A stretch of 64,000 nt of DNA from Dactylonectria macrodidyma (lineage: Eukaryota; Ascomycota; Sordariomycetes; Hypocreales; Nectriaceae). Made by a program: the position numbers and the translations under genes. Shown here piece by piece: positions 1 to 64,000 of the stretch. The DNA lies in the NCBI GenBank assembly GCA_020744425.1, contig JAGMUV010000001.1, positions 3,844,001 to 3,908,000 of the forward strand, read 5' to 3'. Position 1 is the first letter of the stretch. Each line of letters begins with the position of its first letter. The notes beneath the pieces are model-generated. The model ran no database searches. It saw nothing but the letters and a program-made list of their open reading frames with translations, and was not told where the DNA came from.

Positions 1-384
1 ACTGCTAGGGCACTAGAAAGCCATATCGCACTGCATCTGGAGCGATTTTCTTTGTTTTCATTACCGAGATCTGTTGGTGAAGATGACAATGATGCAAATG
101 AAGCCGACTCAAATAAAGCTAATGTTGCTCTTGATGGCTCCAGGGACGAAGCATTCGATGAAGATATGGAATTTCCGGATGAATTAGAAGAGGCAGAAAA
201 GCTGCGGTGGGCGGCAGAGAGAGGCTATAAGGCCATCTCCAAGCTGCTACTCGACACCGGCAAGGCCAACCCAGACGCCAAAGACAAGGATGCTCCCAAG
301 AACAGTACGAATCCTGATGAAATTGTTTTTGCGCCCGCTCGAATGACCTTTGATTCTGCTCGAGGGAACAAATCTAGAAAATAA
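1..384 (+). CDS. C-terminal fragment of an ankyrin-repeat protein (5' end outside window)
   Basis: The frame is open from base 1 and ends at the TAA at 382-384, so the start lies outside the window. A segment reading ALESHIALHLERFSLFSLP is followed by an acidic linker and one ankyrin-like helix pair (LRWAAERGYKAISKLLLDTG, then NPDAKDKD). This order resembles the tail of fungal proteins that join a C2H2/helical region to C-terminal ankyrin repeats, many of them NLR-like. Only one ankyrin unit remains before a short non-repeat tail, so the protein may be truncated. The family assignment is inferred from the two short signatures; a pseudogene cannot be excluded. Confidence 0.45.
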   Translation, partial: TARALESHIALHLERFSLFSLPRSVGEDDNDANEADSNKANVALDGSRDEAFDEDMEFPDELEEAEKLRWAAERGYKAISKLLLDTGKANPDAKDKDAPKNSTNPDEIVFAPARMTFDSARGNKSRK

Positions 385-710
385 ATAAAGCAGTATATAA
401 AGTATAATATCGATCTACTTATAATATATTTTAAAGTCAGCTGAATCAAGCCAAAAAAAACCCGCCCGTGAAATAGGTATGTTGAGAATTGAAGCTGAAA
501 ACAACTTGCTTGGGCGATTTCCACAAGTGATGGAATGTCGAGGCCACGTGACTATCATATCGATAAGCTATCGATATGATGCACTGGCTCGCAAGATTGG
601 AACACTCGTTTCTCGAACATTCCGTCGTTCGGGACGGCCAATGTTATTCGTTAAGCCACTCTTTCGCTGGCTTTGGGGGCAGCCTTGTGAAAGACACAAT
701 TTATTAAGGA

Positions 711-835
711 AACGGCGAACTGGAGTAGGAATAGGGCTGAGAATGGCATAACCGTGGTGCTCCTAAGTGTGGCTCAAAAAACTGTGGCGCGGCGACTGTT
801 TTATTCCTCAAGGCATAGTGGTGCAGAAGCGTTCG
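711..835. repeat. Dispersed repeat, copy 1 (related to 37484-37585)
   Basis: The blocks AACTGGAGTA, ATGGCATAA, GTGCTCC/GCGCTCC and AAGTGTGGCTCAAAA recur in the same order at 37484-37585. Looser relatives with the gtggcgcagc...gtggtg core occur at 30065-30230 and 47440-47660. Copies are diverged and lack an open frame, so this is an old dispersed element of unknown type. Confidence 0.5.
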
Positions 836-884
836 ATAGGAGTGGCCACTGCGGGGCTAGCGTAGGATGACTGCTGACATAATT

Positions 885-902
885 TGGGCACCCGGGTGCC
901 CA
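885..902. repeat. 18-nt perfect palindrome TGGGCACCCGGGTGCCCA
   Basis: The sequence equals its own reverse complement over 18 bases. A sister palindrome differing at the two symmetric positions is at 17781-17798. Role unknown. Confidence 0.8.
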
Positions 903-1360
903 TGTAACGAGGCGGCGATACGAGGAGACTTGATGCAAACCAGAATAAAAACATACTACTTAACCAACCAGATTAGCGGCCAAACCTGGCGATACTAACA
1001 CCAAACAGCCTCAAGCTGGCAGACCATGCTTCAGCTGCTGAGAATAGGATACTGAACACTTAGAGAAATTGGCCTTCAAGCAGGCCTGTCACGCAGAGTT
1101 AAGCGAGGCAAGACCGATCAGCGGACGAGAAAGAATGTGGGGCTTCTGGGAGATGCGAATGATAAACTTAGAATTGTGAATAGCCTAGCGCACTTGGCCC
1201 TATGAGGTTAGTCCTCCCGGGCGGAATAAATTTCATTCATTATTTGTTAGCCCTCCTGTCTATAACCAGAGAACCGGCCAGCACCCAGCATATTTCTAAT
1301 ATCTCGACATCTTTCTCTACCACTTCGATTTCTCCATCATCCATTAACCATTTAGTTCCC

Positions 1361-2587
1361 TCAGGCGGAGGCAGCTTTCTCGGCCAGCTGCAAGCCTTCG
1401 AGGGTACCCCGGATCGACTCCTCCAAAGTCGTCCAGCCGGGACGGCCAAGCTCACGGAGGAGCTGCTCCGCCTTATCACGGGGCTCGATTTCGTTCGGAT
1501 CTTCTCCACCCGAGAAATTCTCGGGGAATGTCTTCTCCGGCTCAATCTTTCGTAGGATTCCGAGGATCGAGTCCCAGCTGAAAGGATAAGCCAAGCCAAA
1601 AATTCGTTGGCCTTGTACATGTTCAAAGATACCGGCGGCAACATGCAGTCTGCCAGTATCTTGCGTATCGATGAAGTATTCTACAAATAGACATCAGTTT
1701 GGGCTCGGTCCAGCAGAAGCAACGGAACATACGTCGAGGAACCATGTGGTGGAAGTCAACAACCTGTCCATTGAACAAGAAGGCTGGCATTCCAGCGCTG
1801 CTGGGGAAGCCTTGGTGAACGGGATCGACGGACTTTCCAAAGTTCACGTTAGGGAGCACTTAGAGAGCGTTAGCTGGTGAGAAGAAGTCAGTCTCGTCGA
1901 CATGACGTACCAGTGTTGACCACAAGGTCAGGGCGCTCGTTCTGATGCTCCTTGTGATATTTCCAAACTTCTTGCTCAGCCTGGGTCTTGCTGGCAGAAT
2001 AAACAGGAGCGGCGCGCTCAGGAGTATACGGGGGATCTGCCCATGCTTCCTTGACGGCATCTTCGTTCCAGGTCTCCTCTGTTACCTTGATGCCAGGCGC
2101 GCCGACAGTAGAGCTGACAGCAGCGGCTGATGACGAAGTGAATACGAAACGCTTCACACTGGACTCGGCGTGAGCTGCTTTCAGGGCGTTGATAGCCCCG
2201 GCGATGACGTCAGGAATAACATTGTGGGGGTTGAAGTCGAAGGACAGGACAGACGCTGAGTGAGCGACGATAGAGACGCCTAGATTGTCATATTAGCAAA
2301 GAGATCAAGTCGTACCACACATAAGGTCGCCTACCTTTCACAGCCTCGTCGAAAGCGGATTTAGCAGCCATGTCTGGAACCTTGAACAGTTCAAAGCTTC
2401 CCTTTCCATAGTTCTTCTCAAAGACATCGGCGAGCCATGAACTCTTCTCTGGATCTCGAACAGTTCCACGGACCTTGTATCCGTAAGTGAGGAACTGATC
2501 AGCAATATGGGAGCCCAGGAGACCGTTTGCTCCAGTCACAAGGACAGTGGAGCCCTTAGGCACAGCAAGCTGAGGGAGGGATCGCAT
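1361..2587 (-). CDS. NAD(P)-dependent aldehyde reductase, extended SDR (GRE2/ketoreductase-like), four exons
   Basis: Predicted to reduce aldehydes or ketones with NADPH. Model exons, high to low: 2587-2335, 2279-1911, 1858-1733, 1680-1361 (1068 nt, 355 aa). All three introns are GT-AG (55, 52 and 52 bp) and phases agree. The N-terminus carries the Rossmann motif TGANGLLGSHIA (residues 18-29). The third exon region reads VLPNVNFGKS, and the second exon has FTSSSAAAV followed by the catalytic YSASK (Tyr-x3-Lys). The length matches the 340-360 aa usual for this family. The ATG at 2587 precedes the Rossmann strand at the expected distance. No biosynthetic cluster is evident around it, so the substrate is unknown. 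The exon junctions restore the family sequence without gaps, which supports an intact gene. Confidence 0.88.
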
Positions 2588-3277
2588 TGTTCAGTAGAGT
2601 AGAGAGTGGTCAGTCGAGTAGGAGCGATATAAGATCATAACTTGACGAAACGAACAGTGATAATTGGCGGGCGCACGGCGACTTATTTTATACTTCCAGA
2701 ACTCTCTAGGTTTTTGTATTGAACGCTGACAAATTATTTGTCCGCAAGTCCGCAAAACTACGTAGTAAGTAGCCGGACTTCGTGGAGATGAAACAGGCTG
2801 TACAAACTCTATGAGTTGAGCCGGAAGGCCCTAGTTGCTTATGGAACTCGGCATTGAGCGTGGGGTTTCCCGACCCTGGTCATAATTACCTGTTCTCTAT
2901 CTTGGATTTCGGATATAGTGCCGTGTTTGGGAAGTTGTCCTGAAAGACGAGGTGTGTAACTGGGGGTGAGGAGGGCCTAAGTTATGATTGAATTGAGCTC
3001 TTGAAGAGGGCCGAGGCATTTAATTTCACCCTTGGAATCGTACAATACATTATTACACCATTAATTTATGCATCGAGAGAGCTTTAAACTAAACTATAAT
3101 AGGGCTAATATTACTAGCTGATCTAACTACTAAAAAAAAACTTTCTCTATACTCATCTCCTGATGGAGGAAGGCTGCTTGCTCCCACACAGGGCGAGATA
3201 TAAACAACTCTACCCATGGACCTAGTCAGGGTGGCAGTACGAATGATTTATTCAGCTGGCAACCTAGCTCAAAGTTG
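2588..3277. other. Intergenic stretch upstream of the aldehyde reductase
   Basis: Contains the promoter side of the minus-strand reductase. It becomes AT-rich near 3020-3150. No open frame, RNA gene or clear repeat seen. Confidence 0.5.
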
Positions 3278-3612
3278 GCCATGGCTTAGTCAGAGATTGC
3301 CCACGCCCAAAGCTATCCGTTGCTTTGCCGTATTCATCAAACACCGAGTTCTTGATGTAGCCCGGACCCGCAATTTGTCTACCTAGACGTTCAGCCACAT
3401 TAAGTAAGCCGGGCTGCCTATCCAAAATTTGTCTACTCGGGCGAGAACAGCAAATCGGAACAGCAGACAGAGTAGCCGCCTTGCTTTATGGAGCCTCCGC
3501 AACGTGTCATTTGTCATGTTCGGGCCTTCGGATACCTTGATTCCCCGTGATTCTAATTGATTGAAAATTCCAATTCATCCTGCTAGCAGACATCAACAAT
3601 TCAACTAGAGCA
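3278..3612 (+). repeat. Dispersed repeat, copy 1 (5' region of a pogo/Fot1-like element?)
   Basis: Closely matches 12122-12535, starting at cttagtcagag/at and running to the block agcatacta. Copy 2 holds about 65 extra bases after gtctaccta. The repeat ends just upstream of a pogo-type transposase fragment at 3722-4138, so it may be that element's leader; the second copy has no transposase behind it. Confidence 0.7.
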
Positions 3613-3721
3613 TACTATATTCACAGATCGCCGTGACTTCTACGGCAGGAGGCCCTGGGCTACGCTCTCACGCATAGCCAACTTCGAAGCTGCGTCGAAG
3701 CCCTCTTCCGTCAACAGGGAG

Positions 3722-4138
3722 ATAACAAGCGGTTTGGGTAAAAACTGGACCTCCAGGTTCATCAAGCGTCATCCGCAACTATCTACGAAGCTTGTTAGAC
3801 GCCAGGAAGCCGGCAGATTTGACGGGTTTACGCCTAAAGCCGCTCATTGGTACTCAAATGATACGCCGAAAACGAGCCGCCACGTGAGAAATTTGGCCAA
3901 ACACCGAAGTCGTCCAACCAGACGGAACTTGGTAATAGCTAGGTATTTGGTCCTGTACGGCACGAGCCAGGATAAGGACGTTGTCCCATTAGCAAGAGCT
4001 TTGGGTCCATGGATCATTAGACCGAGTGAAGCACGAGCTAGAAGTGGAAATGGATTTGAACGTGCTAGAGTTCCCTCTGAGTCTTTTGAACACTGTCACT
4101 TCATCGTTACCAGAACGAGATGGGAATGGGTCAGGTAG
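3722..4138 (+). pseudogene. Pogo/Fot1-like (Tc1-mariner superfamily) transposase fragment
   Basis: The frame reads GKNWTSRFIKRHPQLSTK, the end of the CENP-B/Tc5-type helix-turn-helix DNA-binding domain found in fungal pogo-class transposases. In intact proteins this is followed by a DDE catalytic domain of about 200 residues. Here the similarity stops soon after and no DDE motifs are seen, so only the end of the DNA-binding part survives. No start codon is near. It is a dead relic, possibly attached to the repeat just upstream. Confidence 0.6.
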
Positions 4139-4486
4139 GTTGTTGAGCTTGCTCAGCGAAATGTGGTGATCCGCCAGTCTCCAAGCATTTGCGCCAAACC
4201 CGTAGGTTTTTGCCGAACTGTCAAGGCTTGGTAAGTGTTACTCAATATCAGGAAGTGATTTGTGCCAATGTCAAGCCCTCAATGCCATCTTGTCCTGTAG
4301 TAGGTGTTTATGATACAATCCCGCAATTCGCTGTGAGCCTAGGAAATACTCCACAAGGAGAGAGTTTGCCTTCTGAAGAGTGAGAATGGAAATTGTATTA
4401 TTGTATTACGCCACGATCTTCCTTAACTTGCTGCAAGCATCCTATAAAGTACCCGAGTCTATCGCGTGAATGCCCTAGCGCTTGGA
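4139..4486. other. Intergenic, nothing recognised
   Basis: Short open frames are present but none shows a domain or a conserved-looking composition. The region separates the transposase relic from the 3' end of the NmrA-like gene. Confidence 0.4.
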
Positions 4487-5411
4487 CTATTTCGTCTGGC
4501 TCACATAGGCGCTCTTCTTCAAATACGCCTCCATAGTCGTCGCGTTGGGATGAATCCTCCGAATCTCTGCCACATTGGCGCCGTATCCGTCATCGTACCA
4601 CCAGCTTACCATGACTCCCATCTCAGGGACGCCATGCTTCAGCGCCTTTCCAAGTAAACCAAAAGTTGTCGGCGCCGGACTTCCCGTGGCCGTCTCAAAA
4701 GACTGGCTGAGTTGCAAAAAGGTCAATTCATCGCCAGCTAATCCAATGGCCTTTTTGTTCCAAGTCGTTGGGTCAAAGAAAGCCTCGGATGCAAAGTAGC
4801 CGATGTCCTCGGTTGCGATCCATTGCGCCGGCTTGTCCTTCATTGTGTCGCGAAGGAGTGTCAGAAAGACTTTTATTGCAGAACTCGGTCCTAGATTATC
4901 CATGAAAGTTGTGGGTCGCAGAATAGTCCAGCCCATGGTGCTTTTGCCATTGGAAGTCGAGTCGCGAAGGTGGTGTTCGACCCGGTGCTTGGTTTCGAAG
5001 TGTGGTACAGGGGTCCCAAGATCTCTCCTCACCGCCGCGATCAACACTGCTGTAGACAAAGTGTTGGACGCCTGCCTTGATTGACTCGTCAATCAGGCCC
5101 TTTCCTTGCCTTACCTCGCCCTCCAATACGGCAGCTTTGCCGCCGGATGTTTGGATAGAGTAAACGCCCCAGAGTGGCACAGTTCCGGCGACCTTCTTTG
5201 CAGATTGAAAGAGAGAGGGGATTGATTCGAGATCACCCTCGACCAGCTTGATGTTGGGCGACTTAGCGGCGAGATATTTTGCGCTAGCGGATTGCGCATT
5301 GCGGGTGACGGCGAGGAGAAGAAAGTCTGAGGGCTGCTTTGCGACGAGAGCGTTGATGACAGCTCCGCCTTGTCTGCCGGTCGCGCCGGTGATGAGGAGG
5401 GCACGAGACAT
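4487..5411 (-). pseudogene. NmrA-like (HSCARG-type) NAD(P)-binding protein, frameshifted
   Basis: NmrA-like proteins are atypical SDRs that bind NAD(P) and sense redox state or regulate transcription. The start at 5411 gives a Rossmann fold with TGATGRQGGAVINAL (residues 8-22) and continues to FVYSSVDRGG. The frame then changes, and the family sequence resumes in another frame with PVPHFETKHRVEHHL and TILRPTTFMDN down to the stop at 4487. At the switch, near 5010-5025, family members have a few residues between SWD and PVPHF that are missing here. A deletion of about 8 nt fits both the gap and the frame. A 46-nt GTGAGG...AAG intron is possible but would remove conserved residues. Probably a recent pseudogene or an assembly error. 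Confidence 0.75.
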
Positions 5412-6027
5412 GATGAGAGACTGTGGTGATGGATAAGGTGAGGTAAAGAAGCCGGCGTGGAGTGAAATGGTGATGAGTGAATCCGAGAAGAAGTATGGGA
5501 GATTTGCGTCTTAAGTACGACGTGGTCACACCAATAAAACTAGGGAAACTATATTCATCCTCGATATGTAGCGCGGAGTTTCAGAGACCTGGTAGTCTAC
5601 CTTAGTCAGGGGGTGTTGGCTAAGAAATGAGACTGAGACTCGGCAATCAATAACGGAAACCTTCAATGCAAATCGACCGCAATCTGAGACGCTGGTTAGC
5701 ATGACAATATCCACCAGGTGTGCTTTAAATTTTAAAGTTCACGGCGATTATCAAGCACCCATCGAATGTAATTAGAAGCTGAAAAGGCTCAAAGGGACGG
5801 CTTGGCCCGGCGGAAAAAAAAACCCCCCGAACTGGCTAAGGTCATCTCCCTCCCAATTTGGGCCGGGGGTTTCCTTTCCATCACCGAGCTGGGGTGGCAG
5901 ATAACACCAGATGGTGCGCTTAATACTCAGTTGCTTGAAGTAAGGAAGACAAATAATTTACCATTTGTCCGCCGTTCGTCCGCTTCCGACACAGAGCCAC
6001 CCATTCGACCTGTCACCAAATCGATTA
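5412..6027. other. Intergenic between NmrA-like gene and LINE tail
   Basis: No gene supported. A run of A followed by C at 5815-5828 precedes the LINE-derived sequence and may mark the truncated end of the element or an older insertion. Confidence 0.4.
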
Positions 6028-7030
6028 AGCTCAAATACCAGCTGCTGTCGATGTGTTTTCCAACTCGACTACGGCGAGCCAATCAGCTGCTCCCAGACTG
6101 TACAACTCACAGGCAGCGCCTCTACGGACAGCCTCGAAAGAAACATCCGCATCGGATTTCCGGCGTTGGCTGCAGTCAGAGTCTCCAGACTCCCTGATTG
6201 TTTATTCAGATGGCTCCCTGTCGGCAAAAGGATCCGCCGGCTATGGCTTTACGGTTCACCACAGTGAACATCCCATTCTCATCAGCCTTGGTCGGCTCGG
6301 CCCGGCCGAAGTCTTTGACGCTGAAGCCCAGGGAGCTCTCGAAGGCTTCCGCGCCGCCCTCAACCTCTCTCAGGCATCCACAAAAGGCATTGTGGTATGC
6401 CTGGACAACATCGCAGCCGCAACATCCCTGCCGGGCGTGCCCTCCAACTTGTCACAGGAAGTCTTTCTTGAATTCCAAGCACTCGCTGCCACACACGCAG
6501 CCACAGAGGTTCGCTGGATACCCGGCCATACTGGGATTCTAGGAAACAAACAAGCAGACACCTTGGCGAAGACAGGATGCTCTCAACCTCAACCGACAGA
6601 CGCACTCCCGACACTGGCATATCTGTGTAGGGTCGCTCGGCAGCGGTCTAAAGACGCTTTTAACGCCTGGTTGGAATCGTCTGCTCCCGAGCAGCCACTG
6701 CACCAAAAGGCAACGACGACTTGCCCGCCTGAACTCAAGCTGTTCCGACCCTTCCTCCACCACCCGCTGCCGGCAATATCACACCACGGCGACTTCGCCG
6801 ATTACCACGAGCGACTCAACCACACCGACGAGCGATTGACGTGCTCCTACGGACGCAGGAAAACACCAGACCATCTCTTCTACTGCAGGAAGATCCTGCC
6901 GCGCCGTCGGATGAGGCTCGTACCCTCACCCACCGCGGCAATCAACCGTGCAATGGGTAGAGATTTCGACAGGTTCGTCGAAATGGCCAAGGCAACTGCC
7001 TTCTTCGAAAGGATATGCCCTCGTAGCTAG
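6028..7030 (+). pseudogene. 3' fragment of a non-LTR retrotransposon (Tad1-like LINE): RNase H domain and zinc-knuckle tail
   Basis: The open frame carries a complete RNase H core: YSDGSL (first Asp), DAEAQGAL (Glu), CLDNIAAA (Asp) and GHTGILGNKQAD (His and final Asp). This is the domain that follows reverse transcriptase in fungal Tad/I-clade LINEs. The C-terminus reads LTCSYGRRKTPDHLFYC, the position where relatives have a CxC...H...C knuckle; the second Cys is Tyr here, a change one G-to-A transition could make. Reverse transcriptase and endonuclease are absent and no ATG precedes the frame, so this is the usual 5'-truncated LINE insertion. About 190 bases after the stop probably belong to its 3' UTR. 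Confidence 0.8.
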
Positions 7031-7632
7031 GCGAAACTTCCCTTCGCACAGCAATATCGTGCTCTTTTCCCTTTGTCCATTGCTTTCTTTAGTTCGCCTT
7101 GTTCCGGCCACGCGGAGGATGTGGCAGCATCCCCCCGCCTGCCCGAGCCGCTGTCTGACTGCTCGCTGTAGACCGCACCAGAGGCCTCTTACGAGGACCT
7201 GCTAACACAGCGGCGTCACTGCCGCGCCTGCACACCTTAAGAAGGATTCCGGATCCACTACTGCGCCTGAACGGTTTGCCACAGGACATTGATCTCTCTC
7301 AGCCTTGGAGTTGGCATTCTTGGGGTTGATAATTTGATGCCACCTACCATCTCCCCTGCCTGGTTCTGGGCTGCATGTGCTGTTCGATATTAACCTGGAC
7401 CTCTTTCGATCGTCTTCTAATCTTATCAATATGCATCGAGTTTTCATCCGCTGCGAGAGGGCCGTTCCGTAGCTATTGTAATCGCGAGCCCCATTCCTAT
7501 CTAGAATTATCTAAAGATATAGATCACGCGCATAAACCAGCTTACCGCACATGTGTAATAGAGCTAAATAGAGGCAGCCTATTGCAAGAGAACTAGATAA
7601 CAGGTTGTCTATACCGCAGCCAGTAAACATTG
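7031..7632. other. LINE 3' UTR (probable) and intergenic DNA
   Basis: The first ~190 bases share the GC-rich character of the LINE tail. No simple-sequence tail was located with certainty. The remainder to the MDR gene's stop is unremarkable. Confidence 0.35.
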
Positions 7633-8729
7633 CTACTTCTTAGATACCCCAGGTGTCTCCGCCAGGCGCAGGACATACTTCTTTGCAGACGCCCTTCCCG
7701 CCTCGAGATCCTTCAAAGCACCCTCGAGCCCAGCCAGTCCTCCCTTAGCAACCTCGTAAGGATGCCCCGAAAACCAGCCGCCGGCCAGGCCAAGACTAAT
7801 CAGATTGTAAAGTGTGGCACCGAATTCTGCATCCCCAACCTTGGTTCCCTCTTTGGTGGGCGCGTGGATAAGGCCAGCATTAGATCCCAGCACCGTGATT
7901 CCCTCAGTTACCTCATCCTCTTTGGGAACGACACTCATAATCTTTCCGTTCTCTGGAGAAACGACTCTGAAAAGCGTCTCCAGGCTTGCCTTGTCAGATA
8001 CAGTATCGTAGGCATAAGAGATAGCATGCCCTTCGGCGGCCTTACGAAGTTGCTCATTGACGTGATCGGCTCCCTGGCGGTAGTCGATGACGATGTCGCC
8101 CTTGCTCTTGTCAAGCAAGGTCTGCACAAATGGAATGCCCTTTCCTGCGATGGCGATGATGGGATGAATATTAGACAGGGTTGCAAACTTGATAGCGAAG
8201 GCTCCCACAGCTGTTGCGGCTCCGTTGACCACCAGGGGCGTTGGGACAGTGACCGGGTGCCAAGGCAGAGGCAGCTGGAGTCTCCGATAGACGCCAAGAG
8301 CAGCGGTCATGCCAGCAAGCGGGATCGTGGCACCCTCTGATTACCTGTTAGAAAGGAGGCATATATCATATATGAAAAGGAGAGACTCATACCTTCAAAG
8401 GAGGTGGCATCGGGGAGATGGAATGCTGCCTTGGCGGCCGCCACTGAGTACTCTGCGTAGCTACCGTGGGGAGTAAACATCTGGTGGAAGGCAGCAACTC
8501 GGTCACCGGGACGGAATCCCGTGACTCCTTCGCCGACCGCCTCGACGTAGCCGGCGATATCGTCACCATGATTCGCTGGGTCCCCACCCACTAGTTTGGG
8601 CATTTTCCAGTCCTTGGGGTTTGTGCCTGACACGACTGTTCGGATGAGCAGCTCGCCCGGCCCGGCTGTAGGCACGGCAACGTCGCGGATCTCGACGTTG
8701 AGGTCTTTGTTGATGTATGCTTCCTTCAT
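7633..8729 (-). CDS. Zinc-free MDR oxidoreductase (enoyl-reductase/quinone-oxidoreductase type), two exons
   Basis: A medium-chain dehydrogenase/reductase expected to use NADPH. Exons 8729-8393 and 8336-7633 join in frame (1041 nt, 346 aa) across a 56-bp intron with GTATGA donor and CAG acceptor. The junction restores SFEEGATIPLAGMTAALG, a conserved MDR stretch. The N-terminal GroES-like fold has NPKDWKMPKL, HGDDIAGYVEAVGEGV and FRPGDRVAAF. The cofactor fold has PLVVNGAATAVGAFAIKFA in place of the usual GxGxxG. The Cys/His ligands of zinc ADHs are absent, which places it with the trans-enoyl reductase-like fungal group. The 5' leader is a run of CAA-type repeats. The substrate is unknown; no polyketide synthase is near. 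Confidence 0.88.
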
Positions 8730-9563
8730 GGTTGTTAATGATGCTGGTGTTGTTGTAGTTGTTTTCGTAGTTGTTGTTGTTGTCTAGTATTCTGCTCTAT
8801 TTGGCTAAGGGAAGAGTTTTCCAGTCGCTGCAGACATGGTTTATATACCTAGTCCTGTCTGTCGGTCACGATCAACTCTATAGCAATACCATAGACATTC
8901 GGCTTTAGGACCCGAGCCCGCTGTTGCCGTTCAGACGCATATCTCCGCTGGGGCCAGACAAATCCAAGTGTCAATTCGGTGGCTTGATGTTATCCCACAC
9001 CACTAATTCGCAGAGGGCAGTCTTTTCCTCTGAGGTACCCCTGAGTTCTGTGGCTTGTGCAATGGTAAGAAGCTTCCACTCAACTGTGGGCTTATTCTGG
9101 CCAATCAGAGATCTTCATAGGGCAACCCAACAAAGAAATAGAGTTTGGAAAGCTAAAGTGTGTTACTAATCACGCAAACGCGGATGAAAAAAAACCTTAG
9201 TGAGGGGCGATTTGTCTATATTGTTGCTTACTCTACCATGGTGGGGTCTCGGGAGCCACCATTCAGCAGCGGGGAAGTCTTCTTCGTAATATCCCAATTT
9301 GTCTTAGGGAATTGATAGGGGTACTACACCATTTTGATACGGGGGCATGACGCTTAGGGGGGCATGACATTTACCCCATCTAATTGGCCCTTTCTTTTTC
9401 GACCGACCTAATGCATCTGATTGATTACCTAAGGTAGACTAGGGTCTCCGCAATTTGTCGCACTGATTAATTAGCGCCCCGCCCCTTGGTCTTGACCATT
9501 CGCTACCTGGTTCAGCGCATCTTTCTCGTCGACACCTCAATCCTTCCTATCCAGTTGACGGGA
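8730..9563. other. Divergent intergenic region between the MDR and bZIP genes
   Basis: Holds both promoters. Starts with a GTT-rich microsatellite at 8741-8786 (5' leader of the minus-strand MDR gene). Nothing else identified; no CCAAT/TATA assignment is claimed. Confidence 0.5.
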
Positions 9564-10995
9564 ATGGAGGACTCGCAAGCGGCTCGTCGTGGCCGTCCTC
9601 CAATCCAAGACGGACATGACGTGGTCAATAGTCAGCAGGTCAGTGTGTGCGTGACAAAAAGACCTGACCCGCCTGCTTCGCTTCACCTGAACCAAGCTAA
9701 TGAGGGCACACTCGCTCCAGAAGAAGAGGCTACGGATGCGTCTTGCACAGAGGTCGTACCGTGCCCGGAAACAAGAGGCACAAGAATCCGAAAGGATCCG
9801 GTCTGAAGAGCTTAGCAGTGCTCTAGATAACGCATTGGCAACCTTTTCCACACTCCATCGGCGTATTCTCGATACCTCGCAGATTCAAAACTCGCCGGAT
9901 GTTCTCTTTCATCTGAACGATGCCGTGACACAAATGGCTGCCATTGCATCTGGCACGAACAAGGTCTTACCCTTGCCGCATGCTCTGGAGGATTCGGGCC
10001 CCAGCTCTCGTCAACAATCACCTGCAGTACTTGCTCCACATCAGTCAGTCACCGTAGATTCCGGGGCTACCACCATATCTCTACGGACGAACACTTCCAG
10101 CCAGATTCCAGTGTCAGCAAGGGTCATTCGAGCCTGCTTCAAGCGTGTGGTTTCTATCTTATCTAACAGCACGGCGTATGGGAGCCAATCCCCGGCCTTG
10201 GCTCTTCCTCTTCAGTTGCTAGGTGTAGACGTCCTAATGGTCAATTCTCTGCGAGGTCTATCGCTATTTCATCCTTCCGTGGCTGATTTCCAGTATCCGC
10301 TACACTCCGCTCCCCGGCTACCGCACATGTACCGCGTTATTGAAGGTGGGACTAAGGCCGTGTTAAGAGCTCCAGCTCCGTTGGTGCAGCAGATCGTGAG
10401 AGGCAATACAAGGACAATACTAGATACAAACTTTGCGCCCCTGCAAGGAGAATGGCTCGAGGCCGTGGATGTGGAGGAGTACCTGGAAGAGCGAGGAATC
10501 TATCTGCGCAACATCGTCTCGAACGGCACAACATCTACAGACGACACTATGTATCAACCATTTATCCCAGAAGGCGAGCAGAGCACACCTATACTCGCCC
10601 TGCCAGGGGCTGTGGCAGGAGGGGAAATGGCTCGGGCTATTAACGACAATACCCCGTCACAACTAGACAGCATGGAGCAACGCCCTTCTCTATCTTTATC
10701 GGCTGATTTTCATGGCCATGAGCCGGCAGACTATTCAGTTTTCGGGCTTCCTCGGCCGAGACGATGGCTGCGTTCTGCCAACAGCCAACTCCATTCAACC
10801 GCTACGGCCGGTGTCCTGCAGTCGGACTTCAATCATCAGACCGCCCAGGTTATTGCAAAAGCCTCTCGAATCACTGTCGATCTTGACAAGCTCGTGCATC
10901 TACTCGCGGAAAATGCCACGTGCCTTGGTCCTGTTCCAGGGATCCGGAAAGCTGCCGTGGACGCCTCGATTCGGGGGTCTATTATTTTATCTTGA
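9564..10995 (+). CDS. bZIP-like transcription factor, two exons
   Basis: Probable nuclear DNA-binding regulator. Exon 1 is 9564-9638 (MEDSQAARRGRPPIQ...), followed by an 82-bp GT-AG intron and exon 2 at 9721-10995, giving 449 aa. The junction places RRGRPP just before KKRLRMRLAQRSYRARKQEA, a basic region of the fungal bZIP type (R..LAQR.YR.RK), followed by a helix that can form the zipper. The rest is a Ser/Pro-rich body with a conserved-looking C-terminal block ending in a CLGPVPGIRKAAVDASI-type motif seen in fungal bZIP proteins. It stands divergently from the MDR gene and convergently with the SnoaL-like gene. Co-regulation with the MDR gene is possible but unproven. An alternative ATG at 9700 would skip RRGRPP and start inside the intron. 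Confidence 0.75.
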
Positions 10996-11152
10996 AAGTC
11001 TGTAGAAATCCATCACAATCTACTATTCCCACGCTTGCTGCAAGTCTCCGTGTACAACAACACGAAGTGATGGTCTCTTTGGCCGTTCCTTCGGGATTAC
11101 AAGGTAATAATTGTTACAATTCTTGTCTGTCACACATCTGCTAACAAGCCGG

Positions 11153-11602
11153 CTACTTCGAAATCAATGACAAATCGCCACTGAATGGCGCCTGAGAAAT
11201 GACCTTGCGCTCAGTGATCTTCCAATCTTCCCGACCGTCAAAAAAGACCTTGACAAGCTTGTCCTGATACATGCCCCAATTAGATACACATTTACCTTCG
11301 TCCTTGCCCACGCCGAAAAGGTCGGCCCTGCAATAAGTCGTGACTTCGGCTGTTTTTTCGCCCGTGAGTTCGATGAGCTGCGTGCTCAGAGCATGTTGTG
11401 TTTTGAGAGTCCCGACCATGCCCTGTACTGTGGCCTTGAGTGCTGTAATCCCTTCGATGGCACCGACGGGCTCGGGGAAGTATGCCTTGGCGTTGTCCAG
11501 GAAGGCGTTTGAGAAGATGTCCCAGTCTCTGAGATCGATGCCGATGCAGTAACGTGCGATGCAGTTGCGGATGAGTTCGTGGTCTGAAGTGGCTGGGACC
11601 AT
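11153..11602 (-). CDS. SnoaL-like domain protein (NTF2-like fold), 149 aa
   Basis: A single-exon small protein of the NTF2/SnoaL fold. It starts MVPATSDHELIRNCIARYCIGIDLRDWD, the typical first helix pair of SnoaL_4-type proteins, and continues with TQHALSTQLIEL, TTYCRADLFG and a C-terminal DWKITERKVISQ strand. Length (149 aa) fits the family (130-160). Members act as cyclases, dehydratases or steroid-isomerase-like enzymes, or have no known activity; the substrate cannot be told. It is convergent with the bZIP gene, with about 160 bp between stops. No lesion seen. Confidence 0.8.
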   Translation of the reverse strand: MVPATSDHELIRNCIARYCIGIDLRDWDIFSNAFLDNAKAYFPEPVGAIEGITALKATVQGMVGTLKTQHALSTQLIELTGEKTAEVTTYCRADLFGVGKDEGKCVSNWGMYQDKLVKVFFDGREDWKITERKVISQAPFSGDLSLISK

Positions 11603-12121
11603 TGTGATTCGTTTTGAAAAGTAGAGTTTGGGTGGGCAAATGGATTTTGTTAAATGTTACTGCGAAATGCGTCTTATTGACAATCAATTATGATAATGTA
11701 CTGGCCTTCTTTAATGTCTGCGTAGATGAGAGGGAATGCAAATATAAGTAAGTGCTTTCAGGAAAAGGTTCCTCCACCAGAACTTGGGAATTCTGCGTAG
11801 AAAATGCCGTGAAATCCTCGGGCGTTGTGACCGCCAAGTCAACAATAATGGAGTCGGTTCCGCTATCGAAGCTTTCCACGGCGCAGCACCGCCATGTGCC
11901 ATTACAAATTGAATTAACGTTAAATATGGTTGATAAGCGAGTCGCAGACTTTCTACGACACTCATCGTAATTGAGCAGACGTGCAGTAGGTCGCCATGGC
12001 GTTGATTGCTAAACATAGAAGGATCTCCATGCCCAGACGGAGCCGCTCTAGACCGACCGAGAGTGCGTTATGTGTGCTCGACCCTGTGATGTCGCGGATT
12101 TACCGACGTAATCAAATGGCA
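11603..12121. other. Intergenic, possible unrecognised exon
   Basis: A minus-strand frame around 11688-11895 reads ESFDSGTDSIIVDLAVTTPE and has a protein-like composition, but it has no recognisable domain, no start and no partner exon. Not called as a gene. Confidence 0.3.
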
Positions 12122-12535
12122 GTCCATAGCTTAGTCAGATATTATGCACACCCAAAGCCATCCGTTGCTTTGCCGTATTCATCAAACACCAAGTTCTTGA
12201 TGTAGCCCGGACCCGCAATTTGTCTACCTATTCACACCTGCGCTGGTAATCAATTGGCGGAATCTGCCATGACTCGCGCGAGATTTTCAGACTAGACTTT
12301 CAACCACGTTAAGTAAGCCGGGCTCCCTCTCCACAATTTGTCTACCTGGCCGAGAATAATAAATCGGAACAGCGGACAGGGCAGCCGCCTTACTCTATAG
12401 AGCCTCCGCAACGTGATATTTATTATATTCAGACCTTCAGATACTTTAATTCCTCGTGATTCTAATCGATTGAAAATTCCGATTTATCCTACTAGCAGAT
12501 ATCAATAATTCCACTATAGCATACTACTACTAACT
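12122..12535 (+). repeat. Dispersed repeat, copy 2
   Basis: Second copy of the 3278-3612 repeat. It carries about 65 extra bases (around 12230-12294) that copy 1 has lost between short cta direct repeats. Many differences in its 3' half are T or A where copy 1 has C or G, as expected if this copy was RIP-mutated. Confidence 0.7.
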
Positions 12536-12706
12536 TATATCTCATTTTAATCCCGCCTAGATCAGCCTTCCCCACAAGCCGACATTAATAATAATAACAA
12601 CCCCCTCCCTAAATAAGCACGCCACAATTAAGACCCATTACCAGCGCCATATCAGTTCTGCCTCTATCCATGTAGTAGCACAATAACCACGTCAACTACC
12701 GCCACC

Positions 12707-13073
12707 ATGGCCCAAGTTGTCGCCGACGTGACTCGGGTCATCAATGCCCCCATTGGGCAAATTTGGGGCATCGTCACATCCTTCGGCGCTGAGTCCTTCT
12801 GGTTTCCTGTCGTCGTCACGTCTTCCCTTCAGGGCTACGGCCTGGATTCCGTGCGCGCACCCTACACTTCGAAAACGGTCCCTGAGGGAACAATTCCATG
12901 ACGAAATGGTCGTCTGCGATCCAGCCAGGCACCTCCTCCGCTACAGGGTTTGCAACGACGATTTCCCTGATGCTGGAGAAGTCTACCCCAACATTGCCTT
13001 GGAGGATATCGACGGCAAGTCGACCAAGCTGAGGTGGTTTTCAGAGGGTGAGCCGATGCCTGATGAGGTCTAG
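12707..13073 (+). pseudogene. SRPBCC/START-like protein (polyketide cyclase-like), frameshifted and truncated
   Basis: The ATG at 12707 sits in a good context (gccaccatgg). It begins MAQVVADVTRVINAPIGQIW, then GIVTSFGAESFWFP, the first strand and helix of a Bet v1/SRPBCC fold. The frame runs into a stop after PEGTIP. Removing one C of the CC at 12896-12897 continues the same fold as HDEMVVCDPARHLLRYR up to PMPDEV, where a TAG at 13071 ends it short of the C-terminal helix. SRPBCC proteins are usually about 150-160 aa; about 122 codons remain. One insertion plus loss of the final helix point to a pseudogene. Confidence 0.7.
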
Positions 13074-13330
13074 CGTGCCAGCCTCGTACCTACAACGCCG
13101 TTCTATTCTAGGTGTTCATCTGCACCTCAGCTGCGTCATCAACATTCACACGAAACATTCAACGATGGAAGAACTGGAAGAGGCACTCAATCAAGCACCC
13201 GAAGGCCGAGTCCCAGTGGGCTTGACGCTGAGCTCGCCCTGTCGGAACCCTCGAAAGAGACAGAAGGCCACCGCCAAGGAGGATGCCGACCCCCACACAG
13301 TCACGGAGCTAGAGATCGACTATGATATCA

Positions 13331-14345
13331 GTGGCATGCTTACGCAGTTGGCATTCTCTGTGCTCTCCCTATAGAGCTTCTCGCGGTATGGGCGTTATTT
13401 GACAGTAAGTACACTACCCCCAAGAACCTACGAGGAGACAGCAACAACTACGCATTGGGGACGATGAACGGACACATGGTCGTCGCTGCTTGTCTCCCAT
13501 CAGGTGAGTACGGGACAAATGCGGCGGCTGACTCTGCATCCAACATGAAGAGACGCTTCCCCGGCATCAGATTCTGTCTCCTGGTTGGCATAGGCGGCGG
13601 TGCTCCTACAGAAGAGAATGATATCCGACTGGGAGACGTCGTGGTGAGTCTTCTGATAACTAGGTTCCCTGGCGTAATCCAATACGACCGAGGCAAGGAA
13701 ATTGAGGGTGGCACCTTTGGACGCACCGGGTCTCTTCAACCTCCGCCGCGGTATCTGATGACCGCCATTAGTTCTCTGAGATCAAATCCCGATCTCCCTT
13801 CTGACGCACTTCAGCCGTACCTTGAGAATATTGCAGCACGGGTGCCGGATTCCTTCAAGACACAGTATAGACACCCTGGGCAGGAGCATAACGATCTCTT
13901 TAAACTGGCATGCTCTACATGCCGGGCTCACGGGGAGTGTGCCAACAGAGACAGCCAGATGCAGAGGAGACTTTACCGACCGACGAACCATCCGGAAGTC
14001 CATTACGGCCTCATTGCCTCTGGCAACCGGGTGCTTAAAGACGCAAAGGTTCGAGAGCAATGGGCGCGGGAATACGGTATCCTGTGTTTCGAGATGGAGG
14101 CAGCTGGGGTCATGAATATATTTCCTTGTCTTGTTATCCGGGGCATCTGCGACTATGCGGACTCTTATAAAAATAAACTATGGCAATAGTATGCGGCTGC
14201 TACGGCGGCTGCTTATGCTAAGTTGCTCCTGGGCGAGGTAGCCGCGTGTGATGAAGAATGGGATGAGTTTTCGCTAAGGCGAGGAGGGAGCTTTTTCGAG
14301 CAGGAAGCTCTGGAAGGGCCGCATAGCAAGCGGCAAAGAGTCTGA
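13331..14345 (+). pseudogene. PNP_UDP (nucleoside phosphorylase) domain of NLR type, with in-frame TAG
   Basis: The frame starts with YAVGILCALPIELLAVWALF (from 13341), the opening strand of the fungal NLR-type nucleoside phosphorylase domain. It continues with GTMNGHMVVAACLPSGEYG, CLLVGIGGGAP, DIRLGDVVVS and CFEMEAAGVMN to IRGICDYADSYKNKLWQ. A TAG at 14187-14189 interrupts, after which YAAATAAAYAKLLLGEV continues in frame to the TGA at 14343. The domain is a homologue of the N-terminal domain of the NLR gene at 24615-29127. Just upstream, a coding-like stretch (13165-13320) sits in another frame; a 35-nt GTCACG...CAG intron would join it but is very short. No NACHT or repeat domain follows, so it is a solitary, broken sensor domain. 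Confidence 0.8.
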
Positions 14346-14442
14346 ATTGATATCTGTCTATAAGATTATTACTTGTATATCATAAAACAAGGTCGGTTGG
14401 CACGAAAAGACAGACGCAGAACAGCGAAAAGCTGGACATCAC

Positions 14443-14859
14443 ATGGGCCTCAGTGATCTGATTTCGAGAAAGATGGTCCATGTTTATCCAAATGAACCAG
14501 ACAGGAGTGACGATGACTACCTCGCTGGGCTATGGCGCTGTCAGCTACCAACCGCGCTCTGCTGGTACGCAGAAGGCTCACCAACCTCTCGACCACTCAA
14601 GTACAAGGCCCCCTCGTGGACTTGGGCTTTAATTGACGGCCCGTTCGACACTAGGCTGAGCTATGTTTACCTGCCAATGCGTCTCTATCGAACGAATCTG
14701 GCTTCACCACGTCAACGAGAAGTAGATGACCGGTCCTATAGTGGGAAGGGCACTGTCGAGAATGTGGGGCCAGAAAGTTGTATCGACCGGCAAAGGTGTC
14801 ATAAAACTGAGTGGATGCGTCCATCGTCACCGCCGCCAGTGGGGTGCATAGCTCTCTAG
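14443..14859 (+). pseudogene. C-terminal relic of a HET-domain protein
   Basis: The frame contains DDDYLAGLWRCQLPTALCWY, then KYKAPSWTWALIDGP. These are the two hallmarks found downstream of the HET domain in fungal heterokaryon-incompatibility proteins (usually D.YLAGLW...L...LLW and Y.APSWSWAS.DG). The HET domain itself is missing upstream, and the following sequence loses similarity. HET proteins trigger programmed cell death after non-self recognition; this copy cannot. It lies next to the orphan PNP domain, so both may be debris of one incompatibility gene cluster. Confidence 0.65.
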
Positions 14860-15084
14860 GGGACGACGACTCGTTCGTAAGTGTGGTCATGGAATAGATA
14901 ACGAAGCGCTACTTCTAAGATAGACACAACACAGGCAGAAATAAGAGCAGTATTCTATAGAACGTAGCAGACATATAATGACAGTCAGGTTATACAGTAG
15001 GACAGGTCTATCCTATTTTATAATATTTATATTTTATAATATAGATAAGAACTAAACTAAGCTTTTTTTTATTTTTAAAGTAAA

Positions 15085-17131
15085 ATGAGCGTCCTTAACC
15101 TTAACTTAATTAGTATAGTAGCGCAGTGTGGCTATTCGATTAGCGCAGTATTTATAGTAAGAGGGTTGTGGAGAAGCGAACTTGGGCATGAGGATGCGGC
15201 GAAGTTTTGTGCTATAGCAATAACACAAATAAGCCTAATAGGCGGATCGTGGCTCTCGCGGATAGCTGTCTTGGCGACTCTGGCCCATCCCTCGATCCAG
15301 CAACGAGATCCTGTCAAGGATTTTTGTCGAAGATTTGGACACCAAACAGCAGTGGTGGATCGCAAAGTTGTATATTGATGGAGGGCTTGTCAACTGGAAA
15401 TCCATGGGCGGGAACTATACGAGTAAGCTGCGCTCTCATTCTCACATATACTTTTATCCGCCAAACCAGTTCCCTAGATTCATGGCTTATATGGCACGAT
15501 CTCGACACTGCCCCTGGGACCATGCCGCCAATGCACACCAATCTTACCAAGAACGCATCGATCCCTTCCGTACACGGCGGAGCCCTCTGGGCAGACGATG
15601 TCAACTACCGCTTATTCCTTTTTGGGGGCGAATTCTACAGCGACGATCCGACGACTTTGAGCCTGATGTCGTATGACATTTGGTATGATCAATGGGACGA
15701 TTTTGGGCCTCCCCGCGCAGGTATTCAGCGTGTCAGTTATGGAGCCTCCATGAGTGTCATGGAGCGAGGAGAATGGTACGGTAGCGTCCAGCTTTTGTTA
15801 ATTGCATTCATACTAAACATTAATTAGCTGAATAGATACTACTATGGGGGCTATCTATCGAATGCCTCCGTTTCGGACTGGAGCGGCCGCCCCCGTGCAA
15901 CATCGGATCTAATTCGCTACGAGATGGACGGCAATTCATGGAGCAAGCTCGCGGGACCAGACGATATCAGACGAGCTGAGGGTGTCATGACATTTATCCC
16001 TGCCAGCGACGGCGGTATGCTGGTTTATTTTGGCGGCGTCCAGGATCCTCACCACAACGGGACAATGATTCCGCAGCCGATGGAGCAAATATTCCTCTAC
16101 GATATGATATCAAATAAGTAGCACGTCCGAGAGGCCACTGGCACCGTTCCTGAGTACCGGAGAAGGTTCTGTGCTGGAGCTGTGTGGGCCAAGGATAGAA
16201 GTAGTTACAACATGTATGATTCCCCTTGCATCCCTCTGTTAGCCCTGTTCTCGCCTTTTCCATGAAGATATTAACCTCAAGATAGATATCTTAACGCCGG
16301 TCTAAGCTTTGGCGGATATGGCTTTGACGATGTCTACGTTCTCTCTCTTCCCTCTTTCACATGGATCAAAATCTACCCGGTCGACCGGAATGGGACAGGC
16401 GAATACCCTTCGCACAGCCTATCCTGTAACATCGTCAACGAAGTGTCTCAAATGCTCACTATTGGAGGCTCGTTCCCCAGCGACAACACATGCGACTCCG
16501 AGTCGGTCTTGGGGGTCCATAACGTCGATCTCGGTAACCAAATTAAGGGCAACTTCAAGAAAGTATGGGCAGAGTACATACCCACCCTCGTCGGGTACAA
16601 GGTCCCCCAGTTTGTGACCCGCGTCATCGGCGGAACCGAAGACGGAGGCGCCACCAAGACGACACCCGACGCCGGATTCGCGGACCATGATATTAGCATC
16701 CTGCTTGGCATGAAAGCCGTCCTCCCGACTCGCACGAGGGCGAATGACGGGCGCAACGACCCCACAACAGCCAAGCCTGGTCTTTCCCAAAGCGCAATCA
16801 TCGGCATTGCTGTCGGGGGGGGGGCGTCGTTTTGCTAGCCCTCCTCGTCTGTCTGTGGCTGCTCCTCAGAAACCACAAAAGGAAATCCAACGCTCGGTCT
16901 GTCGCACCGACCAAACCGCACGTCCAATCACCGCCTACGCCGCTGTCGTTCGGTCCGTGCCACTATACCCAGTCGCCGGAAAGTGGACAGCGCATGAGCC
17001 CAAGGAGATGGGAATGGGATGGCCAGTCCCCAGACCACAATCGTGGCCTGAGATCGTCCCCGGCAAACTCGCCGCCGGGCGAGATGGATAGCCCAGGCGT
17101 CAGAATTGCTGAGCTGGATGTGGGGAATTAG
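15085..17131 (+). pseudogene. Kelch-repeat membrane-anchored protein, three lesions
   Basis: Fungal kelch proteins of this type have an extracellular beta-propeller, one transmembrane helix and a short cytosolic tail. Propeller signatures run RDPVKDFCRRFGHQTAVVD, LYIDGGLVNW, RLFLFGGEFY, RYYYGGYLSN, MLVYFGGVQDP, YLNAGLSFGGYGFDDVY and QMLTIGGSFP. A GT-AG intron at 15423-15477 joins NYT to NSWLIWHDLD; a second lies near 15782-15828 and a third near 16214-16300. The transmembrane helix and RNHKRK stop-transfer follow (16790-16885), then a Pro/Ser tail ending at 17131. Lesions: one extra base near 15366 (after VVDRK), a TAG at 16119-16121 where the frame expects a residue before HVREATG, and a 10-G run at 16815-16824 that throws the helix out of frame. 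The true start is uncertain. Confidence 0.75.
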
Positions 17132-18160
17132 ATAGTGCTAGATAGAGGAACTTAGGGACTTTATATGGCAGTGCAGAGATCAGGGCTACGAGGACGGGAC
17201 GTAGTCTCATCCACATAGCTCATGCATAAGAATAGTCTACTCAGGCTGTAGGGTATTAGAGAGGATCTACTATTCTAGCTTAGCAGCTATGGTAAAAGCT
17301 TTCCATATTGTGTTCCAAAGACGTAGTAACTGACACCTACCCCAGGGTCGCCTGTAGAATCATGATTGGATTCGTAGTCAACCTCATCATCGCCGCGGCG
17401 GTCAAGACACTACATTCCCTCCCAGAAGATCCGGAAACAGTCTCTCATCCTCGCCGTCTGACTTTCCAACTGATACTCGGCGTTAAAACACAAACGGCTC
17501 CACAACGAATTGAAGCTTGGCACCAAGTGCGATCCGAAAATTAAATGACCCCCCTAGTAGCAATTGTATTCTGTGGCAAGGTTGGCTCGGCGAGACGCCT
17601 TTGCTGGGCGCCTGCAACGAGGCAGTGCGTTGCATGCCTAGCGAGGCACAGCGAATGTGCCACCGCCACAAAAAAACAACCCAGGCTTCATCGCTTGCTT
17701 TGATGCCCAACACGTGACGCATAATCTCACTACTGGGCAGCCATAAAGTCGTCACGGTGCTTGCGACGGCGGCCAATACATGGGCGCCCGGGCGCCCAAA
17801 TACAATTGCGCGTCCGGGCGCGCCACCCACAAACTCTCCAGCGTCCCATTGGTTTGAGGCCTACAGAAAACGCCCCCACTAGGTGAGAAGTCGCAAGTTG
17901 CATCCATAGCCTCGATTCCAGACTCAAGGCTTGGGGGTTGAAAAACGCCTTTGAAAGGCGGCTGGCTGCCTTGTGCCGTCATTGCCATGTGACCCTTGGG
18001 GTTTTAGGACAAGAAATGCACCCTGCGCGTCGGCCTCAATTGAGCCTCTTCGCATCTTTCCCCATCGACGATAATTGAAAGAGAGTACGGAGTAAACCCT
18101 ACTCGGATCTTGGAGCTTCATCTGGGACCACCCAGTCAGGTCCAGATCTCTCTGGCTGTC
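17132..18160. other. Intergenic stretch with GC-rich palindromes
   Basis: No gene seen. Contains the perfect 18-nt palindrome at 17781-17798 and, close by, a further GC-rich inverted block (cgtccgggcgcgcc). The 3' end serves as promoter of the membrane protein at 18161. Confidence 0.5.
17781..17798. repeat. 18-nt perfect palindrome TGGGCGCCCGGGCGCCCA
   Basis: Self-complementary over its whole length and differs from the palindrome at 885-902 only at the two symmetric positions 6 and 13 (A/T versus G/C). Flanking bases are not obviously alike. Confidence 0.8.
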
Positions 18161-20227
18161 ATGATGTCTGCTTTGGTTTTTCTCGTCGCTCAGCTCCATA
18201 TATCGCGAGCTCTCCCCGTCTTCGAAACCTCTTCTCGGTTAGACGATTACCGGCAATTGACGGAACCGCACCTCAGCATTCGAGCCCACAACGACGTCAA
18301 GTTCGCTCCGGCATGGGTCCCAGAGCCTAGCACTCGGGGCACGTTCCGACTCCTTTATAGCTGCCTCTTCACACTGACCCTCTGTGTCTACACGGCCATC
18401 CACCTCAATGTGCCAAAGCGACGCGAGACAGGACTCGAGCTATTTTGGCGCAAGCTTAAATGGGTCCTCGTTGCCATCTTTGCCCCCGAGCTCGTCCTGT
18501 ACGCTGCTTACGTGCAATGGCATGTGGCGAGCGTCATGTGTAGCAACCTCAACGACGCGGCCAAGGGGCGCAAGTATCAAGGGGATAAGCTTGCGGACTA
18601 TGGAGATGTGTCGCCATGGGTTGAAGTCAAGACCAAGGTATGCCTGCCGACGGTAAGGCCTGCGTTTCTCTGACCGTACTTGCAGAAACATGAAGAAAAG
18701 TACCGACGTTTCAGTCTGCTATACGGATACTATGTCGTCATGGGCGGCCTGGTACTGGACGGTCGTGACCTGCACGACGAATATTCTCGAGTTACAATTA
18801 CGCCTGAGGGACTCCTCTATCTTGCCTCCAAGGGCCACTTCGTTGACATTTCTGACGAGACGATCAAGGACAAGAGCAAATCTGACGCTTTCGCAAAGAT
18901 CATCGTCATGTTGCAAGTTACTTGGATGATTGTCCAAACCTGCAGTAGACTGGCTGCTGGTCTGCCGGTGACTATCATTGAAGGCCATACCCTTATCCAC
19001 GTCGTCACTGCGCTAGCCATGTACGCCCTGTGGTTCAAAAAACCTCTCAATATCTCCGAGCCAACCATTGTCAACCATGAAGCGTTTGTCGATCGCATAG
19101 CGCTCATGTTGATGTGGTGTACTAAGCTAGGAGGCAAGGCGTCTATACCCAGTCCACACAACAAACGCAACCAGCGCAACTCAAGCTATTTGTCTATTTG
19201 GAAGCGACTATCTATCGGGCTGGTTCGACTCATTGGACTCAAGGAGATCGCCAACAAGATGAAGGAAGATGCCTTCGGCTTGCGGCGACTCACGCTTCGC
19301 CCTGAAGATACTAGCGAGAGCGCATATCTTAACAATTACCTGTCTGAAGTGCGAGAAGTGAAAACAGCCAAAGAGAAGACCGTGCTACAGCGTCGAGAGA
19401 CTGTGCCAAAGAAAGCAGAGAGTATACCGGCCGGAGTGTTCACCGAAACGGAGGGTCAGTTCGAAGCGGGGGAGATCATCAAGGATAGAACTCGACCCAA
19501 ACCAACAGCGACGCCTAGAGAAGCGGATAAACCAGTCATCATTGGTAGCAACCCCGGCCACCTGCCGCGTCTTGGAGCGCCTAGCTACGAAATTCTTCTT
19601 CCGGACGAGAAGAAAAGAGTTACCACAATTTACTCAGGACAGTATCTAAGTTGTGGCATTGGCCCTGATATATACTTCGACATCCTGGCCATTGAGCTCT
19701 CGCCGAAGACAGTCCGTCGCTGGGAGCAGGCGGCCAAAGTCCTTCAGAGGTCCCAGCTGGGTATCCCGGACGCGGCATGCTACTTCATTGACGGCCAGCC
19801 GAGTAACCTTCCGGTACCCGAAAAGGAAGGTCTTGACTCGTTTGGCGATGCCAACATCTTCTGGATTGTCGTGGTCTTTTTCTTCCTGTGTACGGGCTAC
19901 GGCGGCGTCCACTGCGTGGCGTGGAACTCGGACTTTGCGACGCACATCGAGATGGTGTTTTGGCGGGTTGCTTGTATAGATCTCGCGGTGGCTGGCGTGC
20001 TTTACTTTCTTTTATTCGCGTTCCATATGGCTGCGAACGAAGGGCACGAGCAGGGGCCACTCTCTTCCACGTCGAAGCGGATAATTCTAGTACTTGGTTG
20101 GGGACACTTTGCGGTGTATCTCGCGGCGAGGGTGTTTCTGGTGGTGGAGGCGTTTATGAGTGTAAGGCATTTACGAGTTGGGGCGTATGAGGTAGTTGAC
20201 TGGGCAGCGTTCATACCGCATATATAA
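18161..20227 (+). CDS. Polytopic membrane protein, fungal, unknown function (two exons)
   Basis: Exons 18161-18637 and 18686-20227 join in phase 0 across a 48-bp GT-AG intron and give 672 aa. The start ATGATGTCTGCT precedes a hydrophobic segment (ALVFLVAQL). Further predicted membrane segments are FRLLYSCLFTLTLCVYTAI, WVLVAIFAPELVLYAAYV, IHVVTALAMYALWF, IFWIVVVFFFLCTGYGGVH, ACIDLAVAGVLYFLLFAF and LVLGWGHFAVYLAARVFLVV, ending in FIPHI. A long hydrophilic loop between them is rich in Lys and Glu. This architecture is that of a widespread but uncharacterised Pezizomycotina family. No lesion seen, unlike its neighbours. Confidence 0.8.
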
Positions 20228-20273
20228 CGTATAGGAATAAGTAAATAGGATAGATTCAACGTATATTATTTGT

Positions 20274-20385
20274 AGGTTAATTCGACAACTATTCCAGGTC
20301 ACCAGGGACAAGAAACCATCAATCATCTTTCTAGACGAGATTGATGCTATCTCACGAGACGGGTCTGCCAGAAATTCGGCGTGCA
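20274..20385 (+). pseudogene. AAA+ ATPase sliver (Walker B region)
   Basis: In one frame the sequence reads LIRQLFQVTRDKKPSIIFLD, continuing EIDAISRDGSARNS. This is the helix and Walker B strand (hhhhDEID) of Vps4/spastin-type AAA ATPases. No Walker A or sensor motifs are found on either side, and no start is near. It is a fragment of about 35 codons, left by a partial duplication or decay. Confidence 0.6.
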
Positions 20386-20942
20386 TGAAGCCACATGCAA
20401 ATCGAGTCGGGGACCGTGATTTTAGCTCAATCACATACATTAACCAGTCTGGAACACGTTTGAGGTGATTAAACATAGTATACACGACCTCACTGCTCAC
20501 CAATCATCCGGATCATTCTCGCCTCCAGTCCTGAGAAGTAAGGCAAAGAAGGCACTTGCCCTGTGTTGTCTACGCTGCACAAAATCCAGGCTCCTTGAAG
20601 TTGTGGGGCGTGAATATATTTGTGCAGACCCACTTCGCTTGCTTGAACGTGCTCTTTGGGGTTTTGCAACAGTGACCCCTGTACAGTCTGTAGGCTGCCG
20701 TAAGCCGCCGACACAAGTGACATGGTTCGAGATTGCTCCGCGCCCAAGTGTCAGCGGAGAAACTCCGATTCCATGCTGACAACTGCCGGTCTCCTTCCAC
20801 AGACCTCAAAGAACGTCAAGTCCACTCAGTTGCAAAGAAGAACCAGCTTCGACCCCTCCACCTTTTTGCTCCATTTACGAATTGTTAACCTGGTATTCGG
20901 GATTAATCACGTTGACGACCTTGCAAACCCCGCCTGCCGGGA
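20386..20942. other. Intergenic, nothing recognised
   Basis: Open frames exist on both strands but none has a domain. Includes the upstream region of the gene at 20943. Confidence 0.4.
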
Positions 20943-22941
20943 ATGGCTGGCGATAGCACCAGCAGTTCAGGTTACGACCTGTCGAATCACCTACCTAGAT
21001 CCCGTCCTCCAGTCCCTATCGTGGACCCAGTCGGCTCTGACCACGTACGGATTCATTCTCGCTGCGGAGCATGTGGCTTCGAGTTTAATAACGGCGACAC
21101 CTTCTATGCATGTCAGAAAAACCCTTTCCCAAGTAGTAGGAGGGACTACAGCTGACCCTAATTTCCCTGCAGTTGTGTGCGCAGGGAACAATGCAGGCTG
21201 GTCAGCGCCATTCACCGGGTTTGGGGAGTATGAGTTTCCCTGTGTCTTTGCTAACGGTTCTGTCGGGTATCCCTGGCTATTTTGTCGGTCCAGTGTATGC
21301 AGACGGTGCCCGTCGTCTCCAGAAAGCAGCACGATTCATACCACATGCCTACGGCTGTTCCTTTCTCAGGCCAATACCAGAGACACTCAACGACAAAACG
21401 ACAAAATGGACTTGCTACGTCGGCTGTGGCTTGCAGCGACGTGGAGGAGTCCATGGCCTGGCTTGAACCCCCTCGAGCTAGAGCCTCATGTGCCATACCG
21501 GAGCGACAGGTATCCGTCCACCATCTTGGACGAATTGCCTCAGTTACAGACGCTGCCAGTCGAGCTTAGCTCCAAAATGTGGGAGTTTTGCAAATCAGGC
21601 CTCTTGTGGAGGTATAGCGCCGTCTTGGACATGGCGCGCGAGTTGCTTAACAGCCCGAGTCCAGAGCCAGGGCCACGGCCAATTGCTCGTGTTAGGTCAT
21701 GGTCCCGTAGAGGCGAGCTTATCGAAGAAGATGGGCCCGGTGACTCTGTTATACGCCTCACAATTGACTCACGAGGTCTCGAACGAATTGAAAGATTGGC
21801 TATATGGCCATCCGGAAGCAGTCCCGGTTTCGACGATAAGGCATTCGTCGTCGAGCCAGCCAAAGCTCTCGCCGGAGTACTCGTCGACTTCCAGGTCAGT
21901 CCCATCATCGCCACATCAGCGATGTCTCCCGTTCTAATGGCCTCCAGCTAGGCTTGGCTCACCTGCAGCTGCCTGCTAACCGAGCAACGGACTTTTACAC
22001 CTGGGATACGCCGTTTCCGCCTCTCCTTAAACACTCTCTTTTCAATGTTCCTATTCAGTATCAGCCCAGTCGCCTGCGACTGTTGAAGCTACGGGGCTGT
22101 ACGGGCATCACTTTTTTCATGTTGTTCGGTAGTACGAAGGCCATTCACGTTCACACAGCCCGTCGTCCGTCTGCGCAGAACACTTTTCTGACCCTAACGC
22201 CCCATCTACAACTGAGTGTTTCTTGGATTTATGTCCCCATAGACAGCGAGATTCTTGAATTTGGCTTCACGCTGAAACCTAGGCAAGCTCGTGGGATTCG
22301 TAGGGACCAGGCGTTCTTGGTAAGCCGCCCTTCATGACCCTTTGGACTCGCTAGCTAAGCAGTTACAGCTCCGATTGGCGGATCAGGAAGACGTTTTGAT
22401 CGGAGCACAGAATGTTCTCAACCGGGAATACGCGCTGATCAAGAAGCCAACGACGCTCATATATGACAAAACAGAATAGAGGCCTTTACTCGTTCTTGGC
22501 GCTATATCGCAAGCCGGGGATGATGAACTACGCACAGCCAACTTGGATTCCACCGCCGTCCCGCCAGCTTTGATAGGCCCTGAGCTATCCGCGGCCCGAC
22601 TTGAAGGGGTATCTGCACTCCAGATCTTTAAGATTCCTGGAACGACAAGATGCAGGGGCATGATTCTCAAGTACCAGAGTGGACAGCGGCGTGCAATGGG
22701 AGAATGCAGAGTAGGCGTCGACCCAGTCCAAGGATACACACAGCCCTTAGAGCTATGGTTCAACACTCAGCATCAAGATCAACGTACAGGCCACGGCCCA
22801 GCAGGCTTCGAAATATCTGTAGTGGATAAGTTAACCCTGTCGAAAGGAGAACAAGACCGGTCCGGCTGGACATGCCGCGAGATGAGAGGAAGGTTAGAGC
22901 TATCCGGCACGCAAGGCGCAACGGGCCTGTCAGTGCTCTAA
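20943..22941 (+). pseudogene. Conserved fungal protein of unknown function, broken by one TAG
   Basis: The model has four exons: 20943-21132, 21173-21894, 21948-22319 and 22369-22941. All introns are GT-AG (40, 53, 49 bp) and phases agree, giving 619 codons. The N-terminus has SRCGACGFEFNNGDTFYAC, a Cys-pair like that preceding a zinc-binding region. The middle has LLRRLWLAATWRSPW, PVELSSKMWEFC and LLWRYSAVLDMARELL. The third exon has FYTWDTPFPP and KAIHVHTARRPSAQNTF, and the last reads FCRGI-like CRGMILKYQSGQRRAMGECR. These blocks occur in this order in an uncharacterised Pezizomycotina family. A single TAG at 22477-22479 interrupts exon 4 between DKTE and RPLLVLGA. Otherwise the gene looks intact, so the stop is recent, an error, or bypassed. 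Confidence 0.65.
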
Positions 22942-23512
22942 GGTTAACCTTATCTGTCGCTTAGGAAGTAGGCTAGGCCTTCCTAGTCTTGAGCACAAGT
23001 TCACAATCTGTGGTGTATATACCCACCCAGCTCTCTATAGATTCTTCCTGTTGTACTGTCCTAGGTGGCCCCTATCGAACTACTACTTCGCGAAATTGCA
23101 GTGTATTAATGCATTAAGGTTAAGGTACAACGAAAAGGCAAGTCAACATGTCCATAACCATAGGTAGACCAAGAGATGGACCCGTTGCACCGATAAAGCG
23201 AAAGGTTGCAGGTAATGTTGAAAGTTCTCAATCTATGAGGAGCACAGCTCGTTAGGCATGAATTCGAGTTTGAGCATGGTGGTGGGTGTCGGTCCGGCGG
23301 ATCAGCGGGGAATCCCTTGAAGCTTGTTCCGTTCGTGTGGCTGTTTGCTCTCACCGACTGAAAAGCTCATTGATTACACGCCTTATACGGAGTACCTACC
23401 CCTCATCCACCCACTCAAGTCTTTGTTGCGCCAAAAGCTTGAACACAAATTTCAGATTGATTCAGTCCTCACAATCAGTCTTTTGCCATCATCATCGCCG
23501 GAACGACTCACC
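22942..23512. other. Intergenic, nothing recognised
   Basis: Contains the upstream region of the MYND relic. No repeats or RNA genes noted. Confidence 0.4.
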
Positions 23513-24005
23513 ATGGCCTCTACATGCACTAGCTGCAAAAAGTCGCCGCCTGGGGTCGACCTCAAGTGGTGCGCAAAATGCTCCATGACCCCGGACTGCT
23601 CTAGGGACTGCCAAAGGCAGACTGGAAGGCCCACAAGAAAGAAGATTTGTGGCAGATAAGCCGACGCCACGACATCATTTTCAGATGGGCCTACAACCCC
23701 AAATTTATCGCATCCAAAGGGGTTAGAACAAGGTGTCGCCTGCCCCTTCACTCGCCTTTGATGATGTCACTTGGCTCTATAACTAATCGGAGAAGGATGT
23801 CTATGGACTGCTTATCGACGCGTACCGCTTATGCGTGGAGGGCATGTATAATATAGAAGGCGAGGCAGACACAGATAGCATCTATAGCGGCGCTGCCGAG
23901 GGGTTGCGTGGCTTCCAGCGCTTTCTGGAGCGCGTCGTGGCTTGTTCTGGTCTGCTGCCATCTGTAGTGAGATGTCAAGAAGAAGAAAGATTGCAAGCTA
24001 CTTAG
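23513..24005 (+). pseudogene. MYND zinc-finger protein, decayed
   Basis: The ATG at 23513 (caccatggc) starts MASTCTSCKKSPPGVDLKWC, then AKCSMTPDCSRDC, the first Cys pairs of a MYND finger. The next base positions are shifted: with one base restored the line reads ADWKAHKK, the usual His-containing end of the finger. Downstream, the family's second block appears in another frame as EKDVYGLLIDAYRL and EGLRGFQRFLERV, ending at the TAG at 24003-24005. Stops and frame changes lie between (for example TGATGA at 23759-23764). MYND proteins bind proline-rich partners; this copy cannot give a full protein. Confidence 0.7.
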
Positions 24006-24614
24006 TATTATATATGGATACCATGTTAGATAGAGGTTTGCCTGCACTTCACGGAGAACTGTTACTTACAGTAGTATATGGATATTAGACTCTAGCCCAG
24101 CACATCCATGCTCAGTAAGGGACCTGCCTGAGATGAAAAATATACATTCATACATTCAATTAATAACAGGTCAAAATGGATTAATGTTTATGTAATTTAA
24201 ATTCAATAATAATTGACGTTAAGCTAATGTTAATTATTAATCCATTCAATATATTGAAATATGTTAAATGCGTCCTTACTTACATCTCAATTTCAAAGGG
24301 ACAACTAGGAAACTGAGAACCTATTAAGACTAGTCCTTCGCATTTTAAGGAGATAAAGACGCTCCCACAGAAGGAGGCTGGTGTCTTAATAGACCACTTT
24401 CAAAAAGATATCCATTTATACTTGTTACAGAACGTTAGCTGGAAATACTTGGGACAAGTCACTGCGTTATCGAGAAACTTCTATAAGAGTAAACACCACT
24501 CGTCGCGCCTGGCTATATGTATAAGATTGCGGAAGCAGTTTCTAGCAGATTCTCTTTACTAATATAACAGGTATGTAAACAGACCGCAGGAGCAGGTGGC
24601 GGGTGGGGTGGAGG
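24006..24614. other. AT-rich intergenic stretch
   Basis: AT-rich in its first half with several ATTAAT/ATTCAAT motifs; no open frames. Contains the 3' UTR of the NLR-like gene on the minus strand. Confidence 0.5.
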
Positions 24615-27600
24615 TCAAGGCGATGTTTTCAATGAAGATTTAGCACCATGCAATTTGAGCAGCCGCACGACGGCCACAGACGCGGGCCTATGCCCAGTCT
24701 CGACGGCATGCAACAGCGGCGTCCGGCCATCCTTATCAGCCGCCTCAATTTGCGCGCCCCGGTCGAGCAGTAGCTGTACGATGGCCTCAGATGCAGACAT
24801 GTACCCGTTCGTCGCAACATGCGACAACGGCGTCCGGCCGTCCTTGTCGGCCGCCTCGATCTGTGCGCCCCGGTCAAGTAGCAGCCGCACGATGGCCTCA
24901 GACCCGAACATGTTCGCAGCGGCATGCGATAGCGGCGTCTGGCCATCCTTGTCGGCCGCCTCAATTTGCGCGCCCCGGTCGAGCAGTAGCTGTACGATGG
25001 CCTCAGATGCAGACATGTGCCCGTTCTTAACAGTATATAATAGTGGTGTCCGGCCGTCTTTATCGGCTGCCTCGATCTGCGCGCCTCGGTCGAGTAATAG
25101 CCGCACGACGGCCTCAGACCCGAACCTGTTTGCAGTGGCATGTAATAGCGGCGTCCGGCCATCCTTGTCAGCCGCCTCAATTTGCGCGCCCCGGTCGAGC
25201 AGCAGCCGCGTGACAGCCCCGGACCCGAGGTCGGCATGCGATAGCGGCGTCCGGCCATTTCTATCAGCCGCCTCAATTTGCGCGCCCCAGTCGAGCAGTA
25301 GCCGCACGACGGCCTCGTGCCCGTTCGCGGCGGCATACGACAGCGGTGTCCGGCCGTCCTTGCCGGCCGCCTCGATCTGTGCGCCTCGGTCGAGCAGCAG
25401 CCGCACGACAGCCTCATACCCGTTCTTAACAGTATGTAATAGCGGTGTCTGGCCGTCCTTATCAGCCGCCTCGATCTGCGCGCCCCGGTCGAGTAATAGC
25501 CGCACGACGGCCGCAGACCCGGACCTGTTTGCAGTGGCATGTAATAGCGGCGTCCGGCCATTTCTATCAGCCGCCTCAATTTGCGCGCCCCGGTCAAGTA
25601 GCAGCCGCACGATAGCCTCAGACCCGAACCTGTTCGCAGCGGCATGCGATAGCAGCGTCCGGCCATCCTTATCAGCTGCCTCAATTTGCACGCCCCGGTC
25701 GAGCAGCAGCCGCATGACGGCCTCATGCCCGTTCGCGGCGGCATACGACAGCGGTGTCCGGCCGTCCTTGTCGGCCACCTCAATTTGCGCGCCCCGGTCG
25801 AGCAGTAGCTGTACGATGGCCTCAGATGCAGACATGTGCCCTTTCTTAATAGTATATAACAGCGGTGTCTGGCCGTCTTTATCGGCTGCCTCGATCTGCG
25901 CGCCCCGGTCGAGCAGCAGCCGCACGACGGCCTCGTGCCCGTTCTCGATGGCATATGATAGCGGTGTCCGTCCTGCCTTGTCCTTTGACTCGACATCGGC
26001 GTTATACTTGCCCGAAGCGAGGATAAAAGCAAGGATAATCTCGTCGCCACCCGCTGCTAGATATGAGAGGGGGCTTCGTTGTCGTGAAAACTTGAAGTCG
26101 CGTCCAAAATGAGCTTGTTTCTTTCCGTCCTGGTAATATTGTTCACACAGGCTGTGAAGTGGAGACGTTACGGGCTCGGCTTCCGCCTGGGCTTTCAAAA
26201 GTGTCCAGACCGCTTCGCGACTGCCCGTAGCTAGCGCGGCAAAAATTGGCGGGCCATAACGCTCGCCTTCTACTTGGAAGCAGGATAGGTTGCTCGAGTG
26301 GCTTCCAATGAGGCTCGCCAGGTTATGCTCCGCTAATATATATAAGAGACTTGCTTCAGGAGTATGTCGGCGCACTTCATGTCTTTCAAATAGATTGTCG
26401 TGCTTAATCCAGTCAGCAACCTGAAAGGTCTGGAGAAAACTCGTCTGGTTGACGCCGCCCACTCCTGCTGCGTCTGCATGATACAGGACATTCCGTACAG
26501 CATACTCTAAGAACGGAAACGCTGTATCTGCCGATTGGCGGGCTTCTGCGGCTCGCTGGGATGATGCTTTCGGGAGTGAGACGCTAATATTCAGATCAGC
26601 GATACCGATACTCATGTAGCCGAGACAACACTGCTTTAGTCGCTCGTGGCTTTCTCCTTGGAAGTTCCCTCCGAGGTCAGACCAAATTTCCTTGAGTCCA
26701 TTTTCTTTGAGAAGGAAGTCCCTGACTGACTCGTGGATGAATTGAACCGTCGGGTATTTTTTAGACCTGGTGACTTCGGCAAGCCCTTTGGAGGAACTGA
26801 GGATAAATTTTTTGATATCGGCTTCTTCAATTTCGTCGGGATTCCAATCGGATATAGCCTTAGGGTCAACGCCGGAGAGGACGGCGAAGTACAACTGCTC
26901 CGGCTTCAACGGCTGCCTTGCGAAGAGCACCCACTGAATACACAGAAGTAGTTCACCTCTGTTGTGGTGATCGCGTGTCAAAATATCGCGGAACAGCTCG
27001 TGCAGGTCCCCAGGGATATCTCGGAGTTTTTGTCGAAGCGTATGCTTGCGGCCATGGTCATACTCCCGTTGCAGAATCCCTACCACCAGGACAATCCACA
27101 TAAAGACCCCAGATGCCTTTTCTTTAAGATCGACACGGATCTGCTCGGCGAGCTTACCATGTCCAATCTTCAGCTCGCTGTCTAGGTAGCTGACTAAATC
27201 CTGGCTATGTCCCTCTTGTCCTTCGAGAACCAGGTTGAGTCCTTTCGAAATCGTGATGTGAGGGTAGTGTCTGCTTGAAAAGCAGACTTGGAATGCAATG
27301 CCAGCTGGAGTAGTCAGTTCGCCCACGTGTTCGAAAAACGATATCATATCCCTGATCTGATGCTCGTCGCACTCATCTAAAGCATCAATGAAACATACTA
27401 GTGAGGACTTTCCAAGACCCAGCACAGCTTGTTCAAAGAGTACTTTCAGTGACTCGACGCTCCACTGCCGGGGGCCACTATTCCCTGTTACTAATCCAAG
27501 AGAATCGAAGACACCCTGAAGTTCTGGAAGTCGTTCAAGAAGCTGTAGTAACAGTGATCGATACATCCCGATTGTAGACTTCTCCAGGTTGTCTCCTCGC

Positions 27601-29127
27601 GCATTGAAAAAGAAAGCGATGATGACCCTGTGCTTCATCTTCGTCCGGGCATTGTTGAGAGCGAACTTCATTATCGTCGATTTCCCAGCCCCAGGCTTTC
27701 CTTTGATCCACAAGAAACCGTGATGGACGCCGAGCTTGCTGGGGTCAAGCCAGTCGAGATACTCGGATTTTCCCAGCAGCCATGTACATGTCTTGGTATG
27801 TGCTTTCTTGATGTTCTCGTGGCGAGCATCGATTTGGTTAAATCGCAACGAGTCCAGCAGCGCTCGTTTCTGTTCTTCATCTAGTGATCTTGGTGCTTCA
27901 CAGAAATTTAGCTTCAGTATATTCTCGCAGAAGCTATAAGTTAATGCTCCTTACCGGCTTGAACTCCATGAGGGAAGGCTTGCAAACCTCGGTTATGATC
28001 TTCATAAAGGCGCCTCTTGGGTCTACCATCTGTGACACAGAGAGGATGCTCGTCGAGATTGCGCTTAGGTCTGCCGTCCACGCCTATTTCCCACGGCATC
28101 ACCGAGGTAATAAGTCAGCTCAAGACCATTTGTGTAAGCGAAACAATTGTAATGCGTACTGACTATTCTGTATGGTCAGTCCTTCTCTTCGTATGGCGCT
28201 CTTGGGTGAAATCTCGGCTAAGACGGCCTTGGCGTAAGCGGCAGCCATTGCAGCAGCATACGGCTGCCATTCCTTATTCTTATGTTGGTCTCCATAGTCG
28301 CAGGCCCCTCGAATGACGCCCACGGGAATGCGGTTCATAGTCCCAGCCGCCTCCATCTCAAGGCCGATGATATTGTACTTATCTCTCAGCTCATTCCGTT
28401 TCCGGGCATTCTTCATCAGCTTTTCTCCTGAACCTATGGGTCCGTACCACACTCGAGTCCTCTTGGAATCTGGCCGTCGTTCTCGTTCTACCAGGCGCTC
28501 TGTCCCGCCGTCGTCAACTTGGTAGAGTACATCTTTCTCTTGTCCGGGGTCGATGAATGTGCCGTTAAGGTGTTCTTTGTCTTTGATATGCCTGTAATAC
28601 GGTAAAAACGTTTCTGCATCGTTCGGCGCCTTAAGTTTGATGCTGCCGATGGCTGATCGGACAACTGTTTCCGTAGTGGCCAATATGTGACCGAGGTGCA
28701 AGAGCTGAAAACCATCTTGGTCTGTCTCCTTGCCTAGGTCATAGGCTATAAGCCCCGCACTCTTGCCCTCGGGCACGCCCACGAGGACATCGCCAAGACG
28801 GATATCCAGTGGCGGATTTCGCGAGAGGTTGGGGAGTCCAGCCGCAACACCAACCAGCAAGCCGAACCAGAGATTCGGGAAAAACCTCTTCACCTGGCTG
28901 GCGAGGGCGGCGGCCGAGCCGGTGCCATATTCTTGACCGGCCGGTAGGGTTGCAATGACGATATTGTGCCCGCATACATCGCCAGCTTGGAAGACATAGT
29001 CATCACCGCGGCCGATCGGAAACCTGCCCCGGTGCTGATTATCCAACAAGTGTAGGGCAGCCCGTGCCTCGATCTCCAGCGGGGCGAGCCATGCGACAGT
29101 ATAGAGCTCGGGATCCAACTCGGTCAT
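24615..29127 (-). CDS. NLR-like protein: PNP-NACHT-ankyrin (three-exon model, 1458 aa)
   Basis: Fungal NLRs act as cytosolic non-self sensors; ankyrin repeats detect a ligand, NACHT oligomerises, and the N-terminal domain signals. Exon model: 29127-28164, 28070-27955, 27911-24615, all GT-AG and in frame. The PNP_UDP domain has YTVAWLAPLEIEARAAL, FGLLVGVAAGLP, DIRLGDVLVG and GLEMEAAGTMN. The linker reads LSVSQMVDPRGAF. NACHT follows with Walker A GKPGAGKST (about residue 435) and Walker B LVCFIDALDECDE (about 540). After a helical region come 13 nearly identical ankyrin repeats from about residue 1003 to the end. Internal splice junctions (93- and 43-nt introns) are inferred and less certain than the domains. 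No inactivating lesion seen. It is the intact relative of the broken PNP at 13331-14345. Confidence 0.85.
24640..25990 (-). repeat. Coding tandem repeat: 13 near-identical ankyrin units
   Basis: Thirteen units start with K/RxGxTPL and end LLLDRGAQIEAAD. Unit length alternates because the loop between the helices is short (NGHEAVV), medium (NRFGSEAIV) or long (NGHMSASEAIV). Near identity at DNA level on both synonymous and replacement sites points to recent unequal exchange or conversion. Confidence 0.9.
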
Positions 29128-29425
29128 TGAGCCAAATGATCAGGAACCTGGAGGAAGGTGTATAGACCAGGTTGAGACTCGATGACGGCAGCCGAGTTCT
29201 GGTCCTAACGGTGCTTCACAGAACCGTCCCGTAGCGCTCTGCAAATTCGATAAATGCAAGTATGGCTTTGACCCCCTCGATAGAAGCGATACGAGGAAGT
29301 GTAGGAAATGAGCGTAAGATTCAAAATCTCTTCATCTTAAGGGGTAACTGAGCGAAATGGCAAATGCGGGGTCGCGAGGAAAGAGGAAGTGCGTGGAGAC
29401 CACCTGAACTCATGAGCCCATATTA

Positions 29426-29680
29426 TCCCTTAGGGTGCCGTAAGGCAACACTTGACCCATAGTCCCCATGGAGGGCCGGGAGATCAACGGTACGCTGGTT
29501 GACTTTGAAATGCTGCGTGGCTGTAGGAAGTGTTATGTACTATCATGTAGATCCCAAATAGCAGTGACTTCCGGCACCAAATAAAATAGGTGGGACCTAA
29601 TGTACCTCGTTTTTTTTAACTCTTGGTTGGTTTGAATCCCTGTTACTAGCGTAAGTGTTGCCTTACGGCAACCTAAGGGA
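29426..29680. mobile_element. MITE of 255 bp with TCCCTTAGG terminal inverted repeats and TA target sites
   Basis: Bases 29424-29453 and 29653-29682 are inverted copies matching at 29 of 30 positions (one G/T difference). Taking the TA on each side as target duplication leaves ends TCCCTTAGG...CCTAAGGGA, the layout of Tc1/mariner-type MITEs. The TIR contains an inner near-palindrome (TGCCGTAAGGCA). There is no open frame inside. It sits about 300 bp upstream of the NLR-like gene's start, in its promoter region. Confidence 0.8.
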
Positions 29681-30274
29681 TAACCAATGCCCCTGGGACT
29701 GCCGCCTTCCCGCCTAGCAAAATGTTTTAAGACTGTAGCACTGCCCCAAAGGAAGAGGTTAGAGAGCCCTGTGTGTCACCACGTACCTCAACTTAGTCTC
29801 GTCGGAGTGCTTGTGCCTAAGTGATGGAATGTCAATCGTGCGAAATCGACAGTGAAAATGCGAGCTTAAGCGGAGTCACGTAGAAGGGATTGGCAGCTGC
29901 AGTAACAGGACAACGAGTTCTATGTCCCAGTTAGATCCTGAGGAAAATGTGTTTGATGCTCCTGTGGCCGAGCCAATCGCGCGACCCGGCGAGCTCTGCC
30001 GGAGCTGGCTTAAGTGCCTCCTCACCTCTTCAGGCTGAGCCAGGCATCCACGCAGGTGCCAGTGGCTATGGCGCAGTGTGGCTTAAAAACTGTAGCGCGC
30101 TATTGTGGTGAAGTTTAGGTGGTGAAGGCAGCTCGTACGGACCGTTTAGTGGCTCGAGCTTACGAAGGAGGGCGCGAAAGAAAGAACCTTTCGTTCCTCA
30201 AGGTAAAGTGAAAGAAAGAGCCTGACACAAGCACTTGTCTTGTGAAAAAAGAACGACGCTGACAAGCACTCCCT
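29681..30274. other. Intergenic with a dispersed-repeat copy
   Basis: No gene. Holds the 30065-30230 repeat relative near the 3' end of the membrane-protein gene. Confidence 0.4.
30065..30230. repeat. Dispersed repeat, relative of 47440-47660
   Basis: Shares with 47440-47660 the ordered blocks gtggtgaag/gtagtgaag, GCTCGTACGGA/GTTCGCACGGA, TTTAGTGGCTCGAGCTTA/TTTGGTGGCCCGAGCTTA, GAAAGAACCTTTCG and TTCCTCAAGG. It begins with tgtggcttaaaaactgtagcgcg, which resembles the copy at 711-835. Confidence 0.55.
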
Positions 30275-31945
30275 TTAACCTATCATAGGTCTGAGCTGTA
30301 TGTCCTGGTTCTCCCTTCTTTGGTCCATTCCCCCTTCACCTTCCCCTTCAGCTAGGGGCTCATCGTCCTGTAAAAACACCTTCCTAGCCTCCCGGAAAAC
30401 GTATAAAAGCCCAGCACAGAAAAGAATTTGCATCCCAAGAAACCCAAATAAGATGCCCGGATACATTCCATGAAGCCTCTTTTGGACAACCCCCCAGGTG
30501 ACCGAGGCGGGATAGACGCCGCATTCGCCGCCGTCCTTGCATTGTCGGTAGCACCTGGGGCGATTCAGAATCCCGGTCTGGGTACTGAAGATGATGAATG
30601 CAAACAAGAGCATAGATAAGGCATCCATCGTCCCCGTCACATACATTTTCATGGGGGTCGACGGAGCGCCCAGTCGATTTACAAGCAGCTGCACCGCGTA
30701 TTTCACCACGTAGATCGACACCATAATCAACTTAATAACCGTGCGGCAGTTGAGCCCTTGGGGGGGGACCGCGGCTGCCAGCCATATCGCACCAGCGGAC
30801 CCGGTGGTGACGATGAGAAACGCCACAACGTCGAGAACCCGTCGCCACAATGTGGAAGGGGCGTTGTGTTGTAGTGGGAGCCTTGCGTATTGCCGATCTG
30901 GCCTCCAGTTAGGAACTGCCCCGTTACTGATCTGTCGGTCAGGATCCCTCTGAGCCCAGTCGGTTTGCATATTGTCTATGACACGGCCTGTCCCTTGACC
31001 ACGAAGGCGCTCTTCAAATTGCTCGAGAAACCGCCGAACCGTATGGGGTGACTGCTGCACGCTGATTATGGAGGCGAGGAGGACGTTGGGGACGATATGT
31101 ACCATAGTCATAGATGAGGAGAGACTCCAGATGTCTATGTGCTGGTTGGTCACATCGAAAGTTTCGGCGTCAAGATAGACGTACTTGAGCACGACAGCCA
31201 TAGAAAAGCCGAAGATAGCTACTCCCACTGCCCAGAAGTTAGAACCACAGTCCGCGGCAAGGGCTAGCGCTGCGGCTTCGAAGGTAGCCGGGTGGGCTGC
31301 TTCGCAACTGCGACAATTTAGTACTAGACCATCTGGTCACGAGGACAATGGAATCTGGTAGGAGATGGATTACCTTATCAAATCCTCGATCTTTTTTGGA
31401 TGGCCATTTGAGGCGTATGACAGGTACACCAAAGCGATGAGTTTGCATCGCCTCTCGACCCCTTCCTCTTCCTCGACTTCACGTGCCTCTATAGGCTCGG
31501 CTTCGGCTTCCGCTCTCTCCCTTTCCCTTTGAACCATAATCTCCTTCGTCCTTTGGAGGACAACCATGCAGGTCGCCAACGTAAAGAGATAACCGCTCAT
31601 CGAGTCAATAGGGTCCCCAATAAGGTGCAGAACCGAAAAAACCTGCGTCCACCAGCCAAGAATGATCTGGGGACGGGGAAGCTGGGAGATCAGCTGCAAC
31701 AGAGGCAGTTTGAAATCGATCAGCCGGCTGAAGATGATAGCCGCCGCATAGGGCGACCAGCGGCCGAGACTCTCAGCAAAGAAGGAGTTCTCGCCTTGGA
31801 AGAGTTTATCGGCAACGGCATCCCTTACTCCGATACCATCCACAAGATCGTGGGGACAGGTCTCGCCGAGGTTCCCGATTAGGTCGATAAGAGCGGCGGT
31901 GCTGAAGTGAGGCAGCGGAGTGTGGGTATAATTGCTGCAGGCCAT
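30275..31945 (-). CDS. Polytopic membrane protein, fungal, unknown function (two exons)
   Basis: Exons 31945-31374 and 31307-30275 join in frame across a 66-bp GT-AG intron (1605 nt, 534 aa). The N-terminal part reads MACSNYTHTPLPHFSTAALI, then CPHDLVDGIGVRDAVADKL, and resembles uncharacterised fungal integral membrane proteins. Hydrophobic segments include PYAAAIIFSRLI, MSGYLFTLATCMVVL, FWAVGVAIFGFSMAVVL, IVPNVLLASIISV, VLDVVAFLIVTTGSAGAIWL, VIKLIMVSIYVVKYAVQLL, MDALSMLLFAFIIF and GILFGFLGMQILFCAGLLYVF. An acidic Glu-rich loop separates the first membrane part from the second. The C-terminus is hydrophilic. No lesion seen; the role is unknown. Confidence 0.78.
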
Positions 31946-32940
31946 TTTGGTGACTGGAGTGTGAGGCTTGATCGAGTCGTCGATAGTGATTCAGCGCTCC
32001 ATCGAGGAAGAGAGTATAATTCGGCCTTAATTTGAGATCTCAGTGTAGGGCGATTTGGTCCGAGATTCATGAAGGTGCAAGTCAATGTGTCGTTCTCAGC
32101 GCTGGCGATAAGGCTCTCTTATGTCCCGTATCCTGTACCGAATCTCGAGTAAATAGAATTGAGGCACAGCAAAGATTTCAGCCCGAAGGCATAGTCCCCA
32201 ACAAATCCAAAGGAAAAATCGCTATTGCTTGAACAATATGCAGTTGTCTACTAGCCAGATTTGTAATAACACAAACGCCATGGCTCGGACTATTGGTGAT
32301 ATATCTCAGCCGCTCCAAATTCGGCAAGATAAGAAAATGATAAGGCTGAATCAGTCCATATAGTGAGAAGTAGTGGCTAGAAATCAGTCACAAGGCCATA
32401 GCCAAGTTGCATTTTCTTCTCAGCAGGTGGTGGCTTGGTCAAATTTCTGCAGGTAACTCAGCCTCCATGCTGTGTTGTACTTGGTCTAGAATAATAACCG
32501 TACTCGATAGTAATATTTAGCTGCTCCTGGCACTAACAAACAGTAATACCTAGCACACAAGGGTGCTAAAAAAAAAAGCTTAAATATTAACATGGTGTTA
32601 AATTGGCTCATTTATAATCATATTTATTTACAGGAGCCCGCGCAAGCGTCTTATACCACATCAGAAAGGGACGAAGATCACGCACGTGAATGATCTCAGC
32701 TCCCTGAGTCGGGCACGGCTACGCCATGCGATTTGATATTTGGAGTTAGCCGCCCTGACTCGAAGTGAACCACGTTTTCAATTTCGAACTGATGCCGGCC
32801 CGGTATATCTGATGCGGCGATGGTCACGCTCCGCTCTTTGCGCTTGGTCGCGCCGACCCCGAGCGGGGACTGAGAACGGATGCAGCGAGGCCGCTCAGGG
32901 ATTGAGCGACAGGCGGAACTGGCGATGCTCCTAACGTGGA
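31946..32940. other. Intergenic, AT-rich in the middle
   Basis: No supported gene. An AT-rich block with an A10 run lies near 32568-32640, followed by a GC-rich stretch from 32700. An open frame at 32740-32934 has no recognisable domain. Confidence 0.4.
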
Positions 32941-33405
32941 CTATTGCAGGTCTTTCTTGTATTTACGACCACTTCTGCACCTAGAATTATTCCTCTCCTC
33001 CTTTCTTACAGAGTAGGCCACGTTTGCTCCTTTTGATGCCTCAATATCGGTCAGTATGAATGGATGCGTAGATTTTATTTCACCCAGGATCATCCCTAGA
33101 ATGGCAGAATCTATTTCTATGAATTGAACGTATAGGCCCTTGCGCTCCGATTGACCAACTTGCAGAGCCTGCTGGCTGAGGTTGGTAGTCAGGCTGGCGT
33201 GGGGAAAAAAGTGGCGCAGGAGAAGAATAGGAGACCGGTCCCTACGGGCCCGCCAAACGCCTTTCGGAACGAAGTTTACGCCATCGGCTAGGAGGGCACA
33301 TTGGGCGTTGAGTGATCCGAGAGTTGGGAAGAAAGAAAGAAAGACCTGGTGTTTGAGGTCCTGTGTATACAAGCTGTTGGCAGAACTAGAGGGGCATAAC
33401 GACAC
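32941..33405 (-). CDS. Hypothetical protein fragment, unrecognised
   Basis: A 154-codon open frame on the minus strand with a protein-like composition, for example FIEIDSAILGMILGEIKSTH followed by a basic tail RKEERNNSRCRSGRKYKK. No known domain was recognised. The frame overlaps a copy of the dispersed repeat block (33225-33270), which argues that at least that part is repeat-derived. Low confidence as a gene. Confidence 0.25.
   Translation of the reverse strand: MSLCPSSSANSLYTQDLKHQVFLSFFPTLGSLNAQCALLADGVNFVPKGVWRARRDRSPILLLRHFFPHASLTTNLSQQALQVGQSERKGLYVQFIEIDSAILGMILGEIKSTHPFILTDIEASKGANVAYSVRKEERNNSRCRSGRKYKKDLQ
33225..33270. repeat. Dispersed repeat block, copy of 47624-47670
   Basis: The block aggagaccggtccctac, followed by gggcccgc and cctttcggaacg, matches 47628-47670 with few changes. 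The flanks are not alike. Confidence 0.6.
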
Positions 33406-33513
33406 AGTTACCCTACGAGATCCGCCTTAATTCTGGAAATTGGCGTAAGATAGATAACTTAAAACATTCTCTGTCAGATATGCAGTATGGAGCAGAAACT
33501 CGCTTAATGCGAC

Positions 33514-34779
33514 CTAAATGTGGAAGATCAATGCCTTCTGAGACGAAATCCTGCCACACACCAGATCCTCCCAACTCTTCTCAACCCCATTCTCGCCTCC
33601 GATCCCAGAGCCCTTCGCAAGCTCCAGAGTTTTGGCGCCGTCGGCCTCAACCCAACGATCAAAACCAGCTTTCCAGTCCTCGTACACTGACGCAACCCCG
33701 ACGTCCTCGATGGCGCTATCCTGGATCCCACTGTGGTTTACCTGGATCACATCCAGGCTTTGTCGCTTCACCAGATGTTCCTTGGCCACCGGATCAGGAT
33801 TCTGGATGATTTCCCGCTTGGTGGCCAGCGCGAGAATGGTGAAGCTCGTAGTCTTGGGGAGCACAGGCGACACCGAACCGAGGAAGCGTTCGATAATCCC
33901 ATCTCTGGCACCAAAGTCGATAAGGAGAACTCGAGTTGGCTGTAGGGCCGCGAGCCAGTTGGGTGCCTCGCTCGAAGCCAGGTCGCTATAGGACATGGAC
34001 TTGATTGGGAATGCACTTTGCCCACCCATTATTGATGCCTCTGAGGCCGTGGAAAGCTGAAGATATCCAAGAGGGAGGTTTTGGGAGTCTCGGTCCTGTG
34101 TCAGAGACCAAGAAAACATTCGGCCGGTCTTGCTGGAGGTTGAGAGGCCGACCACGACAGTCGACGTCAAGTCGGCATCTTCCCTATCCCACTTGCCCGC
34201 TCCACGGCCCAGCGGGTGAATAGGCTTGAAATGAGGATCGAATGGCAAGACGAACCTATTCAGGAGATGCCCTGACCCGAAACCGGTGAACGCCGCTACA
34301 AACCAATCATCGACTCTCGGCTTCAACACTTCGCTGATAAGGATGAACCTATTATATAGATTCATCAACGGCTTCCTGTGCTCGCTGATCTCCCTAAAAT
34401 GGCCAGCAGTCTCGGTTCTGACGAGTGTCAGGTCATGCTGATAGGAACTCAAAGGTATAAGCCCGTAAAGCCTAGAACCCTTTGAGATATCGTCGACATT
34501 GGACTCGATCACCTCAGCAATGCCCCACGCGGGAACGATACACCAGTCATCGGCATTGTTGTAGGGCGGCGCAAGGGATGCGGGAACTGGAAAGGCGTGC
34601 CACCATCCAAGAACACCACCCCGGACGGCGTATGCCAGGTTGTTTTTTGTCAGAGTGATGAGGCTGGTGCGTATACGGACGGATGACGGTGAGAGGAGTG
34701 GAAGGTCGAGGGGGGAAGTAGTGGTTGCATACTTGGTATGGTCGTGCTTAGACACAACATGGACTTCAGCGCCAGACAT
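33514..34779 (-). CDS. DUF2855 family protein, single exon, 421 aa
   Basis: The protein starts MSGAEVHVVSKHDHTKYATT and continues with VRIRTSLITLTKNNLAYAVRG, GWWHAFPVP, WCIVPAWGIAEVIES, GSRLYGLIPLSSY and DWFVAAFTGFGSGHLLN. It then has a Rossmann-like second half (STVVVGLSTSSKTGRMFSWSL, then TRVLLIDFGARDG). This order is that of the fungal/bacterial DUF2855 family, whose fold resembles MDR oxidoreductases but whose activity is unknown. The length is slightly above the family norm. Start at 34779 is in a normal context; no introns are needed and no lesion is seen. Confidence 0.8.
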   Translation of the reverse strand: MSGAEVHVVSKHDHTKYATTTSPLDLPLLSPSSVRIRTSLITLTKNNLAYAVRGGVLGWWHAFPVPASLAPPYNNADDWCIVPAWGIAEVIESNVDDISKGSRLYGLIPLSSYQHDLTLVRTETAGHFREISEHRKPLMNLYNRFILISEVLKPRVDDWFVAAFTGFGSGHLLNRFVLPFDPHFKPIHPLGRGAGKWDREDADLTSTVVVGLSTSSKTGRMFSWSLTQDRDSQNLPLGYLQLSTASEASIMGGQSAFPIKSMSYSDLASSEAPNWLAALQPTRVLLIDFGARDGIIERFLGSVSPVLPKTTSFTILALATKREIIQNPDPVAKEHLVKRQSLDVIQVNHSGIQDSAIEDVGVASVYEDWKAGFDRWVEADGAKTLELAKGSGIGGENGVEKSWEDLVCGRISSQKALIFHI

Positions 34780-35979
34780 GGTAGAGGATGAAGCAGCTAG
34801 AGAACTGTACTGTTCTCATCTCACGTGCTACTCTAGGCGTATTTGTATCCGAGTCTTGATTAGGGAAAAGGCAACGATATGACGTCTGTCGGACTTAACG
34901 GATGCTCGGGAAAGACGGGAGTGGGCCAGTGTCAAGGGTTACGACTGGCTCCTTGTCGGTGATAACTCACGTCATTATGGGCTAGATTTCAGGGGGGGTT
35001 CGAGTCAGACTTTCCTCTTTCTGCAATTTCATCATGGCCTTGCTGCTTAACTAACAAAACCCAACTCGGTTCGTGATGATTTCACCCTCAAACATGCTTG
35101 AGACCGCCAGCCTCGTTTCGGCTAACTAGAGCAACTGTGGCCCTGCCGTCTTGACGGTTTCTGTCTTTTCTTGCTTAGCTGGCTACCCTTAGGAAGCGTA
35201 AGTTTTTCTGGTTGCCGCTGTTAGCGAGTTGTTAGACCAGGGGGGCTTTGCATAGGCTACAATAGCTGGCAGCAACCGTTAGTCTAGCGCCCATCTATCT
35301 ACCTTACAGCGATAAGAATTCATCTCACAGTGGTGATGATCCACGTCACGTGGTGATGATCACGTCGCCTGCGGGATAATGGCCCTGTGGAGAAGTGGAC
35401 AGAAGGACAGAAGTGGACTGGATAAAAGTGGACTGAACATTTGACTAAAACTAGGCGTTTGACTAAAAACGTTTGACTACCTGTTGGCATTGTGGGGCTT
35501 GCAAGCATGCCGGCCTCTCTGGGGTTAGTCAAAGGAACCTCGTCCGCCCTTTTGCACCAGAAACAGTTGATTTTAGTGTAATAGGGCTGGGTGTCACTAA
35601 AATCAGGGCGGTGGGGACTTTGTTGGATGGGAATTCGTGGGACCGAAATTCTAAGAGCAGTTAATTCGCTGGCCGCACCCCCTGCCTTTTCCAGAAAACA
35701 AGCCGCTGGTATTGGAGAAAGTACGAGGTACAAGTGCTGACTGGGTAGAACCATGATCGATCGAACTAGAATAGTGGTCCTATGTTGGCCGTCAATTTGT
35801 TAAATAAACCGGATTGATTAATCAAATACAGAGCTATTTGATAGGAGCAGAGAGTGATATTTATAGATAAATGAAACTGAATAGCTTCATCAGAGAGTGT
35901 AGTGCCTAGTGGTAGTAACAGGTGCTTAGATGGCCATGATACCTAGAGATAGCGACGGTTTAAGTGGCCATTTCAACAA
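34780..35979. other. Intergenic, nothing recognised
   Basis: A long gap without a supported gene. Short direct repeats occur: tggtgatgatcacgtc-type motifs at 35331-35370 and gtttgactaaaa motifs at 35440-35480. Confidence 0.4.
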
Positions 35980-36753
35980 TTATAAGGGCATAGCGGACTG
36001 AAGCAAAACCCCTCCACTAGTACTGATAAGTGCCCCCGTGGCATTCGAATCCTTCATCAAATAGATATACGCCTCAGCCACCTCTTCTGCTGACCCTGGT
36101 TTCCCCAAAAGCGCCGTCCTCGAAACAGCTTCCTTGAGCATCTTCCTATGCTCCTCAGGGCCCCAAAGCTCCGTATCTGTCGGCCCCGGGTTCACCTGAT
36201 TGAATCTCAGGGGCGCCATATCCAGCGCCAGGTTACGAACCATGCCATACAGACCGGCCGCGTACATCGAGCCAATCGTGTAGCCGTGGATAGGCTTCTC
36301 GCCCACTTGCCCGCCCGTGAACGTGAGCGAGGACGTGTAGTCCTTCTTCAGGAACCCCGGGGCTAGCTTAGCAAGCAGGAGGGGAGCTACGTAGCCGAAC
36401 TGCGTGCTATCGCGCAGGTAGTCACGAGTGACTTCTGAGACCGGTTTCAGGTTGAGGCGGATGGCAGTATAGACGATGTGGTCGAGTGGGGTGCCGTTGG
36501 TGGTGGTGACATCCGTGAGGAGCTTCTCGAGACGGGCCTCGACGTCATCTTGGCTGACGTCGGCCACGTGGCCGGTGATATTTCCGCCGGGGAAGTCCTT
36601 TTTCAGGCTTGCTACCTTGTTGGAAACGCGGTCTGGGTCAGATGAGGCAATGGCAACACGGAGGCCTTCAGCCAGAGCAAGTTTGGCGACGGCGGCGCCG
36701 ATGCCGGATGAGCCGCCGATGACGAGGAGGGATTGGCCTTTGATAGAGGGCAT
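35980..36753 (-). CDS. Short-chain dehydrogenase/reductase with atypical active site, 257 aa
   Basis: A classical-size SDR (257 aa, single exon). It starts MPSIKGQSLLVIGGSSGIGAA, with the GGSSGIG cofactor motif, then VADVSQDD. The usual NAG region is YTAIRLNLKP. The catalytic segment reads SSLTFTGGQ, then PIHGYTIGSMYAAGLYGMVR: the Tyr is kept, but the Lys four positions later is Gly (YAAG rather than YxxxK). NPGPTDTELWG follows. Fungal paralogues of this type exist and may be reductases with altered chemistry or non-catalytic proteins. No lesion seen; the substrate is unknown. Confidence 0.85.
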   Translation of the reverse strand: MPSIKGQSLLVIGGSSGIGAAVAKLALAEGLRVAIASSDPDRVSNKVASLKKDFPGGNITGHVADVSQDDVEARLEKLLTDVTTTNGTPLDHIVYTAIRLNLKPVSEVTRDYLRDSTQFGYVAPLLLAKLAPGFLKKDYTSSLTFTGGQVGEKPIHGYTIGSMYAAGLYGMVRNLALDMAPLRFNQVNPGPTDTELWGPEEHRKMLKEAVSRTALLGKPGSAEEVAEAYIYLMKDSNATGALISTSGGVLLQSAMPL

Positions 36754-37483
36754 ATTGAGCGTAGGTCGTAACCGAGGAGTGTAAATGGGAATAGTGGCTA
36801 TAGGACAAGCAATGATGCACGTATTGTTCAGACAGGGGAAGTAAGCTTAGAATGAGAGTGGTCGATGGGCAAGGCGGCTAGGTATATATAAATATGTTAC
36901 TAAGAAGCTAGATTTATATTAGCTATGCTGGTATGAACTTAACTGCTTTACTGTTATCTTGCCAATCTAGAAACTTCACTACATATATTCCAAAAGGCAT
37001 TTTATTATCCTGTCCTGCTTCACGGCTCGCCAATCACGGCTATCGTAATACGAGTCAAGGTTAGTATCAAGCTTAGCCGAACCGGCAGACCCACCCCTGG
37101 CTGACGATAATCTAATGAAAGAGATCAAAATACGAAACAAGGTTAGACCAAAATCAACTACCTCGACAAACAAACCCCCACGCTACAGGAGATTAGATCC
37201 GGCTTAAAGTTTAAAACCGGGAGCGCACATAGAAACCAATTCAGGCCCGTATTAAGTCCTATCCCCGAGATAGCTTTTATACATTAGTCAATAATATTTA
37301 AAGCAAAATGCATATTACACAGTGAGTGGAACGTTATATTATTATCCTTTATTATTAAATACTTACTCCCCCCTCACAGTGTAAAACGAGAATGGATCCA
37401 TAATTCAATTATAGCAGAGTGTTAGGCTTAACACATCACAGATTGGGATGATAATCCTAACCGTAGGAAAGACATAATTTTTT

Positions 37484-37585
37484 AAAAACGGTAAACTGGA
37501 GTATGGAGTAGGGGCAGAGCATGGCATAATCGCAGCGCTCCCAAGTGTGGATCAAAAGTTGTGCGGCGGCGCAACCCGCTAACCG
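37484..37585. repeat. Dispersed repeat, copy 2 (related to 711-835)
   Basis: Contains, in the same order as 711-835, AACGGTAAACTGGAGTA, ATGGCATAA, GCGCTCCCAAGTGTGG and CAAAAGTTGTGCGGCGGCGC. Diverged; no coding content. Confidence 0.5.
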
Positions 37586-38761
37586 CCCCAAAGATGGCGC
37601 AAGCCATCACAACTCTTGGCCGTTGTCAAATAAGGTTTGGAACGGTCCAGGAGACAAACAAGTAGAGCATCATTTGTTACTACCACAGCCCTAGCTAATC
37701 ACCTGAGCACCAAGTAGTGTTCATGGTCAAAGGACCGTGCGGAGAGGGGTCCTCTCGCGCCCCAGGATAAATTTCGTAACGGCTTTCTCGTCAGGATGGA
37801 GGTCATTTGCGTATAATAATATGGTGAGCTCTCCTTCTAAGAGGGTCAGAGATGATTTTAACATACTCCCTTCTCTTCTTGCAGGCATAAGTGCATGCTA
37901 GGCCAACTTCTACCCAGAATTCCTCAAGGGCTAGATTCCAGCAGCGGAGAATCAATAGCTCGTTCATCGACATCAGGAACGGGCCCAGGGCAGCCTGCTC
38001 TAAACCACCTGGGAATACAATTCTTCTCAAGCCTCAAGGGGTTAGAGATAACTTCATCCACCGATCGGCAGCTCATCCGAGGTCATAATTTAGTCAGTGC
38101 GGCCTGACTGTAGTTCATCAGGGCGAGCTTCTTCGATAATAGAGCGGGGGAGTATAGAAAACTCCTTAACGAGATTAATAGAATCGATATACTACTATCT
38201 ATATACATATACCCCTTCCCTTAAATGGATAAGTAGGAAAGCTAGTGTTTCTTCTTCGATGTTCAGCTCTACCTCTACTAGCTGCATTTCTGCTATAAAG
38301 TCGAGGATGGAGATGAGTCAGCTGTTAGGATGTGGGAAGGCTTGTATGCAAAGTTAGCCCAGGTCTGTGGACAGATGTGTGTTTAACTGTATGTAGCAGT
38401 CTTATATACAAGCTCCAGCAGATCCCCCTAGGGGCTGGGAGTCTCCTTACTAAGAGAATTTAATAGGAACTAACCGGCCCCCATCCTAGGATCGCAATGA
38501 GGTCTCTTGGGCTTGCAGGAGGCAGGTTTCCAACTATAGCGCCGCGTGCTAGCTTCTACAGACTTGTTAATACGATGATATTCAGTTTTAAGCCTGGATT
38601 GTTAAGTAGTAACTTGCTAAAGTACTGCGGATTCATCTAATGCAGAACATATCTTATACCGCTCTATAATAAAGATCTGATATTTAAAGGGGGCCAGACA
38701 TTCCATATACTAGCATACATGCCTCACGATTAGTAGCTATAGTAAAGCCATATTAACTAGA

Positions 38762-39140
38762 TAAAGAGCTTGCCTGAGGGTAGCTTCATATCTAGGAAGT
38801 GGATGTATAGGAGGGGTAGTATTATTAGCATACTAAACCCTACATTACTAGATAAGGAGGCCCAGCCTAGACAAGATATCCTAGTCGTACTTACGGATGA
38901 GTTTGGCTTTACATTAAAGGCAACGTTCAACAGCAGCTTAACGATATAGAACGAGCCCTCTTTACAGACAGCAAAGACCGAGCTAGTAAAGAGGCAAGAC
39001 CCTTTTAGCAGCAGCCCAGATACTTCACCATCTAAATACACTATAGACCCTTCCTCTATTAGAAGGGCAAATGAATGGGGTTTAGGCAAAGAGAAGACAG
39101 TAGATGATAATTCTTCTACAATCACTACGCAGCCTGAATA
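38762..39140 (+). pseudogene. Relic reading frame, unrecognised (possibly retroelement gag-like)
   Basis: A plus-strand frame reads LPEGSFISRKWMYRRGSI, then LDKEAQPRQDILVVLTDEFG, a TAG at 38948-38950, then NEPSLQTAKTELVKRQDPF. One in-frame stop and protein-like composition in AT-rich surroundings fit a RIP-decayed coding segment. No named domain recognised. Confidence 0.35.
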
Positions 39141-39298
39141 AGAATCAACAAGTAAGTATTCTTCAGAACAAATGAGAGGAAGCGGCGCGACTGAATAACG
39201 AAATGCCAGATTTCATAGCGGACCACCAAACAGGGGAAATAGTTATAGTAACAGCAGCGACCCCGACGAAAAGGAGACGCATATAAAAGCAGGAGAGC

Positions 39299-39734
39299 TG
39301 TAACGGTCGTGTTCCCAGGCTAACCTGTACGTGGTATAGGGTAGCTCGGAAAGGGTTCCTAAGGGATAGACCAGGGTCTATGTTAGCAGAACGGTTAGGT
39401 CACACTTACTGAGCGGTAGTCGTAGTGTTACGTTAGGTAATAGTCAATGTACGATGATGCGTAGCAGTCAGAGTAGATTGAGGTAACCAAGTTGTATTGA
39501 TAGCTGAGGAGCTGGTGTCCTAGTGACAGCCAGTTCCTCGGGTTTATATACTATGTAGTATGAGGTTCGATCACCTTAGTTACAGGGGTGATCGCAGTGA
39601 TCACAGAAGTGATCACGGTGATCACGGGAGTGATCGCGGTGATCGCTCCACAGTTCGCTGTGATCGCTCGTAATTGGTGAGAAATTTGTGGGGGCCACGT
39701 GACGTCAGGCGTCTACGTTGCACGGGTCGTGACA
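39299..39734 (-). repeat. 3' LTR of the Gypsy element
   Basis: 436 bp, identical by eye to 46976-47411. Read on the plus strand it begins TGTAACGG and ends GTGACA. Confidence 0.95.
39568..39670. promoter_or_regulatory. Array of GTGATC(A/G)C palindromic motifs in the LTR U3
   Basis: About eight GTGATCRC or GATCACC-type motifs lie within about 100 bp, several being the perfect 8-mer palindrome GTGATCAC. In the element's transcription sense this is the U3 part of the LTR, where promoters and enhancers lie. The same array is in the other LTR at 47245-47347. The RIP-decayed sibling's LTR lacks it. Function as a binding-site array is inferred. Confidence 0.5.
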
Positions 39735-39739
39735 CGATG

Positions 39740-39749
39740 TCTCCCCTCC
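39740..39749 (-). promoter_or_regulatory. Polypurine tract (plus-strand primer) of the Gypsy element
   Basis: On the minus strand the sequence GGAGGGGAGA lies five bases before the 3' LTR, the usual place for the polypurine tract. Confidence 0.7.
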
Positions 39750-39848
39750 GTTGGTCCTTGTCCCCAAGGCCTACAAGTCGGCCGTCCCAAGTTTCTCCCT
39801 GGTTTGTCCAACCTTCCCCTGTAATTATTTTTCCGTAATGCTGACAGC

Positions 39849-40453
39849 ATGTCGAAGGTGAAATCGCAATCCGCCGCGCGTCGTCATCGTCTCTACGAAC
39901 TTATTGAAGAAATGGGCTCCGAGGTTATCGAGTGCTCAAATTGCGCTCAACGGAAGTTGAAGTGCAAAATGCTCGAGGGCATTTCCCGCTGTTCTGAGTG
40001 CGTTCGTCGCGGACGTTCTTGTGACGGCTCGGGGGAGTCGATCTCCGTATGTGAGTGTCTGTTCCTGCTTGACAAATTTTGTGTTTTTGTGTTGACCGGG
40101 CAGCTTCCCGTCTGACGGCTGAAAAGCGCCGTTTAGAGTCCGAGGAGGAACAAGCGGAAGAGGAGTTGATAGAATTGCAACAGCAAATGAATGAGCGTTT
40201 GTCTCGTCTGATGCGGCTTCGTCGTCAACGAAAACAGCTTCAAGAGAGAGGCGTGGAGATGGTGCGTCGGGGGCTTCGTTCCCTGGACGAGTTGGATGAG
40301 GCGGAGCGCCAAGAGGCTGATGCGGTCATCGAGGTTCAGGCCCATGGTGGGGTGGATGCGATCGATTGGTCCACTATGTTTGATTTTGGTGCTGCTTCTT
40401 CATCTTCCGGCGTTGCGCATGGAACGTCTTCAGTAGACGTTGCGCGTGGATGA
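39849..40453 (+). CDS. Antisense accessory gene of the Gypsy element: Zn2Cys6-like cluster plus coiled coil, 183 aa
   Basis: Encoded on the strand opposite gag and pol, between pol and the 3' LTR. Exons 39849-40050 and 40104-40453 join in frame across a 53-bp intron with GTGAGT donor and GGGCAG acceptor. The N-terminus is basic; then comes CSNCAQRKLKC...CSECVRRGRSC, spaced CX2CX6CX8CX2CX6C (residues 29-58), which fits the fungal Zn2Cys6 binuclear cluster. A Glu/Arg/Gln-rich helix follows (LTAEKRRLESEEEQAEEEL and on), likely a coiled coil of about 90 residues, then an acidic tail with DAIDWSTMFDFG. The last 80 bases overlap the end of pol tail to tail. A decayed homologue is at 53555-54154. 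It could bind DNA, element RNA or Gag; this is inference. Similar proteins are found in fungal genome annotations as hypothetical. Confidence 0.8.
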
Positions 40454-43400
40454 GGTTTTCCGGTGGTTGCCACGATGTTTCGCTTTCAGGGTAGTCTTTC
40501 CACTTTATGAGGTACATTGTTTTACCGTCGATTCTCTTCATGTCGCGGATTTCTTCGACGTGGTACTCTTCTGGTGATTCGACTTCCGGTTCGTGGTTGT
40601 AGCCGTTGTTGACCATGATGGTTCCTTTCGTAGGTTCCAGTAGTGATACGTGGAAAACGGGGTGTACCTTGACCTTTGGTGGTAGGTCTAACCTGTAGTT
40701 GTTTTTTGAGATTTTCTCCAGAACCTTGTAGGGGCCGATGAATTTGTAGTCGAGTTTTTTGCTTGGTCTGTCCGTTGTGAGATTTTTTGTTGCTAACAGG
40801 ACCATGTCCCCTTCCGAGAAGGATGGTCCCTCCAGCCTTTTCTGGTCGTAATATTTTTTCATTTGGTTTCGTACAAATTCGAGTTCGGTTTTCATTTCTT
40901 CGTGGAGATTCTTCAACTTGTCTGACGTCAGGATTGCTTTCGGGTTGATGATTCCGTCGCGTGGCGTGTGGTACGCGTCAGGTGTGAATCCGAAATTGGC
41001 GTAGGATGGCGTGAGCTTGGTGCTTTCATGTACCGAAGTATTGTAACTTAGCTGTGCCGTTGGTAACTTTTCTACCCAATCGTTTTGTTCGTAGTTGATG
41101 TAGCATCGAAGATACTGCTCGAGTATCTGATTTGTGCGTTCCGTCTGTCCATCGACCTGTGGTCGGAATGCCGTTGTAAGGCGGTGATTCAATCCCATCT
41201 GGGCCATCAAGGCTTGCCAGAATTTGGATGCAAACGGGGGTCCTCTGTCGCTTAGGATCTCCGTTGGTAAGCCGTGTACGCTGACGATGTTCCGTAGGAA
41301 CAGGTAGGCGAATTGTTCGGCATCCGTTGATTCGTGATAAGGTATAAAATAGGAAAATTTCGTGAGTCTGTCCACGATGACAAGAATGCTGTCATAGAAG
41401 GTACCATTCGCTGGGTCTTCTGACAGGGGTAACTTCGTAATGAAATCCATAGTGATGGAGTCCCATGGTCGCTCAGCGACTGGTAGGGGTTGTAGCTCTC
41501 CATATGGTTTGTGGCGTCGTGCCTTTGTTTTATCGCATGGTAAGCATTCCTTGATGACTTCCGTGACGATTTTCTTCATTCTAGGAAAAGTGTATGTCGT
41601 TTTGACTCGTTTAAGGGTTTTGTTGATTCCTTGGTGTCCGTGTAGGAGATGTACATGCATATCTCGTACTAGCGGTTTCTGTAATTCCGGGGGAACTCGT
41701 AGCCTCCGTGGTTCGAGTTGTGATTCGGGAATTGGGCAGGGTGCTCCTGTTACTCTGTCCATCTCGTATGTCTGATTGTATTCCCGTATTCGTTCGTGAA
41801 GTGTTTCTTGGGACACTGTTGCTGCGACTTGGACTGTTTTGTCGAGTTCGTCGACCCATTTGAGTTTCTTTCGTACCTTGTTGGGTTCGCAGTTTCGGTG
41901 ATCGCCTATCTCCCAGCACTCCTTTGCGTGTTGGTCGATGAGATCGTGGGGGCATCGATTGCATTGTCCCATGTGACTGATGCATGCTGATGTGAGGTCG
42001 CCGTGGAAATACTGGCTGAGTTTCTTGGCTAGGGTCCAAGGGTTCCCGTGGTGGTTGCCCTGATGGAAGTAAGCGATTGCTTGGGATCCTTGTGATCCTG
42101 TCAAGACTGCTTTTCCTTCCTGCCACAGTAGTTCTCTCGGGGCTGGTTGAATGTCGTGTATCCATTGTTCGAAGCTTTGTTCGGGCGTCTGTAGTCGTTC
42201 CAGCAAGTCCTCCGGTAGCCTGGACTCGCTTACTGCCGCAATGTACTTCTGCTTCAGATGTCCTTCGGGGGTGTAGGTCAATACCTGTTCGTTGACCTTG
42301 GGTATGTCTATTTCGAAGTCGGGTCGTCTACTTATCGCGTCGGCTCGTCCGTTTTCTGAGCCTTTCTTGTGGATGATGACGTAGTCAAATTCTGATAGGT
42401 ACTCCGCGTAGCGAAGTTGCCTTCCACTGAGCTCTTGGGTGGTAGCGAAGTGTGAAATGTTCTTGTGGTCCGTGTACACGGTGACCTGGTGTTCGCTTCC
42501 TAAGAGGTAGTGTCGGAATTCTTTGAAAGAATTGACTATCGCCAAGAATTCCTTGTCGTAGATGGGGTAGTTGAGTTCAGCTCCCTTCAGTGTGCATGAG
42601 TAGAACGCGATCGGGTGTAGGTTTCCTTCGTCGTCCCGTTGTCCAATCTGGGCTCCCAGGGCGAAGTTGGAAGCGTCGGTTTCCAATTCGATCGGTCGTT
42701 TTGGGTCAAAGGTTGCCAAAACGGGTTCACTGAGGATGGCTTGTTTCAAGTCGTTGAAGGCTTTCTGGGCCTTTGGGTTCCATCTGAATTCTACTTCTTT
42801 CTTCGTGAGTTCTGTCAAGGGTTTCGCGATTTTGCTGAATCCGCGAATGAACCTTCGGTAGTAATTGGCGAATCCTAGGAAGCTCTGTACTTCCTTGACA
42901 CTCTTGTCAGGTCTCGGCCAATCCTTGACAGCTTCGATTTTCTTTTTGTCCATTCGGATCTCGTTTGGTCGGATGGTATGTCCGAGGAAGTCCACTTCCT
43001 GTGCGTGGAACTTACTCTTCTCTGGTTCAACGAGTAGTTTTGCGTCTTGCAGCTTTTGCAACACCTTGTGGACGTGTTCCGTGTGCTCTTCTTCCGTGTC
43101 GGAGAAGATCAGGATGTCGTCTAGATAGCATACGACGAAAATGTCGAGGTGTTCTCTCAAAACGTTGGTGATCATCCGTTGGAAGGTCGCCGGTGCGTTT
43201 GTGAGTCCGAAAGGCATTACCAGGTATTCGAACAATCCAAACTTGGTTCGAAACGCTGTCTTCCATTCGTCTCCAGGCTTGATGCGGACCAAGTTGTAAG
43301 CGCCTTTTAGGTCGAGCGCCGTAAACCACTTCTTACCGTGAAGGCGATCCCTCAGTTCGGTAATCAGGGGTAACGGTGTTCGGTCTTTGTTCGTGATGGC

Positions 43401-44564
43401 GTTCAACTGTCGGAAATCCACAACTAGTCGGAGTTTGCCGTTCTTCTTGGGAACGAACATGACAGGGTAACCTGCGGAGGATTTTGATATCCTGATGTAT
43501 CCTTTTCGTAGCATTTCTTCGAGGTATTCCTTTAGCGCTTGAAGCTGAACTTCGTTGAGGTTGTAAAGTTTGAAGAACTTGGGTGAAGTTCCGTCTTTCA
43601 ACACAATGTCGTGGTCCCATTCACTGTGTTCGGGTAGACCTGTTTCCAGTTCTTCGGCAAACAGTTTCTCATAGATGCGGTAAGCAGGTGGTATGTTTTT
43701 CAGCCTGTCGTCTGCTTCCGATTGTTTCTTCATTTCTGCAAGGTCTTTGTCGAGTTTTGTCAGTTGACTTCGTACAAAGGCGATGGTGCGGCGTGTCTTG
43801 CTTCGTCGGGCTTTGCGGTGTTTGTATTTCGTGCCTCGGGGTGGGAAAGTTTCTGTCGTTTCTTTCGCCGATACTTCGCTGGTGCCGTGGTCAGTCGAAG
43901 TTTGAGATCTCGTGTCGTCGTCTGAATCTGATTCCCAAGAGGAGTGATCATCGACGTCGTCGAAGTTCACTTGGCCAGTCCTCCAGTTTATCATTGGGTT
44001 AACTCGTTTCAACCATGGGTACCCTAGAACCAAAGCGTGGTGCGCAACAGGTATAACATCGAACGAGATTCCTTCGTTTCGTCCTTCAACGAAAACCTTG
44101 AGATGATCAAGCTCTTTGGTTATTCTTCCGCTGTCGTAAGCGAACGGGGATCCTTCGAGGTTTTGTACTCTGTACGGATTTGCTTTGTCCTTCCATGGAA
44201 GTTTCAATGTATTCACCACTGCGGGGTGGATGTAATTGAATTCTGCGCCGCTGTCTACCAAGGCGGGCAGCCAGTTTCCCTTGATTCGTACCTGTATTTC
44301 TAGGTACCGTTTTGTCGTTTGTGCGCTTTTGGTCGCACATAGAGCTCTTGTTTCGAGGGGTTCCGCTTCCCCTAGCTCTGTGCCTATCTGTTGCTCTGTT
44401 ACAGATGGCGTCGGGAGTTTTTTGTATTCTCCGTTGTTCCGTCTCGTGAGGGTCGAAATGTCGGTCTGCGATTGTGCTCGTGCCACGCATTGACCTTGTC
44501 GTATACATGTATCTGGCATTCGGGTCGTTGGCAATCGGTGAATTTGGCATCGAGGTGTTGACAC
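40374..44564 (-). CDS. pol: Pol polyprotein: protease, RT, RNase H, integrase, chromodomain
   Basis: Open frame of 1396 codons entered by -1 frameshift from gag. Domains in order with approximate residues: aspartic protease LVDSGAEFNYI (Asp 104); reverse transcriptase about 330-500 with VDFRQLN, ALDLKGAYNLVRI and catalytic YLDD near 481; RNase H about 620-740 with ETDASNFALGA, DKEFLAI and YTDHKN; integrase zinc domain HLLHGHQ...CLPCDK about 970-1010; integrase core with MDFITKLP (1039), SDRGPPF (1102) and GQTERTNQ (1141); C-terminal chromodomain about 1325-1376 (EEYHVEEIRDM, LIKWKDYPESETSWQP). The chromodomain places the element among chromoviruses and may target integration to marked chromatin. 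No stop or indel. The first ~55 codons overlap gag and are probably not translated as pol. Confidence 0.95.
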   Translation of the reverse strand: MSTPRCQIHRLPTTRMPDTCIRQGQCVARAQSQTDISTLTRRNNGEYKKLPTPSVTEQQIGTELGEAEPLETRALCATKSAQTTKRYLEIQVRIKGNWLPALVDSGAEFNYIHPAVVNTLKLPWKDKANPYRVQNLEGSPFAYDSGRITKELDHLKVFVEGRNEGISFDVIPVAHHALVLGYPWLKRVNPMINWRTGQVNFDDVDDHSSWESDSDDDTRSQTSTDHGTSEVSAKETTETFPPRGTKYKHRKARRSKTRRTIAFVRSQLTKLDKDLAEMKKQSEADDRLKNIPPAYRIYEKLFAEELETGLPEHSEWDHDIVLKDGTSPKFFKLYNLNEVQLQALKEYLEEMLRKGYIRISKSSAGYPVMFVPKKNGKLRLVVDFRQLNAITNKDRTPLPLITELRDRLHGKKWFTALDLKGAYNLVRIKPGDEWKTAFRTKFGLFEYLVMPFGLTNAPATFQRMITNVLREHLDIFVVCYLDDILIFSDTEEEHTEHVHKVLQKLQDAKLLVEPEKSKFHAQEVDFLGHTIRPNEIRMDKKKIEAVKDWPRPDKSVKEVQSFLGFANYYRRFIRGFSKIAKPLTELTKKEVEFRWNPKAQKAFNDLKQAILSEPVLATFDPKRPIELETDASNFALGAQIGQRDDEGNLHPIAFYSCTLKGAELNYPIYDKEFLAIVNSFKEFRHYLLGSEHQVTVYTDHKNISHFATTQELSGRQLRYAEYLSEFDYVIIHKKGSENGRADAISRRPDFEIDIPKVNEQVLTYTPEGHLKQKYIAAVSESRLPEDLLERLQTPEQSFEQWIHDIQPAPRELLWQEGKAVLTGSQGSQAIAYFHQGNHHGNPWTLAKKLSQYFHGDLTSACISHMGQCNRCPHDLIDQHAKECWEIGDHRNCEPNKVRKKLKWVDELDKTVQVAATVSQETLHERIREYNQTYEMDRVTGAPCPIPESQLEPRRLRVPPELQKPLVRDMHVHLLHGHQGINKTLKRVKTTYTFPRMKKIVTEVIKECLPCDKTKARRHKPYGELQPLPVAERPWDSITMDFITKLPLSEDPANGTFYDSILVIVDRLTKFSYFIPYHESTDAEQFAYLFLRNIVSVHGLPTEILSDRGPPFASKFWQALMAQMGLNHRLTTAFRPQVDGQTERTNQILEQYLRCYINYEQNDWVEKLPTAQLSYNTSVHESTKLTPSYANFGFTPDAYHTPRDGIINPKAILTSDKLKNLHEEMKTELEFVRNQMKKYYDQKRLEGPSFSEGDMVLLATKNLTTDRPSKKLDYKFIGPYKVLEKISKNNYRLDLPPKVKVHPVFHVSLLEPTKGTIMVNNGYNHEPEVESPEEYHVEEIRDMKRIDGKTMYLIKWKDYPESETSWQPPENLIHAQRLLKTFHAQRRKMKKQHQNQT

Positions 44565-46915
44565 TTCGTAGGGTAATCCTCATCGTACTCCATGAGTTGT
44601 GCGATCCCTAGGTTTTCGTACCATTTCCTTACTCGGTAGTCTTCCATATCTTCTACCTCGTAGGGTTTCATCACTGGTTGACCATTTACTCGTACCGGGA
44701 AACAGTCTTGCTTGAGCTTCTCCGCGAGGTGCGTGGTGCATTGTTGGTAGATGCACGAAGCCCATGAGATTTCCTTGTGTTTCCGGTGTTCCCAGTGTAC
44801 TCGAGGGTCGTCTCCCCTGAGTCGTCGTTCGGTTGGGTTTCGTGGATTTCGTCCGTCGTTCCGATGTAGAGCTCGGATGTATATGTCCGCTTCTTCCGTA
44901 GGGTCCTGTGTTTCCCTGGCGAACTGTTCGATTTGGACGTCTTCCATCACGCGTACTAGCGCGTCTTGTTCTTCCGGAGTGATGCTTCGAAGGTCATCAT
45001 CGGATTCCGGGTATTCGTCTGCTGGTGCGAGGATGTCTTCGTCCTCGATGTTGTACCCGGCTTCCCTTGCCTGGTGTACGTCTCGTCCTGCGCTAACTTG
45101 TCGTGGAAAGTAGCTGCGTGTTGCACCGCTGTCCATCATGGCAGGTCGCATTTGTGGCCTGTTCGTGTCGGTCCATTCGTGATCGGGTTGTCGGTCTGGG
45201 ATCTCGAAGTCGTCGAAATCTTCCATTTGCGTTGGATTCTCCCTGAGTTGTCGGACCATAGCGATGGTATGACTTTCGTTGTTAGGCCGGGGCGCGATAG
45301 GTGGGTATCCTGTGGCTTGTGTGCCTGGGATGGCTGTCCATTGCTTGGCAGGTTTCTTCCCATTCTTTTGATCCCTTTTCTCCTTATGCTCGTCCTTATG
45401 CCTGTGGTAGCTGTCTCGCTTTATTCGCAGGCGGTGCTCTCGTCTGTCAGGATTCTTTTCCTCCTGTTCTCGTATTTGCTTCCATCCGGTCAGGTTTGAG
45501 TTTGTGCCTGGCCTGATCGCTCCTGGTTCCAGAAGTTCCTTTGTTCTGGGGTTGTCGGTGTATTTCAGGTCTTCCATCCAGTCCCACGGTGGGGCTGCGC
45601 CGTTGAAGGTTCCGTCGAAGCCGCTTCGGGTCATGTTGATGGATCGGACTGGGAGTTCGTCGTCCTTTTGCATCTTGACTGAATTGATGTTGCGGGTAGG
45701 CGTGGTGATGGGCTTGAATGGTTTCTTTTCCCTCCTTGGTTTTTTGCAGTCGCGTGAAAGGTGTCCTGGTTCGTCGCAGTTGTAGCATTTGAACGTCTTC
45801 TTTCCCTGCTGGTGACGTTGCTGCACCGCTCCGAGTTCCATTGGTCCTGCTGCAGTACCGTAAGAAGTGTTGGGGGTTCGTTGTTTCCCCTGGTTGGCAT
45901 AGTTCTTCTTTCTCCAGCCGCTACTGCTGGCGTTGCCGTTTCGTTTTTCCATTCGTCGTTCGAAGAGTCGATTATCGATGGTGACGCACAGTTTGGCGTA
46001 AGCGTTGAAGGTGGTGGGTAGTGTCAGGATCTTGGACACTTCGTCTTTGACCTCATCCTTCATTCCTCTGTAGAACTCATCGATTGTTGTTTCTTCGTCC
46101 CAACTGAGCTTGGCCAAGTGGTATCGAAATTCCGTGAGATATTCCGACATTGCTCGCTTTTGATCCAGTTTCCGGATCGCTTTGAGAGCGTCGTGTTTCT
46201 CGTCCCATTCGCCGTAAGTGTCGATGAGTTTTTCTTCGTACAGTCTGAAGTTCCCAAAGAGCTCCTTGGTTTCGACACGGCGACTATCGTAGGGGTTCTC
46301 GACGAAGTCTCTCAAGATTGGTTCGAGTCCGCGTAGGGCCTTTCCTTCGAGCAGGCTCATTGCATGTCTGACCTTCAGTTCTTCGTTCGCGAACATGGTA
46401 GGGTAGTACATGAAGTATGATTTGAGCTGCGTGAGGTGCTCGCGAAGGTCCTTGGGGGTACCGTCGAACTTAGTTGGCATTGGCGGTTTGAGGGTTTCTC
46501 CAGCGTCACGAGGTCGTGCCTGCTGGGCTGGTGCGTTAAACCCGGTGAATTGTTCCGCCTGGCGCTGCTGTTCGTTCCTAGCAGCGGTTTGAGCTGTAGA
46601 CAACTCCACGATTCGTGCTTCAAGAGCAGCGATGGTGTTTGCGACGTTCGGGTCTCGAACAGGGTTCTCCTGTTGAGTTCGAAGAGCCGCGAACTGCGCT
46701 TCGTAGTGCTCGTGCGCTTCGTGGTTCAGCTTAGACATGTTGATCATTTCGTTGCTGAGGCGTTGGTTCTCAGCACGAAGTGCGATGATCTCTTCATCCT
46801 CGTCTCCGGACGAGTCCATGTCTCGGTCTCCGTCTGGGTCCTGGGCCCTACGCTGAGTAGCGGGTCCCTTGCCCTTGGAGGAGCCAGAGCTGGTAGTGGG
46901 AGTTGCGGGTGCCAT
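44399..46915 (-). CDS. gag: Gag polyprotein, unusually long (838 aa)
   Basis: The first ATG in the frame, at 46915, gives MAPATPTTSSGSSKGKG; a longer frame to 46963 has no ATG. An acidic region and coiled coil (residues about 40-110) precede a capsid-like retrotransposon gag domain (PTKFDGTPKDLREHLTQLK ... LDTYGEW-type helices, YLTEFRYHLAKLSWDE). A CCHC zinc knuckle CYNCDEPGHLSRDC lies at about 376-390. Beyond it, about 450 residues continue with RPAMMDSGATRSYFPRQ (Asp 595) and a Cys-rich segment (WASCIYQQCTTHLAEKL, CQHLDAKFTDCQRPEC). Typical fungal gags are shorter. The stop follows 18 nt after the slippery site. Frame relation to pol is -1 with a 166-nt overlap. Confidence 0.9.
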   Translation of the reverse strand: MAPATPTTSSGSSKGKGPATQRRAQDPDGDRDMDSSGDEDEEIIALRAENQRLSNEMINMSKLNHEAHEHYEAQFAALRTQQENPVRDPNVANTIAALEARIVELSTAQTAARNEQQRQAEQFTGFNAPAQQARPRDAGETLKPPMPTKFDGTPKDLREHLTQLKSYFMYYPTMFANEELKVRHAMSLLEGKALRGLEPILRDFVENPYDSRRVETKELFGNFRLYEEKLIDTYGEWDEKHDALKAIRKLDQKRAMSEYLTEFRYHLAKLSWDEETTIDEFYRGMKDEVKDEVSKILTLPTTFNAYAKLCVTIDNRLFERRMEKRNGNASSSGWRKKNYANQGKQRTPNTSYGTAAGPMELGAVQQRHQQGKKTFKCYNCDEPGHLSRDCKKPRREKKPFKPITTPTRNINSVKMQKDDELPVRSINMTRSGFDGTFNGAAPPWDWMEDLKYTDNPRTKELLEPGAIRPGTNSNLTGWKQIREQEEKNPDRREHRLRIKRDSYHRHKDEHKEKRDQKNGKKPAKQWTAIPGTQATGYPPIAPRPNNESHTIAMVRQLRENPTQMEDFDDFEIPDRQPDHEWTDTNRPQMRPAMMDSGATRSYFPRQVSAGRDVHQAREAGYNIEDEDILAPADEYPESDDDLRSITPEEQDALVRVMEDVQIEQFARETQDPTEEADIYIRALHRNDGRNPRNPTERRLRGDDPRVHWEHRKHKEISWASCIYQQCTTHLAEKLKQDCFPVRVNGQPVMKPYEVEDMEDYRVRKWYENLGIAQLMEYDEDYPTKCQHLDAKFTDCQRPECQIHVYDKVNAWHEHNRRPTFRPSRDGTTENTKNSRRHL
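44417..44423 (-). promoter_or_regulatory. Programmed -1 frameshift site A AAA AAC between gag and pol
   Basis: In the gag frame the codons are ACA AAA AAC, giving the canonical X XXY YYZ heptamer A AAA AAC six codons before the gag stop. A -1 slip leads directly into LPTPSVTEQQ of pol. Ten bases downstream, ATCTGT and ACAGAT can pair over a 9-nt loop, and a further AGGGG/CCCCT pair lies behind. The heptamer is kept at 61023-61029 in the decayed sibling. Confidence 0.85.
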
Positions 46916-46975
46916 AACAGCTTGTCGGTTATTGCTCAGCGTATAAGGTAACCGTCTGAACAAGAGCTATCAACG

Positions 46976-47411
46976 TGTAACGGTCGTGTTCCCAGGCTAA
47001 CCTGTACGTGGTATAGGGTAGCTCGGAAAGGGTTCCTAAGGGATAGACCAGGGTCTATGTTAGCAGAACGGTTAGGTCACACTTACTGAGCGGTAGTCGT
47101 AGTGTTACGTTAGGTAATAGTCAATGTACGATGATGCGTAGCAGTCAGAGTAGATTGAGGTAACCAAGTTGTATTGATAGCTGAGGAGCTGGTGTCCTAG
47201 TGACAGCCAGTTCCTCGGGTTTATATACTATGTAGTATGAGGTTCGATCACCTTAGTTACAGGGGTGATCGCAGTGATCACAGAAGTGATCACGGTGATC
47301 ACGGGAGTGATCGCGGTGATCGCTCCACAGTTCGCTGTGATCGCTCGTAATTGGTGAGAAATTTGTGGGGGCCACGTGACGTCAGGCGTCTACGTTGCAC
47401 GGGTCGTGACA
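46976..47411 (-). repeat. 5' LTR of the Gypsy element
   Basis: 436 bp, identical by eye to 39299-39734; followed outside by the second AGAGC target copy. Confidence 0.95.
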
Positions 47412-47439
47412 AGAGCGGCAGATATAGGGCAGGGTTCAG

Positions 47440-47670
47440 GTTACGTAAGGGCGCCAGTAAAGGGAGGTGGGCAGTCAGTTTCTGTGGCGCAGCGATTGTA
47501 GTGAAGCGGTTGTGGTGCAGGCGGTTCGCACGGATCATTTGGTGGCCCGAGCTTAATTTTTGGACCGCCAGGAGGGCACGGAAGGAAGAACCTTTCGGAA
47601 CAAGTTCCTCAAGGCAGACTCGAACAGGAGACCGGTCCCTACAGGCCCGCTAACAGACCTTTCAGAACGA
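47440..47670. repeat. Dispersed repeat, longest copy
   Basis: Combines the blocks found separately at 30065-30230 (GAAAGAACCTTTCG-like, TTCCTCAAGG) and 33225-33270 (aggagaccggtccctac). This suggests it is the fullest remaining copy of that family. No coding potential. Confidence 0.5.
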
Positions 47671-47831
47671 GTCTTTTAGATCATAAGATAGATAAAGCTC
47701 TATAATGGCTTTTAAGTAATAATAGAGATGAAACGGGCATTATGTTTAGAATAGAGAATAGTATAGATCGTCTAATTACTTAAGCGTTTAGAGGATTAAC
47801 CTAAGTATTTAAGATATAGTATATAGACCTT

Positions 47832-48275
47832 ATAACGTATATGATAAGCATGCGACGCATCCAAGTATGCGACGCACTTATACTGTATACTTAAAAGAGT
47901 AAACTTTAAATTTTCTAAAATGGGCTGCATAGCCTTAGGAATTTTAGAAAATTAATTTTAAGTAATTAACTAAAAAAGTCATAATTTAGTATTTTTATTA
48001 GATGTTTGACTAATTTATTTAGCTTTTTAAAATTATAAATAAGAAAAAAAACAGTGCGAATAAGATTTTTTAGAATAAGTTTATAAATAAAATCTTTTAA
48101 AAATCTAAAAAAATCTTTACTTATTTTTATATACCTATTAAACTTAGCAATAAAATATAAGCTATTTTAAGCCTAGTTTAAATTTTTAAAGAATTTTTAA
48201 AAAAGTACTGTTTTAGGTATAAATTGGAAATGCGTTGCATACTTGGATGCGTCGCATGCTTATCAAGTACGTTAT
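47832..48275. mobile_element. AT-rich foldback/MITE-like element with ~45-bp inverted ends
   Basis: Bases 47843-47876 and 48231-48264 are inverted copies over 34 bp with one mismatch, and weaker pairing extends to 47832 and 48275. The TIR contains the octamer GCGACGCA twice, separated by TCCAAGTAT. The ~350-bp interior is extremely AT-rich with no frame. Target duplication is not clear. Confidence 0.65.
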
Positions 48276-48751
48276 CTATCTTTATAATTATAGATTAATT
48301 ATTATATTTATTTTAAATTTAGTAATCTTTATTTAATATTAAAGATTCTTTAAAAAACTTATTTTTTAATTATATACTTCTTTATAATATTTATTAATTA
48401 TTTAAAATAGGAGAATATAAATACTAATCTTAAGCTAAAAGCTTAATAATAATAAGCACTGTGTTAGGCAGGGGGACAAACAACCACCCGAAGTGACGGC
48501 GAGCTGGGCTTGAAAGGAAGGCGAAGGATAGTAAGATAAGGCTTAGGAAATAAATAGCTAAAAATGCAGATAAAATCATCAGCTAAGCAGCTAGCTAGAA
48601 AAGGAAGAAGGATATCAGTTGATCAAGTAAAATAAAATAGAAAAATCAAGGCTAGGAAAATCAGGAAAAATCAAGTAAAAGAAGGAAGAAGCATTGTCTT
48701 TTTATCTAAGTCTGGGAAATCTGCTGCCTCTTATAGCTAGCTATAGGTAAC
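48276..48751. other. AT-rich spacer
   Basis: AT-rich, no open frame or recognised repeat. A short GC-richer island lies at 48463-48530. Confidence 0.4.
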
Positions 48752-48880
48752 GTGACTGTCCGGGTCCCAGGCCCCGGGGCCCTCAGCCCCGACACATCCC
48801 TCCCCACGCGGTCGGCGCTTGCCCCCCGGCAAGCCCGCGAGACCGCGCCGGCCCGGGCCCGAAGACCTAGGCCGGGCTAA
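48752..48880. other. GC-rich island in AT-rich DNA
   Basis: About 130 bases rich in C and G, including the palindrome GGCCCCGGGGCC near 48771 and cggcccgggcccg near 48849. It precedes an A-rich stretch and then the satellite. No coding or RNA gene was identified in it. Confidence 0.5.
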
Positions 48881-49009
48881 TAGGAAAGCCCCAAATAACC
48901 CAAAGAGGAAGGAAAACACATACAACCCCAAAGAAGAAAACACACACAACCCAACCACTAAACTAACTAGCTCCTTAAAAAAAAAAATCTGCAGCCTGAG
49001 CAGTTAACG

Positions 49010-52000
49010 AATAGTCTGCAAGGGTCAGAGAGTCAGAGACCGGTTGATCAACCGGATCCTTCCTGGCTGCTAGGTCTTAGAGACCTAGGGCTAGGAAGAC
49101 CGGCAGGGAGATTGGATTCCTCCCCAGCTCGAAGGTCCTGAAGACCTAGAGCTAGGAGAGACTGGGCGAAGGCTCCGCCAAGAGCTTGACGAATGGTCGG
49201 CGAAGGTGAGAGAGCCAGAGACCAGTTGATTGACCGGTCTTTCCTAGCTACTAGGTCCTTAGAATTAAGGGCTAGGATGACCGGCAGGGAGGTTAGGTTC
49301 CTCCCCAGCTCGAAGGTCTTGAAGACCTAGAGCTAGGAGAGACTGGGTAGGGACCTCGCCGAGGATTTAACGAATGGTTAGTAAAGGTCAGGCGGTCAGA
49401 GACCAGTTAATTAGCTAGATTTTTCCTAGCTTACTAGGTCTCAATAACCTAGGGCTATGGAGAGGGGCTAGCAGAAATTGGATTCCTCTCTAGCTGTGAG
49501 GTCTTAAGGGACTGACAGCTAGGGGACTAAGCAGAGACCTCGCCAAGGGTTTGACAAGCGGTCGGCGAAGGTCAGAGGATCTAAGACTAATTGATCAGCC
49601 GGATCCTTCCTAGCTGCTAGGTCTCAATAGCCTACGGCTAGGAGGACCAGCAGAGACTAGATTTCTCCCTAGCTGTGGGGTCTCGAGAGACAGACAGCTA
49701 GAAAGACGAAGTAAAGACCTCGCCAAGAGGTTAATAAGTAGTCAGCAAGGGTCAACCAGCTAGCAACCAGTTAATCAATCAGATCCTTCCTAGCTTGCTA
49801 GGTCTTAAGGACCTAAGGCTAGGGGGATCGGCCGGGAGACTGGATTCCTCCCCAGCTCAGAGGCCTTAGGGACCTAGGGCTAGAGAGACTAGGTCGAGAC
49901 CTCGCCAAGGGTTTGACGAGTGGTCAGCGAGGGTCAGGTAGTTAGGAACCAATTGATCAGCCGGATCCTTCCTAGCTTACTAGGTCTTAATGACCTAAGG
50001 CTAGGAGGACTGGCAGAGACTAGATTTCTCCCTAGATGTAGGGTCTTGAGAGACGGATAGCTAGAGAGACGAAGGGCAGAGAGAGACCTCGCTAAGAGGT
50101 TGATGAGTGGTTGGCGAAGGTCAACCAGCTAGAGACCAGTTGATTAACTGGATCCTCCCTAGCTTACTAGGTCTTAAGGACCTAGGGCTAGAAAGAGGAG
50201 TTTAGTAGAGATTGGATTCCTCCCCTAGCTTGAAGGTCTTAGGAGGCTAATAGCTAGAGAGTCTGGGTAAAGACCTTGCTAAGGGGTTGACGAATAGTTA
50301 GCGAGTTATAGAGTCAGAGGCTAGTTAATTAACCGGATCCTCTCTAGCTGCTAGGTCTTAGAGACCTATAGCTAGGGAGAGACTAGCAGAGACCTCGCCA
50401 AGGGTTTGATAAGTGGTCGGCGAAGGTTAGAGAGCCAGAGACTAGTTAATTAACTAGATCCTTCTTAGCTGCTAGGTCTCAGAGGCCTAGGGCTAGGAAG
50501 TCCGGGCAGAGAGAATGGGTTCCTCCCCAGCTCGAAGGTCTTAAGGACCTAGGGCTAGGGAGACTAAGCCGAGACCTTGCCGAGAGGTTAACGAATAGTT
50601 AGCAAAGGTCAGAGAGTTAGGGATCAGTTGATTAACCGGGTCCTCTCTAGCTGCTAGGTCTTAGAGACCTAGGGCTAGGAAGACCGGCAGGGAGATTGGG
50701 CTTCCTCCCCAGCTTGAAGGTCTTAAAGACCCAGAGCTAGGAGAGACTGGGTAGAGACCTTGCTAAGAGTTTAACAAGTAGTCAGCGAAGGTCAGAGAGT
50801 TAGAGACCATTTAATTAACCGGATCCTCCCTAGCTCAGAGGTCTTAGAGACCTCAGGCTAGGGCGAGGGATCTAGTAGAGATCGGATTCCTCCCTAGCTA
50901 TAAGGTCCAGAGAGACTGATAGCTAGGGAGACTAAGCCGAAACCTCGCTAAGAGGTTAACGAATAGTTGGCGAAGGTCAGAGAGTTAGGGATTAGTTAAT
51001 TAACCGGGTCCTTCCTAGCTGCTAGGTCTCAGAGACCTAAGGCTAGGAAGACCGGCAGAGGTTGGGTCCCTCCCTAGCTAGGAGGTCTTGAGAGACTGTA
51101 AGCTAGGGAGTTCGATAGAGACCTCGCTAAGGGTTTTGATAAGTAGTTAGTAAAGGTCAGATCGCTAAAGACCAGTTAATTAACTAGATCCTTCCTAGCT
51201 GCTAGGTCCTAGGGGCCTAAGGCTAGGAAGTCTAAGCATAGAGATTAGGTTTCTCCCTAGCTATAAGGTCTCGAGAGACTGATAGCTAGAGAGATGAAGT
51301 AGAGACCTTGCTAAGAGGTTAGTGAATAGTTAGTGAAGGTTAGAGAGTTAGAGACCATTTGATTAACCGGATCCTCCTTAGCTCAGAGGTCTTAGAGACT
51401 TCGGGCTAGGGCGAGGGATCTAGTAGAGATTGGATTCCTCTCTAGCTCGAAGGTCTCAGGAACCTAGGGCTAGGAAGGCCAGCAGGGAGATTGGGTTCCT
51501 CCCTAGCTTGTGAGGTCTTGAGGGACTGTAGGCTAGGGAGTCCGAGCCAGCAGAGACCTCGCCGAGGGTTTGACGAGTGGTCGGCGAAGGTCAGATCGCT
51601 AGAGACCAGTTGATTAACCGGATCCTCCCCAGCTGCTAGGTCTTAGAGACCTGAGGCTAGGAAGACCGGCAGGGAGATTGGGTTCCTCCCCAGCTGTGAG
51701 GTCTAGAGAGACTGACAGCTAGGGAGTCCGGGCAGAGACCTTGCCGAGAGGTTGACGGGTAGTCAGCAAAGGTCAGTCAGTTAGAGACCAATTAATTAGC
51801 AGGATCTTTCCTAGCTTACTAGGTCTTAATGACCGAAGGCTAGGAAGACCGGCCAGGAAACTAGATTCCTCCCCAGCTCGAAGGTCTTAAAGACCTAGGG
51901 CTAGAAAGAGGAGTCCAGCAGAGAGATCGGGTTCCTCCCCCAGCCGTGAGGTCCAGAGACTAGCAACTAAGGAGACTAAGCCGAGACCTCGCCGAAGGTT

Positions 52001-52490
52001 TTGACAAGTGGTCGGCAAAGGTCAGAGAGTCAGGGATCGGATGATTAACCGGATCCTCCCCTACTGCTAGGTCTCAGAGACCTTGGCTAGGAAGAGGGTC
52101 CAGCAGGGATTGGATTCCTTCCTAGCTGTGAGGTCTCGAGAGACTGACAGTTAGGGAGACGAAGGGCAGAGAGAGAGAGAGAGAGACCTTGCTGAGATAT
52201 TGACGAGTGATTGGCAAAGGTTAACTAGCTAGAGACCAGTTGATCAACCGGATCCTCCCTAGCTTACTAGGTCTTAAGGACCTAGGGCTAGGAAGATCGG
52301 CAGGGAGATTGGGTTCCTCCCTAGCCGTGAGGTCTCGAGAGACTGATGGCTAGAGAGACGAAGCAGAGACCTTGCTAAGAGGTTGACGGGTAGTCAGCGA
52401 AGGTCAGTCAGCTAGAGACCAGTTAATTAATCGGATCCTTCCTAGCTTACTAGGTCTTAAAGACCTAGGGCTAGGGGGATCGGCGGGAAC
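49010..52490. repeat. Hairpin-rich satellite: about 19 units of ~180-185 bp
   Basis: The anchor motif (gaccagttgattaaccggatcctt and variants) recurs about every 180-184 bp; anchors fall at 49051, 49233, 49413, 49597 and 49777, then continue to about 52430. A few units are shorter (about 120) or longer (about 250). Each unit carries two inverted motifs: CTAGGTCTTAGAGACCTAG (8-bp stem, 3-base loop, with flanking TAGC/GCTAG pairing) and AGCTC..AGGTC....GACCT..GAGCT. The hairpin halves vary together in several units. Units also hold a conserved acctcgcc(a/g)agg...tga(c/t)ga(a/g)t(g/a)gtc block. No open frames. Identity between units is moderate, so the array is not very recent. Confidence 0.9.
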
Positions 52491-53043
52491 CTGGCTAAGG
52501 CTGTCTTTTCTGTATAGTGAGGGATTAGTAGTGCCAGGCTAGCCTTTTCCTCTTCTAGACCTTAGTCAGTTAGTAAGGGTTAAGGTTAGGGGCTCGCAGT
52601 AGCTAGCAGTCTCTAGGAAAGGCCTCCAGCTTCTAGAGGGAGATAGTAAAAGTTAATAATATCCTTATAAGGACTAAGTTCTAATTAGCCTAAAGGGCGA
52701 AGAGCACTTAATTAACTTAGTTAAGATAAGATATATACTATATCTTAACCTCTTTTTAGCTAAGTCTTATCTCTATATTAACTAGCAAGCATAGCATTAT
52801 TAGCATTAGCTGTAATAATAAAAGCATTAGCCCTTATAAGTCATTCATTTCATTAAGTAAATCCAGTCAATCTAATCAATCCATAAAGGGGTTCTATAAC
52901 TATATATAGTAGTAGGAAAAAGGATTAAAAAAGAGGTTAGAAAAGGAAGGTTCTACTATTACTCAATTGATTAAGTAAACAGCACTATATGCCTTATAGC
53001 ACTAGGCTCAGCTTAGGGTCAGCAAGGTCTTACCATACCTTCA
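52491..53043. other. AT-rich spacer between satellite and decayed Gypsy element
   Basis: No gene. AT-rich, RIP-like sequence without a recognised repeat. Confidence 0.4.
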
Positions 53044-53460
53044 TGTAACAGTCGTGTTCCCAGGCTAGGCTATACGTAGTATAGGGTAGCTCGGAAAGGG
53101 TTCCTAAGGGATAGACCAGGGTCTATATTAGTAGAACGGTTAGGTCACACTTACTAAGCGGTAGTCGTAGTGTTACATTAGGTAATAGTTAATATATGAT
53201 AATGCGTAGTAGTCAGAGTAGATTAAGGTAACCAAGTTATATTAATAGCTAAGGAGCTGCTCATACTAGATATACACTTCTTAGGCGTCTATATAGTTAT
53301 AATATAAGTTAGATTATTAGGATTATTTAATAATCCTAATAATCTTAGATTACTTAGATTATCTAGTGTTTTAAGTAATCTATATGTAATTAGGGCGAAA
53401 AGTAAGGGTATTATTAGTATATATAATTAGGTTATAGCTTAGTTAGTATAGGTTATAATA
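53044..53460 (-). repeat. 3' LTR (left) of the decayed Gypsy element
   Basis: The first ~230 bases match the intact LTR with C/G-to-T/A changes. The rest matches only the right LTR at 63627 and contains an inverted TAATAATCCTAATAATC-type motif. It is less mutated than the right LTR. Confidence 0.8.
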
Positions 53461-53554
53461 TAATATCTCCCTTTCATTAGTTCTTATCCTTAAGACCTAT
53501 AATCTACGTGCCTATGCTTATAAGTCCTTTTCCCTCCTTTATCCTTTCTTTATA

Positions 53555-54154
53555 ATGGCTAACCGTATTATTAAGAAATGCAAACCTATTATTATAAAAA
53601 CTAAGCAATATAACGCCCTTCTTAAGGTTATATTTTCTCATTAGATTACTATAAAAAATTCCTACTCCTTCTATAAGCAGACTGGGGCAACCTATTCTTC
53701 ATCTAAGGATAATTCTTCTTAGTACTTTAAATACATCTAGCTAAATAAGCCTTTTTATAATGCCCACAGCCTTTCTCCTTAGTAGCTGTATAAAGTCACT
53801 ACTTATTACGCTTATTTTAAGTCTGAGTTAAAAGAGGCTAAAAATACCTATTACTAAATAGATATGAAGATTGAGTGTCTTTAAAAATAAAAGAAATTAT
53901 AGTTTAAGAAGATAATACGCACTATATCGCATAGTATTAATAATATAAAGGAGCTCGAGTGGGTAAAAAGAGAGGAAGCTGAGTAAGAAGCATAGTACTA
54001 AGTCACTTCTCTTTCTTCTTCTGAGTGCTATTCTTTTACTAAAGGTATTCTACTTAAAGATTTTTTAAATACATAGGATGGGGTTTACTTAGAAGTATTA
54101 TTAGATCTGTCCCTTATTATTACTTTTAATTTCATTTCTTCTTCTAATATTCTA
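53555..54154 (+). pseudogene. Decayed homologue of the antisense Zn2Cys6-like gene
   Basis: From the ATG at 53555 one frame runs about 200 codons without an indel, broken only by TAG/TAA codons. At the expected place, Tyr codons 37, 40, 47, 57, 60 and 68 follow the spacing X2, X6, X9, X2, X7. All are TAC/TAT, i.e. one G-to-A step from Cys codons. This is the Zn2Cys6 pattern after RIP. The downstream part is Lys/Glu-rich like the coiled coil of the intact gene. Sequence otherwise differs strongly from the intact copy. The MULE insertion lies at its end. Confidence 0.7.
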
Positions 54155-54155
54155 T

Positions 54156-54199
54156 GAGTAGTGCTATTCGGGCTGTATGATATTGCTATCCGGGCTGTA
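54156..54199 (+). repeat. Left terminal inverted repeat of the MULE
   Basis: 44 bp, perfect inverse of 56979-57022. Contains the motif TGCTATYCGGGCTGTAT twice (54162 and 54184), a likely transposase binding site. Confidence 0.92.
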
Positions 54200-54399
54200 T
54201 CGATCACATGACCACGTAATTTTCAACCGCATTCGGCAAATGCTCCCCGCCACACCAAAATTACAGTGTAAGTCAAAGAACGTGAATAACATCAGGCCAA
54301 TTCAATCAAGGTCAACACATCACAACAGCCCGCGAGCCCGGCTACAACCAAATCGTTCAAAAAACGCATTTCCGGTGTTTCTTCTGAAAAATAGTATTT

Positions 54400-56777
54400 C
54401 TATCGGTCCGAATAATATTCCGGCTGCGTAGCAGGAATGATAATGACATCTTCAACGGCTGACGACGCTGATGACTGTGACCGGGCCGGAGCCGCGGCCA
54501 CGGCCCCGGCGCCCCTCCCTCTACCTCGTCCTCCTCTAGATCCTCTTCCCCTTGTATTTGTATGGCCTCGTGATCTTGGCGTTGACAGTTTTCGGGACTG
54601 TTGGCTGCTTGGTGTGTCCACAAGCTCGGTCTGTGACAGCGTGCGCCGTACGCTTGGGTTGAGCCGGCGGGTCGTCTGTGGGTTTTGGCGAGGCTGCCGG
54701 GGGGTCTGTTGGCTTTGGGTCTGTTGCTGGGGACTCGAGGTCACACTGGCTTGTAGATATGAGGGTATCGTGAGCTTCTTATTCACAGGTATTCGAGGTC
54801 GGCCGCGGAGGTTAGCGACAACGTCAGGGTCGCGGATCAGTAGAAGTGGCTCTTCGAGGTCCTAGAGATAGAAATTAGTAGATTTCTCATACTAAGAGCT
54901 GTAATTCCTACCAGAGGTTTATGGAGCCACCAGCGGGGCAGGATAACTTCCTTTAACAACGGCTCTTTAGTCACCAGCAAGTCGTAGATATAGTGACTGC
55001 AGGGAAGACCGTATTGCTGTGTGAAGTTGCCGGAACACGGTCTCAACGGCTCGGGGGTCGGCTGCGTGAGTGATAGGAAAGCTGCCTCAGCAAATCGATG
55101 CTGCTTGACAAGCAAATCGACAGCAGCGTAGGTTATTTGTAAGGGAACCTTACCAAGCCATTCCCGGCCCATGTATTCTCGTCGCTGACGCATCATCATT
55201 CTAGCTGCCTGTTGCTCATAGTCACGCTGCTTCTTTTTCAACATCTGTTGGATAGCTTTGTGTAGGTGAAGCAGGTCACCGGTGCCGGTGACTAGGAATG
55301 ACTTCACATCCTTGTGAGCAGTCTCAACAGGGCTGTTAACCCTCTGGCCGAAGTTACGATAGCGGCAAATGTAGCACTTTGCCCACTGTTCCCGCCAAGG
55401 CATATACTCCCTTGAGATGTATCGAAGGATTGACTTTTGCTGTGGGTTGTATGCATCGTTCATCGAGGCCCAAGCCGCCTTGAAGTCACTCACTTGGTCG
55501 GCATAGATGACTCGGTGCCAGGCGGAAAACATCGTCTCGCGGGTCAATTCACCTTGTGTGCTAGGCGGCGGTGCTGGTGATGCTGAGTCTCGATTGCCGT
55601 AAGTTCCTTCATTGGCCTCGCGATAGAGGGCTTCATGATGTCGATCACTGAGACTAGGCGTTGGCATACAATCGTCATCATCGTCATCATCGTCAGTATC
55701 TTCATCAGCATCGGCGTCTTTTGGGTCCTTCCAACGGGCTGCGATCTTAGCCTTGATGTTGGCGTTGATGTGAAAGACGCACAACTGCTGCTGCGTGTCT
55801 GGAAAGGTCACATAAAGGGCGTTTTTTAGGGCTATTTCCTTGTCAGTGATGACAACAGAAGGCACTCGGATTCCAAGGAAACGGCGGAAATCATCTACTT
55901 GGTCACAAAGCCACTGAAATCCTTCCTCTTTTTCGGAGTTGATGAGGCCAAAGCCAAAGTTAGCTACAGACTTTTGGTCTGTGACGCCAGTGACCTGGAA
56001 AAGGTACATTTTAAAGCGATTAGTCTTGTATGTATTGTCCATACCAAGAACCTCTGGAAACCTCTTCCACATCAGCTCACACCAAGGATAAGTCCAGAAA
56101 ACAGCCTCAACTTTGCGGTCAGCACTATACCGTACGAGGTGCTTGAGACCCTGATCTTGGAGGGAGCCGATCCACGCCTGCGTCGCTGTTTTGCCGCCGA
56201 GGGATGCCTGCCGCAGCTTCTGACGGTCATTATAGATGTCTTTTTGTCGAAAGAAAGACGGCTCGATCGTCACATCACGTATGATATCACTCATCTCGCG
56301 GGCGGGGAGGGATTTGTGCTTGAAAAGAGATCGCTCGACTTCTAGCTGCTCTGGTGTGCGGCGGCGATGCATCACGTGTGCGGACGGGTCGAGGGACGGG
56401 CCGTGGTTATGATCAGAGACCGCGACTCGGTAGGTCCAGAGATAGTTGAGCTTTTGCGTTGCTGACGCTGTGATCTTGAACGGGCAGTCGACCTTTTGCG
56501 TACTGGATTTGCGTACACCAGCAGCTTCACACTCACGAGCGTCACCGCGGTCACAACGCAGTTGAATATAAGTTGGCTGCCTAACGCCATGAATCTCACG
56601 ATAGTTACCAGGTGACTTCTTCACTAAGGCGGCGCCGTTCTTGCGATAGAAGTCTTGCAGAGACTTGACGAGGTCATCCAGAGACGAGAATTGCGCTGAC
56701 GGCGGCGGCGGTGGGATTTGAGAACCTAGGGAAAAGATGCCGTTGACGGCATCGTCTTCAGCGTGAGATTGAGTCAT
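54400..56777 (-). CDS. MULE transposase, two exons, 775 aa
   Basis: Exons 56777-54912 and 54861-54400 join in phase 0 across a 50-bp GT-AG intron. An N-terminal FAR1/WRKY-GCM1-like zinc region (DCPFKITASATQ ... VSDHNHGPSLDP) precedes the MULE catalytic domain: LGMDNTYKTNRFKMYLFQV (first Asp about 243), VVITDKEIALKNAL (second Asp about 310) and CVFHINANIKAKI. A Cys/His segment CSGNFTQQYGLPCSHYI (about 579-595) matches the SWIM-type finger found after the catalytic core. An acidic Asp run (DEDTDDDDDDDDC) and a Gly/Arg-rich C-terminal tail follow in exon 2. The frame is open, so the protein may be functional. Start at 56777 fits the first Met of the long frame. Confidence 0.92.
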
Positions 56778-56978
56778 TGTGACTCGTGAGAAATGGTTGT
56801 GTGGAATAGCAGAGGGGCGACGCGATAGTAAAAGGTCTAAGTTGGCCTAGGAATTGCGATCCGATATCGCGGGGTGTTGTAAGCGAGGGTGATCACGTGA
56901 CTATAAGCCTTTCCTAATGTGGCTAGCGTTTTGGAAGTCATGTGATAAATTTCCCTCTTTAGGCAAGCGTATTTTGGG

Positions 56979-57022
56979 TACAGCCCGGATAGCAATATCA
57001 TACAGCCCGAATAGCACTACTC
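56979..57022 (-). repeat. Right terminal inverted repeat of the MULE
   Basis: 44 bp, exact inverse complement of 54156-54199, followed by target copy TATTCTAT. Confidence 0.92.
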
Positions 57023-57089
57023 TATTCTATATAGAATATCTTTAGTAAATATTATATATAGATAAGGTTCTTTAGTAGTTACTATAATA

Positions 57090-60000
57090 TTTTACTTTTA
57101 AAGTAGTCTTTTTACTTTATAAAATATATTATTTTCCTATTGATTTTCTTTATATTATGGATTTCTTTAATATAGTATTCTTTAGGGTCTTCTATTACTA
57201 GTTTATAACTTTATCTATTATTAATTAGAATAGTGTTTTCTATTAATTCTAGTAATAAGATATAAAAAACTGAGTAATATTGCATTTTTAAGTCCAGTCT
57301 ATAGTTATTTTCTAAGATTTTTTCTAAAACTTCATAAGGTCTGATATATTTATAGTTAAGTTTTTTACTTAGTCTATCTATTAATAGGTTTTTTATTACT
57401 AGTAGAACTATATCTCCTTTTAAAAAGGATAGTCCCTTTAGCCTTTTTTAGTTATAGTATTTTTTCATTCATCCTTATATAAACTTAAGTTCAGTTTTCA
57501 TTTCTTTATAAAGATTTTTCAGTTAATCTAATATTAGGATTACTTTCAGGTTAATGATTCTATTATATTATTATTAGTATGTATTTAGTATAAATCTAAA
57601 ATTAGCATAGTATAGTATAAGCTTAGTACTTTTATTAGTTATAGTATTATAACTCAGTTATACTATAAGTAACTTTTCTACCTAATTATTTTACTTATAG
57701 TTAATATAATATTATAAATACTACTTAAGTACTTAATTTATATATTCTATCTATCTATTAGTCTATAGTCAGAATGCTATTATAAGTCAGTAGTTTAATT
57801 CTAGTTAGGCCATTAAGGCTTACTAAAACTTAGATATAAATAGAAGTCCTCTATTACTTAAGATCTCTATTAATAAGCTATATATACTAATAATATTCTA
57901 TAGGAATAGGTAAGCGAACTACTTAGTATCTATTAACTCTTAGTATAGTATAAAATAGGAAAATTTTATAAATCTATTTATAATAATAAGAATACTATTA
58001 TAGAAAGTACTGCTTATAGAGTCTTTTAATAAAGGTAATTTTATAATAAAATCTATTATAATAAAGTCCTATAATCACTTAGCAACTAGTAGGGGTTATA
58101 GTTCTTTATACGGTTTATAGTATTATACCTTTATTTTATTATATAATTTATAGGATTTAATAACTTCTATAACTATTCTTTTTATACTAAGAAATATATA
58201 TACTATTTTAACTTATTTAATAGTTTTATTAATTCCTAAGTATTCGTATAGAAGGTGGTTATAAATATCCTATACTAAATGTTCTTATAGTTCTAAGAAG
58301 ACTTATAGCCTTCAGAGTCTGAGTTATAATTCGGAGATTGGGCAGGGGGCTCCTATTACCCTATCCATTTTATATATTTAATTATACTCCTTTATCCATT
58401 CGTAAAGTATTTCTTAAGACACTATTACTACGATTTAAACCGTTTTATTAAGTTTATCGATCTATTTAAGTTTCTTCTATATTTTATTAGGTTTATAGTT
58501 TTAATAATCATCTATCTCCTAATATTCCTTAGTATATTATTCTAAGAGGTTTATAAAGCATTATTTATATTATATTATATAGCTAATATATACTTTTATA
58601 AAGTTATTATAAAAGTATTAGTAGAATTTCTTAGCTAGGGTCTAGGGGTTCCTATAATAATTACTCTAATAGAAATAAGTAATTACTTAGGATCCTTATA
58701 ATCCTATTAAGATTACTTTTCTTTCTTACTATAGTAATTCTCTTAAGGCTAGGTATTTATTATATATCCATTATTTAAAGCTTTACTCAGGCTTCTATAG
58801 TCATTCTAATAAGTCTTCTAATAACTGGGGCTTACTTATAGCTATAATGTATTTTTATTTAAGATATCCTTCAGAAGTGTAAGCTAATATTTACTTATTA
58901 GCTTTTAGTATATTGACTTTAAAGTCAGGTTATCGACTTATTGTATTAGCTTATCCATTTTCTAAGCCTTTCTTATAAATAATAATATAGTCAAATTCTA
59001 ATAAGTATTCTATATAGTAAAGTTATCTTTTACTAAGCTCTTATATAATAGTAAAGTGCGAGATATTCTTATAGTCTATATAGACTATAATCCAGTATTC
59101 GCTTTCTAAGAAGTAGTATTAAAATTCTTTAAAAGAGTTAACTATTACTAAGAATTCTTTATTATAAATAAGGTAATTAAGTTCAGCTCCCTTTAGTATA
59201 TATAAGTAGAATGCGATTAGGTATAGGTTTCCTTTATCATCCTATTATCCAATTTAGGCTCTTAAAGCAAAGTTAGAAGCATCAGTTTCTAATTCGATTA
59301 GTTATCTTAAGTTAAAGGTTACTAAAACGGGTTTACTAAGGATAGCTTATTTTAAGTTATTAAAGGCTTTCTAGGCCTTAGTATTCTATCTGAAGTTTAT
59401 ATCTTTCTTTATAAGTTCTATTAAGGGTTTTGCAATTTTACTAAATCCACGAATAAACCTTTAATAGTAATTAGTAAATCCTAAGAAGCTTTATACTTCT
59501 TTAACACTTTTATCTAGTTTTAGCCAATCCTTAATAACTTCGATTTTCTTTTTATCTATTCGGATCTCATTTAGTCAGATAGTGTGTCTAAAGAAGTCCA
59601 CTTCTTATGTATAAAACTTGCTTTTCATTAGTTCTATAAGTAGTTTTGCATTTTATAGTTTCTATAAGATTATATATATATACTTTATATATTCTTCTTC
59701 TATTTCTAAGAAGATTAGGATATTATTAAAGTAGTATATAATGAAGATATTAAAATGTTCTTTTAGAACATTAGTAATCATTCATTAGAATATTACTAGT
59801 ATGTTTATAAGTCTAAAGGGCATTACTAAGTATTCGAACAGTCCGAATTTAGTTCTGAATACAGTCTTCTATTTATCTCTAGGCTTTATATAGACTAAGC
59901 TATAAGCGTTTTTTAGATCGAGCGCTATAAACCACTTTTTACTATAAAGGCAGTCCTTTAGTTCAGTAATTAAGGGTAGTAGTATTCAGTCCTTTAGCGT

Positions 60001-61200
60001 AATATCATTTAGCTATCAGTAGTCTGTAACTAATCAGAGTTTTCTATTCTTTTTTAAAATGAATATAACTAAGTATTCTATAGAGAATTTCGAGATTTTA
60101 ATATATCCCTTCTTTAATATATCTTTAAAGTATTCTTTTAGCGTTTATAGCTATATATTATTAAGGTTATAGAGTTTAAAGAACTTAGGCAAAGTTCTGT
60201 CTTTTAATACTATTTCATAATCCTATTCACTATATTTAAGTAGACCTATTTCTAATTCTTTAGTAAACAGTTTTTTATAAATATAGTAAGCAAGTAATAT
60301 ATTCTTTAACCTTTTATCTACTTCTTACTATTTCTTCATTTTTATAAGGTCTTTATTAAGCTTTATTAATTAGCTTTATATAAAGGCAATTATATAGTAT
60401 ATCTTACTATTTTAGGCTTTATAGTATTTATATTTTATACCTTAAAGTAGGAAAGTTTCTATTATTCTTTTTACTAATACTTTACTAATACTATTATTAG
60501 TTAAAGTTTAAGATCTTATATTATTATCTAAATCTAATTCTTAAGAAGAGTGATTATTAATATTATTAAAGTTCACTTAGCCAGTCTTTCAGTTTATTAT
60601 TAGGTTAACTCATTTTAACTATAAATACTCTAAGACTAAAGCATAGTTTACAATAAGTATTATATTAAATAAGATTCCTTTATTTCATCCTTTTATAAAA
60701 ACCTTAAGATAATTAAGCTCTTTAGTTATTCTTCTATTATTATAACTAAAAGAGGATCCTTTAAGATTCTATACTTTATATAGATTCGCTTTATCTTTCT
60801 ATAAGAGTTTTAATATATTCACTACTATAGAGTGGATATAGTTAAATTCTATGCTACTATTTACTAAAGCAAGCAGCCAGTTTCTCTTAATTCATACCTA
60901 TATTTCTAAGTATTAGTATATTATTTATACGCTTTTAATCACATATAGAGCTCTTATTTTAAAGGGTTCCGCTTCCCCTAGCTCTATGCCTATCTATTGC
61001 TCTATTATAAATAGTATTAGGAGTTTTTTATACTCTTTATTATCCTATCTTATAAAGGTTAGAATATCTATCTTTAATTATATTTATACTATGCATTAAC
61101 CTTATTATATATATATATTTAGCACTTAGGTTATTAGTAATCTATAAGTTTTATATTAGGCCTTTAATAATTAGTTAAATAATCTATATTATATTCTATT
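57090..61200 (-). pseudogene. RIP-decayed pol of the second Gypsy element
   Basis: Blocks align with intact pol in order, for example 57300-57440 with 40700-40840 (chromodomain-proximal region), 59550-59700 with 42930-43090 (RT) and 60960-61030 with 44340-44410 (gag-pol overlap). Changes are overwhelmingly C-to-T or G-to-A and leave stops in every frame. No protein can be made. Confidence 0.85.
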
Positions 61201-63566
61201 AATTAAGCAATACTAAGGTATTTATACTATTTCTATACATAATAATCTTTTATATCTTCCTTCTTATAAAGAGTTATAATAGGTTATCTATTTACTTAGA
61301 CTAAGAAGTAATCTTATTATAGCTTATTTCTAAAGTATATAATGCATTTATAATATATATATAATGCCTATAAGATTTCATTATATTTTCAGTATATTTA
61401 ATATATATAAGGTTTGTCTCTTTATAATTTTCATTCTCTTGGGTTTTGTAGGTTCATTCCGCTCTGTCGATATAAGGCTCGGATATAGATATTTGCTTCT
61501 TCTGTAGGATCTTATTATTCCTTAGCGAATTATTCGATTTGAATGTCTTCTATTATATATACTAGCGCGTCTTATTCTTCTGGAGTGATACTTTAGAGTT
61601 CATTATCTAATTCTGGGTATTCATCTATTAGTATGAGGATATCTTTATTCTTAATATTATACCCAGCCTTCTTAGCTTAGTATATGTCTCGTCTTACGCT
61701 AACCTATAGTCAGGGGGCAGGTTATTATATAATATAGCTATGCATCGCACTACTGTCTATTATAATAGGTTGCCTCTTGTTAATCTACTGATAGTCAGGC
61801 TGTTAGTTAAGGATATTAAATTCATTAAAATCTTCTATTTATATTAATAGTTCCCTAAGTTATTAGACTATAGTAATAGTATATATTTCATTATTAGGTC
61901 AGAGTGTAATAGCTAGATAGTCTAAAACTTGGCCTATAGGAATGGGTTTCTATTTCTTAGCTACTACTTCCTGGGTTTTTTCTTCCTATTCCCTTTTCTT
62001 TTCTACTTCGTATTAGTACGCTACTTCTCGTTTTATTTATAGCTATTGCTTACATACTTCTAGGTCATCTTTTTCTCTTTCTATTTATTAACTCCATTCA
62101 CTGCGCTTCTTTTTATAATTAGCTTCTTATAATTATTTACTCTTAGGTCTGGTTCTTCTGATTAGTCTTCTTTAAGGAAAGTCTTCGTATTTTAGTTTAT
62201 CTATCTAATCTTATATATTTACTGCATTATAGTTATATCTATTAAAGCCACTATTAAAGCCGCTTCGGATTATGTTAATTAACCGGATTAGGAGGTTATC
62301 TCCTTTCTTAACTGAATTAATACTTTAAGTAAGCATAGTAATAGGTTTAAATAGTTTCTTTTCCTTTCTGGGTTTCTTATAGTTATGTAAAAGGTATCTT
62401 AGCTTATTATAGTTATAGTAATTAAATGTTTTCTTTCTTTACTAGGGTTATTACTATATTACTCCGAGTTCTATAGGTCTTACTATAATACTATAAGAAG
62501 TATTAAGAGTTCATAGTTTCTTCTAGTTAGTATAATTCTTCCTTTTCTAACTACTATTACTATTACTACTAATATTTCGTTTTTCTATTTATTATTCGAA
62601 TAGTCAGTTATTAATTATAATAGTAAGTTTAGTATACTAAGTAAAGTCTGTAAGTAAGTCTATATTCTTAATGAGTTCGTCCTTAATATTATCCTTTAGG
62701 TTTTAATAAAACTTATTAATAAGATTTTCATTTAATTAATTGAGTTTTATTATAATATATTAGAACTCTAAGAGGTATTTAAATACTACCTTTATTTACT
62801 TAAGTTTCCTAATAGTATTAAGCGCATTATATTTCTCATTCTATTTACTATAGTTATTAATTAGTAATTATTCATATTTATTAAAGCTATTGAATATTAT
62901 AGTTATCTTAGGTTTTTACTAACTTAGGGCTTAGGTTATAAAGTCTTTTAAAATTAACTTATAATTCTAAGCTACCTTACCTTCTAATCTTCCTATAATA
63001 TATTATACTTTAAGTAGGTTACTTATAAATAGTAATAAGTAGTATATATAGTAAGACTTAAGGCTAGTAAAGTATTCTTATAGCTTCTTAGGATTTCTAT
63101 CGAACTTTAATAGCTATTCAGGCTTAATAATTTCTCTAATATTATAAATACATATTATTATAGTAGGCTATTCATATCCTATAAATTAAGCTACTTATTA
63201 TTCCTAGTTATTCTTAGTTTAAACTAGTTTAATAGTAAGTTTAGTAATCTTTCGCTCTATAGCTATGATAATTATATCTATAGTGAGGTTGCTTAGTAGA
63301 GCCTAGAGTTATGCATATAACTATTCAAAGCGCTCTTCGTTCTAGTACTACTCTTCTTCTCATATAGCATTAGTGCGCGTTCTTAGAGCTAAGAGCTTAG
63401 TAAGTCCTGTAAAGAGTCGTTCGTTCTTTGCGCAGAGCTCTCTAAGTTCTTCTTTATACTTATTATCAGACGCTTTTATACGTTCATCGCTATCTCTATC
63501 CTTAGAGAGCACTAGGGCCTTTCCCTTAAATAAGGGCATACTATTAGAAGATATAGTAAGTACTAT
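61005..63566 (-). pseudogene. RIP-decayed gag of the second Gypsy element
   Basis: Aligns with 44399-46915, including the slippery heptamer at 61023-61029, the zinc-knuckle region near 62380-62440 and the position of the ATG (63566). The stretch 63370-63540, the gag N-terminus, is less decayed and also diverged in sequence from the intact gag. Confidence 0.8.
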
Positions 63567-63626
63567 TATAATTTATTAGATATTACTTAGTATATAAGGT
63601 AACTATTTGAATAAGAGCTATTAATG

Positions 63627-64000
63627 TATAACGGTTATATTCTTAGGCTAGGCTATATATAGTATAGAATAGTTTAGAAAGGGTTCTTAAGGGATAGACT
63701 AGGGTCTATATTAGTAGAACGGTTAGATTATACTTACTAAGCAGTAGTCATAGTATTATATTAAGTAATAGTCAATATATAATAATATATAGCAATCAGA
63801 GTAGATTAAGGTAACTAAGTTATATTAATAGCTAAAGAGCTACTTATATTAGATATGCACTTCTTAAGCATCTATATAGTTATAGTATAAGTTGGATTAT
63901 TAAGATTATCTAATAATCCTGATGATCTTAGATTACTTAGATTATCTAGTGTTCTAGGTAATCCATATGTAATTAGGGCGAAAAGTGGGGGTGCTATCAG
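63627..64000 (-). repeat. 5' LTR (right) of the decayed Gypsy element, cut by window end
   Basis: Aligns with 53044-53420 throughout, with more C-to-T/G-to-A change in its first half. The target duplication lies beyond the window. Confidence 0.8.

Follow-up and report, generated by a model that had tools for sequence, protein, structure and literature searches.

The window analysed here, a stretch of 64,000 nucleotides at G000:C1:3844001-3908000 in the genome of the fungus Dactylonectria macrodidyma, contains a complete Gypsy element of 8,113 bp on the minus strand (39299-47411). We identified the element as a Ty3/Gypsy chromovirus based on its gag, reverse transcriptase (RT), RNase H, integrase and chromodomain, its LTRs and a 5-bp target-site duplication (TSD). 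On the strand opposite gag-pol, a two-exon gene that starts with an ATG at 39849 and encodes 183 aa lies between pol and the 3' LTR. The features of the element and of this antisense gene are as follows:

39294..39298 and 47412-47416, no strand: left and right copies of the target-site duplication AGAGC
39299..39734, minus strand: 3' LTR, 436 bp, same sequence as the 5' LTR
39545..39552, minus strand: TATATACT in the 3' LTR copy, the probable sense-promoter TATA box
39569..39665, unstranded: U3 array of 7 GTGATC and 4 GATCAC words, candidate binding sites for the antisense protein
39735..39848, unstranded: leader from LTR to ATG, with a purine-rich stretch on the minus strand that we take to be, probably, the polypurine tract
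39849..40050, plus strand: exon 1 of the antisense gene, with a Zn2Cys6-like cluster
40051..40103, plus strand: intron of the antisense gene, 53 bp, GTGAGT...GGGCAG
40104..40453, plus strand: exon 2 of the antisense gene, with a long helix or coiled coil, then an acidic, Trp-containing tail
40374..44564, minus strand: pol ORF with protease, RT, RNase H, integrase and chromodomain (Pfam)
44399..46963, minus strand: gag ORF with Retrotrans_gag and a CCHC zinc knuckle (Pfam)
46976..47411, minus strand: 5' LTR, with the same U3 array as the 3' LTR

The pol protease matches PF13975 and PF13650 slightly below the Pfam cut-offs. The first-pass annotation had described a two-exon gene with an ATG and a GTGAGT...CAG intron whose frame overlaps the end of pol by 80 bp, and both points were borne out: the stop codon lies 80 bp inside the pol ORF of the opposite strand, and the corresponding overlap in a second family of elements (family C) is 83 bp. 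An alternative donor, GTCTGT, likewise leaves the frame open (47-bp intron, 185 aa). We favoured GTGAGT because the linker length then matches that of homologues without intron residues. The intron position is common to the window gene, to a further family (family B) and to read-through gene calls of homologues. The family B donor is GTGAGT in 8 of 10 aligned copies and ATGAGT in the other two (L052 and L055), which by its sequence is a RIP-type change. Twelve homologues (P0001, P0003, P0013, P0014, P0016, P0017, P0022-P0024, P0038, P0040 and P0054) contain an intron-like block of residues between 'CDG..V..S' and the helix, as expected where gene calls ignore introns; the other homologues have no such block and a linker of the same length as the spliced window protein.

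We searched the 77.3-Mb genome for the antisense gene and found at least 22 matches, at least 13 with 100% identity and at least nine with 67-89% identity. Twelve of the 13 identical-gene copies were read as whole elements. All 12 have perfect 5-bp duplications and identical LTR pairs, and the full 8,113 bp are identical in 10 of them, the window copy counted. The identical LTR pairs, intact TSDs and identical copies therefore indicate that this family (family A) was active very recently. Two family A LTR matches without an adjoining antisense-gene match (G000:C8:880426-880773 and C12:102657-103004) are probably solo LTRs. Near the recent Gypsy copy, the window also contains direct repeats of about 182 bp, roughly 60-90% alike, that form a possible satellite (49000-52520). 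A 1077-aa ORF of the window (24615-27848, minus strand) combines an NPHP3_N NTPase domain with numerous similar ankyrin repeats, the layout of a fungal NLR-like protein.

Homologues of the antisense protein numbered 33 at first and 79 by profile search, including most of the 33. The window protein matches BRTN of the Boty element by BLASTP (37% over 132 aa, E=3e-22), and BRTN was found in the family profile search with E=7.4e-35. The brtn gene was reportedly described by Zhao et al. (2011) from Boty-like Gypsy elements of Botrytis cinerea. Like brtn, the window gene is antisense between pol and the 3' LTR of a Gypsy element, and both proteins have six Cys, an RRGL-LDEL helix and an acidic tail. 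They differ in that the BRTN protein (P0055) shows no intron residues at the conserved position, which the 53-bp intron occupies in the window gene, and in that P0055 scores only 13.7 bits against PF00172. By homology, the antisense gene is a relative of brtn, so that its place and the kind of gene were already known. Antisense ORFs between pol and the 3' LTR are also described, in the relevant passages of two papers, for the plant elements Retand, Grande and RIRE2 as well as for Boty (PMC7264820, PMC11963269), and a Monilinia transcript, T6826, is noted to resemble truncated Pol and BRTN in one passage of another, which gives no strand for it (PMC5987419). The initial impression that such an antisense gene was unheard of is thus not supported.

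We then determined which Gypsy elements of this genome carry the gene. An integrase search gave at least 136 matches (136 of 266 candidates scored), 55 of them free of stops. Of these 55, 33 (13 of family A and 20 of family C) have the antisense gene at the expected place; the other 22 (10 of family D, 9 of E, 2 of F and 1 of G) gave no match to P0006 or P0055 at E<=0.01. In family B, whose pol is decayed, the gene was found in 10 of 10 copies. This tally covers the 55 stop-free pol matches and family B, other stop-bearing matches being left out. The homologues expected antisense at Gypsy 3' ends were therefore found, and at least three of the genome's Gypsy families have them. The six-Cys pattern was absent from the translated 3' stretches of one F, one G, two D and two E elements. 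The family D and E LTRs, as assigned by eye, are 173 and 193 bp long and start shortly after pol, which leaves no space for an antisense gene. In one family F element (L061:1594-2323, integrase 48% identical), pol is followed by antisense ORFs with half a cluster, KCSRCSKNGKPCEPV, and an Ala-rich possible coiled coil; judging by sequence, these are perhaps a distant or reduced version of the antisense gene.

To assess constraint in sequences altered by RIP, which yields transitions only, we counted transversions as RIP-blind changes. When the window gene is compared with the decayed copy L009, the 552 exon sites contain two transversions, each at a third codon position, and the 51 intron sites contain five (p=6.6e-5). 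The same exon-versus-intron test gave p<0.01 in eight of nine decayed copies (L009-L017; the exception was L012), and since the nine have a common ancestry the test is close to one comparison. Among families A, B and C, third codon positions are the most different, with a small excess between B and C and with provisional splice sites for family C. All changed Cys codons in the nine RIP-decayed relatives went from TGY to TAY, which is the RIP prediction. The proposal of selection on a third element protein with a zinc cluster and a coiled coil is sustained by the homologues, the shared intron position and the protection of the exons relative to the intron. By these comparisons, the antisense gene is real, conserved and under selection.

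The same nine relatives were compared with the recent element along its length. Its gag (window 44566-46963) differs by about 4-14% transversions and gave no alignment in two of the nine; the antisense gene differs by about 1-2% and parts of the LTR by 0.5-4%. From the divergence of gag against that of the antisense gene and LTR, the recent family A looks like a recombinant.

To further characterize the protein, we analyzed its Cys spacing, conservation and tail. The spacing is 2-6-8-2-6, as the predicted CX2CX6CX8CX2CX6C cluster requires, and it falls within the Zn2Cys6 (PF00172) pattern CX2CX6CX5-12CX2CX6-8C. The same spacing occurs in 34 of 50 family sequences, and 49 of the 50 lie inside the range tested; the remaining one, P0030, has no Cys1. 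Proteins with about 30-70% identity to the first sequence nearly always retain all six Cys. The Zn2Cys6 assignment held for exon 1, with 21.3 bits against a PF00172 gathering cut-off of 21, which is new for this gene family, but not for the whole 183-aa protein (18.7 bits); the homologue P0006 (11.1 bits) and P0055 are also below the cut-off. Conservation is strongest in the second half of the cluster and in the helix motif RG-EM-RRGL-SLDEL. The second half of the cluster is also more basic than the first; its loop is almost invariant (VRRGRS in 27 of 49), and the first loop is variable, so that the contact Lys of Gal4 is often absent. In Gal4-type clusters the bases are read by the first half, and by this analogy a variable first loop would fit family-specific targets. 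The tails after the helix, tested in 43 of the 50 sequences (seven had no usable tail under the rule applied), are net negative in 43 of 43, contain Trp in 40 of 43 and have 0.5% Lys. The Trp often lies within (I/V/F)DW, with hydrophobic and acidic residues after it. Tails of this kind, acidic, Trp-bearing and poor in Lys, resemble acidic activation domains. The family layout of zinc cluster, long helix and acidic Trp-containing tail is new and, in its sequence, like that of a small activator.

Zn2Cys6 factors of the Gal4, Hap1, Lac9 and Pho7 type, as generally known, share with the antisense protein the Cys spacing, the order of cluster, linker and helix, and the acidic tail. The antisense family differs from Gal4-type factors in being mostly about 180-250 aa long, with no recognised middle homology region, in being borne by elements, and in having the more basic and more conserved half of the cluster second.

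The U3 region of the family A LTR contains an array with 11 word positions, adjoining the sense TATA box at 39545. Most of the words belong to 21-bp units, whose half-sites are spaced 9 and 12 bp from each other, and the self-similarity of the array at lag 21 is 0.74, against a shuffle maximum of 0.47. We found different words in the other gene-carrying families: the family C U3 has CGCTCC/GGAGCG six times in mirror order, and the family B U3 has GAGTGAGC four times (one LTR copy each). As for the TATA box, TATATACTA is also present in the family B and C LTRs. The best 6-, 7- or 8-letter word in families A, B and C was matched by 0-4 of 300 dinucleotide shuffles; the family A test is post hoc, as its array had been noticed first and B and C were examined afterwards. 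In the D and E LTRs, the best words were no better than shuffles. The three gene-carrying families thus have distinct short-motif U3 arrays by the TATA box and the two non-carrying families do not, which is new. In the genome, the pattern GTGATCRCNGTGATCRC gave 63 forward and 58 reverse matches (palindromic places counted twice), and its reversed control gave none. Among the matches listed, its places adjoin U5-R matches that belong to family A or to relatives of that family, including LTR-only sites. We infer that the U3 array is a candidate set of binding sites for the antisense protein.

A second, decayed element in the window (the sibling) has a different version of this region:

53044..53459, minus strand: decayed 3' LTR of the sibling, right end set by eye
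53555..54154, plus strand: RIP-decayed antisense frame of the sibling, readable without an intron, with Tyr in place of the six Cys

The first 208 bp of the sibling 3' LTR (U5-R) are 91% like the window element, and its U3 is dissimilar, with a GATTAT-rich inverted array of its own, seen by eye and altered by RIP. The Tyr spacing, also read by eye, is 2-6-9-2-7. The frame is the best non-self match to the family profile among pieces of the window, a weak one (9.5 bits, E=0.13); none of 2,000 shuffles reached E<=10. The sibling had been described as a decayed copy of the same gene with Tyr for Cys. Its start at 53555 and the Tyr at six places (by eye) stand, with the weak profile match; its standing as simply a decayed copy does not, as it is a different, exchanged version on a backbone common to the decayed copy L010. 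The sibling frame stops at 54154 because a DNA transposon (54156-57022) was inserted in its 3' end, with an 8-bp duplication, TATTCTAT (ends set by eye). The transposon has a MULE transposase ORF of 646 aa (54837-56777, minus strand), and its G+C content is about 0.48-0.52 compared with 0.21-0.32 in the surrounding RIP-mutated element.

L010 and the sibling differ by 0.5% transversions in U5-R and by 0-1.3% in each of the 15 tiles that run from the pol end across gag. Neither the U3 of the 3' LTR nor the antisense gene aligned between them. The last tile, mostly 5'-LTR U3, gave just a 94-bp match with 10.6% transversions, and 83 bp of the 111-bp leader tile aligned with 3.6%. L010 and the sibling have a common backbone and unrelated blocks of antisense gene plus U3, a new observation. 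The L010 block type is kept in four other decayed copies compared; of 58 matches to the sibling block type, 10, that of the window among them, extend over 800 bp or more of its 891 bp. The block border falls within the final bases of the antisense gene, in its overlap with pol, where the alignment of L010 and the sibling resumes about 40 bp before the stop. Compared with L009, L010 and L015, the window element has 0-3 transversions per 100 bp from the LTR to the end of the gene (5-6 in the intron bin), 6, 12 and 4 in three bins from 40499 (the stop is at 40453) and 0-11 further on. This rise past the stop suggests that the border was also the site of a second break, with a possible contribution from a higher rate of change in the pol end. 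Tnt1 lineages, which reportedly differ in U3, are a precedent for U3 exchange. The block pattern is observed directly, while for its cause and functional reason we rely on inference, and mere adjacency would also link the gene with U3.

An LTR-binding regulator is still the best reading of the antisense protein, with the U3 array as its candidate target. We consider the chances about even that this member of the brtn family is a small Zn2Cys6 transcription factor, works as a dimer and acts on the LTRs of its own element. The antisense transcript would start in or near the 3' LTR, run against gag-pol and be spliced; the protein would dimerise via its long helix, as the model predicts, and its zinc cluster would bind the family-specific U3 array. 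With the sense TATA box on one side of the array and the antisense ATG on the other, the same bound array could act for gag-pol from the 5' LTR and for the antisense gene from the 3' LTR. The conserved acidic Trp tail would make activation likelier than repression.

The RNA 3' end has the order pol end, antisense gene, U3, and reverse transcription copies U3 from the RNA 3' end into both LTRs, so that a single switch of template close to the pol end carries regulator and sites along together. We tentatively propose, as a possibility that falls well short of even, that antisense gene and U3 array form a regulatory-specificity cassette. Such a cassette would be swapped whole between elements of one backbone, changing which regulator the LTRs obey and escaping or avoiding cross-regulation by resident relatives. 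The adjoining of regulator and U3 at the RNA 3' end, with U3 then copied to both LTRs, would make the swap easy. The immunity region of lambdoid phages, with its repressor and operators, is an analogue. A compact zinc-cluster activator that is carried and exchanged with its own U3 array is, to our knowledge, a new reading.

The protein could also bind the U3 array and repress gag-pol, as copy-number or trans-silencing control comparable to HBZ of HTLV-1 and Ty1 self-restriction. This repressor would rest on the same predicted binding and has the antisense, spliced, LTR-proximal layout known from HBZ, and exchange of repressor plus sites would release an element from resident repressors. We regard it as unlikely: the conserved acidic/Trp tail is more typical of activators, and with at least 13 identical copies the gene was no bar to a burst. 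Somewhat doubtful too is a zinc-cluster protein with a target other than the LTR, such as an integration or chromatin tether, a nuclear-import factor or an antagonist of host silencing; we would put its chance at just under one in five. The second half of the cluster and the helix motif could be a protein-binding surface, and the chromodomain already in pol is counted in its favour, but the family-specific U3 arrays and the exchange of gene and U3 as one block would be left unexplained. We find it improbable that antisense RNA (a lncRNA or siRNA precursor) is the main product and the protein secondary. In two families the gene converges on pol and overlaps it by about 80 bp, which would agree with such a role, and dsRNA is raised as a possible role of antisense ORFs in one passage of the plant literature (PMC7264820); against it, the exons are protected and the intron is not, the six Cys are kept in divergent proteins, and among the 13 recent copies of the gene neither exons nor intron differ. 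A functionless fragment of a host zinc-cluster gene captured by one element, suggested by the abundance of Zn2Cys6 genes in fungi, is very improbable and largely refuted by the 79 homologues, several from named fungal genera including Botrytis, by the antisense position next to pol in three Gypsy families of this genome and by exon constraint.

The preferred reading, a self-encoded LTR transcription factor, can be compared with known antisense genes. HBZ, cited in part of the literature as an antisense-encoded nuclear protein, is like the antisense gene in being antisense, spliced and LTR-proximal and in encoding a nuclear regulator with a dimerisation helix (predicted for the antisense gene); it differs in having a leucine zipper and no zinc cluster, and we claim no homology. 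Retand, Grande and RIRE2 share the antisense ORF between pol and the 3' LTR. In the passages concerned, the Retand ORF is described as having a TRP28 domain that is predicted to bind DNA, with a proposed regulatory role and family-specific tandem repeats (PMC7264820, PMC11963269). Unlike the window element, Retand has this TRP28 domain, which is given there as restricted to flowering plants (PMC7264820, PMC11963269), and its repeats lie between pol and the 3' LTR, whereas those of the window element lie in U3. A 2020 review of plant elements, with Boty as its fungal example, states in its passage on antisense ORFs that their function is unknown and that they have no clear similarity to other proteins (PMC7264820). 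A link between Zn2Cys6 or zinc clusters and an antisense retrotransposon gene was absent from the titles and abstract openings of the papers listed from the open-licence literature. If the fungal family consists of self-encoded transcription factors with their own binding arrays, this would explain why the gene lies against the 3' LTR, and retrotransposons could change their regulatory identity in one template switch.
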